This document shows positions 1 to 64,000 of a stretch of DNA of 64,000 nucleotides, in pieces. The stretch is from Candidatus Marinarcus aquaticus. Its GTDB lineage: Bacteria > Campylobacterota > Campylobacteria > Campylobacterales > Arcobacteraceae. A program made the position numbers and the translations under genes. The DNA is taken from positions 124,001-188,000 of the forward strand of contig NZ_PDKN01000003.1 of assembly GCF_004116335.1 (NCBI RefSeq). The letters are read 5' to 3'. Under the pieces are notes generated by a model, which was not told the origin of the DNA, made no database searches, and saw only the letters and a list, made by a program, of their open reading frames with translations. Every line of letters starts with the position of its first letter. Position 1 is the stretch's first letter.

Positions 1-19
1 CAATGAAGAGCAACTGTAA
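1..19 (+). CDS. C-terminal tail of an upstream gene (partial)
   Basis: Reading from the left edge, codons at 2-19 give NEEQL followed by TAA. This looks like the end of a gene that starts outside the window, but only five residues are visible, so no function can be assigned. A second frame (3-38) is also open to a stop at 36, so even the frame is uncertain. Genes of the Aat family often follow clpA, but nothing here proves that. Confidence 0.3.
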
Positions 20-28
20 GGAGTTGAC

Positions 29-721
29 ATCTATTTAATTGATGAAAAAGCACTGCACGATAAAGCCATACTTCATGAGTTTATCTACCCAAATAAGTAT
101 GAGAATTACTACGTTGCTTATGACTGTTCTGCTTCTTTTTATGTAGAATTGGCACGTGCAGGTTTTGTTTGTACGGCTGCAGTTGACTCACAGAACAAAG
201 AGGTGCTGCTCCCTGAAATGCAGTTTGAGTATGCTTTGCTTGATTTTAAGGAGTTACACGTCTCAAAAAAGGTGCAAAGTTTACTTGATAAACACACCTT
301 TACTCTTGTCAAAAATGAGCGTTTTGAAGAGGTCATACAGCAAATAAATGGTTACCACAAAGACTCATGGCTTCTGCCTCAATACACACAAATATTAAAA
401 ACCCTTTTTAAAACACCTTCACGCGACTTTGAACTGTGTTCTTTTGAACTGATTGAGAAAAAAAGCAATCAACTCATTGCCGGGGAGTTGGGCTATTGTA
501 TCGGAAAAACGTATACCAGTTTGACCGGTTTTTTTAAAAAAGAAGCCCAATACAACAACTGTGGGAAATTGCAATTGGTGATGCTTGCACACTATTTAGA
601 ACAACACGATTTTGATTTATGGAATTTAGGACATGCCTGTATGTCATATAAGATCGATTTAGGGGCAAAAGTGTATCAAAGAGAGGCTTTTTTAAAACGT
701 TGGTTTAAGGCAATTATTTAA
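29..721 (+). CDS. Aat-like leucyl/phenylalanyl-tRNA-protein transferase family protein
   Basis: The protein resembles the Aat family, which transfers Leu or Phe from aminoacyl-tRNA to N-terminal Lys/Arg of proteins for N-degron turnover by ClpAP. The best marker is GELGYCIGKTYTSLTGF (about residues 152-168), matching the family pattern of GEL, glycine-rich stretch, then S-x-TG-F, followed by a helix and the region corresponding to the DxQ segment of Aat. It is diverged from classical Aat, so a different substrate is possible. Coding sense clearly continues upstream of the first usual start codon (TTG at 149): the frame is open from the stop at 17-19 and reads as normal protein. The Shine-Dalgarno AAGGAG (18-23) sits 5 nt before an ATC at 29, which I take as the likely start (230 aa, normal for the family). 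Family call is moderately sure; start is inferred. Confidence 0.55.
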   Translation: MYLIDEKALHDKAILHEFIYPNKYENYYVAYDCSASFYVELARAGFVCTAAVDSQNKEVLLPEMQFEYALLDFKELHVSKKVQSLLDKHTFTLVKNERFEEVIQQINGYHKDSWLLPQYTQILKTLFKTPSRDFELCSFELIEKKSNQLIAGELGYCIGKTYTSLTGFFKKEAQYNNCGKLQLVMLAHYLEQHDFDLWNLGHACMSYKIDLGAKVYQREAFLKRWFKAII

Positions 722-771
722 ACATAAAGGCACAATAAAAGAGTTATTGGAAATGAAACAAATAGGAGTGG

Positions 772-1332
772 TTACTCCCATTTGCTTTTTATAGGTTGAA
801 ATGCTTGAAGACCATCAATTAATATTTTGGGATTCTCACTGACAATAATCATATCCACAAAACGTTTTTTCATAAAACCGTTATCCACGCATGCATATAA
901 AAACTCCATGAGTTTATCGTAATAGCCATTGATATTATAAAAAGCACACGGTTTGTTGTGTTTTCCCAGTTGTAGTTCACTTAACACTTCAAAAATCTCA
1001 TCAAAAGTACCGTATCCTCCTGGCAAAGCGATAAAAGCATCTGCAAGTTCTTCCATCTTATTTTTTCGTTCACTCATGCTTTGTACACGATGGGTATGTG
1101 TGATGGCTCTGTTTTCAATCTCTTTTTCAATCAAACTGTAAGGTATCACCCCAGTTACACTCACACCTAAACGTAGGGCTTCATTTGAAATAATGCCCAT
1201 AAGACCTTGTGATGAACCGCCATAAACGATGCTCATTGAACGTTGAGCAATCTCGTTGGCCAGTTGTTTTGTGGCATTTGAAAAATTTTCATGATCTCCT
1301 AAAGATGAACCACAATAAATAGCAATATTCAT
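772..1332 (-). CDS. LOG family protein (TIGR00730), putative nucleoside monophosphate phosphoribohydrolase
   Basis: A 186-aa Rossmann-fold protein of the LOG/TIGR00730 family, often misnamed lysine decarboxylase. Characterised members release the base from cytokinin riboside or purine 5'-monophosphates. The family signature PGGYGTFDE is at residues 104-112, and the N-terminal strand NIAIYCGSS and the GGSSQGLMG loop (38-46) fit the nucleotide-binding core. Length is typical. It converges with the Aat-like gene and stands alone. The physiological substrate in this organism cannot be told from sequence. Confidence 0.9.
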   Translation of the reverse strand: MNIAIYCGSSLGDHENFSNATKQLANEIAQRSMSIVYGGSSQGLMGIISNEALRLGVSVTGVIPYSLIEKEIENRAITHTHRVQSMSERKNKMEELADAFIALPGGYGTFDEIFEVLSELQLGKHNKPCAFYNINGYYDKLMEFLYACVDNGFMKKRFVDMIIVSENPKILIDGLQAFQPIKSKWE

Positions 1333-1404
1333 TTAAACCTCCTGTAGTGATGTGAGCAATATAGCATATTTCAACTTGTTTTGAGATGTATTAAATCAAG
1401 AGTT

Positions 1405-1433
1405 TTATCATCTGTATTGAAACATGCTATAAT
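1405..1433 (+). promoter_or_regulatory. Promoter for the PAS protein gene
   Basis: TATAAT at 1428-1433 is preceded by TG one base upstream (TGCTATAAT), an extended -10 element. No convincing -35 is seen, as is common for sigma-70 promoters of Campylobacterota. It lies about 30 nt before the start codon of the PAS gene. Confidence 0.5.
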
Positions 1434-1463
1434 AAAATAAGATATTTAAAAAGAGGCTTTATA

Positions 1464-1964
1464 ATGGATTGCGCAAATGAAAAAGAAGAGATAGAACAGC
1501 TTAAAAAAGCGTTAGAAGAGCAGAAACGAAAAAATGAAAAACTGCTTCAAGAGTGTACGAAAGTAGATGCGATGAATGAACTCTTTAATAAATACACCAT
1601 CACTTCAGAAACCAACCTTGATGGTATCATTACTTATGCCAGTGAACCATTTATTGAGATTTCTGGTTACACAAGAGAAGAACTCATAGGACAACCTCAT
1701 AATATTGTTCGTCATGAAGACATGCCCAAAGAGACCTTTAAAGAGCTTTGGGAAACCATCAAAAACAAACAAATTTGGCGGGGAGAAGTAAAAAACCGCA
1801 AAAAAAATGGCGGACACTATTGGGTGGACAGTATTGTTTTTCCACTTTTGGATGCAAATGGTAATATTGAAGGATATAAATCCATTCGTATTGACATCAC
1901 CCATAAAAAAGAGTTACATGATATTTTAGGTGGTTTAATGAGTGTAGAAGGAAATCTTTTTTAA
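1464..1964 (+). CDS. Aer/CetB-like PAS domain protein
   Basis: A 166-aa soluble protein with a charged coiled-coil of about 35 residues followed by one PAS domain (about 42-155). The PAS core contains NIVRHEDMP, then KTFKELWETIK, and IWRGEVKNRKKNGGHYWVDS, the arrangement found in Aer and CetB PAS domains that bind FAD and sense redox or energy state. No HAMP, kinase or methyl-accepting domain follows, so output must go through a partner, as in the CetA/CetB pair of Campylobacter. No cetA-like gene is next to it. FAD binding is inferred from resemblance only. Confidence 0.75.
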   Translation: MDCANEKEEIEQLKKALEEQKRKNEKLLQECTKVDAMNELFNKYTITSETNLDGIITYASEPFIEISGYTREELIGQPHNIVRHEDMPKETFKELWETIKNKQIWRGEVKNRKKNGGHYWVDSIVFPLLDANGNIEGYKSIRIDITHKKELHDILGGLMSVEGNLF

Positions 1965-1971
1965 ATAAAAA

Positions 1972-2014
1972 AAGCTCGACATAAAAGCTATAAACTAACC
2001 TTTATATCGAGCTT
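1972..2014 (-). terminator. Rho-independent terminator of the tRNA-Arg transcript
   Basis: AAGCTCGA (1972-1979) pairs with TCGAGCTT (2007-2014), with further A-T pairs inside after one mismatch. On the minus strand the hairpin is followed by a run of seven T. It lies just downstream of tRNA-Arg and also separates it from the convergent PAS gene. Confidence 0.75.
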
Positions 2015-2019
2015 CTTAA

Positions 2020-2096
2020 TGGTACGCCTGGAAGGATTCGAACCCTCAACCCCCGGGGCCGAAACCCAGTGCTCTATCCAGTTGAGCCACAGACGC
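2020..2096 (-). tRNA. tRNA-Arg (anticodon TCG)
   Basis: A full cloverleaf folds on the minus strand: acceptor GCGTCTG/CAGGCGT, D arm GCTC/GAGC, anticodon stem CTGGG/CCCGG with loop TTTCGGC (anticodon TCG), T arm GAGGG/CCTTC with loop TTCGAAT, discriminator A and an encoded CCA at 2020-2022. It should read CGA and, by U34 wobble, other CGN codons. Confidence 0.95.
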
Positions 2097-2179
2097 ATTT
2101 TTTAAGTAGGTGAAATATTACTGAATAAATTCTAAAAATTTCCTAAAATTTTTACATTAGCGTGTAAAAATTTTGTTTT

Positions 2180-3040
2180 TTAGGCAAAAATTTGATCGCA
2201 TACGACCAATACAAAAAAGACAATGCCCAAATAACCATTAATCGTAAAGAAGGCTCGATCTATTTTTGAGAAGTCTTTATTCACAATATAGTGTTCCACA
2301 CTTAACATCACAGCACTCACCACCACGGCAATATATACAAAAAAACCACTCTCTGACACAAAAGCAAACAGTAACCAAAAAAGTACGGTCAGGGCATGAA
2401 AGATTTGTGAAATGCGCATGGTTCTTTCAACACCAAAGGTTGAAGGAATAGAGTGCAATCCCAATTTTTTATCCACTTCAATGTCTTGTAAAGAGTACAA
2501 CAAGTCAAATCCTGCCACCCAAAACATTACCCCAATACTCAATAACACTGACCAAAATGTTATTGTTTCACTCACAGCAACCACTCCAGCAATGGGAGCC
2601 AATCCTAAAGAGAGTCCTAAAATAAGGTGTGCTAAATATGAAAAACGTTTAAAATATGAATAGCTTCCAATAACAATTAAAATAGGTACCGCTAAATACA
2701 GTGCCAAATCATTGACAAAATAAGCAACTAAAATAAATCCCAACGCATTGGCAAACGTAAACAGAAACATCTGTACCGGCGAAATACGCCCATCCACATT
2801 GGGACGATTTATCGTTCGAGGATTCAAAGCATCAATATCTCGGTCTAAAAATCGGTTAAACCCCATGGCAAAGTTACGAGCAGTGAGTGCTGCGAGCACA
2901 CCTAAGATTAAGAGTTTAAAACCAAACCAGCCATTGGCTGCCACAATCATTGCAATAAAAATAAATGGCAGTGAAAATATTGAATGTTTGAACATCACGA
3001 GTTCATTAAAATCATTGAGTAGTTGCTTAAATTTTTCCAT
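2180..3040 (-). CDS. mqnP: UbiA-family prenyltransferase (menaquinone biosynthesis, MqnP-like)
   Basis: A 286-aa membrane prenyltransferase with about eight hydrophobic helices. The two Asp-rich motifs that bind the Mg-prenyl diphosphate are present: NRFLDRDIDALNPRT near residues 62-76 and DLLYSLQDIEVDKKLGLHS near 180. Campylobacterota make menaquinone by the futalosine route, so attachment of the polyprenyl tail in that pathway (MqnP role, often annotated UbiA) is the likely job; the substrate is inferred. The frame opens with a TTG at 3055, but the ATG at 3040 gives the expected N-terminus. Divergent from miaA with about 75 bp between starts. Confidence 0.85.
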   Translation of the reverse strand: MEKFKQLLNDFNELVMFKHSIFSLPFIFIAMIVAANGWFGFKLLILGVLAALTARNFAMGFNRFLDRDIDALNPRTINRPNVDGRISPVQMFLFTFANALGFILVAYFVNDLALYLAVPILIVIGSYSYFKRFSYLAHLILGLSLGLAPIAGVVAVSETITFWSVLLSIGVMFWVAGFDLLYSLQDIEVDKKLGLHSIPSTFGVERTMRISQIFHALTVLFWLLFAFVSESGFFVYIAVVVSAVMLSVEHYIVNKDFSKIDRAFFTINGYLGIVFFVLVVCDQIFA

Positions 3041-3114
3041 GCGCCATTGTATCAAAATGTTTATAGATATTTTCTTTTATATGTTCCACATTGTTTTTTG
3101 GCTAAAATACCCTT

Positions 3115-3993
3115 ATGAAAGAAATCGCAATCATTGGCCCTACGGCATCTGGCAAAACATCTTTAGCAATTGATATTGCTTTAAAAACCAACTCTGTTAT
3201 TTTATCACTGGACTCATTGTCTGTTTATAAAGAGATTGATATTGCTTCAGCAAAACCCACCAAACAAGAGCGAGCAGGTATCGTTCACTTTGGGATTGAT
3301 GAAGTTTTTCCCAATCAAACCTTTGATGTGTTGGAGTTTATTGCTTGTTATAAAAAAGCCAAGATGTATGCCAAAGAGTATGACCATAACTTAGTCATTG
3401 TGGGAGGAACGGGGTTTTATTTAAAAACACTGATTGATGGTATATCATTGGGTATCAGTACGCATGAACCCATGGATATTTCGATTCAAGAGGCGTATGA
3501 ACTGCTTGTGAAGCTTGACCCTGTTTATATGCAAAAGATTAAATCTAATGATAAATACCGAATTGAAAAGACCTATAATATTTATCGGCAAACCAAACTC
3601 TCACCCACAGAGTATTTTCTAAAAAACCCTAAAAAACCGTTTGCACCCAACTTGCCTATCTTTGAAATCATGTGGGAACCTGAAGAGTTACGACAACGAA
3701 TAGCGCTTCGAACCAAACAGATGTTAAATGAGGGTTTGATTGATGAAGTCATTTTCCTAGAACAAAAATATACACGAGAACCTAACTGCATGAGTTCTAT
3801 TGGTATCATTGAAACCTTGCAATACCTTGATGGAAAACTCTCAAAAGCACAACTTGAAGAGAAGATTGCGACCAACACAGCCCAACTTGCAAAACGGCAA
3901 CGCACCTTTAATCGCTCACAATTTAACAACCTGCAAACCAAGAATGTTTTAGAAAGCTTAAATTCAGACATACTTAAGTTTTTTTCGATATAA
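3115..3993 (+). CDS. miaA: tRNA dimethylallyltransferase MiaA
   Basis: A 292-aa enzyme that adds a dimethylallyl group to N6 of A37 in tRNAs reading UNN codons. The P-loop GPTASGKTS is at residues 8-16, and the substrate-binding DSLSVYKEIDIASAKPT follows at about 33-49. The GGTGFYLKTL segment and the C-terminal tRNA-binding region with KRQRTFNRSQF (family usually has KRQxTW) are present. Length is slightly short for the family but all core parts are there. The -10 box of the next gene overlaps its stop codon. Confidence 0.95.
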   Translation: MKEIAIIGPTASGKTSLAIDIALKTNSVILSLDSLSVYKEIDIASAKPTKQERAGIVHFGIDEVFPNQTFDVLEFIACYKKAKMYAKEYDHNLVIVGGTGFYLKTLIDGISLGISTHEPMDISIQEAYELLVKLDPVYMQKIKSNDKYRIEKTYNIYRQTKLSPTEYFLKNPKKPFAPNLPIFEIMWEPEELRQRIALRTKQMLNEGLIDEVIFLEQKYTREPNCMSSIGIIETLQYLDGKLSKAQLEEKIATNTAQLAKRQRTFNRSQFNNLQTKNVLESLNSDILKFFSI

Positions 3994-4089
3994 TCCGTAT
4001 TCCAAAAAATCGTAACCTAAAAGATTTTTAATAAAGGGCAACACAGAGACTTGACCTTTTGTTAGAAACGAATAAAAGAAGGAAAAAAC
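3989..4089 (+). promoter_or_regulatory. rpmE promoter and structured 5' leader
   Basis: TATAAT (3989-3994) overlaps the miaA stop and predicts a leader of roughly 90 nt before rpmE. Two stems can form in the leader: AAAAATC/GATTTTT (about 4005-4030) and AAAGG/CCTTT (about 4035-4060). The Shine-Dalgarno AAGGA lies close to the GTG start. Leaders of L31 genes are autoregulatory in several bacteria; a similar role here is inference. Confidence 0.4.
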
Positions 4090-4293
4090 GTGAGAAAAGA
4101 TATTCACCCAGATTACAAAGAGTGTACTGTATCTTGTGCTTGTGGTAATGAGTTCGTAACAAAGTCAAACGTTGAAACAATGAGAATTGACATTTGTTCT
4201 GCTTGCCACCCTTTCTTTACTGGAGAGCAAAAAATCGTTGATGCTGCTGGTCGAGTAGAGAAATTTAAAGCTAAGTATAACATGAACAAATAA
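4090..4293 (+). CDS. rpmE: 50S ribosomal protein L31 (zinc form)
   Basis: A 67-aa L31 with GTG start. It begins [10 protein letters not shown] as in type-A L31, and keeps the zinc-binding cysteines in CxC (residues 16 and 18) and CxxC (36 and 39) with HPFFTG next to the second pair. The Cys-containing form binds Zn and is exchanged for a Cys-less paralogue under zinc shortage in some bacteria; no paralogue is in this window. rsmI follows 8 bp downstream. Confidence 0.97.
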
Positions 4294-4301
4294 GCAGATT
4301 T

Positions 4302-5129
4302 GTGCTTACTTTAGTTCCCACTCCCATAGGCAACCTTGATGATATCTCATCAAGAGCACTGAAAGCCCTGGAGAGTGCGGAACTTTTTTTATGCGAAGAT
4401 ACTCGCGTTACTAAAAAACTTCTACAACTATTCAGTGAAAAATATAATTTAACTTTTCCTTGCAATCAATTTGAATCATTTCATCATCATAATGAAAAGA
4501 AACAACTGGCTACTTTTGATGTAACCACTTTTAAAGAAAAAAATATTGTCTACGTAAGCGATGCTGGGATGCCTTGCATCAGTGATCCAGGTGCCACTTT
4601 GGTACAATGGTGTATTCAAAATGGTATACCCTATGATGTCATTCCTGGTGCGAATGCTGTGTTAACTGCGTTTGCCATGAGCGGCTTTGATGCTACGACA
4701 TTTACCTTTTTTGGATTTTTGCCTCACAAAGGCAAAGAGCGGCAATCGCACTTTTTAGAAGTGATGCAAAGTCAAATTACCCCTATTTTATATGAATCCC
4801 CTCATCGACTTCTGAAACTCTTAGAAGAGTTAGCTGCCTATGATGAAAATAGAACCATCTTTTTAGCCAAAGAGCTCACTAAAAAATATCAAACCGTTTA
4901 TAAACAAACTGCCGGTGAACTTTTCAAGCAGTTTAAAAGTGAAAACATCAAAGGAGAATGGGTTGTCATCATAAAACCTGTAACTGTTTCAAAAGGTGAA
5001 ATACTCACGGTTTCAGACATTGAAGAGCTTTCACTTCCACCCAAACAAAAAGCCAAACTGCTTGCTAAGATGACAGGACGTGCAGTCAAAGAGATTTATC
5101 AAGAACTTTTAGATAGAATCCAGTCATGA
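4302..5129 (+). CDS. rsmI: 16S rRNA (cytidine-1402-2'-O)-methyltransferase RsmI
   Basis: A 275-aa SAM-dependent methyltransferase of the tetrapyrrole-methylase fold that methylates the ribose of C1402 in the 16S decoding centre. Family landmarks are present in order: LVPTPIGNLDDIS at the N-terminus, FLCEDTRVT near residue 28, SDAGMPCISDPG near 85, and VIPGANAVLTAFAMSG near 112. Start is GTG. It overlaps rlmB by 4 bp (ATGA), so the two rRNA methyltransferases are probably translationally coupled. Confidence 0.95.
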   Translation: MLTLVPTPIGNLDDISSRALKALESAELFLCEDTRVTKKLLQLFSEKYNLTFPCNQFESFHHHNEKKQLATFDVTTFKEKNIVYVSDAGMPCISDPGATLVQWCIQNGIPYDVIPGANAVLTAFAMSGFDATTFTFFGFLPHKGKERQSHFLEVMQSQITPILYESPHRLLKLLEELAAYDENRTIFLAKELTKKYQTVYKQTAGELFKQFKSENIKGEWVVIIKPVTVSKGEILTVSDIEELSLPPKQKAKLLAKMTGRAVKEIYQELLDRIQS

Positions 5130-5815
5130 TAATATATGGTAAACAAGTAGTTCTATACATACTACAAAAACATCCCGAACTCATTGAAGAGGTTCTTTTT
5201 TCAAAAGAGATTGATAAAAAAGTATTTGCTAAGTTTTTAAAACTTGGGAAAAAAATCATCAAGCTTGATAACAAAAAGGCTCAATCATTGGCACATGGTG
5301 GTAATCACCAAGGCTTTTTCTTACGACTCAAAGAGTTTGAGTATCAAACCATGGATGAACTGAAACAGAAAAACTTTATTGTGGTGTTAGATGGATTAAC
5401 CGATGTAGGAAATATCGGAGCCATTACACGATCAGCATACTCACTGGGTATTGATGGAGTGATAGCTTCAGGAGTTAAAACACTCAATAACTCTGGAATC
5501 ATTCGTACCAGTGCGGGAGCCATGTTGGACATGCCATTTGCTCTGTATCCCAACTCTTTAGATTTGGCCAATGAGCTTAAACAGAGTGGTTATGCGCTTA
5601 TTGGTGCAACCATGGATGGTACAGATTTAAAGAAATATGGAAAAATCACCCAAGAAGATAAAGTTGCTCTGTTTTTAGGAAGCGAAGGTGAAGGCTTAAG
5701 CGGTAAGATACGAAAAAAACTTGACTTAAAGGTTTCAATCAAAATGCACAACGACTTCGACTCACTCAATGTCTCTGTCGCTGCGGCTATTTTAATGTAC
5801 AATCTGAAAGGATAA
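5126..5815 (+). CDS. rlmB: 23S rRNA (guanosine-2'-O)-methyltransferase RlmB (TrmH family)
   Basis: A 229-aa SPOUT-class enzyme. The three conserved motifs of the TrmH/RlmB family are clear: DGLTDVGNIGAITRSA (motif 1, near residue 89), LFLGSEGEGLSG (motif 2, near 187) and SLNVSVAAAILMYN (motif 3, at the C-terminus). An N-terminal substrate-binding region precedes them. RlmB methylates G2251 in the peptidyltransferase P loop. The TrmH fold alone does not fix the target, but pairing with rsmI and the N-terminal domain support RlmB. Confidence 0.88.
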   Translation: MIIYGKQVVLYILQKHPELIEEVLFSKEIDKKVFAKFLKLGKKIIKLDNKKAQSLAHGGNHQGFFLRLKEFEYQTMDELKQKNFIVVLDGLTDVGNIGAITRSAYSLGIDGVIASGVKTLNNSGIIRTSAGAMLDMPFALYPNSLDLANELKQSGYALIGATMDGTDLKKYGKITQEDKVALFLGSEGEGLSGKIRKKLDLKVSIKMHNDFDSLNVSVAAAILMYNLKG

Positions 5816-5817
5816 CA

Positions 5818-6642
5818 ATGTTTAAATTGATTTTCACTGCCCTTTTTTTAAGCTTGACACTTCAAGCAAGTGTACTGTTTGATAAAATTGAAAACCTTAT
5901 CGGTGAGCAAAACTACAAAGAACATAAAAACCTCATACAATTTCTTTTTTCGCAAAATCCAAGCAAATACACCTTAAGCGGTGAAAAGCTGAACTATTTA
6001 AACATCATCAAAGAGTTAAAACAAAATGGGCTCTTAAACCTGCAATTAGCAGAACCTAAAGAGATTTTAGTGGAGTTTTATACCTCTACAGACCCTGTGA
6101 AGTCGCTCAAAATTCTAAATGAAACACTCAAGTCATTAGGATACTACTACTATTTTACAAAACATTCATCGTATGATGGCGATGGCAGCTTAAAGTGGGT
6201 CATTAAATTAAAAACAGAATTTATGATTGACCCTCAACTCTTTATTTCAGAGCTTTTAAAAAAAGAGTCACGCATAATTGAAATAAAAAGAGAAGAAAAT
6301 GATACATGGATATACAAAATTGATACAAATTTTGCTAATATTTCAGAATCAATTTTTATAGACTCAAATGAGATAGTAAAATTACAAAAACCTTTACGTC
6401 CTTATTTTATCTCAATCAAGGGTGGTAAAGTCATCAAAGTGATGAGTACAGCACTGAATTACTGGTACCCACATATTGTTTTTTATGATGAGCATTTGAA
6501 CATCTTAAATATTGTCAAAGAGGATAAGATCTTCAAACGTATCTCTTTACGCATTCCAGATCAAACCAAATATATCAAAATAAACGACTTATACACGTTA
6601 GTAAACATCAAACGTGGACTAAGCGTAATCATTAAGGAGTAA
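5818..6642 (+). CDS. Putative periplasmic protein, function unknown
   Basis: A 274-aa protein with a Sec signal peptide (MFKLIFTALFLSLTLQAS; cleavage probably near residue 17). The mature part is mixed alpha/beta with no enzyme motif that I recognise. It starts 2 bp after rlmB and is followed 3 bp later by the aminotransferase, so it belongs to the same transcript. Proteins of this look are annotated in Campylobacterota only as putative periplasmic proteins; no function should be inferred from the operon. Confidence 0.8.
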   Translation: MFKLIFTALFLSLTLQASVLFDKIENLIGEQNYKEHKNLIQFLFSQNPSKYTLSGEKLNYLNIIKELKQNGLLNLQLAEPKEILVEFYTSTDPVKSLKILNETLKSLGYYYYFTKHSSYDGDGSLKWVIKLKTEFMIDPQLFISELLKKESRIIEIKREENDTWIYKIDTNFANISESIFIDSNEIVKLQKPLRPYFISIKGGKVIKVMSTALNYWYPHIVFYDEHLNILNIVKEDKIFKRISLRIPDQTKYIKINDLYTLVNIKRGLSVIIKE

Positions 6643-6645
6643 AAC

Positions 6646-7854
6646 GTGTTTCCAGAAATTGAATTTGAACGTATGAAACGACTTCCAAACTATGTGTTTG
6701 CAGAAGTCAATAATATCAAAATGGAAGCAAGACGCGCCGGGGAAGATATCATTGACTTTTCTATGGGAAATCCAGATGGTCCGGCACCTCAACACATTAT
6801 TGACAAATTAAAAGAGACAGCAGACAAACCAAAAAACCACGGGTACAGTGCAAGTGCAGGTATTTATAAACTCAGAGTGGCGATTTGTAACTGGTACAAA
6901 AGAAAATATGGAGTGGACTATTTAGACCCAGATAAGCACGCTGTGGCTACTATGGGAAGTAAAGAGGGGTATGTTCACTTAGTACAAGCGATTGTAAATG
7001 TAGGTGATGTTGCCGTTGTTCCAGACCCAACGTACCCTATTCACTCATATGCATTTATGCTAAGTGGTGCAGCCATTCACAACTTTGAATTGCCCTTTGG
7101 ACGAGATTTTAGAGTGGATGAAAAGCTTTTCTTTGAACGATTGAATAAAACACTCAAAGAATCCATTCCAAAAGTGAAGTATGTACTGGTTAACTTTCCA
7201 CACAATCCATCGTGTGCAACGGTTCGACCAGAGTTTTACCAACGATTGGTTGATTTAGCCAAAAAAGAGCGATTCTATATTATCTCGGACATTGCTTATG
7301 CAGACATCACTTTTGATGGCTACAAAACCCCATCTATTTTTCAAGCAGAGGGTGCATTGGATGTGGCAGTTGAGTCATTTACGTTAAGTAAATCATACAA
7401 CATGGCAGGATGGCGTGTTGGATTTATCGTAGGAAATGAGAAACTTGTAGGTGCATTAAAACGAATCAAATCTTGGCTTGATTATGGGATGTTCACACCC
7501 ATTCAAGTGGCTGCAACCATCGCACTGGATGGTCCACAAGAGTGTGTAGAACAACACATCGCAAAATACAACTACCGAAGAGATATCATGGTTGAAGCAT
7601 TTAAAGATGCAGGTTGGGAAATGGATGTACCCAATGCCTCTATGTTTATTTGGGCAAAAATCCCTGAAAAAGCGCAACATCTTGGTAGTATGGAGTTTTC
7701 AAAACAACTTCTAAGAGAAGCAAAAGTTGCTGTAAGTCCGGGAATTGGATTTGGTACATACGGTGAAGGCTATGTTCGAATCGCATTGATTGAGAATGAA
7801 AAAAGAATCCGGCAAGCAGCAAAAAATATTAAAAAATATTTAAAAACTTTATAG
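6646..7854 (+). CDS. Class I/II PLP-dependent aminotransferase (AlaC/LL-DAP aminotransferase-like)
   Basis: A 402-aa fold-type I aminotransferase. The PLP-binding lysine lies in SFTLSKSYNMAGWRVGF (about residues 244-260), with NFPHNPSC near 184 for cofactor and substrate contact and the C-terminal RIAL arginine that binds the substrate carboxylate. The SKSYNMAGWR signature is shared by alanine transaminase AlaC and the enzymes annotated as LL-diaminopimelate aminotransferase. It lies 8 bp before hom, which points to amino-acid metabolism around aspartate or alanine. The amino donor and acceptor cannot be decided from sequence. GTG start with AAGGAG in front. Confidence 0.85.
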   Translation: MFPEIEFERMKRLPNYVFAEVNNIKMEARRAGEDIIDFSMGNPDGPAPQHIIDKLKETADKPKNHGYSASAGIYKLRVAICNWYKRKYGVDYLDPDKHAVATMGSKEGYVHLVQAIVNVGDVAVVPDPTYPIHSYAFMLSGAAIHNFELPFGRDFRVDEKLFFERLNKTLKESIPKVKYVLVNFPHNPSCATVRPEFYQRLVDLAKKERFYIISDIAYADITFDGYKTPSIFQAEGALDVAVESFTLSKSYNMAGWRVGFIVGNEKLVGALKRIKSWLDYGMFTPIQVAATIALDGPQECVEQHIAKYNYRRDIMVEAFKDAGWEMDVPNASMFIWAKIPEKAQHLGSMEFSKQLLREAKVAVSPGIGFGTYGEGYVRIALIENEKRIRQAAKNIKKYLKTL

Positions 7855-7862
7855 GATAAGTG

Positions 7863-9125
7863 ATGTTAAAAATAGCAATTTTAGGTGTAGGGACAGTCGG
7901 TTCGAGCGTAATCAATATTTTACAAGAGAATAAAGAGATTATCACTGCTCGAGCTGGATGTGAAATTGTACCTGCAATTGGTGTTGTCAATAACTTAAAT
8001 AAAAAACGAAACGTCAATATCGAATTAACAGACGATATTGACGCAGTTTTAAACGATGATTCCATTGATTTAATCGTGGAACTCATGGGTGGCATTGAAA
8101 AACCGTATGAAGTTGTAAAAAAAGCGTTAGCCAAACAAATTCCCGTGGTTACTGCAAACAAAGCACTTTTAGCGTATCACCGATATGAGCTTCAAGACTT
8201 AGCGGGGGATACACCGTTTGAGTATGAGGCTTCAGTTGCAGGAGGTATCCCAATTGTCAATGCGTTAAGAGAAGGTTTAAGTGCCAATCACATTGAGTCC
8301 ATTAAAGGGATCATGAACGGTACGTGCAACTATATGTTGACAAAAATGATCAATGAAGATGTAAACTACGATGAGATTTTAAAAGAGGCACAAGAGTTGG
8401 GATACGCTGAAGCGGATCCCACTTTTGATGTGGGTGGATTTGATGCAGCACATAAACTGCTTATTTTAGCCTCTATTGCCTATGGCATTGATGCCAAACC
8501 TGAAGACATTTTAATTGAAGGGATTCAAAATATCTCTTCGTATGACATTGAGTTTGCCAAAGAGTTTAACTATACGATTAAACTGTTAACCATTGCCAAA
8601 AAAGTGGGTTCTGAAATTCAACTTCGAGTACATCCCGTATTTATTTCAAACAATGAAATGATTGCAAAAGTTGATGGCGTGATGAATGGTGTTTCTGTAA
8701 TTGGTGATAAAGTGGGTGAAACGATGTATTATGGACCAGGCGCAGGTGGCGATGCAACAGCAAGTGCTGTAATTGCAAATATCATTGATATTGCACGTAA
8801 AGGGAAAGGTTCACCCATGCTTGGATTTGAAAGGTCACTTAAACAAAACCTTACATTAGCAAGCTCTGATTCGATTGAAACCAACTACTACTTACGACTG
8901 ACCGTAGAGGATAAACCGGGTGTTTTAGCGCAAATTGCATCGGTATTAAGTGATAAAAATATCTCCATTGAAAAGATGCTTCAAAAACCCGATAAAAATG
9001 ACAATGCCATTTTACTTCTTTCAACACATGTATGTAAGGAAAAAGACATCAAAGAGGCACTTGAAGAGCTTGAAACCCTCTCTTACGTCAGTTCTAAACC
9101 AGCGATGATCAGAATAGAAGCTTAA
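7863..9125 (+). CDS. hom: Homoserine dehydrogenase
   Basis: A 420-aa enzyme reducing aspartate semialdehyde to homoserine, the branch point to Thr and Met. It has an NAD(P)-binding Rossmann start (GVGTVGSS), the catalytic core with GIMNGTCNYMLT and AEADPTFDVGG, and a C-terminal ACT domain (YLRLTVEDKPGVLAQIASV) that usually gives Thr feedback control. A GTG lies directly before the ATG (7860), but the ATG at 7863 has the better spacing. The stop codon sits in the loop of a terminator, so this ends the transcript that runs from rpmE. Confidence 0.96.
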   Translation: MLKIAILGVGTVGSSVINILQENKEIITARAGCEIVPAIGVVNNLNKKRNVNIELTDDIDAVLNDDSIDLIVELMGGIEKPYEVVKKALAKQIPVVTANKALLAYHRYELQDLAGDTPFEYEASVAGGIPIVNALREGLSANHIESIKGIMNGTCNYMLTKMINEDVNYDEILKEAQELGYAEADPTFDVGGFDAAHKLLILASIAYGIDAKPEDILIEGIQNISSYDIEFAKEFNYTIKLLTIAKKVGSEIQLRVHPVFISNNEMIAKVDGVMNGVSVIGDKVGETMYYGPGAGGDATASAVIANIIDIARKGKGSPMLGFERSLKQNLTLASSDSIETNYYLRLTVEDKPGVLAQIASVLSDKNISIEKMLQKPDKNDNAILLLSTHVCKEKDIKEALEELETLSYVSSKPAMIRIEA

Positions 9126-9138
9126 TCGCTTCTATTTT
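9113..9138 (+). terminator. Rho-independent terminator after hom
   Basis: AATAGAAGC (9113-9121) pairs perfectly with GCTTCTATT (9128-9136) around a 6-nt loop that holds the hom stop codon, followed by TTG and T-rich sequence. The short T tract makes it moderate. Confidence 0.6.
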
Positions 9139-9208
9139 GTAATAAGTTCCTCTATATTTTAATTGCAAACTCATTGCAATCGCAGTACAATACCTAAAAA
9201 GAGATCAC

Positions 9209-10552
9209 TTGAAAAAAAGAAACAAACATCTCACCACAGAAAATATTCCCACTTTGATAAAACAACTTGCCATTCCTTCTATTACAGGGATTTTTTTTAA
9301 TACCATGTATAACGTAGTTGACACGTGGTATGCAGGTCTTATTTCAACAGAAGCCATTGCGGCTCTCTCTATTTGTTTTATGCTTTTTTTTCTTATTGTT
9401 GGTTTTGGATATGGTTTCAGTTCAGCCATTACCTCTTTGGTTGGAAATGCCAACGGTTCAAACAAACACTTCTTAGCCAAAGTCTATGGACAAAAAGGGA
9501 TTTTATTTATCATGCTTATAGGTGCCATTTTGATGCTCTTTGGTTTCACCTTTGAAAAAAATCTCTTTATGCTCTTAGGGGCAAAAGAGGCCTATTTAGA
9601 GCTTGCCTTAGCCTATATGGATGTGATTCTAATGGGTACCATCTTTTTTATGGCCAATTTTGCACTCAATGCCATTTTAATTGCCAATGGCGATACTAAA
9701 AGCTATCGAAATACCTTGATTTTTGGTTTCTTTGCCAATTTAGCACTCAATCCTCTTTTTATTTACGGTTTTTTATTTATTCCCTCTATGGGCGTTGCTG
9801 GGATTGCTTTAGCAACCGTACTCATACAAATCATGAATATGTGTTATTTAATCTATAAAGTCCGTCAACTGGAGGTGTTAGATTTTTTAAATATTCGATA
9901 CTATCTGCCTCATTTACATATTTATAAAACGTTCATCATTCAAGGCGTACCCAACAGTCTTAATATGCTCACCATGGCCATTGGTTCCATCTTAATGACC
10001 TACTTTGTCTCTCATTATGGAATAGAAGCAGTTGCCGCTTTTGGAATTGGTTATCGTGTGGAGCAAATCATGCTTATGCCAAGTTTGGGTTTAAGCACAG
10101 CAGCGTTAACACTCGTTGCAAATAACTACGGGGCAAAGCAGTATGAACGTGTGAGAGAGATTTTAGTCACCACGCTTAAATATGGGTTCACTGTCTCTGC
10201 TTTTGGCATTTTGTTTTTATATCTGACTGCCACTTTTATTATTGGTATTTTTACCAATGATGCCAAAGTCATTGAGATAGCCACTGGTTACATCTATATT
10301 GAAGTTTGGGTCTTTTTTGCTTATGTAACGCTCTTTATTTGTGTCTCAACCCTGCAAGGCATTAAAAAACCTAAGATGATTCTTTTCATTGCTCTGTATC
10401 GACAAATCATTGCCAAATTTATTGTGGCCTTTTTAATCGTTAAATACTTCAACTTAGAGATTGTTGCGTTGTGGATTGGCGTGGCACTGATGATATATTC
10501 TGCGGCTGTTTTTGCGTACTATTATACTCGTTCTCTGCTCATTAAATTATAA
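9209..10552 (+). CDS. MATE family multidrug/cation antiporter
   Basis: A 447-aa integral membrane protein with 12 hydrophobic segments in two six-helix halves, typical of MATE transporters that export drugs or metabolites against Na+ or H+. The first half has IPSITGIFFNTMYNVVDTWY, and NPLFIYGF and GLSTAALTLVANNYGA match recurring MATE motifs. Start is TTG at 9209. It stands alone between the hom terminator and the AraC regulator. Substrate is unknown. Confidence 0.92.
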   Translation: MKKRNKHLTTENIPTLIKQLAIPSITGIFFNTMYNVVDTWYAGLISTEAIAALSICFMLFFLIVGFGYGFSSAITSLVGNANGSNKHFLAKVYGQKGILFIMLIGAILMLFGFTFEKNLFMLLGAKEAYLELALAYMDVILMGTIFFMANFALNAILIANGDTKSYRNTLIFGFFANLALNPLFIYGFLFIPSMGVAGIALATVLIQIMNMCYLIYKVRQLEVLDFLNIRYYLPHLHIYKTFIIQGVPNSLNMLTMAIGSILMTYFVSHYGIEAVAAFGIGYRVEQIMLMPSLGLSTAALTLVANNYGAKQYERVREILVTTLKYGFTVSAFGILFLYLTATFIIGIFTNDAKVIEIATGYIYIEVWVFFAYVTLFICVSTLQGIKKPKMILFIALYRQIIAKFIVAFLIVKYFNLEIVALWIGVALMIYSAAVFAYYYTRSLLIKL

Positions 10553-10622
10553 TATTGATACTCTTTATTAAAAAAGAGGGCTTTTTGTGTTAAAATACCT
10601 TTTAAATTAACATAAGGTTTTT

Positions 10623-11603
10623 ATGATGAAAAGAGTCAACTATCTTGATTTATTAACCCAAATAAAAGAGATTAATAACCCTTTTTCACGTCATATATTT
10701 ATAGGCAGTATCAAACCAGAGTATGGTCAAGGTGAATCCATTTGGTATGATATGGGCAACGGTATTGCCGTCTCTATTCGGGACTTCTTTGTCTATGAAA
10801 AAACCATTCTCACTGAAACAAGCAATGTTCCAGGTGCTGTGATAATCTTTAATTTAGAAGGTGCGATTCCTTATGTATTTAAAGATCAACACGAATTTAT
10901 CATGAAATCCAACCATTTTCTATTGGGTCTTGGATCTGATGATTTTCAACTTGAAGCGACTTTTCTGCCTAAAATACGTTATAGAACGCTTACTATTGGT
11001 ATGAAAGAGGAACTTTTTTTACAATTAGGACACGGCATAAATAACGTCCATGAACACATGCAAAAAGCAAAGAAATTCAGTTACCGCCTTTTACAAGATG
11101 GTTTTATCAACCAACAACAAAAAGAGATACTTGCCAGTTTTAAAGACCAAAAAAGTTTTCATGACCTACTTAAAAATATCTTTTTAGAATCCAAAACGAT
11201 GGATTTAACACACTGCTCATTAAATCGGGCTGCTTTTCTTATGAATCACTCAAACGAACAGACAAAATATGATAAAAATCGTCTTCACTCACTGGAGCGT
11301 GCCAAAGAGCTTATTCTTAATGAGTATGCAAAAAATCTCTCTATTAAAGAGATTGCCTATAAATCAGCGATAAATGAGTGTTATTTAAAAAAAGATTTTA
11401 AAGCCTATTATGGCATGACCATTTTAGAAATGCTTCAAAGACGTCGTTTAGAAGTAGCTAAGAAGTTATTACAACAAAATCAAAGCGTTCAAGAGGTGGC
11501 TTCCAATGTAGGATACAAACATGCAGGACACTTCAGTAAACTTTTCACACAATATGTAGGCCACTCTCCTAGCCACTTTAAAAAAGAGTACAATGCTTTG
11601 TAA
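10623..11603 (+). CDS. AraC-family transcriptional regulator (PchR-like)
   Basis: A 326-aa regulator with a ligand-binding N-terminal region and a C-terminal AraC DNA-binding domain of two HTH units (about 225-322). The first recognition region is LSIKEIAYKSAINECYLKKDFK and the second ends in VGYKHAGHFSKLFTQYVGHSPSHFKKEY, a clear AraC signature. It is directly upstream of a siderophore-type TonB receptor on the same strand, like PchR-type regulators that activate receptor genes when the ferric siderophore is present. Target and ligand are inferred from this position. Confidence 0.9.
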   Translation: MMKRVNYLDLLTQIKEINNPFSRHIFIGSIKPEYGQGESIWYDMGNGIAVSIRDFFVYEKTILTETSNVPGAVIIFNLEGAIPYVFKDQHEFIMKSNHFLLGLGSDDFQLEATFLPKIRYRTLTIGMKEELFLQLGHGINNVHEHMQKAKKFSYRLLQDGFINQQQKEILASFKDQKSFHDLLKNIFLESKTMDLTHCSLNRAAFLMNHSNEQTKYDKNRLHSLERAKELILNEYAKNLSIKEIAYKSAINECYLKKDFKAYYGMTILEMLQRRRLEVAKKLLQQNQSVQEVASNVGYKHAGHFSKLFTQYVGHSPSHFKKEYNAL

Positions 11604-11635
11604 TTTCCTCTTTTTGCATATTATTTTCCCTATTA

Positions 11636-11673
11636 TGATAATAGAATATTGATAATCACAATCATAAATGATA
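11636..11673 (+). promoter_or_regulatory. Fur-box-like operator upstream of the TonB receptor
   Basis: TGATAATCACAATCA at 11650-11664 matches the 7-1-7 Fur consensus TGATAATNATTATCA at 13 of the 14 specified or 15 total positions except two changes in the right arm (TT to CA). Further GATAAT/ATGAT half-sites surround it at 11636-11642 and 11664-11672. It lies 40-70 bp before the receptor start, where Fur would block transcription under iron-replete conditions. Confidence 0.6.
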
Positions 11674-11703
11674 CTATTGCCACAAAAATTTAGGGAGAAT
11701 TTT

Positions 11704-13791
11704 ATGAATATGCCAACGTATAAATTATCTGTACCTTTGTGTATGCTTCTATTATCAACAACGATTGCTTTTTCTGCCGAATCAAAAACCACAAAAAGTG
11801 ACTCAAAACAACTTGACACAGTGACGGTTATTGGAAACAGCCATTCAAGTTATCTCAATACCAAAGAGATCAATCTCAATCGAACAATGATTGATATTGA
11901 TGAGAGTGCCAAATCAATTCAAATATTTAATGAAGATTTCATTGAAGATGCTCAACCACAAAACATTGAAGACATCATTAAAATGTCTTCAAATACCTCC
12001 TACCAAGGGGATAACCATGGACGAACCAATCAAATCAGTATGCGTGGGTTTTCAAGTATACCCATTTTGTTTGATGGGATGAGAGTCACCAATAAGATGG
12101 CTCATCCAGAACTTTTTAATCTCTCTTCTGTAGAGATTTTAAAAGGTCCAGATTCACTGCAGTATGGGGAATCAAGTCCTGGTGGTTTGGTTAATTTAGT
12201 CAATAAAAAAGCAACCAAAATAGCCTTAGGTAAAATAGAGCTTGATGTAAATGACAATCCATCCTATGCCACCAAGTTAGATGTGGGTGGCAGCTTAAAT
12301 GAGGCTCAATCTCTCTACTTCAGACTCAACTCTGTTTTAGAGTATGATGAAGGTTTTACGAACAGTAACACGGACACCACTCGTGTATTTGTTGCACCAT
12401 CATTGGCATATGATTTTAATGAGAACCATACACTCACTTTGGTTGCAGAGTATACCGATGAGACAACCCCCTCTTCTTTTGGTACTTATGTGAATAAAAA
12501 AGGGCACTTAGTCGCTCCAGTTGACCATATGATTTCACACCCTGATGAGGAGTTTGAGAAGACTCAAAAAATAGTAGGTTTTGACTTTGAAAGTCATTTT
12601 ACATCGTGGAATTCCAATTTGCGATACCGTTACATTGATTATGAAGGTCATAATGGAGATGTACACATGCCACAACGATACAATGAAATTACTGATACGG
12701 TAACTCGTGCTTATGCGTATCAAAAGCAAGAGTTTCAAGAGCATGCTCTTCAATACACACTCAATAAAGAGTTTGATATCTTTGATTTTAGAAACCGCAT
12801 CAGTGTGGGTGGAGATTTTAACAAAGCTTACACTAAAACGACCATGTTTTACGATCCAATGAATCCATATAATATCAACCTTTCCCACCCTAATTATGAG
12901 AATTTAACGTCACTTTCAGACCATCCCAATGCCACGGATATGACAGGGGATAAAACCTACACCAAATCATGGGGAACGTTTTTTCAAGACAGCATCAACT
13001 TCACGGATGATTTCCTAATGAATGTGGGTGTGAGATACAGTGAATCCAAACCCAAAGATGGACAAAAATCAGACGACTGGACACCATCACTGGGATTTAT
13101 CTATAAAGTGACACCTCAAACCTCTTTATATGCTAACTATTCTGAATCATTCACACCTAATACTGTAAGTGACAGCAGTGGCAATGTGCTTGATCCTGAA
13201 ACAGGTGAAGGATTTGAACTGGGAGTGAAACAAAAACTTTTTGATGACCGCTTCATGTTAACAGCTGCGGTATTTAAAATTGAGAAGAACAATATTGCTC
13301 TTTCAGATGACTCAACCCCACTTACAACAGACTATGTTGCCAGTGGAAAACAAAAAAGTAAAGGGTTTGAAATTGATATGAGTGGTGAGATTACACCAAA
13401 CTGGTCTATCGTAGCATCATATGGTTATACCCATACAGAGAATGTCGACGTGGACAATTTAGATTTAAGAAATATACCCAAACACACAGCAAACCTTTTT
13501 ACAACCTATTATCTCTCATCATTTAACTTACCTCATCTCTACATCGGTGGTGGTGTACGCTATTTAGGCGCACGTTATGCGGATGATAACAATGACATTA
13601 AATTTGATTCTGAAATCATCTACAATGCCACAATGGGGTATAAAAAAGGAAACTGGCGTGCAAGTATCAGTATGCAAAATTTAACCGACAAAGAGTATGT
13701 GGAGGGTGCTTTGGCAAGTAATGCTGCAGGGACAAGAGTCTATGTGGGAACTCCTCGAACTATTTTAGCATCCATCAGTTACTCTTTTTAA
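11704..13791 (+). CDS. TonB-dependent siderophore receptor
   Basis: A 695-aa outer-membrane receptor. It has a signal peptide ending near AFSAES, a TonB box-like DTVTVIG right after it, a plug domain (about 50-180, with ISMRGFSSIPILFDGMRV and VEILKGPDSLQYGESSPGG), then a 22-strand-type beta barrel ending in aromatic SISYSF. The plug resembles FhuE/FpvA-type ferric-siderophore receptors. The frame is open further up to an ATG at 11668, but the Shine-Dalgarno AGGGAG lies just before the ATG at 11704. It is headed by a Fur-like box and followed by a PepSY protein, so it is probably iron-regulated. The siderophore is unknown and no siderophore synthesis genes are nearby. Confidence 0.93.
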   Translation: MNMPTYKLSVPLCMLLLSTTIAFSAESKTTKSDSKQLDTVTVIGNSHSSYLNTKEINLNRTMIDIDESAKSIQIFNEDFIEDAQPQNIEDIIKMSSNTSYQGDNHGRTNQISMRGFSSIPILFDGMRVTNKMAHPELFNLSSVEILKGPDSLQYGESSPGGLVNLVNKKATKIALGKIELDVNDNPSYATKLDVGGSLNEAQSLYFRLNSVLEYDEGFTNSNTDTTRVFVAPSLAYDFNENHTLTLVAEYTDETTPSSFGTYVNKKGHLVAPVDHMISHPDEEFEKTQKIVGFDFESHFTSWNSNLRYRYIDYEGHNGDVHMPQRYNEITDTVTRAYAYQKQEFQEHALQYTLNKEFDIFDFRNRISVGGDFNKAYTKTTMFYDPMNPYNINLSHPNYENLTSLSDHPNATDMTGDKTYTKSWGTFFQDSINFTDDFLMNVGVRYSESKPKDGQKSDDWTPSLGFIYKVTPQTSLYANYSESFTPNTVSDSSGNVLDPETGEGFELGVKQKLFDDRFMLTAAVFKIEKNNIALSDDSTPLTTDYVASGKQKSKGFEIDMSGEITPNWSIVASYGYTHTENVDVDNLDLRNIPKHTANLFTTYYLSSFNLPHLYIGGGVRYLGARYADDNNDIKFDSEIIYNATMGYKKGNWRASISMQNLTDKEYVEGALASNAAGTRVYVGTPRTILASISYSF

Positions 13792-13802
13792 AAGTTTTTG
13801 AT

Positions 13803-14105
13803 ATGCTGAATAAAGTTTACACATATTTACGTACGCCAGAGACCAGTGGACGCACTATTGGTCTCTTTCGTGTACTTTTTTCTATTATTGGAGGACTATT
13901 GATTGCCTATTTAGGCATGACGCTATTAGCCTTTGTTCTTCCTTTACGCATTGAAGAAGCGGCAATTATTTCAATTATGTTTAATACCTTTGCTTGGGCA
14001 GTTGCTACTACGTGGATTGCTCTTTCATTTACAAAGATGCAAACACTGCTTCGCTTTTTAGTCCCTTTGATGGTGTTTGCTGTTTTACTTTACGTGTTTG
14101 TTTAA
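13803..14105 (+). CDS. Small membrane protein of siderophore-uptake locus (DUF3649-like)
   Basis: A 100-aa protein with three predicted membrane helices (about 24-45, 52-73, 80-99). The arrangement GGLLIAYLGMTLLAFVLP followed by EAAIISIMFNTFAWAV resembles DUF3649 proteins that sit between TonB receptors and PepSY proteins in iron loci. It starts 11 bp after the receptor and ends 11 bp before the PepSY gene, so it is part of the operon. Its role is unknown. Confidence 0.75.
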   Translation: MLNKVYTYLRTPETSGRTIGLFRVLFSIIGGLLIAYLGMTLLAFVLPLRIEEAAIISIMFNTFAWAVATTWIALSFTKMQTLLRFLVPLMVFAVLLYVFV

Positions 14106-14116
14106 AGGGTTTATAG

Positions 14117-15700
14117 ATGTCAACTGTTAAATCACAACTCTTTAAGCAACGTCTGTTTCGTATTCATATTGCAGCAGGAATCACCTTCTCTTTGGTAATG
14201 TATTTGGCAATATTTTTTGGTGTGTTTGCGATATTATTGCCTTATATTCAAACATGGGAAAAACCCTCTCGACACATTACTTCGGTTCCTATTACCAATA
14301 TTGATTATAATACAATGATTGAAGAAGTTCTTAATGAACCGGATTTTCCTAAAGATGGTTTGATGATAAATCTACCAGGAAGATTAGGTGACCCAGCGGT
14401 TGTTGTCACTCATCGATTTGCAAAACCCATTGCCTTTAATCCAAATACCAATGAACGTTTGAATAATGAAGATAAAAGAGTCTCTCATTTGGCTGCATTT
14501 TTAAATGAACTGCACTATGGTGCACCTCTTTCATTGATTGGTCGACTCTCTTTTGGTTTTGTTGCCGTAGGTACGATGGTTTTAATCATCACGGGTCTTA
14601 TTTTGATTATGCTGTTTAAATTTAAAAATCAAGGCAAAAATCAACAAGCCATTTTTTCAAAAATTCATGTTAAAGTCTTTACTTGGCTCTTTTTACCTTT
14701 TTTTCTCATCACACTCAGTGGTGCAGTGATGAATGTGGGCTTAATCAGTTCAGGGCCTATGTCTAAAATTCTGACCAAAGGTAAAGCCCAAGCCATTGAT
14801 GGCGTTGTAGGAAAAGTACTATTTCAACAAAGCGATCCCATTGCTAAAAAGAATGAAGCAGCACAAATGAAGCCCTTAAGCACATTAATACAAAAAGCAC
14901 AAGAGGTGAATCCTGATTTAATCTTCAAACAGATTAAACTGAGCAATTGGAATGATACAACTGCACAAGTTGAAATTATTGGTTATAACCCTTATAAACC
15001 CTTTTTAAATGGTGGGATTTTTAATCAACCCCGTGTTGTTTTAAATGCCCACACCGCAGAAGTAATCAACAATCAAACCGTCATGGATAAAGTATGGCCT
15101 GTGTTTGTTGCAGAGGGACTTTTTTTCTTACACTTTTTATTTGGAATTGATATTTTCTCTCGTATTATCATTGCTCTTATGATGGCATTGTGTGGGATTG
15201 CTTTGGGATTTGGTGTGATGTTATGGCTTGAGAAAAAAGCCAAAAAGTATGCTGATAAAATCACGTTTTATCACTGGATGGGGAAACTGTCACTTGCAAC
15301 CATGTTGGGTGTTATTCCAGCAACAGCAATACTTTTTGTTCTTCAATGGACGCTTCCTTTTGATCTACAAGATCGTGTTGTATGGCAACAAGGAATCTTT
15401 TATAATGTTTGGCTCTTTACTCTGTTTTGGTCTTTTTACCGACTCAACTCCTATCAAGCAGCCAAAGAGTTCTTTTTAAGTGGGGGAATTTTGTTTATTA
15501 TTGCCGCACTATGCCACATCTATTTTTCAGGATTCAATCCCATGGAACTATTAACAAATAACATGGGGCACATTTTTGCCGTAGATTTCACTCTTTGTCT
15601 AACCGGCATTATATTGATTTGGCTGGCTTTAAAACTGCCAACCAATCGAAAAGAGGCCAAAGTTTTTTGGCCCTTACAAGCTAAAAAGGAGAAAAAATGA
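14117..15700 (+). CDS. PepSY-associated TM helix protein (iron-regulated membrane protein)
   Basis: A 527-aa inner-membrane protein with a first helix at about 18-42, a large periplasmic loop with PepSY-like folds, helices around 150-170 and 185-205, and four or more at the C-terminus. FRIHIAAGITFSLVMYLAIFFG and ELHYGAPLS follow the pattern of PiuB-like proteins. Members are thought to help reduce or release iron from siderophores in the periplasm; this is not shown for the family as a whole. It overlaps the next gene by 4 bp. Confidence 0.88.
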   Translation: MSTVKSQLFKQRLFRIHIAAGITFSLVMYLAIFFGVFAILLPYIQTWEKPSRHITSVPITNIDYNTMIEEVLNEPDFPKDGLMINLPGRLGDPAVVVTHRFAKPIAFNPNTNERLNNEDKRVSHLAAFLNELHYGAPLSLIGRLSFGFVAVGTMVLIITGLILIMLFKFKNQGKNQQAIFSKIHVKVFTWLFLPFFLITLSGAVMNVGLISSGPMSKILTKGKAQAIDGVVGKVLFQQSDPIAKKNEAAQMKPLSTLIQKAQEVNPDLIFKQIKLSNWNDTTAQVEIIGYNPYKPFLNGGIFNQPRVVLNAHTAEVINNQTVMDKVWPVFVAEGLFFLHFLFGIDIFSRIIIALMMALCGIALGFGVMLWLEKKAKKYADKITFYHWMGKLSLATMLGVIPATAILFVLQWTLPFDLQDRVVWQQGIFYNVWLFTLFWSFYRLNSYQAAKEFFLSGGILFIIAALCHIYFSGFNPMELLTNNMGHIFAVDFTLCLTGIILIWLALKLPTNRKEAKVFWPLQAKKEKK

Positions 15701-16194
15701 AAAAATTGTTTTATTTGTTTTGTACATTCATAATGAGTTTGACTCTTTATGCGCACACATTGGTACTTAATCTTGATGACAATGAAGATGGAACGCTGTT
15801 CATACAAGGGATGTTTAATACGGGAGAGAGTGCCGAAGGTGCATTGGTCATCGTTGAATCACTTGACAATCAAGAAGTCTTGTTTAAAAAACGTCTTCCA
15901 AGCAGCAGTGAGCTTATTGTTCCTATGCCTAAAGTTGCCTATCATGTCGTTTTAGATGGCGGACCTGGTCACACGGTCATCAAAGAGGGAATTGAACCTA
16001 TTGGAGGATTTAAAGTCGAAGAAAAAAAAGAGACAAAAAAACAAAAAGCACCCAATCGTGCAAATATGCAAATATCAAACAGTCCTGCAGTAACAATTTC
16101 AATTGTCATTGCCTTTACTCTTCTTATTGCAACCATCGTTATCAGCATTTTTAATACCAATCGTTTAATGCGTGAATTAAAAAAAGGGTACTGA
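15697..16194 (+). CDS. Periplasmic protein with C-terminal membrane anchor, iron locus
   Basis: A 165-aa protein with a signal peptide (about 1-20), a beta-rich domain with FIQGMFNTGESAEGALVIV that resembles carboxypeptidase-regulatory or nickel-uptake DUF4198-type sandwiches, a Lys-rich linker (about 108-122) and one C-terminal helix (about 130-155). It is the last gene of the receptor-PepSY operon; its stop codon lies in the loop of a strong terminator. Function unknown; metal handling is a guess from context. Confidence 0.7.
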   Translation: MKKLFYLFCTFIMSLTLYAHTLVLNLDDNEDGTLFIQGMFNTGESAEGALVIVESLDNQEVLFKKRLPSSSELIVPMPKVAYHVVLDGGPGHTVIKEGIEPIGGFKVEEKKETKKQKAPNRANMQISNSPAVTISIVIAFTLLIATIVISIFNTNRLMRELKKGY

Positions 16195-16202
16195 CCCTTT
16201 TT
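16181..16202 (+). terminator. Rho-independent terminator ending the iron operon
   Basis: AAAAAGGGT (16181-16189) pairs perfectly with ACCCTTTTT (16194-16202) around a 4-nt loop containing the stop codon; the right arm supplies the U tract. It separates the iron operon from the following two-component genes. Confidence 0.8.
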
Positions 16203-16253
16203 CGTGTATTTATTGTGTAGTGATATCGTTTTAATCTGTGGTATACTTGCAGT

Positions 16254-16916
16254 ATGAAAATACTGCTGCTAGAAGACGATATCATACTCAATGAAATTCT
16301 TGAAGAGTTCTTAGTCAATGAGGGTTACACTGTTATTTCAACCTTTGATGGAGCACAAGCTCAATCTTTGGTCTATGAACAGACTTTTGACCTATTAATT
16401 TTGGATGTAAATGTACCCAATATCAATGGTTTTGAATTTTTAAAAGAGTTACGTTCACACAACATAAAAACCCCTGCTATATTTATCACCTCACTCAATA
16501 GCAGTAGTGATTTAAAACAAGGTTTTGAGAGTGGTTGTGATGATTACATCAAAAAACCGTTTGAACTGCAAGAACTCAGCCTTCGTATTAATAATATCAA
16601 ACGACTTTTTAACCTTGATTCAACTCATATATTTACCATTGCTTTAAATATCACTTACGATACCAACAATTATGAATTAAATAATGAGGGTATGAAAACC
16701 ATATTGCCCAAAAAAGAGGCCAAAATTTTAGAGTACTTTTTAAAAAATCAAGATAAAACCATCTCTATAGATGAACTCAGTGTGAATGTATGGAGTTATG
16801 AAGAGTATCCAAGCAGTGCTACTATACGTACCTATATAAAGAATCTTCGTCGATTGCTTGATGATGGTTATATCACAACACTCAAAGGAGTTGGTTATCG
16901 TTTTAACACAAAATGA
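16254..16916 (+). CDS. OmpR-family response regulator
   Basis: A 220-aa regulator with receiver (about 1-115) and winged-helix DNA-binding domain (about 125-218). The acidic pocket is ED at 7-9 with phospho-acceptor D51 (LLILDVNVP), and the KPF lysine lies in GCDDYIKKPF. The output domain ends in TLKGVGYRF, the usual OmpR wing. It is closely similar in plan to the regulator of the hvf operon at 45389-46045 and to the one at the right end. The histidine kinase overlaps its 3' end, so they form a pair. It follows a terminator, so control of the iron operon is possible but not shown. Confidence 0.93.
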   Translation: MKILLLEDDIILNEILEEFLVNEGYTVISTFDGAQAQSLVYEQTFDLLILDVNVPNINGFEFLKELRSHNIKTPAIFITSLNSSSDLKQGFESGCDDYIKKPFELQELSLRINNIKRLFNLDSTHIFTIALNITYDTNNYELNNEGMKTILPKKEAKILEYFLKNQDKTISIDELSVNVWSYEEYPSSATIRTYIKNLRRLLDDGYITTLKGVGYRFNTK

Positions 16917-18048
16917 AAAAAGAACATTCAGAAGTTTTTATGCCCTCTTTTTAGGTTCAACTTTTATTCTTTTAGGCATTATATTTTTTCTTTTTTACCA
17001 AACAAAAGCTGATTTTTACAGAGATATCACTATCTCTAAAATGCAAATCTATGCTTCCAAGCTCGCTTCTAAAATTGTTTATGCCCACATGCAAAATACC
17101 CCTTTACGAAAAAGTGAACTTGTTGTTGAGAATGGTTATAAATTTGGCTTGTATGACAACAGTGGCAATGCTGTTTTAACCTATATTGGCCAAAAAGTGA
17201 TTTTAAATCATAAATTTTCTCAAAATGGAAATAACCTCATACTTATTGATAACAGCGTTGGAGGCCATTTGGGCATCTCTTATATTGCCATTGAGGAGAA
17301 CGTGCTTTTTAACACCCTTAGTGAGCTTCAAAACAAGATTATTATCTCGTATGTACTGCTCTATATTTTTGTGGTTGTTTTTGGTTTTTATTTAACCAAA
17401 CAATTTATTAAACCCATTGTACAACAACGCATCAAACTCAATAACTTTATTAAAGAGACCACACATGAACTGAATACTCCTATTTCTGCGATTGTGATGT
17501 CTATTAATGACAAACAACCCATGACTCAAAAATCGCATGAACGTATTTTAATCAGTGCCAAGCGCATCTCTGAGATCTATGATGATTTGACCTATCTGTT
17601 TTTAAACAGTGAAAAGAGGAAAAACATTGAAGCTTTGAATTTAGAAACCATCATTAAAGAACAAACAGACTATTTTAAACTCTTTGCTCAAAAAAAACAG
17701 ATTGATCTGTTTGTTCAAACGGAACCTTTTATTTACAACATCGACAAGGAGAGTTTTATTCGTTTATTTAATAATCTTCTTTCAAATGCAATTAAATACA
17801 CACCCATGTCTGGAAAAATTTTTGTAACGTTAAATAAGGGTATTTTAACCATAAAAGACAGTGGTAATGGAATTAAGAAAAAAGATATTGATAAAATATT
17901 TCAACGATTTTATCGTGCAGATGCTATAAATGGTGGTTTTGGAATTGGTTTAAGTATAGTAAAAACAGTATGTGATACGTACAATATAAAAATAGAAGTG
18001 GATTCAAAAGTAAATGAAGGCAGTGAGTTCAGGCTCACTTTAAAATAG
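16891..18048 (+). CDS. Sensor histidine kinase
   Basis: A membrane kinase of about 385 aa: helix 1 near residues 18-37, a short periplasmic sensor region of about 110 aa, helix 2 near 150-170, HisKA with ETTHELNTPISA (phospho-acceptor His about 192 from this start), and an HATPase domain with NLLSNAIKYTP, DSGNGI and GGFGIGLSIVK. It is paralogous to the kinase at 44206-45396. The start is unclear: ATG at 16858 has no Shine-Dalgarno, TTG at 16891 touches AAAGGAG (16884-16890), and ATC at 16897 has ideal spacing and matches the N-terminus of the paralogue. Signal unknown. Confidence 0.88.
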   Translation: MVIVLTQNEKRTFRSFYALFLGSTFILLGIIFFLFYQTKADFYRDITISKMQIYASKLASKIVYAHMQNTPLRKSELVVENGYKFGLYDNSGNAVLTYIGQKVILNHKFSQNGNNLILIDNSVGGHLGISYIAIEENVLFNTLSELQNKIIISYVLLYIFVVVFGFYLTKQFIKPIVQQRIKLNNFIKETTHELNTPISAIVMSINDKQPMTQKSHERILISAKRISEIYDDLTYLFLNSEKRKNIEALNLETIIKEQTDYFKLFAQKKQIDLFVQTEPFIYNIDKESFIRLFNNLLSNAIKYTPMSGKIFVTLNKGILTIKDSGNGIKKKDIDKIFQRFYRADAINGGFGIGLSIVKTVCDTYNIKIEVDSKVNEGSEFRLTLK

Positions 18049-18081
18049 GGCCGATTACTCAGCCCCTAAAAGCAATACTGA

Positions 18082-18348
18082 TTAGTATGTTCTTCTTTCT
18101 CTTGGAGGTCTTGGTCGAGCTTCGTTCACTTTAAGTGTTCTTCCCTCAATCTCTTTTCCATTTAATTCATCAATCGCAGATTGACCTTCAGAATCTACAT
18201 CCATCTCAACAAATGCAAAACCTTTCGATCTTCCTGTGTCTCTGTCATTGATAATTTTACAACTTTTTACAGCACCGAATTTAGCGAATAATTCCTCTAA
18301 ATCTTCGTTATTCATTCTATATGAAAGATTACCTACATAGATATTCAT
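18082..18348 (-). CDS. RNA-binding protein with one RRM domain
   Basis: An 88-aa single RRM protein. RNP2 is IYVGNL (residues 3-8) and RNP1 is KGFAFVEM (about 42-49), both with the aromatic residues that stack on RNA. The C-terminus is short and Arg/Pro rich (ARPRPPRERR). Such small RRM proteins occur in Campylobacterota and cyanobacteria and are linked to RNA chaperoning or cold adaptation. The Shine-Dalgarno AGGAAG precedes the start after a leader of about 70 nt. Confidence 0.95.
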   Translation of the reverse strand: MNIYVGNLSYRMNNEDLEELFAKFGAVKSCKIINDRDTGRSKGFAFVEMDVDSEGQSAIDELNGKEIEGRTLKVNEARPRPPRERRTY

Positions 18349-18414
18349 CTTCCTGTTTCCTTTGACATGTTCTACCGAACTAAAAATTCTCTAGTCTACT
18401 TTTACGTGGGCCTA

Positions 18415-18430
18415 GTGATTTATTATATCA
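18415..18430 (-). promoter_or_regulatory. Promoter of the RRM protein gene
   Basis: On the minus strand TATAAT (18422-18427) gives a predicted start about 65-70 nt upstream of the RRM gene. No clear -35. The remaining gap to gltX (18430-18588) is very AT-rich and shows no other feature. Confidence 0.5.
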
Positions 18431-18588
18431 TAAAGTATGAACTTTTCTTTAAAAATTTAATTTTTTTTTTAGCTAGATTACATTTTAATTACATTTTATA
18501 CTCAAATAATATCTAAATAATAGTGCTACGGTCTATTTTTAGGGATTTACTAGATATTAATAATTTTTGTGTAGATTTGATATAAAAT

Positions 18589-18613
18589 CTGTATTTGGGT
18601 GTTACAAATACAG
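18589..18613 (-). terminator. Terminator hairpin after gltX
   Basis: CTGTATTTG (18589-18597) and CAAATACAG (18605-18613) form a perfect 9-bp stem with a 7-nt loop. On the minus strand it is followed by ATTTTATAT, a weak U tract, about 30 nt after the gltX stop. Confidence 0.55.
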
Positions 18614-18642
18614 ACTTTAATAAAAATAGCCTCTGTTTTCTT

Positions 18643-20037
18643 CTATTTTCCGAAATTTTGTGCAAGTGCTGCGTGAATTCTTTGTACAGATTCATCACAT
18701 CCAAGCACGGCTAAGATGTCATAAACTGAAGGTGCTTGTGTTCCACCAGTTAATGCAATTCGAATAGGTTGAAAGAGTTGCGGGAATTTTAATCCCTTTT
18801 CTTCAATAAATGGTTTGGTAATCGCTTCATAATCACAAGCCAAATGTAAAGAGGTTTTGTTCGCTTCTAAAAGTGCCACATATGACTCCAACATTGAAGC
18901 AGTTTCCTCTTTAACAAACTTTTTCACTCCTTTATTTTCATATGAAGTAGGAGTACTCAAGATATTATCAATTGAGGCTTTGAGCTCAAGCAGTGTTTGA
19001 GCACGCTCTTTACATAGATCTAAAATCATCTCTTTTTTGTCATGTCCACTTAAGTGGCAATCAAAGAACTCTAACTCATTTGCTAAACGCTCATTAGATA
19101 CATTTTTAATATAATGTGCATTGAGCCATAACAGTTTCTCTTCATTATATGCAGAAGCTGATTTATTGATATTGTTTGGATCAAAGAGTTCTAACATCTC
19201 ATCCATAGAGAAAATCTCTTGATCTCCATTTGACCAACCCAAACGAACTAAAAAGTTCAACAGTGCTTCAGCTAAATACCCTTGTCGTTTATACTCCATC
19301 ACATCCATTGCACCATCTCGTTTTGAGAGTTTCTTACCTTGTGGGTTATTGATCATTGGTACATGGTAAAACTTAGGTACATCAAAACCTAAAGCCTTAT
19401 AAATTACAATCTGTTTTGGTGTATTGGTTAAGTGGTCATCTCCACGAATCACATCTGTCATCTTCATCAATGCATCATCAATGGCAACAACAAAGTTATA
19501 CGTTGGCATTCCATTGCTTCGTGCAATGACAAAATCATCTACTTCAGTTGCATTAAAATTCATTGCGCCTTTAACACCATCTACAAAAGAGATGACTCCT
19601 TCTTTGGGTGCTTTGATTCTTACAACGGGTTCAACACCTTCAGGAGGAGTGCCAGTGAAGTCTCTGTATCGTCCATCGTATCTTGGTGTTTGCTTATTGG
19701 CCATTTGCTCTTCTCGTAAAGCATCCAACTCCTCTTTTGACATATAACAGTAGTATGCATTTCCTTCATCAAGAAGTTGTTGAATATACTTTTTATAAAT
19801 CTCCAGACGTTGTGATTGATACTCTACTTCATTATCATAATTTAGACCCACCCACTCAAAAGCTTCAATGATTGCTTTCATTGCCTCTTCATTGTTTCGT
19901 TGTGTATCTGTATCTTCAATTCTTAGTCTGAATTCACCTTGTGTTCTTCTTGCCCATAAAAAACTGTACAGAGCAGTTCGTAATCCACCAATATGTAAAT
20001 ACCCTGTTGGTGAAGGTGCAAATCGTGTAATTGCCAT
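18643..20037 (-). CDS. gltX: Glutamyl-tRNA synthetase
   Basis: A 464-aa class I synthetase that charges tRNA-Glu (and often tRNA-Gln in bacteria lacking GlnRS). HIGH motif appears as FAPSPTGYLHIGGLRT at residues 5-20, and the KMSKS motif as KLSKRDG near 235. The C-terminal anticodon-binding domain has normal length. The frame is open 12 codons further, but MAITRFAPSP at 20037 is the natural start. Campylobacterota often carry two GltX paralogues, one charging tRNA-Gln; which one this is cannot be decided here. Confidence 0.97.
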   Translation of the reverse strand: MAITRFAPSPTGYLHIGGLRTALYSFLWARRTQGEFRLRIEDTDTQRNNEEAMKAIIEAFEWVGLNYDNEVEYQSQRLEIYKKYIQQLLDEGNAYYCYMSKEELDALREEQMANKQTPRYDGRYRDFTGTPPEGVEPVVRIKAPKEGVISFVDGVKGAMNFNATEVDDFVIARSNGMPTYNFVVAIDDALMKMTDVIRGDDHLTNTPKQIVIYKALGFDVPKFYHVPMINNPQGKKLSKRDGAMDVMEYKRQGYLAEALLNFLVRLGWSNGDQEIFSMDEMLELFDPNNINKSASAYNEEKLLWLNAHYIKNVSNERLANELEFFDCHLSGHDKKEMILDLCKERAQTLLELKASIDNILSTPTSYENKGVKKFVKEETASMLESYVALLEANKTSLHLACDYEAITKPFIEEKGLKFPQLFQPIRIALTGGTQAPSVYDILAVLGCDESVQRIHAALAQNFGK

Positions 20038-20047
20038 AACGTTTACC

Positions 20048-20134
20048 TTATCTAAAATTCTTAAAAAAACCAATTGCCGTAATTATTGCAACACCTGCAA
20101 TAAAAACAATCAGCACAATATCAACTATTTCCAT
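20048..20134 (-). CDS. Putative 28-aa single-helix membrane peptide
   Basis: Between rlmN and gltX on the minus strand an ATG at 20134, preceded by a strong Shine-Dalgarno AAAGGAAG, opens a 28-codon frame that ends TAA at 20048. The peptide begins MEIVDIVLIV and has a nearly continuous hydrophobic core of about 20 residues followed by KNFR, the layout of a small single-pass membrane protein with positive inside end. It overlaps the end of rlmN by 14 bp and ends 10 bp before gltX. No homologue is known to me; coding status is inferred. Confidence 0.5.
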   Translation of the reverse strand: MEIVDIVLIVFIAGVAIITAIGFFKNFR

Positions 20135-21188
20135 TGGCTTCCTTTTCTTTAAGCTGTCCACATGCAGCTGAGATATCTAACCCTTTAGATTCTCGAATCG
20201 TACACATTAAACCTTTGCTTATTAAATATTGCTGGAATCTTACCATATTTTCCCTTGTTGGTCTTTGATATGATGTGCCAGGATACGGATTAAAGTAGAT
20301 TAAATTCACTTTGGCCTTAATACCACTGAGCATTTTAACCAATTTTTCTGCAGATTTAAGGTCATCATTTTTATCTTTAATCACAAGGTATTCAAACATT
20401 ACTTTTTTTCGTACATCCACAGGAAAATTTTTCACAGCTTCAATAATTGAGGCAATGTTGTATGCTTTATTCATTGGAATCAATTCTGTTCGAAGTTGAT
20501 CATCCACAGCGTGTAATGAAATGGCCAATTGAATTCCTAAATCTTCATCTCCCAATTTTTTAATCTTTGTACTGATACCACTGGTTGAAATGGTTTGTCG
20601 TTTAGTGGCAATGCATAATCCCTCTTCATTTGAGAAGATTTTAATGGCTTGAATTAAATTATCATAATTATCCAACGGTTCCCCCATACCCATATACACA
20701 ATATTCAAGGATTTATTCTCTGCAATCTCATTGTCTCTTTTGAGTTGAACAATTTGTGCCACAATTTCACCTGCAGTTAAATTACGGACAAACCCTCCTT
20801 TGGCTGTCAAACAAAAAGTACACCCTACTTTACATCCCACTTGTGTTGAGATACAAACGGTATATTGTTCACTTCGTTCAATATTTCCATCTTCTGAAAT
20901 TTTTTTATTTCTCATCAGTAATAAAACAGTCTCAATAGTGTGCCCATCTTGAAGTTCAAAAAGATATTTGATACTGCCATCACTGCTTTGTTCTTTTTTG
21001 ATGATCTTTAAAATATCAAGTGAAAAGTTTTCATTCAGTTGCTCTTTTAAATCTTTAGGAATATTTTTCATTTCCTCATACGAAGTGACATACTTTTTAT
21101 ATATCCAATTATAAATCTGTTTGGCTCTGAATGCTGGTTTTACTTTCTCTTTTAATTCATCCAGTTGATAATCATAAATTGATTGCAA
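20121..21188 (-). CDS. rlmN: Dual-specificity 23S rRNA/tRNA adenine-C2 methyltransferase RlmN
   Basis: A 355-aa radical-SAM enzyme that methylates C2 of A2503 in 23S rRNA and A37 in some tRNAs. The radical-SAM cluster cysteines are in CKVGCTFC (about residues 118-125), followed by GGFVRNL. MGMGEPLDN and ISLHAVDD are conserved family motifs, and the C-terminal catalytic Cys lies in DISAACGQLK, near the end. Length is normal. It is first in a transcript with the 28-aa frame and gltX. Confidence 0.96.
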   Translation of the reverse strand: MQSIYDYQLDELKEKVKPAFRAKQIYNWIYKKYVTSYEEMKNIPKDLKEQLNENFSLDILKIIKKEQSSDGSIKYLFELQDGHTIETVLLLMRNKKISEDGNIERSEQYTVCISTQVGCKVGCTFCLTAKGGFVRNLTAGEIVAQIVQLKRDNEIAENKSLNIVYMGMGEPLDNYDNLIQAIKIFSNEEGLCIATKRQTISTSGISTKIKKLGDEDLGIQLAISLHAVDDQLRTELIPMNKAYNIASIIEAVKNFPVDVRKKVMFEYLVIKDKNDDLKSAEKLVKMLSGIKAKVNLIYFNPYPGTSYQRPTRENMVRFQQYLISKGLMCTIRESKGLDISAACGQLKEKEANGNS

Positions 21189-21366
21189 ATGAATCCTTTC
21201 TCTTTTTTAAAAAAATAGTCTATAAAAAACTGCTTACAATTTTCTATACACCACTTTGCTTTTCTGTTTTTATTTTAAGTATTTCAAACTTCAAATACTA
21301 AAATCAGTATGAACAATATTATTTAAGTTTTAATCTCCTTGACTCTAATCTTATAGAAGTACTTTT

Positions 21367-21490
21367 GAACTCCTTAGAGTAATGCTTTCGCATATCACTT
21401 CGTTCTCAACCGAACAATGATTATACATATAACTCTAAAACCATTTAAAGTCGGACTAAATTCCCTCGTGTGGTACTGCGTACATCACTC
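21367..21490. repeat. REP/MITE-like element, copy A (with insertion)
   Basis: This copy shares with copy B the blocks GAACTCCTTAGAGTAATGC, TTTCGCATATCACT and CCCTCGTGTGGTACTGCGTA, but is interrupted by about 31 bp of unrelated sequence (21400-21430) after the first hairpin. Its ends AGAGTAATG and CATCACTC form an imperfect terminal inverted repeat. The remainder of the gap 21189-21366 is AT-rich without other visible features. Confidence 0.65.
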
Positions 21491-21513
21491 GAAGTTCTGT
21501 AAAAAACCAAACC

Positions 21514-21603
21514 GAATTCTTTAGAGTGATGCTTTCGCATATCACTCTAAAATCATTCTAAGTCGGACTGAACTCCCTCGTGTGGTACTACGTACATCAC
21601 TCT
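21514..21603. repeat. REP/MITE-like element, copy B (intact)
   Basis: A 90-bp unit similar to copy A. AGAGTGATG (21523-21531) is the exact inverse of CATCACTCT (21595-21603), giving 9-bp terminal inverted repeats. Inside, AGAGTGATGC and GCATATCACTCT can form a hairpin around TTTC, and GTGGTAC/GTACATCAC a second one. Two hairpins in a non-coding unit repeated next to a gene end is typical of REP or small MITE elements. Confidence 0.65.
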
Positions 21604-21648
21604 CGGGTTCAACACTAAAAATGTGAAGCAGTTCACATTTTCTAAACG

Positions 21649-21664
21649 TGTTTCACGTGAAACA
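21649..21664. other. parS centromere-like site 1 (perfect)
   Basis: TGTTTCACGTGAAACA is a 16-bp perfect palindrome identical to the conserved bacterial parS consensus bound by ParB (Spo0J). It is intergenic and abuts the stop codon of the nucleosidase-like gene at 21665. Confidence 0.85.
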
Positions 21665-22201
21665 TTATTGAATTATCTTTTTATCCAATAAATATTGAGT
21701 CAATTTTTCCATTGCATCACTGTGGTTTTTTAAGAACTCTTCATGAGCATTTTCATTGGTATAATTGGTAATAATAAATATACCTGCAATGTTAATATCA
21801 AACTCTTTTGCCACACTGAGCAAAGAGTAGAACTCCATGTTTTCTATCCCAATATTATAGTCATTAAATTTTTTACTCAACTCAAAATTGGTACTGATAT
21901 AGTTTGAAGAATTGACGATGGTTTGATTTTGAACCAAACGATTCTCAGAGTTCAATACATTATCAAGCGGGGTATAACAATCACTGTTTAAAAAGCTCAA
22001 CTCTATATTGGCTGCACTTGTTGACTCAACAATATCAAATGGTTTATATTTTCCATAACTTCCAGCTGTGCCAATAAAAAGTAAAAATTCGGGTTTATCA
22101 AAAAGGCATTGACGTGTTAAATTAATGGCTGATTCAATCAGACCTACTCCCATTGGAGTTGCAAATTTAAACGTCTCATTTCTTCCTGCACAAATAATCA
22201 T
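21665..22201 (-). CDS. Nucleoside phosphorylase/nucleosidase family protein (short form)
   Basis: A 178-aa protein resembling the PNP/UDP phosphorylase and MTA/SAH nucleosidase fold. FIGTAGSYG (about 41-49) corresponds to the phosphate or base-binding glycine loop, and IGIENMEFYSLLSVA to the vdMEgaA motif whose Met-Glu binds ribose. ITNYTNENAHEEF takes the place of the late Asp motif. It is 40-60 residues shorter than typical MTAN, lacking part of the N-terminal region. Its ATG overlaps the stop of the upstream SIMPL gene (TAATG). Family is likely; substrate and activity are uncertain. Confidence 0.7.
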   Translation of the reverse strand: MIICAGRNETFKFATPMGVGLIESAINLTRQCLFDKPEFLLFIGTAGSYGKYKPFDIVESTSAANIELSFLNSDCYTPLDNVLNSENRLVQNQTIVNSSNYISTNFELSKKFNDYNIGIENMEFYSLLSVAKEFDINIAGIFIITNYTNENAHEEFLKNHSDAMEKLTQYLLDKKIIQ

Positions 22202-22869
22202 TATTTACACTCCAAGATAATATGTGCATTCAGTGTTTGCTCTTCGTTTAATAATTCTGGCAATGGCATAGAGAAATCACTGCTTGCTTTAGACATGCTC
22301 ATTTCATTCGCATAAACTCTTGGGCGAACATTGTTTTGATTAATCATAATTTGCTTAGTGGTACATTCTGTTTTTAAATCTTTGGAAAGTGTTTTTGCAT
22401 AATTTTGACTCCACTTAATAGCTTCTAATCGTAAAAGCTCTTCACTCTTTTCCATGCTCTCTTTTGAAAAGTTCCATTTTAAAGCTGACAGAGAAATGGT
22501 TAAATTGCTGTCGTGTTTAATTTCATAAAACTCCTCTAGAAACTCTTTCATGTTTTTACTTTTTGGTGTAGTGATTTTATAATTCACACTCCCTTTATAA
22601 CCTAAAAAAGTTGACTCACCATCTTTATATTTGTATTGAGGAAAGAGTGTTATAGAGTTTGAGCTCTTCTCGATTATCTTGCTCTTTTGAATGAATCTTG
22701 TATATACATCAAGACTTGATAAGACATCCTTTTCATTTTTCTTTTCAGATGAAATATTTAATGAGGTTGAGAGTTCATCTGGAAGCATTTCATGTGAAAA
22801 TGTTTTGTTGAATTGAACTTCAAATCCATACACCAAAAACGGCAGACCTAAAAGTAAAAGCTTTTTCAT
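22201..22869 (-). CDS. SIMPL (DUF541) domain periplasmic protein
   Basis: A 222-aa protein with a signal peptide (MKKLLLLGLPFLVYG) and a SIMPL/DUF541-like body. Typical signs are the early phrase PDELSTSLNIS, a long helical section, LSALKWNFS, and a region of EAIKWSQNYAKTLSKDL that matches the A-x2-KA-x-L helix of the family, ending in an alternating beta tail. SIMPL proteins include outer-membrane and periplasmic stress proteins of unclear function. It is translationally coupled to the nucleosidase-like gene. Confidence 0.75.
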   Translation of the reverse strand: MKKLLLLGLPFLVYGFEVQFNKTFSHEMLPDELSTSLNISSEKKNEKDVLSSLDVYTRFIQKSKIIEKSSNSITLFPQYKYKDGESTFLGYKGSVNYKITTPKSKNMKEFLEEFYEIKHDSNLTISLSALKWNFSKESMEKSEELLRLEAIKWSQNYAKTLSKDLKTECTTKQIMINQNNVRPRVYANEMSMSKASSDFSMPLPELLNEEQTLNAHIILECK

Positions 22870-22870
22870 C

Positions 22871-23632
22871 TTATATCCTTACTGGGATTCCATTCTTAGA
22901 AAGATAGTGTTTGAGTTCCATGATATCAATCTCTTTAAAATGGAAAATTGATGCAGCCAATGCTGCACTTGCGCCATGTTCAAATGCCTCTTTCATATGC
23001 TCCATGGTTCCTGCTCCACCTGAAGCAATCACAGGAATATCAACGGCATTTGAAATCTGTTCAGTAATATTCAGTTCAAAACCTGTTTTAGCACCATCTG
23101 TATCCATTGAAGTTAAAAGTATTTCACCTGCACCTCTGTTGTACACTTCTTTGGCCCATTGAACTGCATCTAGTCCTGTATCTTCTCGACCACCTTTTAC
23201 AAAAACATGGTATGATCCATCGGCAATTTTTTTAACATCAATTGCCACAACAATGCATTGACTACCAAAACGTTTTGCACCTTCATTGATGAAGTCAGGA
23301 TTCACAACAGCACTTGAATTTATAGAGACTTTATCACACCCTACATTAAGTAGTTTATAAATATCATCAAGCTTTCTAATCCCACCACCAACGGTCAATG
23401 GAATAAAAACTTCTTTTGCAACATCTTTAACGATATCAACAATCGTATCACGACCTTCATGGCTTGCACCAATGTCTAAAAAAGTGATTTCATCTGCCCC
23501 TTCTGCGTTGTATCTTTTAGCAACTTCAACGGGGTCACCTGCATCTCTTAACCCAACAAAGTTTACCCCTTTTACAACACGTCCTTGATCCACGTCTAAA
23601 CAGGGAATGATTCTTTTGGCAAAAGTACTCAA
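22871..23632 (-). CDS. hisF: Imidazole glycerol phosphate synthase, cyclase subunit HisF
   Basis: A 253-aa TIM barrel that with HisH forms imidazole glycerol phosphate and AICAR in histidine synthesis. It starts [19 protein letters not shown] with the catalytic Asp of CLDVD, has GGGIR near 83 and [11 protein letters not shown] near 220, and the second catalytic Asp in [10 protein letters not shown]. Full length. It is separated from other his genes in this window, which is common in Campylobacterota. Confidence 0.98.
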
Positions 23633-23708
23633 AATAATAATCCTTTTACATTTAAATATGTTGAATATTATCTAATTGTAAGTTAATATCAGATATACTC
23701 TTTTTCTT

Positions 23709-24515
23709 ATGGAAAATATCAAAGCAAAAAAGAAGTATGGACAGAATTTCTTAAAAGACGATTCTATCCTACACAAGATCATCGAAGCGATGCCCAACAA
23801 TGAGAACCACACAGTGGAGATTGGACCTGGCTTAGGTGATTTGACGCAACATATGCTCAAATACAAAGACGTGACTGCGTATGAGATAGACAGTGATTTA
23901 TTAACTGTCTTACAGTCTAAATTTGCAAATGAAATACAAAGTAGAAAGTTAGAGCTCATCCACACTGATGTTCTACAGATTTGGAAAAGTAAAAATACTT
24001 TGTATGATGGTAAGTATGATTTAATTGCAAACTTACCATACTATATTGCAACCAACATTATATTAAGTGCGATAGAAGACAGCAATTGTGAACACATAAT
24101 TGTGATGATTCAGAAGGAAGTGGCACAAAAATTTGCAGCCAATGAAGGAGAAAAAGAGTTCTCTTCTTTGGGAGTCATGACTAAATTGACTTCAAAAGAA
24201 GCAAAAATACTCTTTGATGTTCCTCCAACTGCATTTGAACCACCTCCTAAAGTAACCTCTTCTATTTTATATATTAAAAAGGATTTGAATAATTCTTTAG
24301 ATGATGAATTTAAAAGTTTTTTGAAGGCTGCATTTACGCAACCACGAAAAAAACTCTCTAAAAATTTGTCATCAAAAATAGATAAAACTCTGTTAAAAGA
24401 GATTTATCTTGCACTTAATATAGATGAGAATATTAGACCTCATGAACTCAGTGCGTCTTTGTATCACCAAATGTACGAAAAGGTGATATTAAATGACAAA
24501 CGAAAACGAAACTAA
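23709..24515 (+). CDS. rsmA: 16S rRNA (adenine-1518/1519-N6)-dimethyltransferase RsmA
   Basis: A 268-aa KsgA-family enzyme that dimethylates two adjacent adenines in helix 45 of 16S rRNA. The N-terminal KKKYGQNFLKD, SAM motif EIGPGLGDLT, and catalytic NLPYYIA motif are all present, followed by the C-terminal helical domain with PRKKLSKNL. It overlaps the start of the RNase J gene by 23 bp, so the two are coupled. Confidence 0.97.
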   Translation: MENIKAKKKYGQNFLKDDSILHKIIEAMPNNENHTVEIGPGLGDLTQHMLKYKDVTAYEIDSDLLTVLQSKFANEIQSRKLELIHTDVLQIWKSKNTLYDGKYDLIANLPYYIATNIILSAIEDSNCEHIIVMIQKEVAQKFAANEGEKEFSSLGVMTKLTSKEAKILFDVPPTAFEPPPKVTSSILYIKKDLNNSLDDEFKSFLKAAFTQPRKKLSKNLSSKIDKTLLKEIYLALNIDENIRPHELSASLYHQMYEKVILNDKRKRN

Positions 24516-26496
24516 TCAAGAAACTGTAAAACCAACCGAAACGTCTGCAACCCCTGTAGAATCTAAAGAGACAAAACCTCAAAACAGAAGTACCAGACGT
24601 CCTCGAAACAACGCTCCTAAAGAGAATACAAACTCCGAAGAGAGTAACACAGAGGGTCAACCAAATAAACGACGACCACAAAATAGAAGAAAACCAAAAC
24701 CAAATGGTAATGCACCTAGAGAAAATGGCAAAACTTCACAAAAAGGTTGGGTTACAGATCTTAAAAAGGCACATGCTATCAATGAGAAATCTCATAAAGA
24801 TAGACTGAACCCACACTATAAACTCAATTTAAATACCAACAGTAAAATTCGAATTACTCCACTGGGTGGATTAGGTGAAATTGGTGGAAACATGATGGTA
24901 ATTGAAACCGATACTTCCGCAATCATTGTAGATGTTGGTATGAGTTTCCCTGATGAAGATATGCATGGTGTGGATATATTAATTCCGGATTTCTCATATA
25001 TTCGAGAAATCAAGAGTAAAATCAAAGGTATTGTAATCACACACGGCCACGAAGACCATATTGGTGCAATGCCATACCTGTTTAAAGAGTTACAATTTCC
25101 TGTTTATGGAACATCATTACCTCTAGAGATGATTGGTGCAAAATTTGATGAACATAAAATGAGAGAGCACCGAAAACACTTCCGTGCAATTGAAAAGAGA
25201 GTTCCAATTAAGATTGGTGATTTTGAAGTGGAGTGGATTCATATTACACACTCAATTGTGGACTCATCAGCATTAGCAATTAAAACCGATGCGGGTACGA
25301 TTATTCACACAGGTGACTTCAAAATTGACCACACCCCTATTGATGGATATCCAACCGATTTACATCGATTAGCACACTATGGTGAAGAGGGTGTTTTACT
25401 TCTATTAAGTGATTCAACAAACTCTCACTCTCCTGGATTTACAAAATCAGAAAAAACAGTTGGCCCTACATTTGATAGCCTTTTTGCACGTTCAAAAGGA
25501 CGGGTAATCATGTCAACTTTCTCATCAAACATCCACCGAGTTGCGCAAGCCATTGAACATGGATTAAAGTATGGAAGAAAAGTGTGTGTGATTGGTCGAT
25601 CAATGGAGAAAAACTTAGATTTAGCATTGAAATTGGGTTACCTCAAATTTCCAAAAGATCAATTTATTGATGCACATGAAGTGAACAAATACAATGACAA
25701 AGAGGTCCTTATTGTAACCACCGGAAGCCAAGGTGAAGCAATGAGTGCCCTATACAGAATGGCAATTCATGAGCACAGACATATCAAGATTAAAGAGGAA
25801 GATCAAATCATCCTTTCTGCTCGAGCTATCCCTGGAAATGAAGGAAGTGTATCTGCGATTATCAACCACTTATTAAAAGCAGGTGCTCAAGTAGCATATC
25901 AAGACTTCAGTGAAATTCATGTATCTGGACATGCCGCGCAAGAAGAGCAAAAATTGATGTTAAGATTGGTAAAACCAAAATTCTTCTTACCTGTTCATGG
26001 TGAGTATAACCACGCATTACGACACTCTAAAACGGGGATTGACTGTGGTGTCTTAGAGAGAAACATCTATGTAATGACGGATGGTGAACAAATCGAAGTA
26101 ACACCAAAATACTTGAAAAAAGTAAAATCGGTTAAAACAGGTAAAGTCTATATTGATAACCAACTTAACCACAAAATTGCAGATGATGTTGTCATTGACA
26201 GACAAACTATGGCCAATGAAGGGGTGGTTATGATTGTGGCTCAAATCAGTGAAGACGAAAGAAAAGTATCTCAACTTCCACGAGTAAAATCATTTGGTTT
26301 GGTTCCAGACAGACAAGATAAAAACTTCTCAACAGAGATTGAAGAGTTATTGGCAACTTTCTTACAAAACAGTAAACCAGGTATTATGAAAAACAACAAA
26401 GTACTAGAAGATGAGTTAAGAAAAGTGGTACGAAAACACTGCTTTAGAAAATACAAAAAGTACCCAATGATCATACCAACACTATTTGTACAATAA
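24493..26496 (+). CDS. rnj: Ribonuclease J with disordered N-terminal extension
   Basis: A 667-aa beta-CASP metallo-beta-lactamase nuclease with 5'-3' exo- and endonuclease activity, the main mRNA decay enzyme in Campylobacterota. The zinc motif HGHEDHIG is at residues 184-191, HTGDFKID and the late HVSGHAAQEE region complete the active site. The first 115 residues are a low-complexity, Asn/Pro/Lys/Arg-rich arm not found in Firmicutes RNase J; a similar arm in Helicobacter RNase J contributes to RNA binding and activity. The Arg-rich arm may contact RNA or the partner helicase RhpA; a DEAD-box gene is at 53.9 kb. Confidence 0.95.
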   Translation: MTNENETNQETVKPTETSATPVESKETKPQNRSTRRPRNNAPKENTNSEESNTEGQPNKRRPQNRRKPKPNGNAPRENGKTSQKGWVTDLKKAHAINEKSHKDRLNPHYKLNLNTNSKIRITPLGGLGEIGGNMMVIETDTSAIIVDVGMSFPDEDMHGVDILIPDFSYIREIKSKIKGIVITHGHEDHIGAMPYLFKELQFPVYGTSLPLEMIGAKFDEHKMREHRKHFRAIEKRVPIKIGDFEVEWIHITHSIVDSSALAIKTDAGTIIHTGDFKIDHTPIDGYPTDLHRLAHYGEEGVLLLLSDSTNSHSPGFTKSEKTVGPTFDSLFARSKGRVIMSTFSSNIHRVAQAIEHGLKYGRKVCVIGRSMEKNLDLALKLGYLKFPKDQFIDAHEVNKYNDKEVLIVTTGSQGEAMSALYRMAIHEHRHIKIKEEDQIILSARAIPGNEGSVSAIINHLLKAGAQVAYQDFSEIHVSGHAAQEEQKLMLRLVKPKFFLPVHGEYNHALRHSKTGIDCGVLERNIYVMTDGEQIEVTPKYLKKVKSVKTGKVYIDNQLNHKIADDVVIDRQTMANEGVVMIVAQISEDERKVSQLPRVKSFGLVPDRQDKNFSTEIEELLATFLQNSKPGIMKNNKVLEDELRKVVRKHCFRKYKKYPMIIPTLFVQ

Positions 26497-26507
26497 GGAG
26501 TCATACT

Positions 26508-27470
26508 GTGGATTACAAAAGCATCGCACGAGAGGTTTTATTAACAGAAGCAAAAGAGTTAGAGTTTGCTGCACAAAACATTGGTGATGAGTTTGAAAAA
26601 GCAGTAGAACTCATAACTCAAATTGAGGGTAAACTTATCATCACTGGTGTGGGAAAATCAGGTTTAGTTGGAAGTAAAATTGCAGCTACTTTGGCCAGTA
26701 CAGGAACGAGCTCTTTTTTTCTTCACCCTACTGAAGCCATGCATGGTGACTTAGGTATGATTGGAAAGAAAGATGCCGTACTTGCTATTTCATACAGTGG
26801 AGAGAGTGAAGAACTTATTCAAATCCTACCGCACTTAAAACGTTTTGATATTCCTTTGATTGCCATGGCAAGAAAAGAGAATTCAACTTTAGGAAACTAT
26901 GCAGATATTTTCTTTAATATCAATGTCAATAAAGAGGCTTGTCCTTTAGATACAGCCCCTACTTCTTCTACTACATTAACCATGGCCATGGGAGATGCAT
27001 TGGCTGTGGCATTAATGAATAAGCGCAACTTTAAAAAAGAAGACTTTGCCTCTTTCCACCCAGGTGGAAGTTTAGGAAAAAAGCTTTTTGTGAAAGTCGA
27101 TGATCTTTTAAGAAAAGATAATTTACCAATTGTTTCACGTGAAACAAAACTCAAAGATGCTATTGTAGTCATGAGTGAAGGACGACTTGGAAATGTTGTC
27201 ATTATTGATGAAAATGAAAAAGTTATTGGACTTTTAAGTGATGGAGATTTAAGACGAGCACTCATGGAAGAGAACTTCACATTGGAGTGTTCAGTACAAA
27301 GCATTGCCACTTTAAACCCTAAAGTATTAAAAGATAGAAAGATGCTTGCAAGTGAAGCGCTAGAGATTATAGAAAACTATAAGATTCAACTTCTGTTGGT
27401 TCTGGATGAAGAAGACAAACTCATCGGAACTTTACATATACATGATTTAATTGAAGCAGGAATCAAATGA
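26508..27470 (+). CDS. kdsD: D-arabinose 5-phosphate isomerase (KdsD/KpsF)
   Basis: A 320-aa enzyme converting ribulose 5-phosphate to arabinose 5-phosphate, first step to Kdo of lipopolysaccharide. It has a SIS domain (about 30-180; GVGKSGLVGSKIAATLASTG and SYSGESEE) and two CBS repeats at the C-terminus (about 205-320). GTG start with AAGGAG. The second parS palindrome lies within codons encoding VSRET in the first CBS repeat. It overlaps the next gene by 4 bp. Confidence 0.95.
   Translation: MDYKSIAREVLLTEAKELEFAAQNIGDEFEKAVELITQIEGKLIITGVGKSGLVGSKIAATLASTGTSSFFLHPTEAMHGDLGMIGKKDAVLAISYSGESEELIQILPHLKRFDIPLIAMARKENSTLGNYADIFFNINVNKEACPLDTAPTSSTTLTMAMGDALAVALMNKRNFKKEDFASFHPGGSLGKKLFVKVDDLLRKDNLPIVSRETKLKDAIVVMSEGRLGNVVIIDENEKVIGLLSDGDLRRALMEENFTLECSVQSIATLNPKVLKDRKMLASEALEIIENYKIQLLLVLDEEDKLIGTLHIHDLIEAGIK
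27131..27146. other. parS centromere-like site 2 (perfect, intragenic)
   Basis: TGTTTCACGTGAAACA again matches the parS consensus at all 16 positions. It lies inside kdsD, 5482 bp from site 1, where codons for V-S-R-E-T happen to allow the palindrome. Confidence 0.85.
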
Positions 27471-28258
27471 AAAAAGAAGAAGAGAATACTCAACAAAGAT
27501 TGAACAAATACATCTCTCACAATACAAACTACTCTCGACGAGAAGCAGATAAATTGATTGAAGAGGGAGAAGTTACCGTAAACAAAAAACCCGTCCTTGA
27601 TATGGGTATGAAAGTGGATGAAAATGATACAGTTACCATCAAAGGCAAACCAATCAAGATTGATAAAAACAAAATGTATACGGTTATTGTTTATAATAAA
27701 CCTAAAGGGGAACTCGTAACAAAAAATGACCCCCAAGGACGAAAAGTTATCTTTGATACCATTGGAAAAAAATACAAACATTTTCTGCCGATTGGTCGAC
27801 TTGACTACTCAAGTGAAGGGGTTCTTCTTTTAACGGATTCAGTGGATGTCTATAATTCATTGGTACACTCCAATTTAGAAAGAGTTTATAAAATAAAAGT
27901 AAACGGACCCATAACCAAAGCCATTGAAGATGCAATGCAACACGGTTTAGAGTTAGAAGATGCAAGTAAAGGGGCCCATGATAAGAGTGAAATTGACTCC
28001 ATGACTTTTGCACCCTTTAACGCCTATCAAATTCAAACCAATAATAACAACTTCTCTAAACTGAAAGTTTCTATTTCAGAAGGAAAAAACAGAGAACTTC
28101 GACGTTTTTTTGCACACTTTGATTTGGAAGTTTTAGACCTAAAACGATTAGACTTTGGAGGAGTTACATTAAACAACCTCCCAACTGGGAAAAAACGTTT
28201 CCTTTCAAAAGAGGAGTATAAAAACTTACGCCATTTTATTGAAGATCAAACAAGATAA
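27467..28258 (+). CDS. RsuA/RluB-family pseudouridine synthase
   Basis: A 263-aa enzyme with an N-terminal S4 RNA-binding domain (about 10-70: QRLNKYISHNTNYSRREADKLI) and a pseudouridine synthase domain with catalytic Asp in GRLDYSSEGVLLLT (about 107-120). KPKGELVTKNDPQGR and GKNRELRRFF are further family motifs. The RluB/RluE/RsuA group modifies rRNA; the exact position cannot be fixed, though RluB (23S U2605) is the commonest match. It ends 1 bp into rarA. Confidence 0.9.
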   Translation: MKKEEENTQQRLNKYISHNTNYSRREADKLIEEGEVTVNKKPVLDMGMKVDENDTVTIKGKPIKIDKNKMYTVIVYNKPKGELVTKNDPQGRKVIFDTIGKKYKHFLPIGRLDYSSEGVLLLTDSVDVYNSLVHSNLERVYKIKVNGPITKAIEDAMQHGLELEDASKGAHDKSEIDSMTFAPFNAYQIQTNNNNFSKLKVSISEGKNRELRRFFAHFDLEVLDLKRLDFGGVTLNNLPTGKKRFLSKEEYKNLRHFIEDQTR

Positions 28259-29445
28259 TGAATAACTTAGCCAATATACTTCGTCCACAAACGTTAAAAG
28301 ATTTTGTTGGTCAAACACACATTATTGGTTCCAATAAAGCTCTGTACAAACTCATAGAAAAGAAAGAGATACCACATCTCTTTTTTTATGGAAAACCAGG
28401 AACAGGGAAAACAACACTTGCTAAAATCATAGCAAAAAGCATTGACAGTGATTACTATTACTTTAATGCCACGACCATAAAAGTTGAAGATTTACGAAAA
28501 GTTTTTAAGCAGTATGAAAACTCACTGATTAAACCTACTGTATTTATTGATGAAGTACATCGTCTCTCAAAAAATCAACAAGAGGTCCTTCTGCCCATCA
28601 TGGAAAACTATGATGCGATTATCATAGGTGCCAGTACAGAAAATCCATTTTTTACTTTGACCAATGCCATACGTTCACGAGCATTTGCTTATGAGTTTAA
28701 AGCACTCAATCGAAGTGAACTGGCACATCTTCTTGATAAAGCATTGAGCCAACTTGCTATTACACTTGAAAAGAGTGCCGAAGACTTTTTAATCGATTCA
28801 AGCAGTGGTGACGCCAGAGCAATGCTTAATCTGCTTGATTTTTCCTCTAAAGTGACTTCAAATATTACTTTAGAGACACTGCAACAATTAAGAGAGAATG
28901 CTATTGCAGATGGGGTGAGTTCCAGCGACTCTCACTATGACCTTGCCAGTGCAATGATAAAATCTTTAAGAGGAAGCGACGTAGATGCCGCTTTGTATTA
29001 TGTGGCACGTTTGGTTGCTGGAGGAGAACGTGTGGAGTTTATCACGCGTAGATTGGTCATATTTGCCAGCGAAGATATTGGCAATGCCAATCCCAATGCA
29101 CTTAACCTAGCAGTAAGCACCATGCAAGCATGTTCAACCATTGGATACCCAGAGTGTCGTATCATTTTAGCTCAATGTGTAGTCTATTTGGCCTCTTCAC
29201 CTAAATCAAATAGCGCGTATGAGGGAATCAATAAAGCATTACAAGACATAAAAAATGGTAGAATATTAGAAATACCAAATCATATCAAAGACAGCGCGCA
29301 TAACTATAAATATCCTCATGCGTATGGTGGATGGGTCGAACAACAATATCTCAAAGAGGATATTACCTATTACGAGAGTCAAAACATTGGTTTTGAAAAG
29401 ACTCTAAATGATTGGTTAGACAAAATAAAGAAAAAGGAAAAGTAA
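28258..29445 (+). CDS. rarA: Replication-associated recombination protein A (RarA/MgsA)
   Basis: A 395-aa AAA+ ATPase that acts at stalled replication forks with SSB. Walker A GKPGTGKTT (about 45-53), Walker B FIDEVHR (about 95-101), sensor 1 GASTENP and arginine finger region IRSRAFA are clear, followed by the family-specific C-terminal tetramerisation region with ASEDIGNANP and AYGGWVEQQYL. Length is a little short but complete. Its stop overlaps the hemJ start (TAATG). Confidence 0.95.
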   Translation: MNNLANILRPQTLKDFVGQTHIIGSNKALYKLIEKKEIPHLFFYGKPGTGKTTLAKIIAKSIDSDYYYFNATTIKVEDLRKVFKQYENSLIKPTVFIDEVHRLSKNQQEVLLPIMENYDAIIIGASTENPFFTLTNAIRSRAFAYEFKALNRSELAHLLDKALSQLAITLEKSAEDFLIDSSSGDARAMLNLLDFSSKVTSNITLETLQQLRENAIADGVSSSDSHYDLASAMIKSLRGSDVDAALYYVARLVAGGERVEFITRRLVIFASEDIGNANPNALNLAVSTMQACSTIGYPECRIILAQCVVYLASSPKSNSAYEGINKALQDIKNGRILEIPNHIKDSAHNYKYPHAYGGWVEQQYLKEDITYYESQNIGFEKTLNDWLDKIKKKEK

Positions 29446-29957
29446 TGGAGTATTACACTTGGATATTAACATTTCACGTTATGTCGTTTATGTCATGGAT
29501 GGCCATGCTGTTTTATCTGCCGCGTCTTTTTGTTTACCATGTTGAATATAAAGACAAAAAAGAGTTTGTAGAAGTTGTAGAGATTCAAGAAGAAAAAATC
29601 TATAACTACATTGGACACCCAGCGATGTGGGCTACGTTTTTAAGTGGGGCATGGATGCTTTATCTGAATCCCTCTGTTTTACAAGGTGGCGGATGGATGC
29701 ATGCCAAAATATTTGTCGTGACTTTTTTAATCATGTATTCACTCTCATTAAACTATTTTAGAAAAGAGCTTAAAGCAAATCGTTGTACCAAAGATGGAAA
29801 ATTCTTTAGAGCGTATAATGAAGTACCAACACTCTTTGCATTGCTCATTGTAGGTTATGTAATTACTAAAACTTTTTCATTTCTATTCACACTTATTGCC
29901 GTTGCCATTTTTGCATTTATTGGATACAAAATTTTAACTAAAAAAGAGAAAGCATGA
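29445..29957 (+). CDS. hemJ: Protoporphyrinogen oxidase HemJ (CopD/UPF0093 family)
   Basis: A 170-aa membrane protein with four to five helices. The N-terminal FHVMSFMSWMAMLFYLPRLFVYH gives the conserved His and the LPRLFVYH motif of HemJ, and WMHAKIFVV supplies the second His region. HemJ oxidises protoporphyrinogen IX in the penultimate step of heme synthesis and binds heme itself. The frame is open further upstream but ATG at 29445 overlaps the rarA stop and fits the family start. Confidence 0.9.
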   Translation: MEYYTWILTFHVMSFMSWMAMLFYLPRLFVYHVEYKDKKEFVEVVEIQEEKIYNYIGHPAMWATFLSGAWMLYLNPSVLQGGGWMHAKIFVVTFLIMYSLSLNYFRKELKANRCTKDGKFFRAYNEVPTLFALLIVGYVITKTFSFLFTLIAVAIFAFIGYKILTKKEKA

Positions 29958-31363
29958 CGTTTGAAAAGTATTATGTTTTAGATACCAATATTCTGCTTGA
30001 AGATGCAACCAATATCTTCAAGCTCTCTGATAACAATAACAATCTTCTTATACTTCCTGAAACCGTTTTAGATGAGATTGACAGCAAAAAAAGTGGATTT
30101 GATGAAATCAACTTTCAAGCAAGAGAGTTTGCTCGAACGTTAGAGAATGCAACCATAGAGAGTTCTATCAGTATTGAAGAGCATAAAATTGTACGCCTTA
30201 AGGTATTAGATAAAACAGGTGCTATGATTGATATCATCTCAAAAGATGAATATGTTGCCAACTCTAAAAATGTGGCCATTAATATTTTTAATGACCGAAA
30301 AATATTAGAAATCGCCTCTTTTGCAAATGTCTACTATGAAAAACCAGTCGTTTTTTTATCACTTGACATTATGGCTCGTACACGAGCACTTTCAATGGAC
30401 ATTCAAACCGATGCTCTCTTTGGAACAAAAAGTGATTTTAATTTTGAGTTTCATAAAGAGGTGGTGGTGCCTTTTGAAGAGATTGAGTTTTTAGAAAACA
30501 GTGATATCACACAGTATGACCCCGATTACCAATGCTATAACTTCACCTACAGTTTTAAAGTTAAAAGCTCAGATCAAATCATTTTAGCTGGGGTTCAAAA
30601 TGGAAAAGTTCGTCTGCTTGATGAGGGTGAAATACGAGATCAAATCATCACACCACTCAACATGGAACAACTTTTCTTCTGTAATGCCATCTTACAGCAC
30701 TACTACAACGTTTTAATCGTTGAAGCCAAGGCTGGGTCAGGAAAAACCCTTTTGGCCCTTAGTGGTGCTTTAAAACTCATCAGACGTAAAGAGTTTCAAC
30801 GTATCATCTATATCCGTAACTCCATTGAGTCTTTGGATAAAGGAGAGGACATTGGATATCTTCCTGGTTATGAGGAAAAATTCAAGATTTATAACCACCC
30901 TTTGATGGACAGTTTGGATTATATCATTCGAAGTGACCATAAAAAAAGACACAGTAATAAAAAAGAGAGTACCTATGAACCTTTAGAAGATGCTGAAGTG
31001 ACCACGCGTATTGAACAACTCATTGCCAACTATAACATTGAAACCATGTGGGTGGGTGAAATGAGAGGACGTACGCTTTCAAATGCTTTTGTCATCATTG
31101 ATGAAGCGCAAAACATGTCAAATAAAACCATGCAAATGGTACTTTCAAGAATTGATTCCAGTTGTAAAGTGATTGTGCTTGGAAGTAACATGCAAATTGA
31201 CAACTTTTACGTCAATAAATACACCAATGCTTTAACCACTCTGCTTAAATCGACTCAACAAGAAAGTGATTTGGTTAAACTCTTTGCCGTTAAACTTAAA
31301 AAAGTACTTCGAGGCCCAATTACAGAGTGGGCAGAGTCAATCTTTTCTACAGAAAATAAATAG
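29954..31363 (+). CDS. PIN-PhoH family ATPase/ribonuclease
   Basis: A 469-aa fusion of an N-terminal PIN nuclease domain (about 5-150; YVLDTNILL with first acidic residue, later DLDIM-like SLDIMARTRA) and a C-terminal PhoH ATPase domain (about 235-465; Walker A EAKAGSGKTLLAL, Walker B FVIIDEAQN). PhoH2-type proteins combine RNA helicase and RNase activity. Overlaps hemJ by 4 bp. A gap of 100 bp with its own promoter and hairpin follows. Confidence 0.92.
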   Translation: MTFEKYYVLDTNILLEDATNIFKLSDNNNNLLILPETVLDEIDSKKSGFDEINFQAREFARTLENATIESSISIEEHKIVRLKVLDKTGAMIDIISKDEYVANSKNVAINIFNDRKILEIASFANVYYEKPVVFLSLDIMARTRALSMDIQTDALFGTKSDFNFEFHKEVVVPFEEIEFLENSDITQYDPDYQCYNFTYSFKVKSSDQIILAGVQNGKVRLLDEGEIRDQIITPLNMEQLFFCNAILQHYYNVLIVEAKAGSGKTLLALSGALKLIRRKEFQRIIYIRNSIESLDKGEDIGYLPGYEEKFKIYNHPLMDSLDYIIRSDHKKRHSNKKESTYEPLEDAEVTTRIEQLIANYNIETMWVGEMRGRTLSNAFVIIDEAQNMSNKTMQMVLSRIDSSCKVIVLGSNMQIDNFYVNKYTNALTTLLKSTQQESDLVKLFAVKLKKVLRGPITEWAESIFSTENK

Positions 31364-31428
31364 TAGAGAATCTTTGAAAATTAATTTTTTGAGCTTCCTT
31401 CTAATATAAACCCAACTTTAAATCAGAT

Positions 31429-31464
31429 TTTGATACCTTTATAAAAAAATCCAAAGGTATCAAA
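31429..31464 (+). promoter_or_regulatory. 12-bp hairpin sequestering the ribosome-binding site
   Basis: TTTGATACCTTT (31429-31440) pairs perfectly with AAAGGTATCAAA (31453-31464) around a 12-nt loop. The right arm contains the only Shine-Dalgarno (AAAGG, 31453-31457) and the first base of the start codon at 31464. A likely -10 (TAATATAAA near 31411) would place the mRNA start just before the left arm. Confidence 0.6.
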
Positions 31465-32399
31465 TGAAGATTGTATTCTTAGACCGTTCTACACTAGGAG
31501 AGGATATCCCTTTATCATTTTTTAATGATTTGGGAGAAGTGGTAAGTTATGACATCACTCAGCCTGAACAAACCATTAATCGTCTACAAGATGCCGATGT
31601 TGTTGTAACAAATAAAGTAGTAATCAACAAAGAAGTAATGGATAAAACCTCTCTTAAACTCATCTGTGTCAGTGCAACGGGTACAAACAACATTGACATG
31701 CAATATGCCCAAGATAAAGGAATTATGGTTAAAAATGTGGCAGGGTATTCCACACACTCAGTGGCTCAAGTCACCCTCTCATTGGTTTTAGATTTTGTTC
31801 AACACTTGAATTATTATAAAAAGTATGTCAACAACCAACAATGGCAAATCTCACCTATATTTACGCACATTGGTCAACCCTTTCATGAAATCAACAATAA
31901 GAAGTGGGGAATCATTGGTTTGGGTACCATTGGTACACAAGTTGCAACGATAGCTCAAGCAATGGGTGCAAAAGTGTGTTACTACTCCACATCTGGAACC
32001 AATCATAACAAAGAGATTCCCTCTTGCAGTTTAGAAGAGCTCTTAAGCAGTTGCGATATTATCACCATACATGCGCCTTTAAATGATGCAACACTGAACT
32101 TACTCAATAAAGAAAATCTGCCTTTTTTAAAAGAGAAAAGCATAGTAATCAATGTAGGACGTGGTGGCATCATCAATGAAGAGGATTTGGCACAGTTTAT
32201 CGATACAAAAGAGGTCTACTTTGGATTGGACGTTGTTTCACGTGAACCAATTGAAGCAAACAATCCATTATTAACCATTCAACATAAAGAGAGATTGACC
32301 ATCACACCACATGTTGCATGGTCATCGATTGAAGCAAGAGAGGCATTAGTAAAAATGGTTTATAACAATATTGCAGAGTTTAAAAAGGCGCATGTATGA
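31464..32399 (+). CDS. D-2-hydroxyacid dehydrogenase (NAD-dependent)
   Basis: A 311-aa D-isomer-specific 2-hydroxyacid dehydrogenase. The NAD-binding motif GIIGLGTIGTQVA lies near residues 150-162, the substrate-binding Arg in NVGRGGIINEE near 232, and the catalytic His in ITPHVAWSS near 282. Close families include glycerate, phosphoglycerate and hydroxypyruvate reductases; substrate cannot be fixed. It overlaps the FrdA-like gene by 4 bp, suggesting that a 2-hydroxyacid or its oxo form is handled together with the flavoprotein. The third parS-like site lies in its codons for VSREP. Confidence 0.92.
   Translation: MKIVFLDRSTLGEDIPLSFFNDLGEVVSYDITQPEQTINRLQDADVVVTNKVVINKEVMDKTSLKLICVSATGTNNIDMQYAQDKGIMVKNVAGYSTHSVAQVTLSLVLDFVQHLNYYKKYVNNQQWQISPIFTHIGQPFHEINNKKWGIIGLGTIGTQVATIAQAMGAKVCYYSTSGTNHNKEIPSCSLEELLSSCDIITIHAPLNDATLNLLNKENLPFLKEKSIVINVGRGGIINEEDLAQFIDTKEVYFGLDVVSREPIEANNPLLTIQHKERLTITPHVAWSSIEAREALVKMVYNNIAEFKKAHV
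32234..32249. other. parS-like site 3 (one mismatch, intragenic)
   Basis: TGTTTCACGTGAACCA differs from the parS consensus at one position (A to C near the right end). It lies inside the D-2-hydroxyacid dehydrogenase gene, 5103 bp from site 2. Confidence 0.65.
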
Positions 32400-33991
32400 T
32401 CGATGTTCTGGTTGTAGGTTCAGGAGGTGCGGGACTTTCTGCAGCGTTACATGCAAAAAAAGAGGGAGCCAATGTCCTTGTTGTATCTAAAACCTACCCT
32501 ACTCACTCACAAACATGTCAGGCACAAGGCGGTATGAATGCTGTTATCACTGAGCAAGACAGAGTTGAAAACCATGTACACGATACGTTGAAGTCTTCTC
32601 ATGGCTTAGGGGAAGAAGCCACCATTCAAAGCATGTGTGAAGATGCCAAACCCATTATTGAATGGTTAGATGAACTGGGTGTGCCTTTTACACGAACCAG
32701 TGAGGGGAAAATTGCACAAAGAAAAATGGGCGGAGCCAGTCACAGTCGTTCATGTTACAGTGCGGACTATACAGGGCTTAAAATTCTACATACGCTTTAT
32801 GATACAGCACTTAAAGAGAACATTGAGTTCCTGAATGAACACATGATTCTAAACATCATTGTAGAAAATGAACAAGCCGTGGGAATCACAGCCATGGATT
32901 TAAAAACCTCACAAGTTAAAGAGATCCTTGCTAAAACGGTTATCTTGGCAACAGGAGGCTATATATCTATTTATAATGGGTTTAATACCAACTCCAATGC
33001 CACAACGGGTGATGGCGTTGCTGCAGCGTTACGAGCGGGTGCAAAACTTTCAAATATGGAGTTTATACAATTTCACCCAACCGCTATAAAAGGGGCGAAT
33101 GTGCTTATCAGTGAGAGTGCACGAGGAGAAGGCGGTTATTTGGTTGATGACAAGGGTGAGCGTTTTGTGGATGAATTAAAGCCACGAGATGTGGTCGCAC
33201 GCGCTATTTATGACAAAATGCATCAAGACAAAACTGTTTATTTGGACTTACGACATTTAGGATTGGATAAAATCAATGAGGTCATGCCACAAGAGAGACG
33301 TTTGGCCATGCAGTTTGCGCATGTAAAAATTGAAGAGGAGTTGCTTCCTATTAACCCAGCAGCTCACTACTGTATGGGTGGGGTATTTATCAATGACAGA
33401 AGTGAAACCACACGTGAAAACCTCTATGCTTGTGGAGAGTGTGCACAAAGCAATGTACATGGAGCAAACCGTTTAGGAGGAAACTCTCTTTTAGAGATTC
33501 TCTCTTTTGGTAAAAAAGCAGGAACTGAAGCTGCATTAAAAGCTCGTAATACGCAATATCTTACAAAAGAGGATACTCAACAGTATCAAAGCGATAAAAA
33601 CTTTATTGCACAAGTGTTTCATCTGCCCAATCAAATTGATTTTTATGATAAAAAAGCATTTATGGGAAAAATATTTTTCAGAAATGTTGGTCTGTACCGA
33701 AATGACATCAACATGAAAGCAGTACTTTCACAGGTACGTCAATGGCAAAAAGAGTTTATGTTTATGGGAATTACGGATAAGTGCACTATCTATAACCGTA
33801 ATTTAGTCGAGTTTATTGAGTTTGGAAACATGCTCGAACTCTCTGAAGTGGTTGTTATCAGTGCCATCAGTCGTTGTGAAAGCAGAGGGGCACACTACAG
33901 AGAAGACCACCCCATGGAAGTGGAATCGTATGCTAAGAATTCGATTGCTTATCGATACGACAACACGCTAGCTGTAGAGTTTAAAGGATAA
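32396..33991 (+). CDS. Fumarate reductase/succinate dehydrogenase flavoprotein subunit (E-type)
   Basis: A 531-aa FAD-containing catalytic subunit. The dinucleotide motif GSGGAG is at 8-13, and His37 in THSQTCQAQGG is placed where FAD is covalently bound in FrdA/SdhA. The substrate region has HPTAIKGANVLISESARGEGG with the family's catalytic Arg, and the C-terminal GANRLGGNSLLE is typical. No signal peptide or Tat motif is seen, so unlike periplasmic MfrA of Campylobacter it should be cytoplasmic. It is followed by an iron-sulfur subunit but no membrane anchor or CCG-domain subunit. L-aspartate oxidase is an alternative fold relative, but the paired B subunit argues against it. Confidence 0.88.
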   Translation: MIDVLVVGSGGAGLSAALHAKKEGANVLVVSKTYPTHSQTCQAQGGMNAVITEQDRVENHVHDTLKSSHGLGEEATIQSMCEDAKPIIEWLDELGVPFTRTSEGKIAQRKMGGASHSRSCYSADYTGLKILHTLYDTALKENIEFLNEHMILNIIVENEQAVGITAMDLKTSQVKEILAKTVILATGGYISIYNGFNTNSNATTGDGVAAALRAGAKLSNMEFIQFHPTAIKGANVLISESARGEGGYLVDDKGERFVDELKPRDVVARAIYDKMHQDKTVYLDLRHLGLDKINEVMPQERRLAMQFAHVKIEEELLPINPAAHYCMGGVFINDRSETTRENLYACGECAQSNVHGANRLGGNSLLEILSFGKKAGTEAALKARNTQYLTKEDTQQYQSDKNFIAQVFHLPNQIDFYDKKAFMGKIFFRNVGLYRNDINMKAVLSQVRQWQKEFMFMGITDKCTIYNRNLVEFIEFGNMLELSEVVVISAISRCESRGAHYREDHPMEVESYAKNSIAYRYDNTLAVEFKG

Positions 33992-33994
33992 ACA

Positions 33995-34726
33995 ATGAAA
34001 ATAAAAATTGAACGATTGAATACACAAAAAAACCCTCAGCAATTTAAACAAGAGTATGAAGTCTCATCGCAACGACTTTTAGATGCTTTGAATGAAATCA
34101 AAACCACTCAAGACAACACCCTAACCTATCGTTGCGGCTGTGGAAGTGGCGTGTGTGGAAGTTGTGCCGTACAAGTCAATGGTGTAGAGAGGCTTTCATG
34201 TAAAACCTACATCAATGAAGGCGATGTCGTCTCTGCCATCAAACGAAGTGAAGTGATACGAGACTTAGTAGTTAACCTTGAACATCAAGAGAAAGTACTT
34301 AAAACCTCTCATGCTTATTTGGAAGCGTATCAAGAAGAAACCATTACCCCACAAGATGAAAAGCTTATTGATGTACAAAGCAACTGTATTTTGTGTCAAA
34401 GTTGCTACAGCTCATGTCCCGTGTATGAAGTCAACCCTGACTTTCTGGGGCCTTATGCCTTAACTCGAGTATTAAGATATGTCAATGATAAAAAAGAGCA
34501 TCAAAGCAGGTCTAAAATTGATGCCATTCAAAGCAATGGGGTATGGGACTGTACTTTGTGTGGGAATTGCACGATGGTGTGTCCTCAATTCATTGACCCT
34601 AAAACCGATATCATGAATCTGCGCTCAAAGAGTGTCCAAGCAGGTTACAGTGACCCCAATATGAACAACATGGATTTTGACAGCGGTTTTAATACCGATT
34701 TTGGATTTAACCCCAATGGATTTTAA
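33995..34726 (+). CDS. Fumarate reductase/succinate dehydrogenase iron-sulfur subunit (E-type)
   Basis: A 243-aa electron-transfer subunit. The [2Fe-2S] ligands are C49, C54, C57 and C69 with SdhB spacing. A [4Fe-4S] site follows with CILCQSCYSSCP (131-141). The third site reads CTLCGNCTMVCP (186-196): the extra Cys189 replaces the hydrophobic residue of classical [3Fe-4S] subunits, a hallmark of E-type enzymes with a second [4Fe-4S] cluster. Starts 3 bp after the flavoprotein gene. The C-terminal 25 residues are rich in Asn, Phe and Gly, an unusual tail. It is last in the operon. Confidence 0.88.
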   Translation: MKIKIERLNTQKNPQQFKQEYEVSSQRLLDALNEIKTTQDNTLTYRCGCGSGVCGSCAVQVNGVERLSCKTYINEGDVVSAIKRSEVIRDLVVNLEHQEKVLKTSHAYLEAYQEETITPQDEKLIDVQSNCILCQSCYSSCPVYEVNPDFLGPYALTRVLRYVNDKKEHQSRSKIDAIQSNGVWDCTLCGNCTMVCPQFIDPKTDIMNLRSKSVQAGYSDPNMNNMDFDSGFNTDFGFNPNGF

Positions 34727-34758
34727 AGCATTGTAACCAAAATGTGTCTCTCGCCTTT

Positions 34759-34764
34759 TATAAT
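34759..34764 (+). promoter_or_regulatory. -10 box for the 63-aa gene
   Basis: TATAAT at 34759-34764, preceded by T-rich sequence, is placed about 28 nt before the ATG of the next small gene. No -35 is recognisable. Confidence 0.5.
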
Positions 34765-34791
34765 GCTCTAAATTTTTTTAAAGGCAAGCAC

Positions 34792-34983
34792 ATGGACAAA
34801 TCAACATATGAGAGAAAACTGACCGCATATAAGCTCTCTGATGCATCTGTTGAGCAAAAAGAAAAAGCCATTGAAACATTGAATTCTCAGTTTTATGGTA
34901 CAACTTCACAGAAAATGAAAGATTTACACGACTTCATCAACCAAAGTCAAGCAGAATTAAAAAGTGATGAATACTCTGCGTAA
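34792..34983 (+). CDS. Small acidic protein, function unknown (63 aa)
   Basis: The frame is open from 34744, but the -10 box at 34759 and the Shine-Dalgarno AAAGGCAAG place the start at the ATG at 34792 (63 aa). The product begins MDKSTYERKL and is predicted helical and charged throughout, without cysteines or membrane segment. It has its own promoter and converges with the TRAP binding-protein gene. No family recognised. Confidence 0.6.
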   Translation: MDKSTYERKLTAYKLSDASVEQKEKAIETLNSQFYGTTSQKMKDLHDFINQSQAELKSDEYSA

Positions 34984-35003
34984 ATAGACATAAGTCTATT
35001 TAC
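34980..35003. terminator. Convergent hairpin between the 63-aa gene and dctP
   Basis: GTAAATAGAC (34980-34989) and GTCTATTTAC (34994-35003) form a perfect 10-bp stem with a 4-nt loop. Both convergent stop codons lie in the stem. No strong U tract follows on either side, so efficiency is uncertain. Confidence 0.55.
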
Positions 35004-36058
35004 TGCAAATTATCTTTTAAATAGAGATAGTCCGACATCATTGACCACTCACGTACCTTTTTTATATAGGCTTTTTGAGAATCCAATACCTCTTTTAACA
35101 ATGGGTTTTTAGAGGTCATCTCACGAACCAAATCTTGATTGGCTTTTTTCATGGCATCCATAATAGGTTTTGAAAAGGTTTCCACTTTGATATTTGGATA
35201 CTCTTTTTTCATCTCTTGCCACGCCTCAGCATTCATATCATAATTTTGAATATACATATCATAAGCAGCCAATCGAATAGCGGCGATTAAGACTTTTTGC
35301 AAATGTTCTGGTAATTTCTTATAGACTCGTTGATTAATCAAAAACTGCATTTCACTGGCTGGTTCATGCCATCCTGTATAATAAAATGGGGCAATTTTAT
35401 GAAATCCCATTTTGATATCCATACTTGGGCCCACCCACTCCAATGCATCAATGGCATTGGTCTCTAAAGCCATATACAATTCACCCGGAGCAATGTTCGT
35501 TACTTGAACACCCAGGCGTGCCATAATTTCACCTGCAAACCCAGGGATTCGCATTTTAAGACCTTGTAAATCATCTAAGCTGTTAATCTCTTTTCGAAAC
35601 CATCCGCCCATTTGCACGCCCGTACTTCCCCCAGGAAACGAAAGAACATTATGCCGTGCATAAACTTTTTGCATCAACTCTAAACCACCCCCGTGATAAA
35701 ACCATGCATACTGCTCCGGTGCTGTTAATCCAAAGGGCATAGAGGTAAATGGCAAGGTATTAATATCTTTACCTTTCCAATAATATGAAGCAGTGTGACC
35801 TAAGTCATACTGTCCACCTTTAACCATATCTAAAATACCCAAAGGGGCTTTATGTTTATTGGCCGTATCTATTTGTATTTTAAGTTGGCCTTGCGAGAGC
35901 TCTTCAGCTAGTTGTGCCATGTTCTGTGCAGCATCAATCAGTGGAGAGAGTGTTGGTCCCCATGTTGTTGCCATTTTGAGTTTGTATACACGTGGTGCAG
36001 CAAACAAAGAGCTGACAGTAATACAAACCATAAAAAGTATCATCCAAGTACGTTTCAT
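35000..36058 (-). CDS. TRAP transporter substrate-binding protein (DctP family), orphan
   Basis: A 352-aa periplasmic binding protein with a signal peptide (start MKRTWMILFM, cleavage near SLFA-A). It shows the DctP-family landmarks: KMATTWGPTLSP at the mature N-terminus, GLKMRIPGFAGEIM with the carboxylate-binding Arg, and NAIDALEWVGPSMD. The GGSTGVQMGGW region is common in members binding 2-oxo or hydroxy acids. No dctQ or dctM membrane gene is adjacent, so it either shares a transporter elsewhere or feeds a sensor. The frame opens 9 codons upstream, but the ATG at 36058 gives the proper signal peptide. Confidence 0.9.
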   Translation of the reverse strand: MKRTWMILFMVCITVSSLFAAPRVYKLKMATTWGPTLSPLIDAAQNMAQLAEELSQGQLKIQIDTANKHKAPLGILDMVKGGQYDLGHTASYYWKGKDINTLPFTSMPFGLTAPEQYAWFYHGGGLELMQKVYARHNVLSFPGGSTGVQMGGWFRKEINSLDDLQGLKMRIPGFAGEIMARLGVQVTNIAPGELYMALETNAIDALEWVGPSMDIKMGFHKIAPFYYTGWHEPASEMQFLINQRVYKKLPEHLQKVLIAAIRLAAYDMYIQNYDMNAEAWQEMKKEYPNIKVETFSKPIMDAMKKANQDLVREMTSKNPLLKEVLDSQKAYIKKVREWSMMSDYLYLKDNLQ

Positions 36059-36127
36059 CTCATTCCTTTTTATAAGTTGGCGCATTATAACGGATTTTTG
36101 ATGTTACTTTTTTTATATAAAAAGGAA

Positions 36128-38539
36128 TTACTGATTATATTCTAAAATAAAAGCCTTTAATCTTTTCAAATCAACGGGTTTACTGTAGTAGTACCCTTGG
36201 CACAAATTACACTCATGTTGCATAAGAAACGCTTCATGCTCTTTGGTTTCAACTCCTTCAGCAATCACTTCAATACCTAAATTTTTTGCCATTGAAATCA
36301 CTGCACTTACAATGGCCTTATCATCTTCATCATTTGTGATGTCTTTTACAAATGAACGGTCAATTTTTAAGTACTTAATTGGAAACTTTTTAAGGTAATT
36401 CAAAGATGAATACCCCGTACCAAAATCATCAATTGAAATAGAAATCCCTTTTTTAACAAATTGATGCATGAGTTCAATGGCATGTTCGACATTGTCCATA
36501 ATCAAACTCTCTGTAATCTCTAACTCTAAAAGATTCACATCAAAAGGAAGGGATTTAATTAATCCAAAAATATATTTTTTAAGGTTTCTGTCTGTAAATT
36601 GTTTTGTTGAGAGGTTAATCGCCACAGTGATTTGACTCTTAAGCTCCTCATTGAGTTGCTTGATTTCACTCATGGCTTTATGTAAAATAATTTCGCCCAT
36701 AGGATTGATTAAACCACTGCTTTCAGCAATGCTGAGAAACTCATCAGGATAAACCAATCCTTTTTTAGGATGATTCCATCGTACAAGTGCTTCAACACTG
36801 ACCACTTTTTTTCTGTAAGGGTCAATTTTTGGCTGATAGTGCAGAAGAATTTCATCATTATTAAGTGCTTTTCTTAAATCACTCTCTACTCTTAAAAAGT
36901 TCAAAGTTCGGTCATTCATCTCATATTTAAAAAATTTATAACTGTCTTTTTTATCATTTTTTGCTTGGTACATTGCCAAGTCTGCATTTTTAATCACATC
37001 AAGTTTATGTGTGCCTTCATCGGGAAAGAGTGTGATTCCCATGCTCGTTGTAATAAAAATTTCTTGCCCCATAATATGGTAAGGCTCTTTTACATTTTTG
37101 AGTATTCGTTTGGCAATAAGATGAATGCGTTCAAGTTCAATGGGACCAGAGAGAATAATCGTAAATTCATCGCCCCCTATTCTACATAAAGAATCACTCT
37201 TTCTGGCAATTTGTTCCAGTCTTTTTGCTACTTGCACTAACAGTTCATCGCCTACTAGGTGACCCAAGCTGTCATTAATCATTTTAAAGTTATCCAAGTC
37301 TAATAAAAGCAGTGCACCCGAAGTATTATTTCGAATATTGAGATTAATCGCATGTTCCAATCGTGATTCAAAGTTGGTACGATTAGCTAAACCCGTTAAT
37401 GGATCATAAAATGCCAGACGCCTAAGAGTCTCTTCATTCTCTTTAATATGTGTGATGTCCTGAAAAATCCCCACATAATACTTTGGTTGTTTATAACGAT
37501 CATAAATCGTATTGATATACAACATTTTTGGGAAAATTTCACCCGTCTTTTTTCGATCCCAAATTTCACCGCTCCAAGACCCTTTAGTATGAAGACTCTC
37601 CCACATCTCTTTATAAAACTCTTTGCTGTGCCGTCCTGATTTTAATACACTGGGATTTTTCCCTACCATCTGCTCTTTTTTAAAACCCGTGATACGGGTA
37701 TACGCAGGGTTAATGTCAATAATTCTGGCATCTATGGTCGTCACGACAATGGCTTCAGAAACGTTTTCAATGATCTCTTTGGATAAAGAGAGTTGTTCTT
37801 CCATCGCTTTTTTATGAGAAGTGTCTAAAACAATCGCTATATATTGGGCTTCTTTGTCAATTTTAATTTTTTGAATACGTATTTCTACGTCATAATAAGA
37901 GCCATCTTTTCGTTGGTGTTGGGTTTCAAAAATGATAAACTTTTTATTAATTTTCAATCTTTTTTTGAAATCTTCTTGCCTCACTTGTGTGGCTATTTGC
38001 CAAGGATGAAGATTGAGTATCTCTTCATAACTGTATTGAATATTTTGTTGGGCTTGTTTATTGCAATATGTGATGGTATAGTTTTTTGCATTGATGATAT
38101 AAATCTCATTGAAACTGTTATCTACAATAATCCCCAGTGAGGTCAGTTTATGCTCCATAGATTTACGTGCAGAGATGTTTTTATACATCACCATGATAAA
38201 ATCATCATTGAGTTTTATAATTTCAATCTCTCGCCAACTTGAGATAAAATGATTGTTGTAATAACCAAAACTGAAATACTTTTTTTCTCCTGATTGATAG
38301 ACTTCAAAAAGAGCATCAAACAGACCAAACTCTTTAATGTTAGGGAAAATTTCTGTAATATAATGACCAATGATGCTCTCTTTTTCCAAACCTTCATCGC
38401 GCAGTGCGTTTTTATTAATATCAATAAGTTTAAAATCATCATTGATGTGTTCATATATGACGACGTTTAAAGATAAATCATCGATACTGAAACTATAAGG
38501 GGTGATATATCTTTGCACGTAAATATTCCTTTTCTTCAA
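36128..38539 (-). CDS. PAS-PAS-PAS-GGDEF-EAL cyclic-di-GMP protein
   Basis: An 803-aa soluble protein with three PAS regions (about 15-120, 130-245, 250-370), a diguanylate cyclase domain (about 380-540) with intact active site RIGGDEF, and a phosphodiesterase domain (about 555-800) with EALVRW, ELEITESLI, DDFGTGYSSL and AEGVET intact. Both enzymatic directions are therefore possible, with PAS inputs deciding. The third PAS has the RKTGEIFP pattern of redox or small-ligand PAS domains. No membrane segment. It is divergent from the chemoreceptor gene across a 247-bp gap. Confidence 0.95.
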   Translation of the reverse strand: MKKRNIYVQRYITPYSFSIDDLSLNVVIYEHINDDFKLIDINKNALRDEGLEKESIIGHYITEIFPNIKEFGLFDALFEVYQSGEKKYFSFGYYNNHFISSWREIEIIKLNDDFIMVMYKNISARKSMEHKLTSLGIIVDNSFNEIYIINAKNYTITYCNKQAQQNIQYSYEEILNLHPWQIATQVRQEDFKKRLKINKKFIIFETQHQRKDGSYYDVEIRIQKIKIDKEAQYIAIVLDTSHKKAMEEQLSLSKEIIENVSEAIVVTTIDARIIDINPAYTRITGFKKEQMVGKNPSVLKSGRHSKEFYKEMWESLHTKGSWSGEIWDRKKTGEIFPKMLYINTIYDRYKQPKYYVGIFQDITHIKENEETLRRLAFYDPLTGLANRTNFESRLEHAINLNIRNNTSGALLLLDLDNFKMINDSLGHLVGDELLVQVAKRLEQIARKSDSLCRIGGDEFTIILSGPIELERIHLIAKRILKNVKEPYHIMGQEIFITTSMGITLFPDEGTHKLDVIKNADLAMYQAKNDKKDSYKFFKYEMNDRTLNFLRVESDLRKALNNDEILLHYQPKIDPYRKKVVSVEALVRWNHPKKGLVYPDEFLSIAESSGLINPMGEIILHKAMSEIKQLNEELKSQITVAINLSTKQFTDRNLKKYIFGLIKSLPFDVNLLELEITESLIMDNVEHAIELMHQFVKKGISISIDDFGTGYSSLNYLKKFPIKYLKIDRSFVKDITNDEDDKAIVSAVISMAKNLGIEVIAEGVETKEHEAFLMQHECNLCQGYYYSKPVDLKRLKAFILEYNQ

Positions 38540-38649
38540 TTTTTAATTATTGTATCAAAAAAATCAGAAGATTAAAAAAATAACAAAAAAAATAATTCTT
38601 ATAAAGTCAATTATTTATGAAAGTGTGTAAAAAAAGCATGCTTTAAAAC

Positions 38650-38686
38650 AACAAAAAATAATAACTAAAATTATCTATTTTTTGTT
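38650..38686. repeat. AT-rich inverted repeat in a divergent promoter region
   Basis: AACAAAAAATA (38650-38660) and TATTTTTTGTT (38676-38686) are exact inverse 11-mers separated by 15 bp, between the divergent PAS-GGDEF-EAL and chemoreceptor genes. The low complexity means a chance origin is possible. Confidence 0.4.
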
Positions 38687-38743
38687 ATTTAATTTATTTA
38701 TAATTCATATTAAAGTGTAAAACTTAAGAATTTATTAAAAAAC

Positions 38744-38772
38744 TTAGGGTAGAATGTCACATATAACCCTAA
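38744..38772 (+). promoter_or_regulatory. Promoter/operator of the chemoreceptor gene
   Basis: A probable -10 (TAGAAT, 38750-38755) is flanked by TTAGGGT (38744-38750) and ACCCTAA (38766-38772), a 7-bp inverted repeat with 15-bp spacer. The Shine-Dalgarno AGGAG and GTG start follow at 38776-38789. Confidence 0.4.
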
Positions 38773-38786
38773 AGTAGGAGAAACAC

Positions 38787-41348
38787 GTGTTAAAATCACT
38801 TTCAATTAAAGCAAAATTATTGCTTATTGTTATCAGTTCCATTGTCATAGTCTCTGTAGCAATGCTGATTCAATCAGTACTTTCATTAGAAGAGACATCG
38901 GACATGGTCATTGAAAAATTCCAAAAAGATGCCTATGAGACCAAAGAGACTGAACTTCAAAACTACGTCTCTTTGGCAATGAAAACCATCCAATCGTATT
39001 ATGCGAGAACGGCACCCGATAAGGTTAAAAAAGAGGTGGAAACCACTTTAGAGAACCAAACAAACTTTATCTTGTCCATCATCGAAGGTAAATATAAAAA
39101 ATACAAAGGGAAAATTCCAGATAATCAACTCAAAGATATGATCAAATCTTCTGTTGAACACTCACGATATGGGGAAACAGGATATTTTTGGATCAATGAC
39201 TTAGATGCAAACATCATCATGCACCCCATCAAACCTGCCCTTAATGGGAAAAATATGTCTGAATACAAAGACCAAGCAGGGAAACGAATCTTTTTTGAGT
39301 TCGCAAAAATTGCCAAAGAGAAAGGTGAAGGTTTTGTAGATTACGTATGGCCAAAACCTGGCTTTGATAAACCCCAACTTAAAGTATCATACGTAAAACT
39401 CTTTAAACCCTATAACTGGGTTATTGGAACAGGTGAATATGTTGATAATGTCAGTGAACACCTTAAAAAAGAGGCTTTAGAAGCTATCAGTAATATGAAG
39501 TATGGGAAAGATGGGTATTATTGGATTAATGACTCTCATCCTAAAATGGTCATGCACCCAATCAAACCCTCTTTAAATGGAAGTGATTTAACACAAAACA
39601 CTGATGCCAAAGGGAAACAACACTTTGTTGAAATGGTCAAAGTTGCCAATGCGAATGCCGAAGGTGGTTTGGTGCGATATTGGTGGGAAAAACCAGGTAA
39701 AAAAGGTGAATCCATTGAAAAATTCTCATACGTCCAGAAGTTTGAACCGTGGGATTGGATTATTGGTACGGGGGCATATGTAGATAACATTGAAGCAAAA
39801 ATTGCAGAGATGAGAGCTGAAACACAATCTCAAATTGAGCGTGTTATTATTAGAAACTGTATCATTATCTTTTTCATTATGATTGTGCTTGCCTTTTTAA
39901 TGGCCATGATTTCAAATAATGCTATTTTTAAACCATTGAATAAGTTTGAAAATGGTCTACTTGGATTCTTTAAATATTTAAATAAAGAGCAACCTGACGT
40001 GGATTTCTTAGATGACAGTGCCCATGATGAGATTGGAACTATGGCTAAAATCATCAACCAAAATTTAGGTAAAACGAAATCTCTTATTGAACAAGATGCA
40101 GCTTTGATTGCAGATGTAACACGAGTAGTTGATGAGATTCGAAAAGGGTATTTACACAACAGAGTTGAAAAAGAGACTGAAAATGAATCGTTACAACAAC
40201 TTCAAAATAAACTCAATGAGATGTTAGATAACCTTGAAACTAATATTGGACGAGATACCAATATCATTCTTAATGTACTGGCACAGTATGGTCAACTGGA
40301 CTTCAGAGATAACATTAAAGAGGCACAAGGTAAAGTAGAGATTGCCATCAATAACTTAGCAAAAATCATCAACCAAATGTTGGCTGAGAATAAAGAAAAT
40401 GGTCTGACACTGGATGCGAGCTCAAACATCTTATTAACCAACGTAGATACACTCAACCGTAACTCTACAGAAACAGCAGCGGCACTTGAAGAGACAGCTG
40501 CGGCACTCGAAGAGATCACAAGTACCATTGTCAATAACACCAACAACATTGCAACCATGGCAGAGTACTCAAATGAACTCTCTGAATCTATTAAAGTAGG
40601 ACAAGGTTTAGCTGCTTCAACAGTGAAAGCAATGGATGAAATTAACGACCAAACTGAAGCAATTGCAGACGCCATTACGGTCATTGACCAAATTGCATTC
40701 CAAACCAATATTCTTTCACTGAATGCTGCAGTTGAAGCAGCAACAGCAGGTGAAGCGGGTAAAGGGTTTGCTGTGGTTGCTCAAGAGGTACGTAACCTTG
40801 CAGCCAGAAGTGCAGAAGCCGCAAAAGAAATCAAAGCACTGGTTGAAAATGCCACACTTAAAACCAATGCCGGTAAAGATGGTGCTGATAAAATGATTCA
40901 AGGATATGAAACCCTCAATTCAAATATTCAAAAAACAACAGCAACCATCAACTCCATTGCAGAGGCTTCTAAAGAGCAACGAATTGGTATCGAACAAATC
41001 AATGATGCAGTGAATCAACTCGATCAACAAACACAACAAAACGTTGCTATTTCTAATACAACTCACTCTGTTGCCGTTCAAACTGATGAAATTGCAAAAC
41101 TGGTTGTCTCTTCAGCCAATGAAAAAGAGTTTATAGGAAAAGATTCTGTAAAAGCCAAAAGCATTGTGACAGATAGCACCCCTAAAAAACCAGTGAAAAA
41201 AGAGTCTTCTTCTGAGAAAAAAGAGAAAAAAACTGAACCTAAAAAAGAGGTTGAAAAAAAACAACCAGAGAAAAAAACACTCACCAAACCTGTAGAAAAA
41301 TTCCAAAGCAAAAAAAGTGCTGCTGATGATGAGTGGGAAAGCTTCTAA
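38787..41348 (+). CDS. Methyl-accepting chemotaxis protein with two Cache domains and C-terminal WExF motif
   Basis: An 853-aa chemoreceptor: helix 1 (about 9-32), periplasmic region with two similar single-Cache units, marked by [11 protein letters not shown] (128-138) and [11 protein letters not shown] (239-249), each followed by MHPIKP and a late W-x-IGTG-Y-VDN element; helix 2 (about 357-377); linker; and a cytoplasmic signalling hairpin whose tip is the conserved [19 protein letters not shown]. The tail is a long Lys/Glu-rich linker (about 785-840) ending in EWESF, like the xWxxF pentapeptide that tethers CheR/CheB in other bacteria. Duplicated Cache domains of this type usually bind small carboxylates; ligand unknown. 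GTG start. Confidence 0.95.
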
Positions 41349-41354
41349 GCTTTC
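41337..41354 (+). terminator. Hairpin at the end of the chemoreceptor gene
   Basis: GAAAGCTT (41337-41344) and AAGCTTTC (41347-41354) are exact inverses and enclose the stop codon. With a minimum loop, 7 bp can form; no long U tract follows. Confidence 0.4.
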
Positions 41355-41448
41355 TGCTCATTATATGAACACCTCTTTCATCTGATATTCATTTTCAATT
41401 CATCTGTACTTTTTATAATCCCTCAAACCATTTGTTTGAGGATTTATC

Positions 41449-43116
41449 ATGCACATACGCAATCTTTTATACCATTTCTTGTTTTTTTTCTATTTTTCAG
41501 CTGTCTATCAAGCTCTGTGCTTTACTTTTAATGTCTCTGGCTTTGTAGGATTAAGAGAGTCCTTTTTTTTAAGTTTTTTATGGTTTATACCACTTTTACT
41601 GTTACCTTCTTACCATAAAATCATTACAGGTGTGATTGGTCTTCTTCTTTGGAGTACTTCATTAGCAAGCTTAGGTTATTTTATGATGTACGGACAAGAG
41701 TTTTCTCAAAGCGTTTTGTTTATCATTTTTGAATCCAATATGAAAGAGAGCAGTGAGTTTCTTCACACTTATTTTGCATGGTGGATGGTACCAGCACTCT
41801 TATTCTATACATCAATGAGTCTTTTTTTATGGAAAAAATTAGAACCCATTAAACTGAAAATGGCCTATAAACCGTTTGCCATTGTTTTTGCTCTGTTACT
41901 GGTAACAAAAACGTTCACAAGTCTTTATTTTATTGACAATAAAGGATTTGAAAAAGCTTACGACAAACAACTCTCTCGAATGCAAGCGGCTGCTCCGTGG
42001 AATTTAATTGTAGGGTATCAAAAGTATACATTACAACTTCAACAGATGCAAAGTCTCTTAAAAAACAATCAAAACTTGCCAAAACTTACACATTTTACAA
42101 CTCAATACAACCAACCTAATACCATGGTATTGGTCATTGGAGAATCCACTAACAGAAATCGAATGAGCCTTTATGGTTATAAAAGAGAAACGAGTCCTCA
42201 TCTTAAAAAGATGAAAGATGAATTACTGGTGTTTGATAATGTCTTTTCTCCTCGTCCGTATACGATTGAAGTATTACAACAAGCATTGACATTTGCAGAT
42301 GAAAAAAATCCTGATTGGTACTTAGACAAACCCAATCTGATGAACATCATGAAACAAGCAGGATATGAGACCTATTGGATAACCAACCAACAAACACAAA
42401 CCAAACGAAACACAATGCTCACCACTTTTTCGCAAATGGCAGACCATCAAGTCTATTTAAATAACAATCGTCGACAAAACAGCTCTTCTTATGATGAAGT
42501 AGTGTTTGAGCCTTTTAAGGAGGTGCTTTCACACAATGAAATTAAGAAAAAGTTTATTGTCGTGCATCTTTTAGGTGCACATTCCCGATACGACTACCGA
42601 TACCCTGAAACATTTTCACAATTTAATAATGAGCCTGTACAAAGAGTTTTAGATGCAAAACAACAGGCTTATTATAACTACTATGATAATGCGATTTTAT
42701 ATAACGATTATGTGGTTTCCACGCTGATTAATGAGGTGAAAAAACAAAAAAGAGCCTCTTCTCTTCTTTATTTTTCAGATCATGGAGAAGAGGTGTATGA
42801 TGATATGAGCAAAATTAAGATGGGACGAAATGAAGCAGACCCTACACTTGCCATGTATACAGTACCTTTTATTGTTTATGGCAATGCATCTTGGAAAGCC
42901 ATGCACTCATATGAACATATGAATATCTACACGCACCGTCTGTACTCATCATCCAATCTGCTTTACAGTTATTGTGATTTAGCGGGTATTCGTTTTGATG
43001 GTTTTGAACAAAAAAAGAGTATTTTTAATACGGCGTATGAAACGCAACCTGTATTTATTGGGGATCCAATGAAAAAAGCAACGTTAAGGGATTTAAGGGA
43101 GAAACCGTTAGGGTAG
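41449..43116 (+). CDS. Phosphoethanolamine transferase (CptA/EptC-like sulfatase family)
   Basis: A 555-aa inner-membrane enzyme with five N-terminal helices (about 1-165) and a periplasmic alkaline-phosphatase-like domain. VLVIGESTNRNRMSLYGY (about 226-243) carries the metal-binding Glu and the Thr nucleophile as in CptA and EptA; HLLGAHSRYDYRYP and SDHGEEVYD (near 443) are the other metal-site motifs. Such enzymes add phosphoethanolamine to lipid A or core sugars, and in Campylobacter EptC also to the flagellar rod protein. Acceptor here is unknown. No polymyxin-response regulator is adjacent. Confidence 0.92.
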   Translation: MHIRNLLYHFLFFFYFSAVYQALCFTFNVSGFVGLRESFFLSFLWFIPLLLLPSYHKIITGVIGLLLWSTSLASLGYFMMYGQEFSQSVLFIIFESNMKESSEFLHTYFAWWMVPALLFYTSMSLFLWKKLEPIKLKMAYKPFAIVFALLLVTKTFTSLYFIDNKGFEKAYDKQLSRMQAAAPWNLIVGYQKYTLQLQQMQSLLKNNQNLPKLTHFTTQYNQPNTMVLVIGESTNRNRMSLYGYKRETSPHLKKMKDELLVFDNVFSPRPYTIEVLQQALTFADEKNPDWYLDKPNLMNIMKQAGYETYWITNQQTQTKRNTMLTTFSQMADHQVYLNNNRRQNSSSYDEVVFEPFKEVLSHNEIKKKFIVVHLLGAHSRYDYRYPETFSQFNNEPVQRVLDAKQQAYYNYYDNAILYNDYVVSTLINEVKKQKRASSLLYFSDHGEEVYDDMSKIKMGRNEADPTLAMYTVPFIVYGNASWKAMHSYEHMNIYTHRLYSSSNLLYSYCDLAGIRFDGFEQKKSIFNTAYETQPVFIGDPMKKATLRDLREKPLG

Positions 43117-43118
43117 TA

Positions 43119-43193
43119 TGGTGACCACGACTGGATTTGAACCAGTGACCACCACCATGTCAAGGTGGCACTCTACCACTGAGTTACGCGGTC
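43119..43193 (-). tRNA. tRNA-Val (anticodon GAC)
   Basis: Minus-strand cloverleaf: acceptor GACCGCG/CGTGGTC, D arm with AACTCAGTGGTAGAGT, anticodon stem CCACC/GGTGG with loop TTGACAT (anticodon GAC), T arm ACTGG/CCAGT with loop TTCAAAT, discriminator A and encoded CCA at 43119-43121. Its 3' end is 2 bp from the stop of the phosphoethanolamine transferase. Confidence 0.95.
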
Positions 43194-43237
43194 AAATTGA
43201 TATAGAATAATAGTATATCAATGCTTAAAAATAGCCT

Positions 43238-43855
43238 TTATAAGATGCATTTTTTGAGTTTTTTTCGTTTATCCCATCCCAATGTTTCTAACTCTGGGTT
43301 TTCTAAAAACATATCCGTATATCCCAAACACAAATATCCAACGAGTTTATACTCCTTGGATATGTTGAGTACTTTTTTCACTTTTTTAGGCTTTAAAATA
43401 CTGACCCATCCCAAGCCAATGTTCATACTTCGAGCCATCAACCACATATTGGTTATCGCACACACCACAGAGTACTCTCCGCTTCGTTTCATAAAAGTTT
43501 GTCCTAAGACTTCTTTTTTAGGCTTTTTGTAAAGCACGGCGATATTTAATGGAGCCTCTTTAATCCCTTCAAGTTTCAAGCGGTTATAAGTAGGTCGATC
43601 TTTGAATTTTTCTTTACTCTTCTCATAACTTTTTGAAAAGCAATCAAAGATTTTCTCTTTTCGTTTATTGTCTTTTATAATTATAAAACGCCAAGGCTGT
43701 GAGTAGCCTACAGAGGGGGCATGGTTGGCTGCATCTAATATCTTAAAAAGTTTTTTTTGAGAAATGGTTTTGTCAGTAAAGTGATTTCCACGAACATCTC
43801 GTCGTGAAAATATGATTTTACGAAGTGTCTTCGCCTCTTTTTTTCTAAATTTCAT
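43238..43855 (-). CDS. Nitroreductase family protein
   Basis: A 205-aa FMN-dependent nitroreductase-fold protein. RRDVRGNHFTDKTI near residues 18-31 is the FMN-phosphate region (usual RRSxRxF), NHAPSVGYSQPWRF (about 48-61) is the FMN ring motif seen also in BluB-like members, and GLGWVSIL the late motif. BluB, which makes the B12 lower ligand from FMN, shares APSVG-QPWRF, so a BluB-type role is possible. It follows the small NifX-like gene without a gap. Confidence 0.85.
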   Translation of the reverse strand: MKFRKKEAKTLRKIIFSRRDVRGNHFTDKTISQKKLFKILDAANHAPSVGYSQPWRFIIIKDNKRKEKIFDCFSKSYEKSKEKFKDRPTYNRLKLEGIKEAPLNIAVLYKKPKKEVLGQTFMKRSGEYSVVCAITNMWLMARSMNIGLGWVSILKPKKVKKVLNISKEYKLVGYLCLGYTDMFLENPELETLGWDKRKKLKKCIL

Positions 43856-44158
43856 CTAAACGTTTAAGTCGTGCAACTCTTTAAAAAGAAATGCTTCTAC
43901 AATCTCATCTATGCTTTTTTGTGTGGGTGCCACTAACACTGTAATGTTCTCTTCCATAAATGGCCAAACATACTCTTGTTCATTCTCTACAACCACGCAA
44001 TCAATCCATTCATCAATCTCATCACGTCGTTTAAAAAAACGAATATCTTTGATTTCCCCTTCATCTAACTCAATCAATGCCCAATCTTTGGTTTGATCCA
44101 GTGTGGTGATTAACGCTTCATGGCGTTTGTTAGAATTCATAGGTATTAAAATAAGCAT
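43856..44158 (-). CDS. Small alpha/beta protein, possibly NifX/dinitrogenase-cofactor-like fold
   Basis: A 100-aa protein beginning LILIPMNSNKRHEAL and continuing with WALIELDEGEIKDI, then a VVVEN strand, NITVLVAP and IDEIVEAFLFKELHDL. The order (strand, ligand loop, strand, helix, late beta-alpha) resembles the NifX/NafY fold of iron-molybdenum cofactor proteins, but it lacks their glycine motif, so this is a weak fold guess. It directly precedes the nitroreductase gene, so the two are co-transcribed. Function unknown. Confidence 0.55.
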   Translation of the reverse strand: MLILIPMNSNKRHEALITTLDQTKDWALIELDEGEIKDIRFFKRRDEIDEWIDCVVVENEQEYVWPFMEENITVLVAPTQKSIDEIVEAFLFKELHDLNV

Positions 44159-44205
44159 TACTGTCCTTTATATTACACAGATGTAAAAGAGTATTGTATC
44201 AAAAA

Positions 44206-45396
44206 TTACTCTTCACTTTGCTTGTAAAGTACATTTTTTGCCTCGCTAAAATCCAATTTAAACTCACTGCCTTGATTGAGTTGCGTCTCTAAATCAATTT
44301 TAATGCCATATTCACGGCAAACAGAGGCTACGATATCCAAGCCTAAGCCAAAGCCTCCTTCTTCGTTTGTGGCTCTGTTATAGCGTTTAAATATAGTCTC
44401 TTTTTTTGATGGCTCAATACCAATACCCTCATCTTTAACACTCAAAGTGCATCCTTGGAGTTCAATAAAGATGTTTTTTCGTTTTCGTGTATATTTTATG
44501 GCATTGGAAAGCAGGTTATTGACAATCATATTGGCACTTTGTCGGTCCATAAAGACTTCGCAACTGCTTAAGTTGGCATGCAGTGTAATGGACTTACTTT
44601 TGGCAATCTCATCAAAAAAGAGTATGTTCTCCTCAATTAAAAGTTTTAAATCAAACACCTCATCGTACTTTTTTAGAACATCTGAGTTAATATTAAACAG
44701 GAGTTTATCATAAGTGTGTTTGACATTTTTTGCACTGGCAGTGAGTTGATTGATGGTCTTTTCATCAACAAAATAGAGTTTTTTAAGTCGAGGAATTATC
44801 ATCATCATGGCAGTTATTGGGGTATTAAGCTCATGTGAACTGTCTTTAACAAAACGGTTGAGTTGTTCTGCTTTTTCTTTAACGGGTTTAAGTAAAATTC
44901 GACTGAGGATATAACCAATGACGGACATGATAACAAACCCCATCACAAATAAAAAGAGTACAAAATATTTCAGATGCAAAATATCATTCACGCCACTGGT
45001 ATCTTCAATGACAATATAACCAAAAGGAAGAGTGTTATCCGCCAGTTTAAGCACATGCAAACTTCGATTCTCTTGATGATGTGCTTGCTTTCGCAAATCG
45101 ACATCCAATGGATATAACAGTGTTGAGAAGAAAATGGAACCATCTTTATTTAACACCGCATAGTGTAAGTCATCTTTTCGTTCTTTAAACACATACGGTT
45201 TTTTATCCATGTGCATCTCTAAAATTTCAGATTTGACTCTCCATGCGGCTTGACTGGTTCGCATACTGCAATGAGCTTCAAGCATCGATTTTTCACGTTC
45301 AAAATACATCACGGCAATAATGGCCATGAAAATCGTTGAAGAGATAATATAAATAGACAGAAAGCTGATCAGTGCATTCTTCTCTTTTTTATTCAT
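44206..45396 (-). CDS. Sensor histidine kinase of the hvf operon
   Basis: A 396-aa membrane kinase: helix 1 at about 10-32, a periplasmic sensor loop of about 110 residues, helix 2 at about 143-165, HisKA with phospho-acceptor His188 in DSSHELNTPITA, and an HATPase domain with NNLLSNAIKYT, DEGIGI and GGFGLGLDIV. It overlaps the response regulator by 8 bp and is the last gene of a run that starts with hvfA. The paralogue at 16.9-18.0 kb is paired with the iron locus. The periplasmic loop has one Cys and several His (AHHQE) but no recognisable metal motif. Operon position suggests it senses copper or another stress handled by the RiPP; this is inference. Confidence 0.9.
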   Translation of the reverse strand: MNKKEKNALISFLSIYIISSTIFMAIIAVMYFEREKSMLEAHCSMRTSQAAWRVKSEILEMHMDKKPYVFKERKDDLHYAVLNKDGSIFFSTLLYPLDVDLRKQAHHQENRSLHVLKLADNTLPFGYIVIEDTSGVNDILHLKYFVLFLFVMGFVIMSVIGYILSRILLKPVKEKAEQLNRFVKDSSHELNTPITAMMMIIPRLKKLYFVDEKTINQLTASAKNVKHTYDKLLFNINSDVLKKYDEVFDLKLLIEENILFFDEIAKSKSITLHANLSSCEVFMDRQSANMIVNNLLSNAIKYTRKRKNIFIELQGCTLSVKDEGIGIEPSKKETIFKRYNRATNEEGGFGLGLDIVASVCREYGIKIDLETQLNQGSEFKLDFSEAKNVLYKQSEE

Positions 45397-46045
45397 AACA
45401 GTACCCTACTCCTCGTATGGTTCGAATGGAGTCTTTCCCCAATATTTTTCGTATGTTTTTAATATAGACTCGTATGGTAGTCTCACTGGGGATATCATCA
45501 AAATACCAAATATTTTGCACCAGTTCATCAAAGCCAACCACGCGCCCTTTTTGCAAAAAAAGATACTTTAAAATTTGACTCTCTTTATAAGAAATCTCAT
45601 ATGTAACCCTGCTTGAACCAATGAGATGCTTATTCATATCTAAGTAAAAACCACCCTTTAACTGTAATACATTTCTGTCTTCAATATTAAACCGTTTGGC
45701 TAAGTTTTTAATGCGTTGCGTCAACTCCTCTAAATCAAATGGCTTTTTGATGTAATCATCACAGCCAAAATCAAACCCTTTTTTCAGATGTTCGGTATCT
45801 TGATACGCCGTTATCATAATAATAGGCGTGGTAATGGCATACTCTCTGACTTGTTTTAAAAGTTTTAATCCAGAGAGTTTAGGCACATTGATATCAAAAA
45901 TAAAAAGGTCAAACTTCTCATTCTCAATATATGCTAAAGCCTCTTCACCATCTTCAGCTAAAGTCGTAATAAACCCTTGTTCATTCAAATGAGCAAAGGT
46001 TAAATCACTTAAAATGGCATCATCTTCTAAAAGCAATATCTTCAT
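45389..46045 (-). CDS. OmpR-family response regulator of the hvf operon
   Basis: A 218-aa regulator with receiver domain (phospho-acceptor D51 in FIFDINVP, Lys101 in GCDDYIKKPF) and winged-helix output domain ending TIRGVGYCYE. It starts 5 bp after hvfD and overlaps the kinase gene, so it is part of the hvfABCD transcript. A direct repeat with 11-bp period upstream of hvfA has the geometry bound by this regulator class, which would make the operon self-regulating. Confidence 0.92.
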   Translation of the reverse strand: MKILLLEDDAILSDLTFAHLNEQGFITTLAEDGEEALAYIENEKFDLFIFDINVPKLSGLKLLKQVREYAITTPIIMITAYQDTEHLKKGFDFGCDDYIKKPFDLEELTQRIKNLAKRFNIEDRNVLQLKGGFYLDMNKHLIGSSRVTYEISYKESQILKYLFLQKGRVVGFDELVQNIWYFDDIPSETTIRVYIKNIRKILGKDSIRTIRGVGYCYE

Positions 46046-46050
46046 ACAAC

Positions 46051-46479
46051 TTACCGTTTTTTAAACATCTGGTCCACACTGATTTTTCCTGCACCAAAGC
46101 TGACAAATATCATTAAAAAGACCATATAGTACAATGGAATCTCAAAACCATTATCACCTGCAGAAAAACCATTTGGCAAGTGTACAGTAAGAATTGCTAC
46201 AATCATCACCACAATTAAAGGAATGGATATGTACCGTGTCAATAATCCCAAACTTAAAAGTACGACCCCTGCCATTTCAGTTGTTGCTGCTAAGTACGCA
46301 TTGAGTAAAGGAAAAGGGATATTCAAGCTTTCAAACCAGTATCCCACACTTTGGATATCTTTCCATTTATTCATTGCAGGCTCATAAAACCCATACGCAA
46401 TCAATAAACGTGCAATTAACAACGATACACTTTGAAAATTTTCAAATACACATTGAGTGGACTCTTTTAATCGGAACAT
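46051..46479 (-). CDS. hvfD: HvfD-like DoxX family membrane protein
   Basis: A 142-aa DoxX-family protein with four membrane helices (about 17-33, 58-80, 84-104, 114-133). The first helix contains SLLIARLLIAYGFYEPAMNKW, typical of DoxX, and TTEMAGVVLLSLGL is the second-helix motif. In Haemophilus and other hvf loci a DoxX protein is the fourth gene after the precursor and maturation enzymes; its role is not settled. It overlaps hvfC by 1 bp. Confidence 0.85.
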   Translation of the reverse strand: MFRLKESTQCVFENFQSVSLLIARLLIAYGFYEPAMNKWKDIQSVGYWFESLNIPFPLLNAYLAATTEMAGVVLLSLGLLTRYISIPLIVVMIVAILTVHLPNGFSAGDNGFEIPLYYMVFLMIFVSFGAGKISVDQMFKKR

Positions 46480-47168
46480 TACTTATCCTTTATTGTCAAT
46501 ACCCCTAAAGCACATAACTCTTTGAGAGGTTTTTCAAGAAGTTCTTTGACCTCTTTATTTTTTAGCTTATATTTGTTCGAGATGGTTTTGAGTGCTGTTT
46601 TTATATTATACTCTTTTAACAGCTTAAGATACTCATACATAAATGCCGATATCTCTCTGTAAATCACCTGTTTTAAAACCACATCATAATAGACCAACAC
46701 AGGATACTTCCCTTTTTGTGTGAACTCTTTGGCATAGACTTTGTATTTGAGTTTTTTAATCCGTGCCAAGGTAGAGAGTTCATACGAATGGTTCCAGTCA
46801 AACGGGGAGGCTTCATGCTGTGAATAATCTTGCATGATAAGTTCTACTTCAATATATTCAAACCAGAGTAAATCTCTGATATACGGTACATCTGAAAATG
46901 CTTTGGGGTTCTTTTTCACAAACTTTCTGAACTCTTTTGGCAACTGCCAAATTAAATCAGTATGAGCACCACTTTTCATAAAAGCCTTGACCATTTTTTC
47001 AAAACGCTTTTTCTTAACAAGCGAAGTTAAGATGGGATTGGCGTTGCTCAATACTTCATTAAAACGGTGAAAAACCAATGCCTGATAGAGTTTTAAAGCA
47101 TTTTGTGAAGAGGCTTTTTTTTGAACAACCGTATCAAAAAAACCTTGTTGTACCTTTTTATCTTTCAT
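46479..47168 (-). CDS. hvfC: HvfC-like DUF2063 partner protein of the MNIO enzyme
   Basis: A 229-aa protein whose N-terminal half (about 1-90) has the DUF2063 pattern LKLYQALVFHRFNEVLSNANPILTS-type (helix, YR-x-N-like site, aL-x3-P) and the later PKEFRKFV segment. The C-terminal part (about 100-225) is a mixed domain ending in a winged-helix-like stretch. DUF2063 proteins bind the precursor leader and present it to the MNIO enzyme (HvfC/BufC/MbnC role). It overlaps hvfB by 4 bp and hvfD by 1 bp, fixing its role by context. Confidence 0.8.
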   Translation of the reverse strand: MKDKKVQQGFFDTVVQKKASSQNALKLYQALVFHRFNEVLSNANPILTSLVKKKRFEKMVKAFMKSGAHTDLIWQLPKEFRKFVKKNPKAFSDVPYIRDLLWFEYIEVELIMQDYSQHEASPFDWNHSYELSTLARIKKLKYKVYAKEFTQKGKYPVLVYYDVVLKQVIYREISAFMYEYLKLLKEYNIKTALKTISNKYKLKNKEVKELLEKPLKELCALGVLTIKDK

Positions 47169-47980
47169 GAAATGCTCCCATACAAAGATGATAACTTCTC
47201 ATACTCTCGTTTCATTGCTTTCAAGGAAGGAATATGGTTGTCTCGTTCAATCATCGTAGGCACTTTTCTTTTTTTGAGTGTGTGTTCAAGCAGATCCCAC
47301 ACCTCATCTTTGACTGCTTTTCCATGCGTATCGACTAAAAACCCTGACTCTTTATCATCATAATGCCCTGCAATGTGAATATAACTCACGGTGGACATAT
47401 CAAATTCATCAATAAAAGCTTTGGCATCATAGTTGTGATTGACACTGTTCACATAAACATTGTTCACGTCCAGCAAAAATTTTACCCCGCTTTTGTGTAT
47501 CAATTCATTTAAAAAATCAATCTCACTCATGGTTGCATGAGGCACATAATAGTAGGTTGCATTCTCTAAAATCAATTCACGCTGTAAGGCATCTTGAACA
47601 TATTTGATTCTATCACACAGCCTCTCTATCATGCTTTTTGTTAGAGGAAGCGGTAAAAGCTCATAACTGTGTGCATTTTGCATATTTGAAAAACTGATGT
47701 GTTCAGAGTACTCTTTGATATGGTAACAATCTAAAAAGTCTTTCATCTGTTTTAAAAACTTTTTGGATGGTTTCTTATCGGACCCAATGGACAGAGAAAC
47801 CCCATGAGCAATCGTTTTAGATGAGGATACAATCTCTTCAAAAGCCTCTTTATGATGATACGGCATATGAATCCAATTTTCAGGTGTAATCTCCCAAAAA
47901 TCAGGCTTAAAGCCTTGAGGTATCACCTCTTGAATAAACTCTCGTCGAAGTCCTAACCCACACCCTTGTAACTTGCTCAT
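47165..47980 (-). CDS. hvfB: HvfB-like multinuclear non-heme iron oxidase (MNIO, DUF692)
   Basis: A 271-aa TIM-barrel MNIO enzyme. Family motifs and probable iron ligands are visible: GLGLRREF at the start, HGVSLSIGS (His), YSEHISFS (Glu, His), a Glu in LENATYYYVP, LLDVNNVYVN (Asp, Asn), YIHIAGHYD (His), VDTHG (Asp, His) and MIERDNHIP (Glu). MNIOs oxidise Cys in ribosomal peptides; HvfB-type enzymes convert Cys in EGKCG-like motifs to oxazolone-thioamide. The frame is open to 48034 across hvfA's end, but AAAGGAG in front of the ATG at 47980 fixes the start. Coupled to hvfC by a 4-bp overlap. Confidence 0.9.
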   Translation of the reverse strand: MSKLQGCGLGLRREFIQEVIPQGFKPDFWEITPENWIHMPYHHKEAFEEIVSSSKTIAHGVSLSIGSDKKPSKKFLKQMKDFLDCYHIKEYSEHISFSNMQNAHSYELLPLPLTKSMIERLCDRIKYVQDALQRELILENATYYYVPHATMSEIDFLNELIHKSGVKFLLDVNNVYVNSVNHNYDAKAFIDEFDMSTVSYIHIAGHYDDKESGFLVDTHGKAVKDEVWDLLEHTLKKRKVPTMIERDNHIPSLKAMKREYEKLSSLYGSIS

Positions 47981-48002
47981 AGATTCTCCTTTTATGAAGT
48001 AA

Positions 48003-48290
48003 TTACTTACTTCCTCCACATTTACCTGCACCACATTTGCTGTCTGCTTGTTTTTCTACTGCTTTGTTTCCACCACATTTTGCATCAGACATTTTTTTAT
48101 CGAGTTTCTCTTGTGCTTTAGAAGATCCACATTTCCCATCTCCCATTTTATCTTCTACTTTTTTTCCTTTGTCCATAGAAGAACCACACTTCCCTGCACC
48201 ACAACGTGCATCTGAAGCCAATGCTCCTGTTGAACTCATCAAGGTTGTTCCTAATAAAACACCTGCTAATTTAACTGCTTTTTTACTCAT
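48003..48290 (-). CDS. hvfA: HvfA-like Cys-Gly RiPP precursor (exported)
   Basis: A 95-aa precursor with a Sec signal peptide (about 1-26, ending GALAS) and a core rich in Lys, Gly and Cys. All six cysteines (30, 35, 54, 72, 86, 91) are followed by Gly and five of them preceded by Lys, giving repeated AGKCG, DGKCG and DAKCG units like the EGKCG motifs that HvfB-type enzymes modify. It is directly followed (22 bp) by hvfB. The modified peptide is expected to bind copper(I) outside the cytoplasm, as for the Haemophilus hvf product and bufferins. Which cysteines are modified is unknown. Confidence 0.88.
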   Translation of the reverse strand: MSKKAVKLAGVLLGTTLMSSTGALASDARCGAGKCGSSMDKGKKVEDKMGDGKCGSSKAQEKLDKKMSDAKCGGNKAVEKQADSKCGAGKCGGSK

Positions 48291-48336
48291 CTTGAATCCT
48301 TTTGTTGATTTATCAATATGTTATGGTAATAACTTT

Positions 48337-48356
48337 TTGTTGGATAATTGTTGGAT
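48337..48356 (-). promoter_or_regulatory. Tandem direct repeat upstream of hvfA (putative OmpR-family site)
   Basis: On the plus strand TTGTTGGAT occurs at 48337-48345 and again at 48348-48356, an exact 9-mer with 11-bp period. It lies 47-66 bp upstream of the hvfA start, near where the -35 of the hvf promoter should be. The gap 48291-48453 also contains the promoter of the divergent small gene. Confidence 0.55.
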
Positions 48357-48453
48357 TGAGAAACATTTTACTTTTTTTTCTATAAATATCAACCATTTAA
48401 TCACTCATTAAAAGCACTATGTTACAATTTATCTGTTAAAAAAAGGACAGCTA

Positions 48454-48630
48454 ATGAATGAAAAAGAGATCAATGAATTTTTAGAGATGGTTAAACCAAT
48501 GCTTGCAGCACTTCCAAAAGAGGAAATCATGGAAAATATCAACAACATTCCTGGTATGAGTGATGAAGAGCGTGCATTGTTTATTGAAGCGATTTTAGCA
48601 CTCAAAGAGGAAGAGGAAGGAAAAGAGTAA
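48454..48630 (+). CDS. Small acidic helical protein (58 aa), function unknown
   Basis: An ATG at 48454 with Shine-Dalgarno AAAAGGA opens a 58-codon frame ending TAA at 48630. The product begins MNEKEINEFLEMVKPM and is acidic and mostly helical, ending in EEEEGKE, with no Cys and no membrane segment. A TACAAT -10 lies at 48423-48428. It is divergent from hvfA and ends in a terminator shared with asnB. Good start signal and natural composition support a real gene; no family recognised. Confidence 0.65.
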   Translation: MNEKEINEFLEMVKPMLAALPKEEIMENINNIPGMSDEERALFIEAILALKEEEEGKE

Positions 48631-48646
48631 AACTACATATAGTTTT
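48629..48646. terminator. Bidirectional terminator between the 58-aa gene and asnB
   Basis: AAAACTA (48629-48635) pairs with TAGTTTT (48640-48646); the plus strand continues TCTT and the minus strand CTCTTTTCC. It separates two convergent genes. Confidence 0.55.
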
Positions 48647-50414
48647 TCTTAAACCACCAACTAAAGACAAACAAGCTCCACAAATGCTGTTTGAACTTAC
48701 GATTTTTAGCTAACTCAAACAGATGTGTGACGTACTGTGCATTAAAAAAGCCTGTTTGCTCATTCACTTCTAAAATCAACTCCAAGATTTTATTGCCAAA
48801 ATGACCAAAAATCCACTCATTAAAAGGGGAGTTAAACCCTTTTTTGGTTCTTTGAATTATCTCTTGTGGAATATACTTTTGTGCAATTTGTTTGAGCAGA
48901 TATTTGTTGGTATTGCCTATTTTAAGGCAAGAATCCACCCCAAACATATAATCCACTAACCGATAGTCTAAAAATGGCGTTCGAACCTCTAAAGAGTTTG
49001 CCATACTCATTTTATCGACTTTAGAGAGCAGCCCTTGTCCCAACCAAATCTTTAAATCAATGTAACTCATCCAATCTACAGGGTCTTTTTTTGCTTTTTC
49101 ACTTTTGTAGTGAGGTACTTTTTTAAACAGTCGTTTCTTTTGAATATCGGTAAAAATCTCCCCAAAAGAGTTATAAAGATTCTTTTGTTTAATCACGCGT
49201 CTTAAATATTCACTCTCTTTGGTGTTGTTTTGAAGAGCTGTGATAATAGAGTCCATAAAAGCACTTTGTTCACTGCTTAAACTCTTTTCAAACGCATAAT
49301 ATTTTAAAAACTTGGCATAATTGTCATACCCTAAAAAGAGTTCATCACTGCCTTCTCCACTTAGTACCGTTTTAATGCCCGTTTTATGAATCTCTTTTGT
49401 CAATAAGTATAAAGGGACAGCCGCACTGTCTGCATGAGGCTCTTCAAGATGGTTCATCACGGTATCAAAACTCTCTATAAACTCTTTTTGTGAGATTTCA
49501 AGCGCATGATGATTGGAGCCAATATGTTTAGCAGTGATTTGTGCATACGGCAATTCACTGTAGGCTTTATAATCACTGTATCCCACACTAAAGGTGTTGA
49601 TTTTTCGTCCACTGATGTTTGTATACAAAGCAGAAATCAGGGATGAGTCGATTCCACCACTGAGCAGACTTCCCACTTCTACATCCGACGTCAATCGTGC
49701 TTCCACACTTTTAAAAAGCAGCTCTTCTATATCTTTAAGTGCTTGTGGTTCGCTTTTTGTTTTTTTATATGTATTGATTTTATAATACTTTTTGCTCTTT
49801 AACTCCCCTTTTTCAAGCACCATAAAACTGCCCGCTTCAAGCTTTTTAATATCTGAAAAAAAGGTATTGTCCTCAATGGGAACAAAGTATTGCAAGTATT
49901 GGCTCAGTGCTACTTTGTTGAGTTTAGGTGTGGTTCCTAAAAGTGTAATGATTGGTTTTATCATGCTTGAAAAGATAAATTTCCCTTCTTTAAAGCAATA
50001 AAACAGCGGTTTCTTTCCGTATCGGTCTCTGGCACAAAAATACTTTTGTTGTTTAATATCATAAATACAAAAAGCAAACATCCCATTAAGTTTGTTTAAA
50101 AAATCCTCTTGATACTTTTGATAGAGCCTTATAATCACTTCTGTATCTGAAGCGGTTTGACAGTGAAGTTGTTCCTCTTTAGTAAGTTCTTTATAGTTAT
50201 AAATCTCTCCATTAAATACGATAATGATGTCATCAAATATCATGGGTTGATTGGCTTCTTCATTTAAATCAATGATACTTAAACGCGTATGCCCAAAGAA
50301 GTTTTGCTCCACTTGTTTAAACGAAGAGAAATCTGGACCTCTGCGATGCAGTTGCTCAACCACCTTTTCAAATGGCGCAGCGCTTTGAAAGTTACACCCA
50401 ACGATACCACACAT
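48633..50414 (-). CDS. asnB: Asparagine synthase (glutamine-hydrolysing)
   Basis: A 593-aa AsnB-type amidotransferase. Cys2 of MCGIVGC is the glutaminase nucleophile; the N-terminal Ntn domain runs to about 190. The synthetase domain has the PP-loop LLSGGIDSSLIS (about 253-264) for ATP, followed by EGSDELFLGY. It converts Asp to Asn with Gln as ammonia donor; enzymes of this group also sit in surface-polysaccharide clusters, but no such genes are near. It overlaps the upstream AEC transporter by 1 bp (TGATG). Confidence 0.93.
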   Translation of the reverse strand: MCGIVGCNFQSAAPFEKVVEQLHRRGPDFSSFKQVEQNFFGHTRLSIIDLNEEANQPMIFDDIIIVFNGEIYNYKELTKEEQLHCQTASDTEVIIRLYQKYQEDFLNKLNGMFAFCIYDIKQQKYFCARDRYGKKPLFYCFKEGKFIFSSMIKPIITLLGTTPKLNKVALSQYLQYFVPIEDNTFFSDIKKLEAGSFMVLEKGELKSKKYYKINTYKKTKSEPQALKDIEELLFKSVEARLTSDVEVGSLLSGGIDSSLISALYTNISGRKINTFSVGYSDYKAYSELPYAQITAKHIGSNHHALEISQKEFIESFDTVMNHLEEPHADSAAVPLYLLTKEIHKTGIKTVLSGEGSDELFLGYDNYAKFLKYYAFEKSLSSEQSAFMDSIITALQNNTKESEYLRRVIKQKNLYNSFGEIFTDIQKKRLFKKVPHYKSEKAKKDPVDWMSYIDLKIWLGQGLLSKVDKMSMANSLEVRTPFLDYRLVDYMFGVDSCLKIGNTNKYLLKQIAQKYIPQEIIQRTKKGFNSPFNEWIFGHFGNKILELILEVNEQTGFFNAQYVTHLFELAKNRKFKQHLWSLFVFSWWFKKNYM

Positions 50415-51400
50415 CAGTGTGCTCCAAAAAAGTATTGAATCACTTCTAAATAGAAGTAAATCAAAGCAATAAAGGCAATGGAGGTAATAAGTATGGCCGT
50501 TGTTACATCATGTGGTCTGCAGTTATACAAAGCTGCTAAATTTACGTTGTTTACTGCTAAAGGTACCATGAGTTCCATGAGTAATATAGATGCCACATAG
50601 CCATCTAAGTTGGTCATTAACACCACACCCAATCCAACAATAGGCAATACCAATTGTTTTACAATGGTAATGTGTCCTGAAAGTTTCCAGTTGGTTGTTT
50701 TGACTTTGATTTCACTCAAATAAATACCAAAAATAATAAGTTGCATCACAATGGCCGTGTATGAACCCATCTCAAGAACTCTATTAAAGTGTTCATTAAT
50801 AGGCAGTTGGTAATAGTTAAATGCAACGGCAATGACGGAAAACCAAATGGCTGGGATTTTAAAAATCGATTTAAATGCTTGAGCAAATGAGAACTGCTCT
50901 TTTGCAAAAAAATAGACGCTGAAAATATAGATAAAAAAGACATTGGCAATGTTTAAAATACTCGTATAAGGTACACTGGCAACGCCAAACAGAGCAATAC
51001 CCAGAGGAATTCCTAAATTCCCTGTGTTTCCAACAAGTGAAGAAGCCAAGAAAACCGATTGATCTTTGCTGTCAGAAAATATCGATTTATAAACGAGTAA
51101 CATCAAACCCAAACAGATAAAAATAATGACAAAATACAAAACAGGCACAATGACAAATTCAAAGTTAAGTGGAGCTCGTGTTAAACCCCAGAAAATCAGT
51201 ATAGGTTGTAAAAAATAGAGATTAAGCAGTATAAAGCTTGTTTGGTCAATACGCTCTTTAAATGTTCGTTTGACAATAAAGCCAATAACAATAAAAAAAT
51301 AGATGGTGGCTACTGAGATAAGTGCTTCGATATTATGTCCTTTAAAGAGTGTTATTTTATCATAGAATAATAAAATATAGGATATATTATTTGCATGCAT
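50414..51400 (-). CDS. AEC (auxin efflux carrier) family transporter
   Basis: A membrane transporter with about ten helices, of the AEC family (bacterial members move malate, malonate or other small acids). NTGNLGIPLGIALFG (mid protein) and the LELMVPLAVNN region match the AEC repeats. Coordinates use the ATG at 51400, but the first 23 codons look non-family and overlap the divergent response-regulator start. AAAGGA followed 6 nt later by ATC at 51331 gives IEALISVATIYFF, the expected N-terminus (305 aa), so initiation at ATC is likely. Coupled to asnB. Confidence 0.85.
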   Translation of the reverse strand: MHANNISYILLFYDKITLFKGHNIEALISVATIYFFIVIGFIVKRTFKERIDQTSFILLNLYFLQPILIFWGLTRAPLNFEFVIVPVLYFVIIFICLGLMLLVYKSIFSDSKDQSVFLASSLVGNTGNLGIPLGIALFGVASVPYTSILNIANVFFIYIFSVYFFAKEQFSFAQAFKSIFKIPAIWFSVIAVAFNYYQLPINEHFNRVLEMGSYTAIVMQLIIFGIYLSEIKVKTTNWKLSGHITIVKQLVLPIVGLGVVLMTNLDGYVASILLMELMVPLAVNNVNLAALYNCRPHDVTTAILITSIAFIALIYFYLEVIQYFFGAH

Positions 51401-51808
51401 AAAGATTTAAAAAACGTATCAATTCTGTACGTAGAGGACGATGACTTTCTACGTGAACACACACAAGATTTACTCAAAAAGATATTTAAAGAGGTATTTG
51501 TTGCCAAAGATGGGAAAGATGGGGTATATGTCTATAACGAACACCTCAATCAAGTGGATGCCATCATCACCGATATAAATATGCCTGAAATCTCTGGTAT
51601 TCAAATGGCAAAAATTATTCGTAAAATTCAAGAAAAAAGCAACAAAAATTCACCCATCATTGCGTTGAGTGCGTATAATATTGAGGATTACAGTTTTCAA
51701 GAGTTAAAAGATAATTTTGCACACTATTTGAGAAAACCCATTCAAGTGAAAGATTTGGTGATTAATGTGAATAAAGCCCTTAAAGGGGAGTTGGAAGATT
51801 TTATCTGA
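51395..51808 (+). CDS. Single-domain response regulator (CheY-like)
   Basis: A 137-aa receiver without output domain. Asp pair in VEDDDFL, phospho-acceptor Asp in IITDINMP (about residue 60), Thr/Ser switch in ALSAYN and Lys in YLRKPIQ are intact, so it should be phosphorylatable. Its closest neighbours in look are the receivers attached to GGDEF or HK proteins rather than chemotaxis CheY. No kinase gene is adjacent. It converges with the phosphate transporter gene. Confidence 0.88.
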   Translation: MHKDLKNVSILYVEDDDFLREHTQDLLKKIFKEVFVAKDGKDGVYVYNEHLNQVDAIITDINMPEISGIQMAKIIRKIQEKSNKNSPIIALSAYNIEDYSFQELKDNFAHYLRKPIQVKDLVINVNKALKGELEDFI

Positions 51809-51813
51809 TCTTC

Positions 51814-53394
51814 TTAACTCATAATCCCTTTAATCATAAAGAATACTGCTGCTGAAAGGCAAGCTGCAGCAGGTACGGTTACAATCCATGCGGCAATGAT
51901 TTTTTTCACGGCATCTCGTTTGACATACTTCACACGTTTGGCTGCCTTAAAGTTTCGTTTGTCTTCTCTGACCTCTTCAACTTTATCTTCAATAAGTTTA
52001 TAAAGTTCCACAATTCTTTGGTAATTTGCTTTAGATTTTTTCTCTAAACCTTCTAATGTAACCAGCTCTTCTTCATACGCTTCAAGTACTTTTTTATCTT
52101 TTTTAAACCGTTTTCTGGCTTTACTGATATACATGCTTTCACTTGAATCTAAATATTCTCGCAAAAATCCAACCCCAAATACACCCCCAACCGCAATGTG
52201 TGTAGAAGAGACAGGCAATCCCAGTTGAGATGCTAAGATAACCGTAATGGCTGCTGCCATAGCAATAGAGAAAGCTCGAACTTGGTCAAGTTCCGTGATT
52301 TCACTTCCCACAGTTTTTATCAGTTTTGGTCCATACAATGCAAGTCCAATAGCAATACCAATAGCACCTACTGCCATAACCCATACTGGAATCCCTACTT
52401 TGGATGAGATACCATGGCTCATCACTGCATCATTAATTGCCGCCAATGGCCCAATTGCATTCGCCACATCATTGGCTCCATGAGCAAATGAAAGCAATGC
52501 TGCAGCAAAAATCAAAGGAATAGTAAATAAAGAGTTGACATCTTCTCGAGAGTTTTTAATTTTATTTGAAGCTTTATTGACCATTGGTTTGATAAGAAAG
52601 TAAGCGGTAATAGCAATGAGCAAACCAATGATAGAAGCGGTTAAAAAGTTGACCTTTACAAGGTGTTTGATCCCTTTTAAAATCAAATAGGTTGAAAATG
52701 CCCATGTCATCACTGCAATTAAATAAGGAACAAATTTCTTTGCAGCTTCAATCATATCTTTTTTGAATATGATATTGCGTTTTATAAAATAGAGAAACCC
52801 TGCAGCGATGATACCTCCAAGAACAGGTGAAATCACCCAAGATGCAGCAATTTTACCCATGGTTCCCCATGATACGATTGAGAAACCAGCCGCGGCAATT
52901 CCTGCTCCCATGACACCACCTACAATTGAGTGTGTTGTTGATACAGGAGCACCCACGGAAGTTGCAAAATTCAACCACAATGCTGCAGAAAGAAGCGCTG
53001 CTGTCATGGCCCAAATAAAGATATCAGGATTGGTGATTAAACCTGGATCAATAATCCCTTTTTTAATTGTTTTTACAACTTCTCCACCAGCAATAAATGC
53101 ACCACCTGCTTCAAACACTGCGGCAATCACAATTGCCCACATCATCGTCATGGCTTGAGACCCCACAGCAGGTCCCACGTTATTGGCCACATCATTTGCA
53201 CCAATGTTCATGGCCATATATGCACCAAAAACAGCACCAATGATTAAAAATGTATTGTTTTCAACTCCACCGTGTGAAGCGTAACTGTAAATAAATACAA
53301 CGGCAATAAAAAGCAGTGCCAACGACAACTTTGCAAACCCTGGAAGCGACTGATCTGTCGCTCTGTTCATCTTATCAATGGTATTAATATCCAC
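51814..53394 (-). CDS. PiT-family inorganic phosphate transporter
   Basis: A 526-aa transporter with 11-12 helices. The duplicated PiT signature appears as NIGANDVANNVGPAVGS (near residue 63) and FAHGANDVANAIGPLAA (near 305). Between the last helices lies an inserted hydrophilic segment of about 80 residues (about 415-495), very rich in Lys and Glu and probably coiled coil. PiT carriers import metal-phosphate with H+ or Na+. No PhoU-like pit accessory gene is adjacent; the insert may take its place. A promoter with TATAAT on the minus strand is at 53437-53442. Confidence 0.93.
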   Translation of the reverse strand: MDINTIDKMNRATDQSLPGFAKLSLALLFIAVVFIYSYASHGGVENNTFLIIGAVFGAYMAMNIGANDVANNVGPAVGSQAMTMMWAIVIAAVFEAGGAFIAGGEVVKTIKKGIIDPGLITNPDIFIWAMTAALLSAALWLNFATSVGAPVSTTHSIVGGVMGAGIAAAGFSIVSWGTMGKIAASWVISPVLGGIIAAGFLYFIKRNIIFKKDMIEAAKKFVPYLIAVMTWAFSTYLILKGIKHLVKVNFLTASIIGLLIAITAYFLIKPMVNKASNKIKNSREDVNSLFTIPLIFAAALLSFAHGANDVANAIGPLAAINDAVMSHGISSKVGIPVWVMAVGAIGIAIGLALYGPKLIKTVGSEITELDQVRAFSIAMAAAITVILASQLGLPVSSTHIAVGGVFGVGFLREYLDSSESMYISKARKRFKKDKKVLEAYEEELVTLEGLEKKSKANYQRIVELYKLIEDKVEEVREDKRNFKAAKRVKYVKRDAVKKIIAAWIVTVPAAACLSAAVFFMIKGIMS

Positions 53395-53436
53395 ACTTTC
53401 CCTTTTGTAATTCTTTTGTTACTCAAATTTGGCAGT

Positions 53437-53442
53437 ATTATA
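53437..53442 (-). promoter_or_regulatory. -10 box of the PiT transporter gene
   Basis: Minus-strand TATAAT at 53437-53442 lies about 43 nt before the start codon, in an otherwise featureless AT-rich gap. Confidence 0.45.
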
Positions 53443-53554
53443 GTGGGAAAATATTTAGTAAACCTTTAAAAAAGCTTAAAGTTTTTATGGATAATGTAGT
53501 GTATTTATTTTTTTTCTCTATATTTTATGACTCAGAAATTTGAAAATTTATGTG

Positions 53555-53824
53555 CTATTTATCCTCTTTTTTCTTCTTTTTAGAAAAGCCTGCACCTTTT
53601 TTCTCTTTTTTTTGCAGTTCTAAGTTTTTGATGAGTTCTTTGTAGTCGATGTTATGCTCTTGCATTGTAGCAAAGCATTGAGCAATCACAGCGATTGCAT
53701 TAGGAACTTCTTCTTTCTTTTTATAGGCTTGAATATTCTTTTCATTCACTTTTATTAAGTTTGCAAATTTTGGGAGGGTTATCTCTGCATCAAGCAGCAG
53801 TTTCTTAAAATCAATAAAAGTCAT
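53555..53824 (-). CDS. Small HTH-like basic protein, function unknown
   Basis: An 89-aa protein with a possible helix-turn-helix (about 15-45: ITLPKFANLIKVNEKNIQAYKK, followed by PNAIAVIAQCF, which resembles Xre-type regulators), then a Lys-rich tail (about 70-89, KKEKKGAGFSKKKKKEDK in pieces). The phrase order matches proteins seen in other Arcobacter-like genomes as hypothetical. It could be a small DNA- or RNA-binding protein. Stand-alone, between PiT and the DEAD-box helicase. Confidence 0.6.
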   Translation of the reverse strand: MTFIDFKKLLLDAEITLPKFANLIKVNEKNIQAYKKKEEVPNAIAVIAQCFATMQEHNIDYKELIKNLELQKKEKKGAGFSKKKKKEDK

Positions 53825-53923
53825 AGAGTTTCCTTATTAGAGTTATCAAATCATACAAAAAACTCTATAAAATATTACTAAAATATATAAAAGGATGGTT
53901 TCTTTAGTATAAAGAAGAGGGGT

Positions 53924-55378
53924 TTACCCTCTTCTTGGTCTTCGTGAACGTGAACTGTTTGCATTTCTGCTGTTAGAGTTTCTTCGGTTTCTGGTATAAC
54001 CACCTCGTCCTCCACGCCCTCTTCTGTTATTTCGATCATCATCTCGGTCACTTAGAACTCGCTCATATAATCGTTGAATATCATTTTCTGACTTACCGAT
54101 GTAGTTATTCCCTTTAACGAACGTATCGTTTGATAACATTGATGCAAGTTTAAATGCAATGGTAGAGATATCAAACTCCTCTTTTAAGTCTTCTAAAAGA
54201 GCATACACACTGTCATGAACCTCTTGATCTCTGATTTTTTGAACCAAAGAGTTCACTTTTTTCTCTTTTACGCTTTTAATGTTTGGAATCACTTTTGCTT
54301 CCAATTTTCCACCCGTTGCTTTTTGGATTTTTTGAATCATTCTGAACTCATGAGGTGTTACAATCGAGATGGCCTTCCCCTCTTTTCCTGCTCGTCCTGT
54401 TCGTCCAATTCTATGTACGTAAGATTCACTGTCAAATGGTAAGTGGTAGTTGAATACGTGAGTAACGTCATTTACGTCCAGTCCACGAGCCGCAACGTCT
54501 GTTGCAATTAATATCTCTAATCGACCTTTTTTAAATGCATTGATGGCTTCTTCTCTTTGTCGTTGCTCCATATCACCATGAAGTCCTTTAGCACTGTACC
54601 CTTGAGATACTAAAAATGTAGAGAGTCTGTCTACTTCTTTTTTTGTTCGACAAAAGATGATTGATTTTTCTGGATTTTTAAAGTCATACAGACGAATCAA
54701 AGCATCGTCTCTTTCATGCTCATCGACCACATAAAATGTTTGTGTGATTTTATTGTTCGTTACTTCACTTTGTGTAATTGTGATAAACTCTGGTTCTTTT
54801 AAAATTGATTGTGCTAACTTTTTAATTGCCGTTGGCATCGTTGCAGAGAAAAGAAGTGTTTGACGCTCTTTTGGCATGAACGTGAAAATCTCTTTGATAT
54901 CATCTAAAAATCCCATATCCAACATCTCATCGGCTTCATCTAAAATCACATATTGTGGTTTAATATCAATTTTTTCCCCTTTTAGAAGGTCTAAAAATCG
55001 TCCTGGCGTTGCAACAATAACACTGGCATTATCAATGTGCTTAAGTTGTCGTGAGTATGATTGTCCACCATAAACAGTGGCTGTTTTAATGTTCAGAAAC
55101 TTTCCAAATCTGAAAATTTCATCTGAAACTTGCATTGCAAGCTCTCTGGTTGGTACGATTACAACAGCTTCAACACTGCCATCACACGTTAAGTTGTTTA
55201 AAATTGGTAAGCCAAATGCAGCGGTTTTCCCTGTACCTGTATGTGCTTGTCCTACAATATCTTTCCCTTTCAATACTACAGGAATCGCGTCTTGTTGAAT
55301 AGGGCTTGGTTCTTTAAAACCTGCTTCATCAATCGCTTGTTGCAGTTTTGCTTTGAAATTAAATTCTTGAAATGTCAT
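53924..55378 (-). CDS. DEAD-box RNA helicase (CsdA/RhlE-type) with RGG-rich tail
   Basis: A 484-aa DEAD-box helicase. Q motif FKEPSPIQ, motif I AHTGTGKTAAFG, motif II DEAD, motif III SAT, and motif VI HRIGRTGRAG are present. The C-terminal 35 residues are Arg/Gly/Asn rich (RRGRGGRGGYTRNRR). In Helicobacter the sole DEAD-box protein RhpA works with RNase J in mRNA decay; this gene could do the same with the RNase J at 24.5 kb. The family name (CsdA, RhlE) cannot be settled from motifs. A long leader precedes it. Confidence 0.93.
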   Translation of the reverse strand: MTFQEFNFKAKLQQAIDEAGFKEPSPIQQDAIPVVLKGKDIVGQAHTGTGKTAAFGLPILNNLTCDGSVEAVVIVPTRELAMQVSDEIFRFGKFLNIKTATVYGGQSYSRQLKHIDNASVIVATPGRFLDLLKGEKIDIKPQYVILDEADEMLDMGFLDDIKEIFTFMPKERQTLLFSATMPTAIKKLAQSILKEPEFITITQSEVTNNKITQTFYVVDEHERDDALIRLYDFKNPEKSIIFCRTKKEVDRLSTFLVSQGYSAKGLHGDMEQRQREEAINAFKKGRLEILIATDVAARGLDVNDVTHVFNYHLPFDSESYVHRIGRTGRAGKEGKAISIVTPHEFRMIQKIQKATGGKLEAKVIPNIKSVKEKKVNSLVQKIRDQEVHDSVYALLEDLKEEFDISTIAFKLASMLSNDTFVKGNNYIGKSENDIQRLYERVLSDRDDDRNNRRGRGGRGGYTRNRRNSNSRNANSSRSRRPRRG

Positions 55379-55550
55379 TTTTTACCTTTTGTGTATTCTC
55401 TGTATATCAGAGCTGATTAAAAAATACACCTATATATGACCAAGTAGTAGTAACAAAATTGCATTACCAATATAAACGGAAGTGTTTTGTTGTATCTAAA
55501 CAGTTTTTGAAGTTTGATTCGCACAAACGAAAGCATATAATTGTGTATAT

Positions 55551-55570
55551 TTTGGCGAATTATAGCCAAA
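55551..55570 (-). promoter_or_regulatory. Promoter of the DEAD-box helicase within an inverted repeat
   Basis: Minus-strand TATAAT (55559-55564) is framed by TTTGGC (55551-55556) and GCCAAA (55565-55570). It predicts an untranslated leader of about 170 nt (55379-55550), long for this genome. Cold-shock helicase genes are often controlled through such leaders. Confidence 0.5.
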
Positions 55571-55599
55571 GCAAATAAAGGTAAGCTTTAAGAAAAAGG

Positions 55600-56970
55600 C
55601 TAATTGCCTTTTTCTGTCTCTAAGTCTTCGAGTTTCTTATAACCCTCAAGATATTTTGTGTCGTAGTTATTGTTGATAAAATCTTTGTTTTCCATCATTT
55701 TAATATGGAACGGAATGGTTGTTTTAATGCCTTCAACTTCAAACTCATTAAGCGCACGTTTCATAATCTCAATGGCTTTGTTTCGATCACGTCCCCAAAC
55801 AATCAGTTTCCCAATCATTGAGTCATAGTATGGAGGTACCACGTATGTTGTATAGATGTGTGAATCTACACGTACATTTCGTCCTCCCGGAACCATCCAT
55901 TGTGTGATTTTACCTGGGCAAGGCAAGAAAGTGTTAGGATCTTCTGCTGTAATTCTACACTCAATGGCATGACCTCTGAATTTGATGTTCTCTTGTTTTG
56001 GTAACTCTTCACCTTCAGCGACTTTAATCATCCACTCAATAATATCAAGTCCTGAAACCATTTCCGAAACAGGGTGTTCTACTTGAAGTCGAGTATTCAT
56101 CTCCATGAAATAGATGTTTTGTTTATCATCTGCTAAGAACTCAAATGTTCCTGCACCTTCATAGTTTAAGTATTTTGTTGCTTTTACTGCTACATCATGT
56201 AAATGCGCTCGGGTCTCATCATTTAATAAAATAGCAGGTGATTCTTCAATCACTTTTTGATGCCGTCTTTGAAGTGAACAATCTCTTTCACCTACGTGAA
56301 TCGCATTTCCATGAGAATCACCAATAACTTGAACTTCAATGTGTCTTGGGTTATTGATGAATCGCTCTAAATACATGGTACCATCACCAAATGCTGCTAA
56401 GGCTTCACTTGAAGCGGCTGTAAAGAGTTGTTCAAATTTATCTTCAGACTCAATCAGTCGCATACCTCGACCACCACCACCTGCAGCAGCTTTGGCCATG
56501 ATAGGATACCCAATCTCTTTTGCAACTTTTTTTGCATCTTCTAAAGAGTGTACCGCACCATCCGAACCAGGAACAACAGGAACACCTGCTCTGATCATCT
56601 CCTCTTTTGCTTTTGATTTGTCGGCCATCTTTTCCATTACATCCACGGATGGACCAATGAATTTAATATTGTGCAATCGACAGATTTCAACAAAATCTTG
56701 GTTTTCAGATAAGAAACCATATCCAGGGAAAATCGCATCACACCCCGTCATCTCAGCTGCAGTAATAATTGCAGGGATACTTAAGTATGACTCTGTTGAT
56801 TTTGCGCCACCAATACATACAGCTTCATCTGCGTGCTTCAGATACGATGCGTTTTTATCACCTGCTGAGTAAACTGCAACAGATTTTTTACCCATCTCTC
56901 TAATCGTTCTAATAGCACGTTGTACAATTTCACCTCTATTAGCGATTAAAATCTTTTTGATTTCTGCCAT
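55600..56970 (-). CDS. accC: Biotin carboxylase subunit of acetyl-CoA carboxylase
   Basis: A 456-aa biotin carboxylase that uses ATP and bicarbonate to carboxylate biotin on AccB. It begins IKKILIANRGEIVQRAIRT, has the glycine-rich ATP lid AAAGGGGRGMR (about 163-173), the catalytic ERDCSLQRRHQKVIEESP, and EMNTRLQVEHPVSE. It starts 2 bp after accB; the accBC pair is standard for fatty-acid synthesis. Confidence 0.97.
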   Translation of the reverse strand: MAEIKKILIANRGEIVQRAIRTIREMGKKSVAVYSAGDKNASYLKHADEAVCIGGAKSTESYLSIPAIITAAEMTGCDAIFPGYGFLSENQDFVEICRLHNIKFIGPSVDVMEKMADKSKAKEEMIRAGVPVVPGSDGAVHSLEDAKKVAKEIGYPIMAKAAAGGGGRGMRLIESEDKFEQLFTAASSEALAAFGDGTMYLERFINNPRHIEVQVIGDSHGNAIHVGERDCSLQRRHQKVIEESPAILLNDETRAHLHDVAVKATKYLNYEGAGTFEFLADDKQNIYFMEMNTRLQVEHPVSEMVSGLDIIEWMIKVAEGEELPKQENIKFRGHAIECRITAEDPNTFLPCPGKITQWMVPGGRNVRVDSHIYTTYVVPPYYDSMIGKLIVWGRDRNKAIEIMKRALNEFEVEGIKTTIPFHIKMMENKDFINNNYDTKYLEGYKKLEDLETEKGN

Positions 56971-56972
56971 GA

Positions 56973-57437
56973 TTAAATCTTTTCAACAGCAAATAATGGC
57001 ATATCGTACTCTACTGGTTCACCATCATCAACCAATATTTTTAAAATTTTGCAATCGTACTCTGCCTCTACCTCATTCATGATTTTCATTGCTTCTAAAA
57101 TACAAAGTGTTTGACCTGCTTTGACTGTATCACCCACTTTTACAAATGGTGCAGAGTCCGGAGACGGTGCTTCATAATATGTACCTATCATTGGTGCATT
57201 GATTGTATCTCCACTTACTGGTGCTGCTTCTGCTGCAGGTGTAGGAGCTGCTACAGGTGCTACTGGTGCTGATGCCACTGGAGCTGCTACTGCAGATGGA
57301 GCTGATTGTGCAACTGTTACTACACCTTCAAGTCCTTTACCCATAGAGACTTCAAACTCACCCTCTTTTACTTTTAGTTTACTTAATTCACTTTTGTCAA
57401 AAAGTTTAATTAACTCTTTTATCTCTTTAAAATCCAT
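56973..57437 (-). CDS. accB: Biotin carboxyl carrier protein of acetyl-CoA carboxylase
   Basis: A 154-aa carrier with N-terminal MDFKEIKELIKLFDKSELS, an Ala/Pro/Val-rich mobile linker (about 45-75) and a C-terminal biotinyl domain containing ILEAMKIMNEVEAE with the biotinylated Lys. The frame is open to 57473, but the ATG at 57437 matches the family N-terminus. Followed by accC. Confidence 0.97.
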   Translation of the reverse strand: MDFKEIKELIKLFDKSELSKLKVKEGEFEVSMGKGLEGVVTVAQSAPSAVAAPVASAPVAPVAAPTPAAEAAPVSGDTINAPMIGTYYEAPSPDSAPFVKVGDTVKAGQTLCILEAMKIMNEVEAEYDCKILKILVDDGEPVEYDMPLFAVEKI

Positions 57438-57629
57438 TCCTAACCTTTTCCGAAATTTTTTGATATAATACAAGAAAAATTATTAGAATTCAATAAAGCT
57501 CGTCTTAATCAATTTTGCTCATTTTTATTAAAATACGACATTTTTTGTACATTATTAGCATAAAATTGAGAGCTTTTGAATGAATTTCGTCCATTTTTTA
57601 AAACTTTGTACGCCAAGAAAAGGAAGCAA

Positions 57630-58067
57630 ATGATCAGCGATAAAGCATTCATAAATATAGCTCACGAAATAGCCAGTGCCTCAAAATGTGTCTCAAAACA
57701 AGTGGGTGCCGTGATTGTAAAAGAGGGTCGAATTCTCTCAACAGGATACAATGGAACCCCAACGGGTTTTACCAATTGCAGTGCACATTGGAAAGGTGAA
57801 TATACCCCTGAACATCATGAATGGTCAAAAACCTATGAAATTCATGCCGAGATGAATGCAATTATTTGGGCTGCAAGAAAGGGTATCAGCATTGAAGATG
57901 CCACCATTTACGTCACTCTTGAACCATGCAGTGAGTGTTCAAAAAACTTAATTGCTTCAGGTATTAAACGCATTGTTTATGACAAACCCTATGAAAAGAA
58001 CAACTCTGAAGTGATTTCACAATTTATTAAAGATAATGGCGTTGTCATTGAACAAATTAAAGAGTAA
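57630..58067 (+). CDS. dCMP deaminase (ComEB/deoxycytidylate deaminase family)
   Basis: A 145-aa zinc enzyme that deaminates dCMP to dUMP for dTTP synthesis. Zinc ligands and the catalytic Glu are in HAEMNAIIWA (about 74-83) and PCSECSKNL (about 99-107), and GYNGTPTGFTNC near 41 matches dCMP deaminases. The frame starts at 57576, but AAAAGGAAG in front of ATG 57630 marks the likely start. It ends 1 bp into the methyltransferase gene. Confidence 0.9.
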   Translation: MISDKAFINIAHEIASASKCVSKQVGAVIVKEGRILSTGYNGTPTGFTNCSAHWKGEYTPEHHEWSKTYEIHAEMNAIIWAARKGISIEDATIYVTLEPCSECSKNLIASGIKRIVYDKPYEKNNSEVISQFIKDNGVVIEQIKE

Positions 58068-58642
58068 TGTTTAAAATCAACAATAAAAAATTCTATTCAA
58101 AATCCATCAAAGAGTTTGGAGTCAGTGCGCAAGGGGTACACTGGAGTACTCAATTCTCACAGTACAAACGCTTTGAAGTATTGTGTAATTTTCTTGAAAA
58201 AGAGGAGCTCCGAAACTCTCATATTATTGATGCGGGATGTGGATTTGGAGAGTTTTATAACTTTTTACAAAAAAGAGAACTCCTGCCAAAAGAGTATTGT
58301 GGCATTGATTGTGAGGCACAGATGATTCAAATCTCTCAACACCGTTTCCCAAAAACAACATTTTATGTCAAAGATATTTTAAAAGATAACTTACCCGTTG
58401 CTGATTATTATATGTGCAGTGGGGCCATGAACCTTTTACCTAAACGCCTTTTTTTTAAATTCATTGAACAGTGTTATCATCAGAGCCAAAAAGGCTTTAT
58501 TTTTAACTTTTTAAAAAAGGACAGCTTCAACCATATTGATCCTCACAATGTCATTGAGTTTTGCAAAGAGCTCAATGGTGATTATTTCCTTGAAGAGAAC
58601 TACTTACAAAATGATCTATCAATCTTTTTAAAAAAATCGTAA
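58067..58642 (+). CDS. Class I SAM-dependent methyltransferase
   Basis: A 191-aa Rossmann methyltransferase with motif I IIDAGCGFGEFYNFL (about 47-61), the acidic end of beta2 in GIDCEAQMI, and motif III-like DYYMCSGAMNLL. It has no family-specific signature, so the substrate is unknown. The order of genes (dCMP deaminase, methyltransferase) has no evident metabolic meaning. Translationally coupled to the deaminase. Confidence 0.8.
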   Translation: MFKINNKKFYSKSIKEFGVSAQGVHWSTQFSQYKRFEVLCNFLEKEELRNSHIIDAGCGFGEFYNFLQKRELLPKEYCGIDCEAQMIQISQHRFPKTTFYVKDILKDNLPVADYYMCSGAMNLLPKRLFFKFIEQCYHQSQKGFIFNFLKKDSFNHIDPHNVIEFCKELNGDYFLEENYLQNDLSIFLKKS

Positions 58643-58660
58643 TATCATAACAATATCATA
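58641..58660 (+). promoter_or_regulatory. Tandem direct repeat upstream of lutA (putative OmpR-family site)
   Basis: AATATCATA occurs at 58641-58649 and 58652-58660, an exact 9-mer with 11-bp period, about 92 bp upstream of the lutA start. The promoter is likely just downstream (CATATTAAAT near 58680). The first copy overlaps the stop of the methyltransferase gene. Confidence 0.5.
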
Positions 58661-58751
58661 TTGATTGTGTACTATTTTCATATTAAATAAGGGTAACTCA
58701 AAAAATCAATGTGTTCATAGCTTTAGAGTTGCTCATGAAAAGGATTTTACA

Positions 58752-59495
58752 ATGAAGATAGGTCTTTTTATTCCTTGCTATATGAATGAACTTTATCCAC
58801 AAGCATGTATGGCAACACTAAAAGTCTTAGAAAATCTTAATTTAAATGTATCATACCCCATGCAACAAACCTGTTGCGGTCAACCCATGGCCAACTCAGG
58901 TTGCGCCAAAGATGTCAAAGAGTTGGCGTACCATTTTGTCAATACCTTTAAAGATTTTGATTACATTGTGGCACCCAGTGGTTCTTGTGTTGCAATGGTT
59001 AAAGAGCATTATGCAGAGTTTTTTGATGACAACAGTGATTATGAAAAAGTCAAAACTTCTATTTATGAAATCTGTGAATTTTTACATGACATCATAAAAG
59101 TTGATTCTTTTAATGTATCTTTTCCTTACAAAGTAGGCGTTCACAACTCTTGCCATGGACACCGAGAGTTGAAACTCGCCAGTTGCAGCGAGTTACACCT
59201 TCCTTGTTATTCCAAACTTAAAGCATTGCTTGCTAAAGTAGATGATATTGAGATTGTTGAGTTAGACCGAGACGATGAGTGTTGTGGTTTTGGAGGTACG
59301 TTTGCAGTAACGGAAGATGCAATTTCTGCAGCCATGGGCAAAGACAGAATTGCTGATCACATAAGACACAATGCCGAAGTCATGACCGGAGCAGATATGT
59401 CCTGTTTGATGCACATGGAAGGGTTAATCAACAAAGAGAAACAACCTCTTAAAGTGATGCACATCACACAAATTCTAGCAGGGGAGCGTATCTGA
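58752..59495 (+). CDS. lutA: Lactate utilisation protein LutA (CCG-domain Fe-S protein)
   Basis: A 247-aa protein with two CCG cysteine-rich domains (QQTCCGQPMANSGC and DDECCGFGGTF), which bind Fe-S clusters as in heterodisulfide reductase HdrB and LutA/LldE. With LutB and LutC it forms a membrane-associated complex oxidising L-lactate to pyruvate. The frame is open from 58665, but the Shine-Dalgarno AAAAGGA and MKIGLFIPCYMNE start at 58752 are typical. It overlaps lutB by 1 bp (TGATG). Confidence 0.93.
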   Translation: MKIGLFIPCYMNELYPQACMATLKVLENLNLNVSYPMQQTCCGQPMANSGCAKDVKELAYHFVNTFKDFDYIVAPSGSCVAMVKEHYAEFFDDNSDYEKVKTSIYEICEFLHDIIKVDSFNVSFPYKVGVHNSCHGHRELKLASCSELHLPCYSKLKALLAKVDDIEIVELDRDDECCGFGGTFAVTEDAISAAMGKDRIADHIRHNAEVMTGADMSCLMHMEGLINKEKQPLKVMHITQILAGERI

Positions 59496-60862
59496 TGAAT
59501 CATCCAAAACAAGCAGCAAAATTTGTAGCCAATGATGAAAGAATGCATTGGCACGACAAAGCCCTATGGTTTGTTCGACAAAAACGTGACTTAGCTTCAA
59601 GAACGCTTCCAGAGTGGGAGAAGTTGCGTGCGTATGCCAGTGATATTAAAACACATACCATGAGCAAATTAGACACCTACTTAGAAGAGTTTGAAAAGAA
59701 CGCTTTAGCCAAAGGCATTCACATACACTGGGCGAAAGATGCCTATGAACACAATGAGATTGTCTATAATATTTTACGAGAAAACAACGTTAAAAAAGTA
59801 GTCAAATCAAAGTCAATGCTCACAGAAGAGTGCCATCTCAACCCTTATTTAGAAGAGCGTGGGTTAAAAGTGATTGATACTGATTTGGGTGAGCGTATTG
59901 TTCAACTAAGAAAAGAGCCCCCTTCACACATCGTTTTGCCTGCTATTCACCTTAAAAAAGAGGATGTCTCAGATACATTTCACACCTTTTTAAAAACCGA
60001 AAAAGGCAACAGTGATCCTACTTACTTAACGCGTGCTGCAAGAGAACACTTACGAGAAGAGTTTTTAAGTGCTGATGCAGGCATTACAGGGGTGAACTTT
60101 GCCATCGCTCAAACAGGTGGCGTGGTTGTATGCACCAATGAAGGAAATGCCGATATGGGTGCCAGTTTACCTAAACTGCACATTGCGTGTATGGGAATTG
60201 AAAAAGTAATTCCACGATTGGAAGATTTAAGTGTCTTTACACGACTTTTGGCACGAAGTGCAACCGGGCAACCTATTACCACTTACACTTCACACTTTCA
60301 CCAACCCATTGAAGGAGGTGAAATGCACATTGTCATTGTCGATAACAAACGAACACCCTTTTTACAAAGTGAGACATATCAACAATCATTGAACTGTATT
60401 CGATGTGGAGCCTGCATGAATACATGTCCTGTGTACAGAAGAAGTGGTGGTCACTCATATGGGTACGTCATTCCTGGTCCTATTGGTTCCAATTTAGGAG
60501 CATTTAGAAACCCCAAAGAACACAATACACTCCCATTTGCGTGTACTTTGTGTGCGTCATGCACCAATGTATGCCCCAGTAAAATTGACTTGCATAAACA
60601 ACTCTATGCACATCGACAAGATTTAGGAGAAGCTGGGTTAATTGACTCCAAAAAAGCAATTGCCATGAAAATGACAGCATGGTTAATGAAACACCCGTCT
60701 CTTTTTAACTTTGCAGGAAAAGTAGCACGAAGAGTCGTACCACTGCTTCCTGATGCGTTAATTTACAACAAAAAAAATGTATGGGGGAAATACAGAGAGA
60801 TGCCTCACATGCCAAAACACTCATTTAAAGAGTTGTATAAACAAAATCATAAGGAGTCATAA
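59495..60862 (+). CDS. lutB: Lactate utilisation protein LutB (ferredoxin-domain subunit)
   Basis: A 455-aa LutB/LldF protein with an N-terminal LUD domain (about 1-290) and two [4Fe-4S] motifs: CIRCGACMNTCP (about 298-309) and CTLCASCTNVCP (about 348-359). It passes electrons from lactate toward quinone with LutA. GADMGASLPKLHI is the conserved LUD-domain part in this family. It overlaps lutC by 1 bp. Confidence 0.94.
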   Translation: MNHPKQAAKFVANDERMHWHDKALWFVRQKRDLASRTLPEWEKLRAYASDIKTHTMSKLDTYLEEFEKNALAKGIHIHWAKDAYEHNEIVYNILRENNVKKVVKSKSMLTEECHLNPYLEERGLKVIDTDLGERIVQLRKEPPSHIVLPAIHLKKEDVSDTFHTFLKTEKGNSDPTYLTRAAREHLREEFLSADAGITGVNFAIAQTGGVVVCTNEGNADMGASLPKLHIACMGIEKVIPRLEDLSVFTRLLARSATGQPITTYTSHFHQPIEGGEMHIVIVDNKRTPFLQSETYQQSLNCIRCGACMNTCPVYRRSGGHSYGYVIPGPIGSNLGAFRNPKEHNTLPFACTLCASCTNVCPSKIDLHKQLYAHRQDLGEAGLIDSKKAIAMKMTAWLMKHPSLFNFAGKVARRVVPLLPDALIYNKKNVWGKYREMPHMPKHSFKELYKQNHKES

Positions 60863-61443
60863 TGTCAAGAAAATCAGATATTTTAAATGCCATCAAAGAG
60901 AATAATATCATTCAAGAGATTCCCCTTCCCAATATTGAAAGCTTTGGTATTACGTTTGACAATAAATTCCAACACTACAATGAAGTCATACAAAGTGTGG
61001 GAGGAAAAGCGATACAAGCAACGCCAGAAAGCTTAGATGAGACGATTCAATCTCTCTATCCTGAGGCCAAGTTGATCGCTTCAAATGTGAAAGAGTGTAC
61101 CTTAGGCAATGTTCAAGCCAATGAAAAAATGACACCTCATGAACTCAAAGATTTGGATTTGGCCGTTGTGAAAGGGGAGTTTGCAATAGCCGAGAATGGT
61201 GCAGTGTGGATTAAAAATTCAGACAATCGACACCGTGCTTTATACTTTATTGCACAGAATATTGTTATAATAGTTCCTAAAAATGAGATTTTAAATAATA
61301 TGCATGAGGCGTATGAACGTATCGATTTTGATAACGCAGGGTACGGATGCTTTGTTTCAGGACCATCAAAAACTGCTGATATCGAGCAATCTTTAGTCAT
61401 TGGAGCGCATGGGCCTAAATCAGGTTACGTCATTTTTATTTAG
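60862..61443 (+). CDS. lutC: Lactate utilisation protein LutC (LUD domain)
   Basis: A 193-aa LUD-domain protein, third subunit of the L-lactate oxidising complex. VVKGEFAIAENGAVWI is the LUD signature, followed by FIAQNIVIIVPKNEIL and a C-terminal FVSGPSKTADIEQ with the family G-P-S-x-T-A-D-I-E motif. It is normal in length. The sensor kinase follows 21 bp later, so the regulator genes are probably cotranscribed. Confidence 0.95.
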   Translation: MSRKSDILNAIKENNIIQEIPLPNIESFGITFDNKFQHYNEVIQSVGGKAIQATPESLDETIQSLYPEAKLIASNVKECTLGNVQANEKMTPHELKDLDLAVVKGEFAIAENGAVWIKNSDNRHRALYFIAQNIVIIVPKNEILNNMHEAYERIDFDNAGYGCFVSGPSKTADIEQSLVIGAHGPKSGYVIFI

Positions 61444-61464
61444 AATCCCTCAAAGGAAAGAGGA

Positions 61465-63648
61465 TTGTTTCGCTTATATTGTTTACTGCTCTTTTTAACG
61501 CTACACCTCTTTGCTGCCACACAAAAAGAGGTGCTTTTACTTCACTCGTACCACAAAGGATACAAGTGGAGCGATGATATTTCCAATGCCATTGAAGAAA
61601 AATTAGAGCACAGAAAAGACATCAATATCTCAACGGTATATATGGACACCAAAAAAATCGATACCCCACTTTATTATTCCACGTTATTAAGCCTCTTTAA
61701 ACAGCAGTTTGAAAACCGACGTTTTGATTTGATTCTTGCCAGTGATAACAATGCCTTAGATTTTTTAAACCAACACCAAGAGGAACTTTTCCCCAATACT
61801 CCGATACTTTTTTGCGGTATCAACAACTTCAACAGAGAAATGATATCGAACTTAAACAAGGTATCAGGAGTAGTAGAACAGGTTGATTTAAAAGGAAATT
61901 TTAAGCTTATTTCACAATTGCATCCCCATTTAAAAAAACTCATCATCATCAATGATCACTCCAAAACGGGGTTGGGGATTAAAAAAGATTTGCAACCGCT
62001 CATAAAAGAGTACTCTAAAAAGTTCACGATTGAATATCTTGATGACATGGACATGAATCAACTTAAAAACAAAGTCTCTAAAGAGAGTCAAGACACCGTT
62101 TTACTCTTTGTGTTACTGTTTAAAGATAAAACGGGAGAGTTTTTCACCTATAAACAGAGCCTCAAACACATCAAAAGCATCAGTGACGTACCCATTTATG
62201 GATTGTGGGATTTTTACTTAAACATGGGGGTGATTGGAGGCTTGGTAACTTCAGCCAAAGCCCAAGGAGAAGCCGTTGCACAAATGGCAATTGAAGTATT
62301 GGACAATAACAATATCAATGACATTCCTATTTTACAAAAATCGCCCAACCGATATATTTTTGATTACCATGAACTCAAACGATTTGGTATTGATATTTCA
62401 CAATCACTTGATGAGTATAAAGTCATCAATGAACCTATAACCATCTATAAACAACATCGTAACTTTGTGGTGTTAACTCTGTTGATTATTCTTATTCTTT
62501 TTATCATTGTATTGATCATGCGTGCCAATATTCAACGACGAAAAAAGCTTGAAAAAGACCTCTCCAATCGAATCAAATTTGACAAAGTGCTTTTAGACAC
62601 CCTACCCAATCCCATTTACTATAAAAATACCGACGGAAAACTTTTAGGTTGCAATCTCAGTTTTTCAAAGCTTTTTAACACCCCTAAAGAAGAAGTTGTA
62701 GGCAAAACCGCGTTCGATTTTTTCCCTGAAGAGATTGCTGCTAAAAATGTACAAGTGGATAAAGAATTATTAAAAACCTTTGGAATTAAAACTTCTGAGC
62801 TGACGTTGCATTTTAATGACCGAATGCGTTACTTTATTCTCAATAAAGCCGCCTATGAGAGTATTGATGGCAGTGTGGGGGGAATTGTGTGTATCATGGA
62901 TGATATCACTGAACGAGTTCAACAAAAGCAGTTTTTAATTCAACAAAGTAAACTTGCTGAAATGGGAGACATGGTCGCTGCCATTGCACACCAATGGAAT
63001 GAACCCTTGGTAGAACTCTCTGCACAAGTGCAAGACATTGCACTTTCACATCAACTCAATGAGCTTAAAAGTGAGCAGATGAATGCCTTTGTGCATGACT
63101 CCATGGTGCAAATTCAATACATGTCAAAAACTTTAAGTGATTTTAGAAACTTTTTAAAACCCTCAACCAAAAAACAACTTTTTTCAATTGAAAAATGTCT
63201 CAATGAGATTTTTGAAATCATTGGCAAACAGATTTTCTACTCCAACATCCATCTCCATATTGAATATGTGAATAAAAATGAAGATCTTTTGATTTATGGT
63301 TACGAAAATGAGTTTAAACAGGTGTTATTAAACATCATCAATAATGCAAAAAACAAAATCATGGAGCTTGGTTTGGGTGCCAATGAGAAAAAAAATATTA
63401 CAATAAAAATATACAGTACCAACCACTATAATATCATTGAGATTGCAGATAATGCAGGAGAAATTCCTGCCAATATTATTGGAAATATCTTTGACCCTTA
63501 CTTTACAACTAAAAAGCAAGGAACAGGGTTTGGGCTTTATATGGCAAAAGTCATCATTGAAGATAAAATGCAAGGAAAAATTCGCGTCAAAAACGACAAC
63601 CATCAAGTGGTATTTACCATTAAAATGCCCAATCAATACAGAGAGTAA
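61465..63648 (+). CDS. Sensor histidine kinase with periplasmic ABC-type binding domain and PAS
   Basis: A 727-aa kinase with TTG start behind AAAGGAAAGAGGA. Signal-anchor helix at 1-18, periplasmic substrate-binding domain (about 22-320; begins KEVLLLHSYHKGYKW, with ILFCGINNF), helix at about 333-352, PAS (about 370-480; IYYKNTDGKLLGCN), HisKA with AIAHQWNEPLVEL (His near 512, HQWN type frequent in Campylobacterota) and HATPase with NIINNAKNKI and GTGFGLYMAKVI. Its place after lutABC suggests it senses lactate or a related acid; that is inference. It is followed 5 bp later by a response regulator. Confidence 0.92.
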   Translation: MFRLYCLLLFLTLHLFAATQKEVLLLHSYHKGYKWSDDISNAIEEKLEHRKDINISTVYMDTKKIDTPLYYSTLLSLFKQQFENRRFDLILASDNNALDFLNQHQEELFPNTPILFCGINNFNREMISNLNKVSGVVEQVDLKGNFKLISQLHPHLKKLIIINDHSKTGLGIKKDLQPLIKEYSKKFTIEYLDDMDMNQLKNKVSKESQDTVLLFVLLFKDKTGEFFTYKQSLKHIKSISDVPIYGLWDFYLNMGVIGGLVTSAKAQGEAVAQMAIEVLDNNNINDIPILQKSPNRYIFDYHELKRFGIDISQSLDEYKVINEPITIYKQHRNFVVLTLLIILILFIIVLIMRANIQRRKKLEKDLSNRIKFDKVLLDTLPNPIYYKNTDGKLLGCNLSFSKLFNTPKEEVVGKTAFDFFPEEIAAKNVQVDKELLKTFGIKTSELTLHFNDRMRYFILNKAAYESIDGSVGGIVCIMDDITERVQQKQFLIQQSKLAEMGDMVAAIAHQWNEPLVELSAQVQDIALSHQLNELKSEQMNAFVHDSMVQIQYMSKTLSDFRNFLKPSTKKQLFSIEKCLNEIFEIIGKQIFYSNIHLHIEYVNKNEDLLIYGYENEFKQVLLNIINNAKNKIMELGLGANEKKNITIKIYSTNHYNIIEIADNAGEIPANIIGNIFDPYFTTKKQGTGFGLYMAKVIIEDKMQGKIRVKNDNHQVVFTIKMPNQYRE

Positions 63649-63653
63649 ATAGT

Positions 63654-64000
63654 ATGAAACTGCTGCTTTTAGAAGACAACCAAAAACTTAACGAAACGAT
63701 CACCAAACGACTCAACCTCAAAGGCTACAGCGTCGATGCCTTTACAGATGGCATGCATGCGTATAACAACATTGATGAAGGCTATAACTGTTTTATTTTG
63801 GACATCAATGTTCCCAACTTAGATGGCGTGAATTTGCTTAAACGTATTCGTGAGTTTTACAATGATGTGCCTGTCATTATCATCAGTGCATCTGTTGAAC
63901 TGGACATTATTAAAGAGGCGTATGATTTCGGCTGTAACGACTATTTAAAAAAACCTTTTTTTATTGATGAACTCGAAATCAAAATTGACAAACTCTGTAA
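63654..64000 (+). CDS. Response regulator, OmpR-like (partial, cut by window end)
   Basis: The frame from ATG 63654 runs off the window after about 115 codons. The visible receiver begins MKLLLLEDNQKLNETITKRL, has phospho-acceptor D50 in FILDINVPNLDG and GCNDYLKKPF with the conserved Lys. It is close in plan to the two other regulators here (16254 and 45389), so a winged-helix output domain beyond the edge is likely. Paired with the upstream kinase. Confidence 0.9.
   Translation, partial: MKLLLLEDNQKLNETITKRLNLKGYSVDAFTDGMHAYNNIDEGYNCFILDINVPNLDGVNLLKRIREFYNDVPVIIISASVELDIIKEAYDFGCNDYLKKPFFIDELEIKIDKLC

Follow-up and report, generated by a model that had tools for sequence, protein, structure and literature searches.

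A captophorin-type hvf operon in Candidatus Marinarcus aquaticus that appears to carry its own two-component system

Introduction

Can an operon that makes a copper-binding, modified peptide also encode the two-component system by which it is activated? Captophorins are copper-binding and metal-inducible (PMC12668002), and HvfA/oxazolin-type captophorins are now assigned 5-thiooxazole as their product class (PMC12668002, PMC13419390). A sequence-only reading of the window (the whole 64,000-nucleotide stretch of contig NZ_PDKN01000003.1 that we analyzed) had proposed a self-contained sense-and-synthesise operon in which genes on the hvfABCD plan are followed by an OmpR-type response regulator (RR) and a histidine kinase (HK). 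Based on the sequence comparisons presented here, hvfABCX-RR-HK is probably a single operon whose products are a captophorin-type metallophore and the two-component system responsible for inducing it.

Results

Layout of the six-gene cluster. All six genes were called, and the overlaps and short gaps attributed to them were borne out. They lie tightly packed on the minus strand at 44206-48290, in the order precursor, MNIO enzyme, DUF2063 partner, DoxX protein, RR, and HK (Table 1), and the feature extends beyond that span to an upstream candidate operator. The hvfA stop (48003) and the MNIO ATG (47980) are separated by 22 nt; an in-frame GTG at 48034, upstream of this ATG and overlapping hvfA, is an alternative start, but the ATG is preferred because AAAGGAG precedes it. 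Further downstream, MNIO and HvfC overlap by 4 nt, HvfC and DoxX by 1 nt, and RR and HK by 8 nt, while 5 nt separate DoxX from RR. Promoter-like and terminator-like matches inside the six-gene block did not exceed the shuffled expectation, and nothing in the base composition pointed to a foreign source, with a GC content of 0.34-0.37 throughout.

Table 1. Features of the hvf locus, in window coordinates
Feature	Position	Strand	Evidence
hvfA, RiPP precursor, 95 aa	48003..48290	-	HvfA family domain NF050137, 31.8 bits (cut-off 19.5); six Cys-Gly; apparent Sec signal peptide by eye
hvfB, MNIO enzyme, 271 aa	47165..47980	-	PF05114, 299 bits (cut-off 25); PDB 3bww DUF692, E 3e-52
hvfC, DUF2063 / PME type 1 partner	46479..47168	-	PF09836, 39.7 bits (cut-off 27.2); NF050145 below cut-off, E 1e-20
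hvfX, DoxX-family membrane protein	46051..46479	-	PF07681 (DoxX), 68 bits; NF050144 HvfX, 123.3 bits (cut-off 80)
OmpR/PhoB-class RR	45389..46045	-	PF00072 (Response_reg) + PF00486 (Trans_reg_C)
Membrane HK	44206..45396	-	HATPase_c + HisKA (HisKA 25.2 bits, slightly under the 26.9 cut-off)
Candidate RR operator, direct repeat ATCCAACA-N3-ATCCAACA, 11-bp period	48338..48356	-	conserved at hvf promoters
Candidate -10 hexamer TACCAT	48323..48328	-	inferred from position relative to operator in aligned promoters

The first four genes are a captophorin-type cluster. Judged by its profile matches, this part of the locus is a captophorin cluster of the HvfA/oxazolin (Buf_EGKCG) type, with an exported Cys-Gly precursor, an adjoining MNIO, and a DUF2063 partner. 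The hvfABCD plan was supported by profiles for all four genes, except that the NCBIfam name for the last is HvfX, not HvfD. The precursor and the MNIO both scored below the narrower HvfA and HvfB equivalog cut-offs (34.3 versus 95 for NF050188 and 306.5 versus 360 for NF003818). The precursor contains exactly six cysteines, all within irregularly spaced Cys-Gly units. The varied residues listed ahead of these units by the earlier reading were confirmed, but such variation is ordinary in the phylum, whose precursors contain GKCG 216 times, GSCG 102 times, and AKCG 32 times. The oxazolone/thioamide chemistry proposed in that reading has been superseded by the 5-thiooxazole class (PMC12668002, PMC13419390).

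The block is missing as a unit in a sister species. In a sister species of the same genus that lacks MNIO (G120), both flanks are kept in synteny, and ~100 bp stand in place of window positions 44170-48435, so that exactly the six-gene block is missing. Since this species has both orf100 and BluB without hvf, these two genes were ruled out as operon members. Of about 59 campylobacterial genomes, 27 have an OmpR-HK pair adjoining the hvf locus; it is downstream and co-directional in 10 genomes from four families and upstream and divergent in the 17 others. Outside the phylum, no such pair was found near MNIO at any of 71 loci, and the TCS-like genes at four of these loci were rejected as hybrid, single-domain, or otherwise unrelated types. 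The identical six-gene order recurs in G413, a member of another family. The MNIO, RR, and HK trees are concordant in grouping the window with G413, its RR being sister to the hvf-linked RR of that genome (98/98), and the two share the operator variant TCCAACA. Given the conserved gene order, the empty site in the sister species, and the shared operator, the linkage between hvf and RR-HK is not due to chance. These comparisons support the inheritance of the six genes as one block. Whether hvfABCX-RR-HK is also an autonomous cassette, moving between bacterial families as one unit with its metallophore, sensor, and matching operator, we consider an evenly balanced question.

A candidate operator precedes hvfA. 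The direct repeat ATCCAACA-N3-ATCCAACA is located 48 bp upstream of the hvfA ATG; it is the sole perfect match in the genome, which contains none with one mismatch. Direct repeats with a period of ~11 bp are typical of OmpR/PhoB-class operators, and the window RR has the domains of this class, which makes the repeat a candidate site for it. Relatives carry TACAAT or TATACT at the position of the putative -10 hexamer. Since the candidate operator occupies the expected -35 region, activation would be expected. In a consensus-free scan, 34 of 62 hvf promoters had repeats with a period of 11, relative to 3 to 7 with other periods and 5.1 expected from shuffling; with the consensus YTMMACA, the repeat was found at 37 of 62 campylobacterial hvf promoters versus 0.39 in shuffles. 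Outside the Arcobacteraceae, the repeat tracks the presence of the RR, and operator presence follows that of the RR in 19 genomes. The strict repeat was rejected as a genome-wide regulon finder: it gave 25 exact matches in 18 genomes, whereas the reversed control gave 22. Because the control total was similar, only the concentration of the repeat at hvf promoters is meaningful.

The two-component pair is distinct from heavy-metal models. Both proteins scored far below these models (116.9 versus 279.2 bits for the RR with TIGR01387 and 81.5 versus 292.55 bits for the HK with TIGR01386), which counts against our favored reading. The periplasmic sensor of the HK spans ~100 aa, is predicted to form a helix and five strands, and carries Cys43-Ser44-Met45 right behind TM1. 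This cysteine is kept in 34 of 35 kinases of the clade; its replacement by tyrosine in the closest relative, G413, also counts against this reading. A Foldseek search with the sensor returned nothing significant (best E values of 0.03 to 0.15, loosely CusS/CzcS/PhoQ-type), and a search with the whole kinase returned generic kinase cores only.

Discussion

The proposal of a self-contained sense-and-synthesise operon thus gained support from the empty site, the conserved operator, and the correlation between operator and RR, and further from the six-gene order in another family and the concordant trees. We propose that the HK senses copper in the periplasm, or copper-induced thiol stress, through its Cys-Ser-Met-bearing sensor. 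The sequence evidence supports action of the RR, or of a close relative, at the direct repeat; the phosphorylated RR would raise transcription of the whole operon, its own gene included. The MNIO and its DUF2063 partner would turn the precursor cysteines into 5-thiooxazoles, and the peptide, exported by Sec, would bind Cu(I) and thereby lower the signal. The loop would in this way be closed both by transcription and by the peptide itself.

The operon and its two-component system could be real and yet respond to periplasmic thiol/disulfide, sulfur, or nitrosative stress instead of copper, with captophorin production as one branch of a redox response of the cell envelope, a reading that we regard as possible but doubtful. 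The single conserved sensor cysteine beside a methionine would suit it, and the campylobacterial copper TCS of H. pylori, CrdRS, responds to nitric oxide as well (PMC9927306). Exact operator matches precede a DsbB-like gene, a thioredoxin/CcdA/DoxX set, a DUF2892 gene, and a DUF4395-like gene (L264, L274, L273, and L251, respectively; names assigned by reading the sequences), and an operator ahead of thiol/disulfide genes is as compatible with a redox signal as with copper. The reversed-pattern control, however, implies that some of these matches arose by chance, and the heavy-metal RND pumps (CusA/CzcA subfamily) that neighbor hvf in other Arcobacteraceae loci point to metal.

It is unlikely that the pair is a general regulator sitting behind hvf by accident, with hvf control incidental or exerted by another regulator. 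The HK class is unlinked to hvf in most Arcobacteraceae and occurs in 30 of 68 genomes of this family without MNIO, where it therefore cannot be captophorin-dedicated and must serve other targets too. Against this reading, the linkage arose repeatedly and independently, the empty site spans exactly six genes, and the operator tracks the RR and is unique in the genome. We think it similarly improbable that hvfABCX and RR-HK are two head-to-tail units without co-induction, the latter driven from a promoter within hvfX. Such a site does exist at 46179-46150 (a 10-of-12 match), but 15 promoter-like matches against 19.6 expected make it uninformative, and the narrow DoxX/RR gap, together with the overlap of RR with HvfC or DoxX in G067, G080, G306, and G413, argues for the single operon.

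Most of what is known about how thiooxazole copper peptides are regulated comes from sigma-factor systems. We found no description of an hvf operon with its own TCS in the survey of biosynthetic gene clusters (PMC12452194), where "two-component" and "response regulator" occur nowhere, or in the text of the captophorin paper (PMC12668002), which mentions regulators solely as "transcriptional regulators" and leaves detail to supplementary Table S1. The present locus would place a phosphorelay, a concrete candidate operator, and a conserved-Cys sensor in the peptide's own operon. With an operator traceable through the whole phylum, the question of what thiooxazole peptides respond to becomes directly testable at the bench, and hvfABCX-RR-HK becomes a ready-made candidate for a portable sensor-plus-buffer module.

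Comparison with known systems

The window shares with Haemophilus hvfABC(X)/oxazolin and the captophorins an exported Cys-Gly precursor, MNIO, DUF2063, and DoxX/HvfX in identical order (PMC12668002, PMC13419390). Unlike these systems, it includes an OmpR-type TCS in the operon, its Cys-Gly spacing is irregular, and its precursor and enzymes fall under the HvfA, HvfB, and HvfC equivalog cut-offs. The bufferin 1/gig operons of Caulobacter, Cupriavidus, and Legionella likewise combine MNIO, DUF2063, and DoxX, make a stress-inducible copper peptide, and can encode a regulator in the cluster, namely an ECF sigma factor with an NrsF anti-sigma (PMC12452194). Their precursor is DUF2282 rather than HvfA-type, and their sigma factor contrasts with the phosphorelay of the window, where the locus proteins matched neither DUF2282 nor a sigma family. 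As in CusRS, CopRS, and CzcRS, an OmpR-class RR and a membrane HK stand beside metal genes, but the window pair scores far under the corresponding models and its output includes a RiPP. H. pylori CrdRS is a TCS of the same phylum that controls a copper determinant; to our knowledge, its genes do not adjoin MNIO genes. Within the window, a paralogous TCS at 16254-18048 differs from the hvf pair in belonging to another kinase clade and in lacking MNIO genes, but its RR is 39% identical, the HK superclass is common to both, and it too lies at the 3' end of an operon, with a TonB receptor and PepSY, that is likely metal-related.

A likely operon joining hvf genes and a two-component system

The sequence-only reading had described six minus-strand genes in the order hvfA (precursor), hvfB (MNIO), hvfC (DUF2063), hvfD (DoxX), response regulator (RR) and histidine kinase (HK). 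All are present in that order, with near-continuous junctions, and likely form one operon. Its assignment of the cluster to the hvf type was upheld by profile searches: the precursor (NF050137, HvfA family) and DoxX protein (NF050144, HvfX family) scored above cut-off, the MNIO enzyme matched PF05114 (299 bits), and the DUF2063 partner, an OmpR-type RR and a membrane HK were identified. As had been counted, the precursor has six cysteines, each within Cys-Gly. Because scores fall short of the stricter NCBIfam equivalogs of HvfA, HvfB and HvfC, the cluster counts as a distant example of this type; it is very likely captophorin-type, and would then encode a modified, probably copper-binding peptide. 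The genome has no second MNIO locus. A search of 104 Arcobacteraceae genomes found full-length MNIO in 36; among other Campylobacterota, a minority of genomes have it.

Features of the window and of regions from compared genomes (L numbers)
Feature	DNA	Position	Strand	Remarks
Six-gene hvf cluster	window	44206-48290	-	
MNIO start	window	47980	-	ATG, probable
Candidate operator	window	48338-48356		ATCCAACA-ATT-ATCCAACA, upstream of hvfA
58-aa acidic ORF	window	48454-48630	+	between hvfA and asnB; no family match; flanking DNA kept in sister species
BluB gene	window	43238-44158	-	5,6-dimethylbenzimidazole synthase, TIGR02476 above cut-off; behind 100-aa ORF without known family
Matches to sister species	window	43322-44169; 48436-51364 and beyond		both flanks
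Sister-species junction	L248	7587-7687		~100 bp
Second metal operon (likely), two-component system at 3' end	window	11668-18048	+	TonB-dependent receptor, 100-aa protein, PepSY_TM protein, 165-aa protein, OmpR-type RR (39% identical to hvf RR), kinase
YceI-family gene	L040	5580-6158		with homologues, ahead of hvfA in many Arcobacteraceae clusters; operator then upstream of YceI gene
YtkA-like, TolC, adaptor, heavy-metal RND genes	L242; L052	4821-8300; 1-3072		directly beside hvf/two-component genes of other Arcobacteraceae; L242 has an exact operator copy between kinase and YtkA genes
1221-aa sensor kinase, response regulator	L122 (Methylococcales MAG)	7870-12598		other types; after MNIO-DUF2063 genes

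When Arcobacter-group genomes were searched for this gene order, as the same reading had proposed, the RR-HK pair recurred beside hvf, either co-directional or divergent. Among ~59 campylobacterial genomes with full-length MNIO, a co-directional pair lies behind the hvf genes in 10, spread over four families: the window genome; G413, G037, G128 and G241, which retain the complete six-gene order; G091, with an additional ORF and longer gaps; and G067, G080, G232 and G306, where DoxX is missing between hvf and RR-HK. A divergent upstream pair is found in 17 Arcobacteraceae, usually as HK, RR, YceI-like gene, hvfA, MNIO, HvfC. From the density of RRs in the window genome (~30 of OmpR type; one complete RR gene per ~84 kb), we estimate chance adjacency to hvf at ~1% per locus, the genomes not being independent. 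Outside the phylum, an OmpR-HK pair was found within four genes of MNIO at 0 of 71 loci.

A candidate operator with an 11-bp period

The window genome holds one perfect match to the candidate operator and no single-mismatch copy, and CTACACA-N4-CTACACA-like repeats occupy the corresponding place at most other campylobacterial hvf promoters. Without any consensus, 7-mers at least 6/7 identical recur at period 11 in 34 of 62 hvf upstream regions; the other periods from 8 to 16 gave 3 to 7 regions each, and dinucleotide shuffles gave 5.1. Scored against the consensus YTMMACA, 37 of the 62 match at 13 or 14 of 14 positions, versus 0.39 (maximum 4) in shuffles. A direct repeat of 11-bp period, set ~20 bp upstream of a -10-like element, is the classical promoter layout for activation by OmpR/PhoB-class regulators. 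The operon's own RR likely controls it directly.

Of 21 genomes from outside Arcobacteraceae that carry hvf genes, 12 encode a close RR relative (E at most 2.1e-91), and each of these shows an operator-like repeat at its promoter. In the nine others no such RR was found; seven of them are at least 96% complete, and none of the seven was judged to carry the operator at the promoter (Fisher 2e-5, dependent on these presence/absence judgements). G003 (12/14) and G023 (11/14) were scored present because the site lies where their congeners have theirs, and G461 absent because its 13/14 match sits 35 bp before the MNIO start. A strict 13/14 threshold gives 10 of 12 versus 1 of 7 (p ~0.006 by our arithmetic); both p-values are optimistic, since genomes of one genus are over-represented. 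Two incomplete MAGs (G168 and G162) have a 12/14 repeat, and no RR was found in them.

Presence and possible transfer as a block

The sister species (G120), the sole other genome of this genus in the comparison, lacks MNIO. Its homologous region matches both flanks, with a short junction in place of 4.27 kb in the window. The block that differs extends from immediately past the kinase stop codon to a short way upstream of the promoter of hvfA, so the two-component system is present or absent together with hvf, and the downstream 100-aa ORF and BluB are not part of the block; they are ancestral neighbours of the insertion point.

The window is sister to G413, of another family (f10), in the RR (98/98) and kinase (100/100) trees, and in the MNIO tree it joins G273, then G413 (99/95 and 95/90). 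G413 shares the six-gene order and the operator form TCCAACA. Unlinked Arcobacteraceae kinases form one clade (28 rows, 100/99), with the window kinase outside it. Passage of the six-gene operon between families as a unit is the simplest explanation, with loss in other lineages as a possible alternative. Base composition is uniform throughout.

Kinase class and possible signal

The hvf-linked kinases fall in two clades. That of the window carries Cys-[Ser/Asn/Thr/Asp]-[Met/Ile/Leu] just past the first membrane-spanning helix, the Cys being kept in 34 of 35 (Tyr in G413). Among Arcobacteraceae, 33 of 36 genomes with MNIO and 30 of 68 without it have this class (Fisher 1.7e-6, kinship ignored), mostly unlinked to hvf, which implies that the system serves other functions across the wider family; the window genome has a single copy, inside the hvf operon. 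For the sensor, a fold of one helix and then five strands is predicted, and Foldseek found resemblance to PhoR-, CusS-, CzcS- and PhoQ-type sensors, none significant.

We favor copper as the signal, at about even odds or somewhat better: captophorins are copper-binding, metal-inducible peptides (PMC12668002), and several Arcobacteraceae have a CusA/CzcA-family heavy-metal RND pump next to hvf. Thiol or redox stress may be sensed instead: exact operator matches also precede apparent DsbB-like, thioredoxin/CcdA and DUF2892 genes, although genome-wide the pattern is not enriched over its control. CTAMACA-N4-CTAMACA lies ~60 bp before apparent DsbB-like, thioredoxin/CcdA/DoxX, DUF2892 and DUF4395-like genes (L264, L274, L273, L251 and L267), hinting at a possible envelope thiol regulon.

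Comparison with known systems

The arrangement had been proposed as undescribed. In the literature searched (for PMC12668002, the main text), we likewise came across neither an HvfA-type cluster carrying a two-component system of its own nor the 11-bp-repeat operator. The main text of that captophorin paper calls "transcriptional regulators" frequent, without detail; the Legionella GIG paper tested only the global LetA/S system. "Two-component" and "response regulator" do not occur in the MNIO cluster survey (PMC12452194), which reports sigma/anti-sigma genes in bufferin-1 clusters, whereas the window's hvf cluster carries an OmpR-type RR and an HK.
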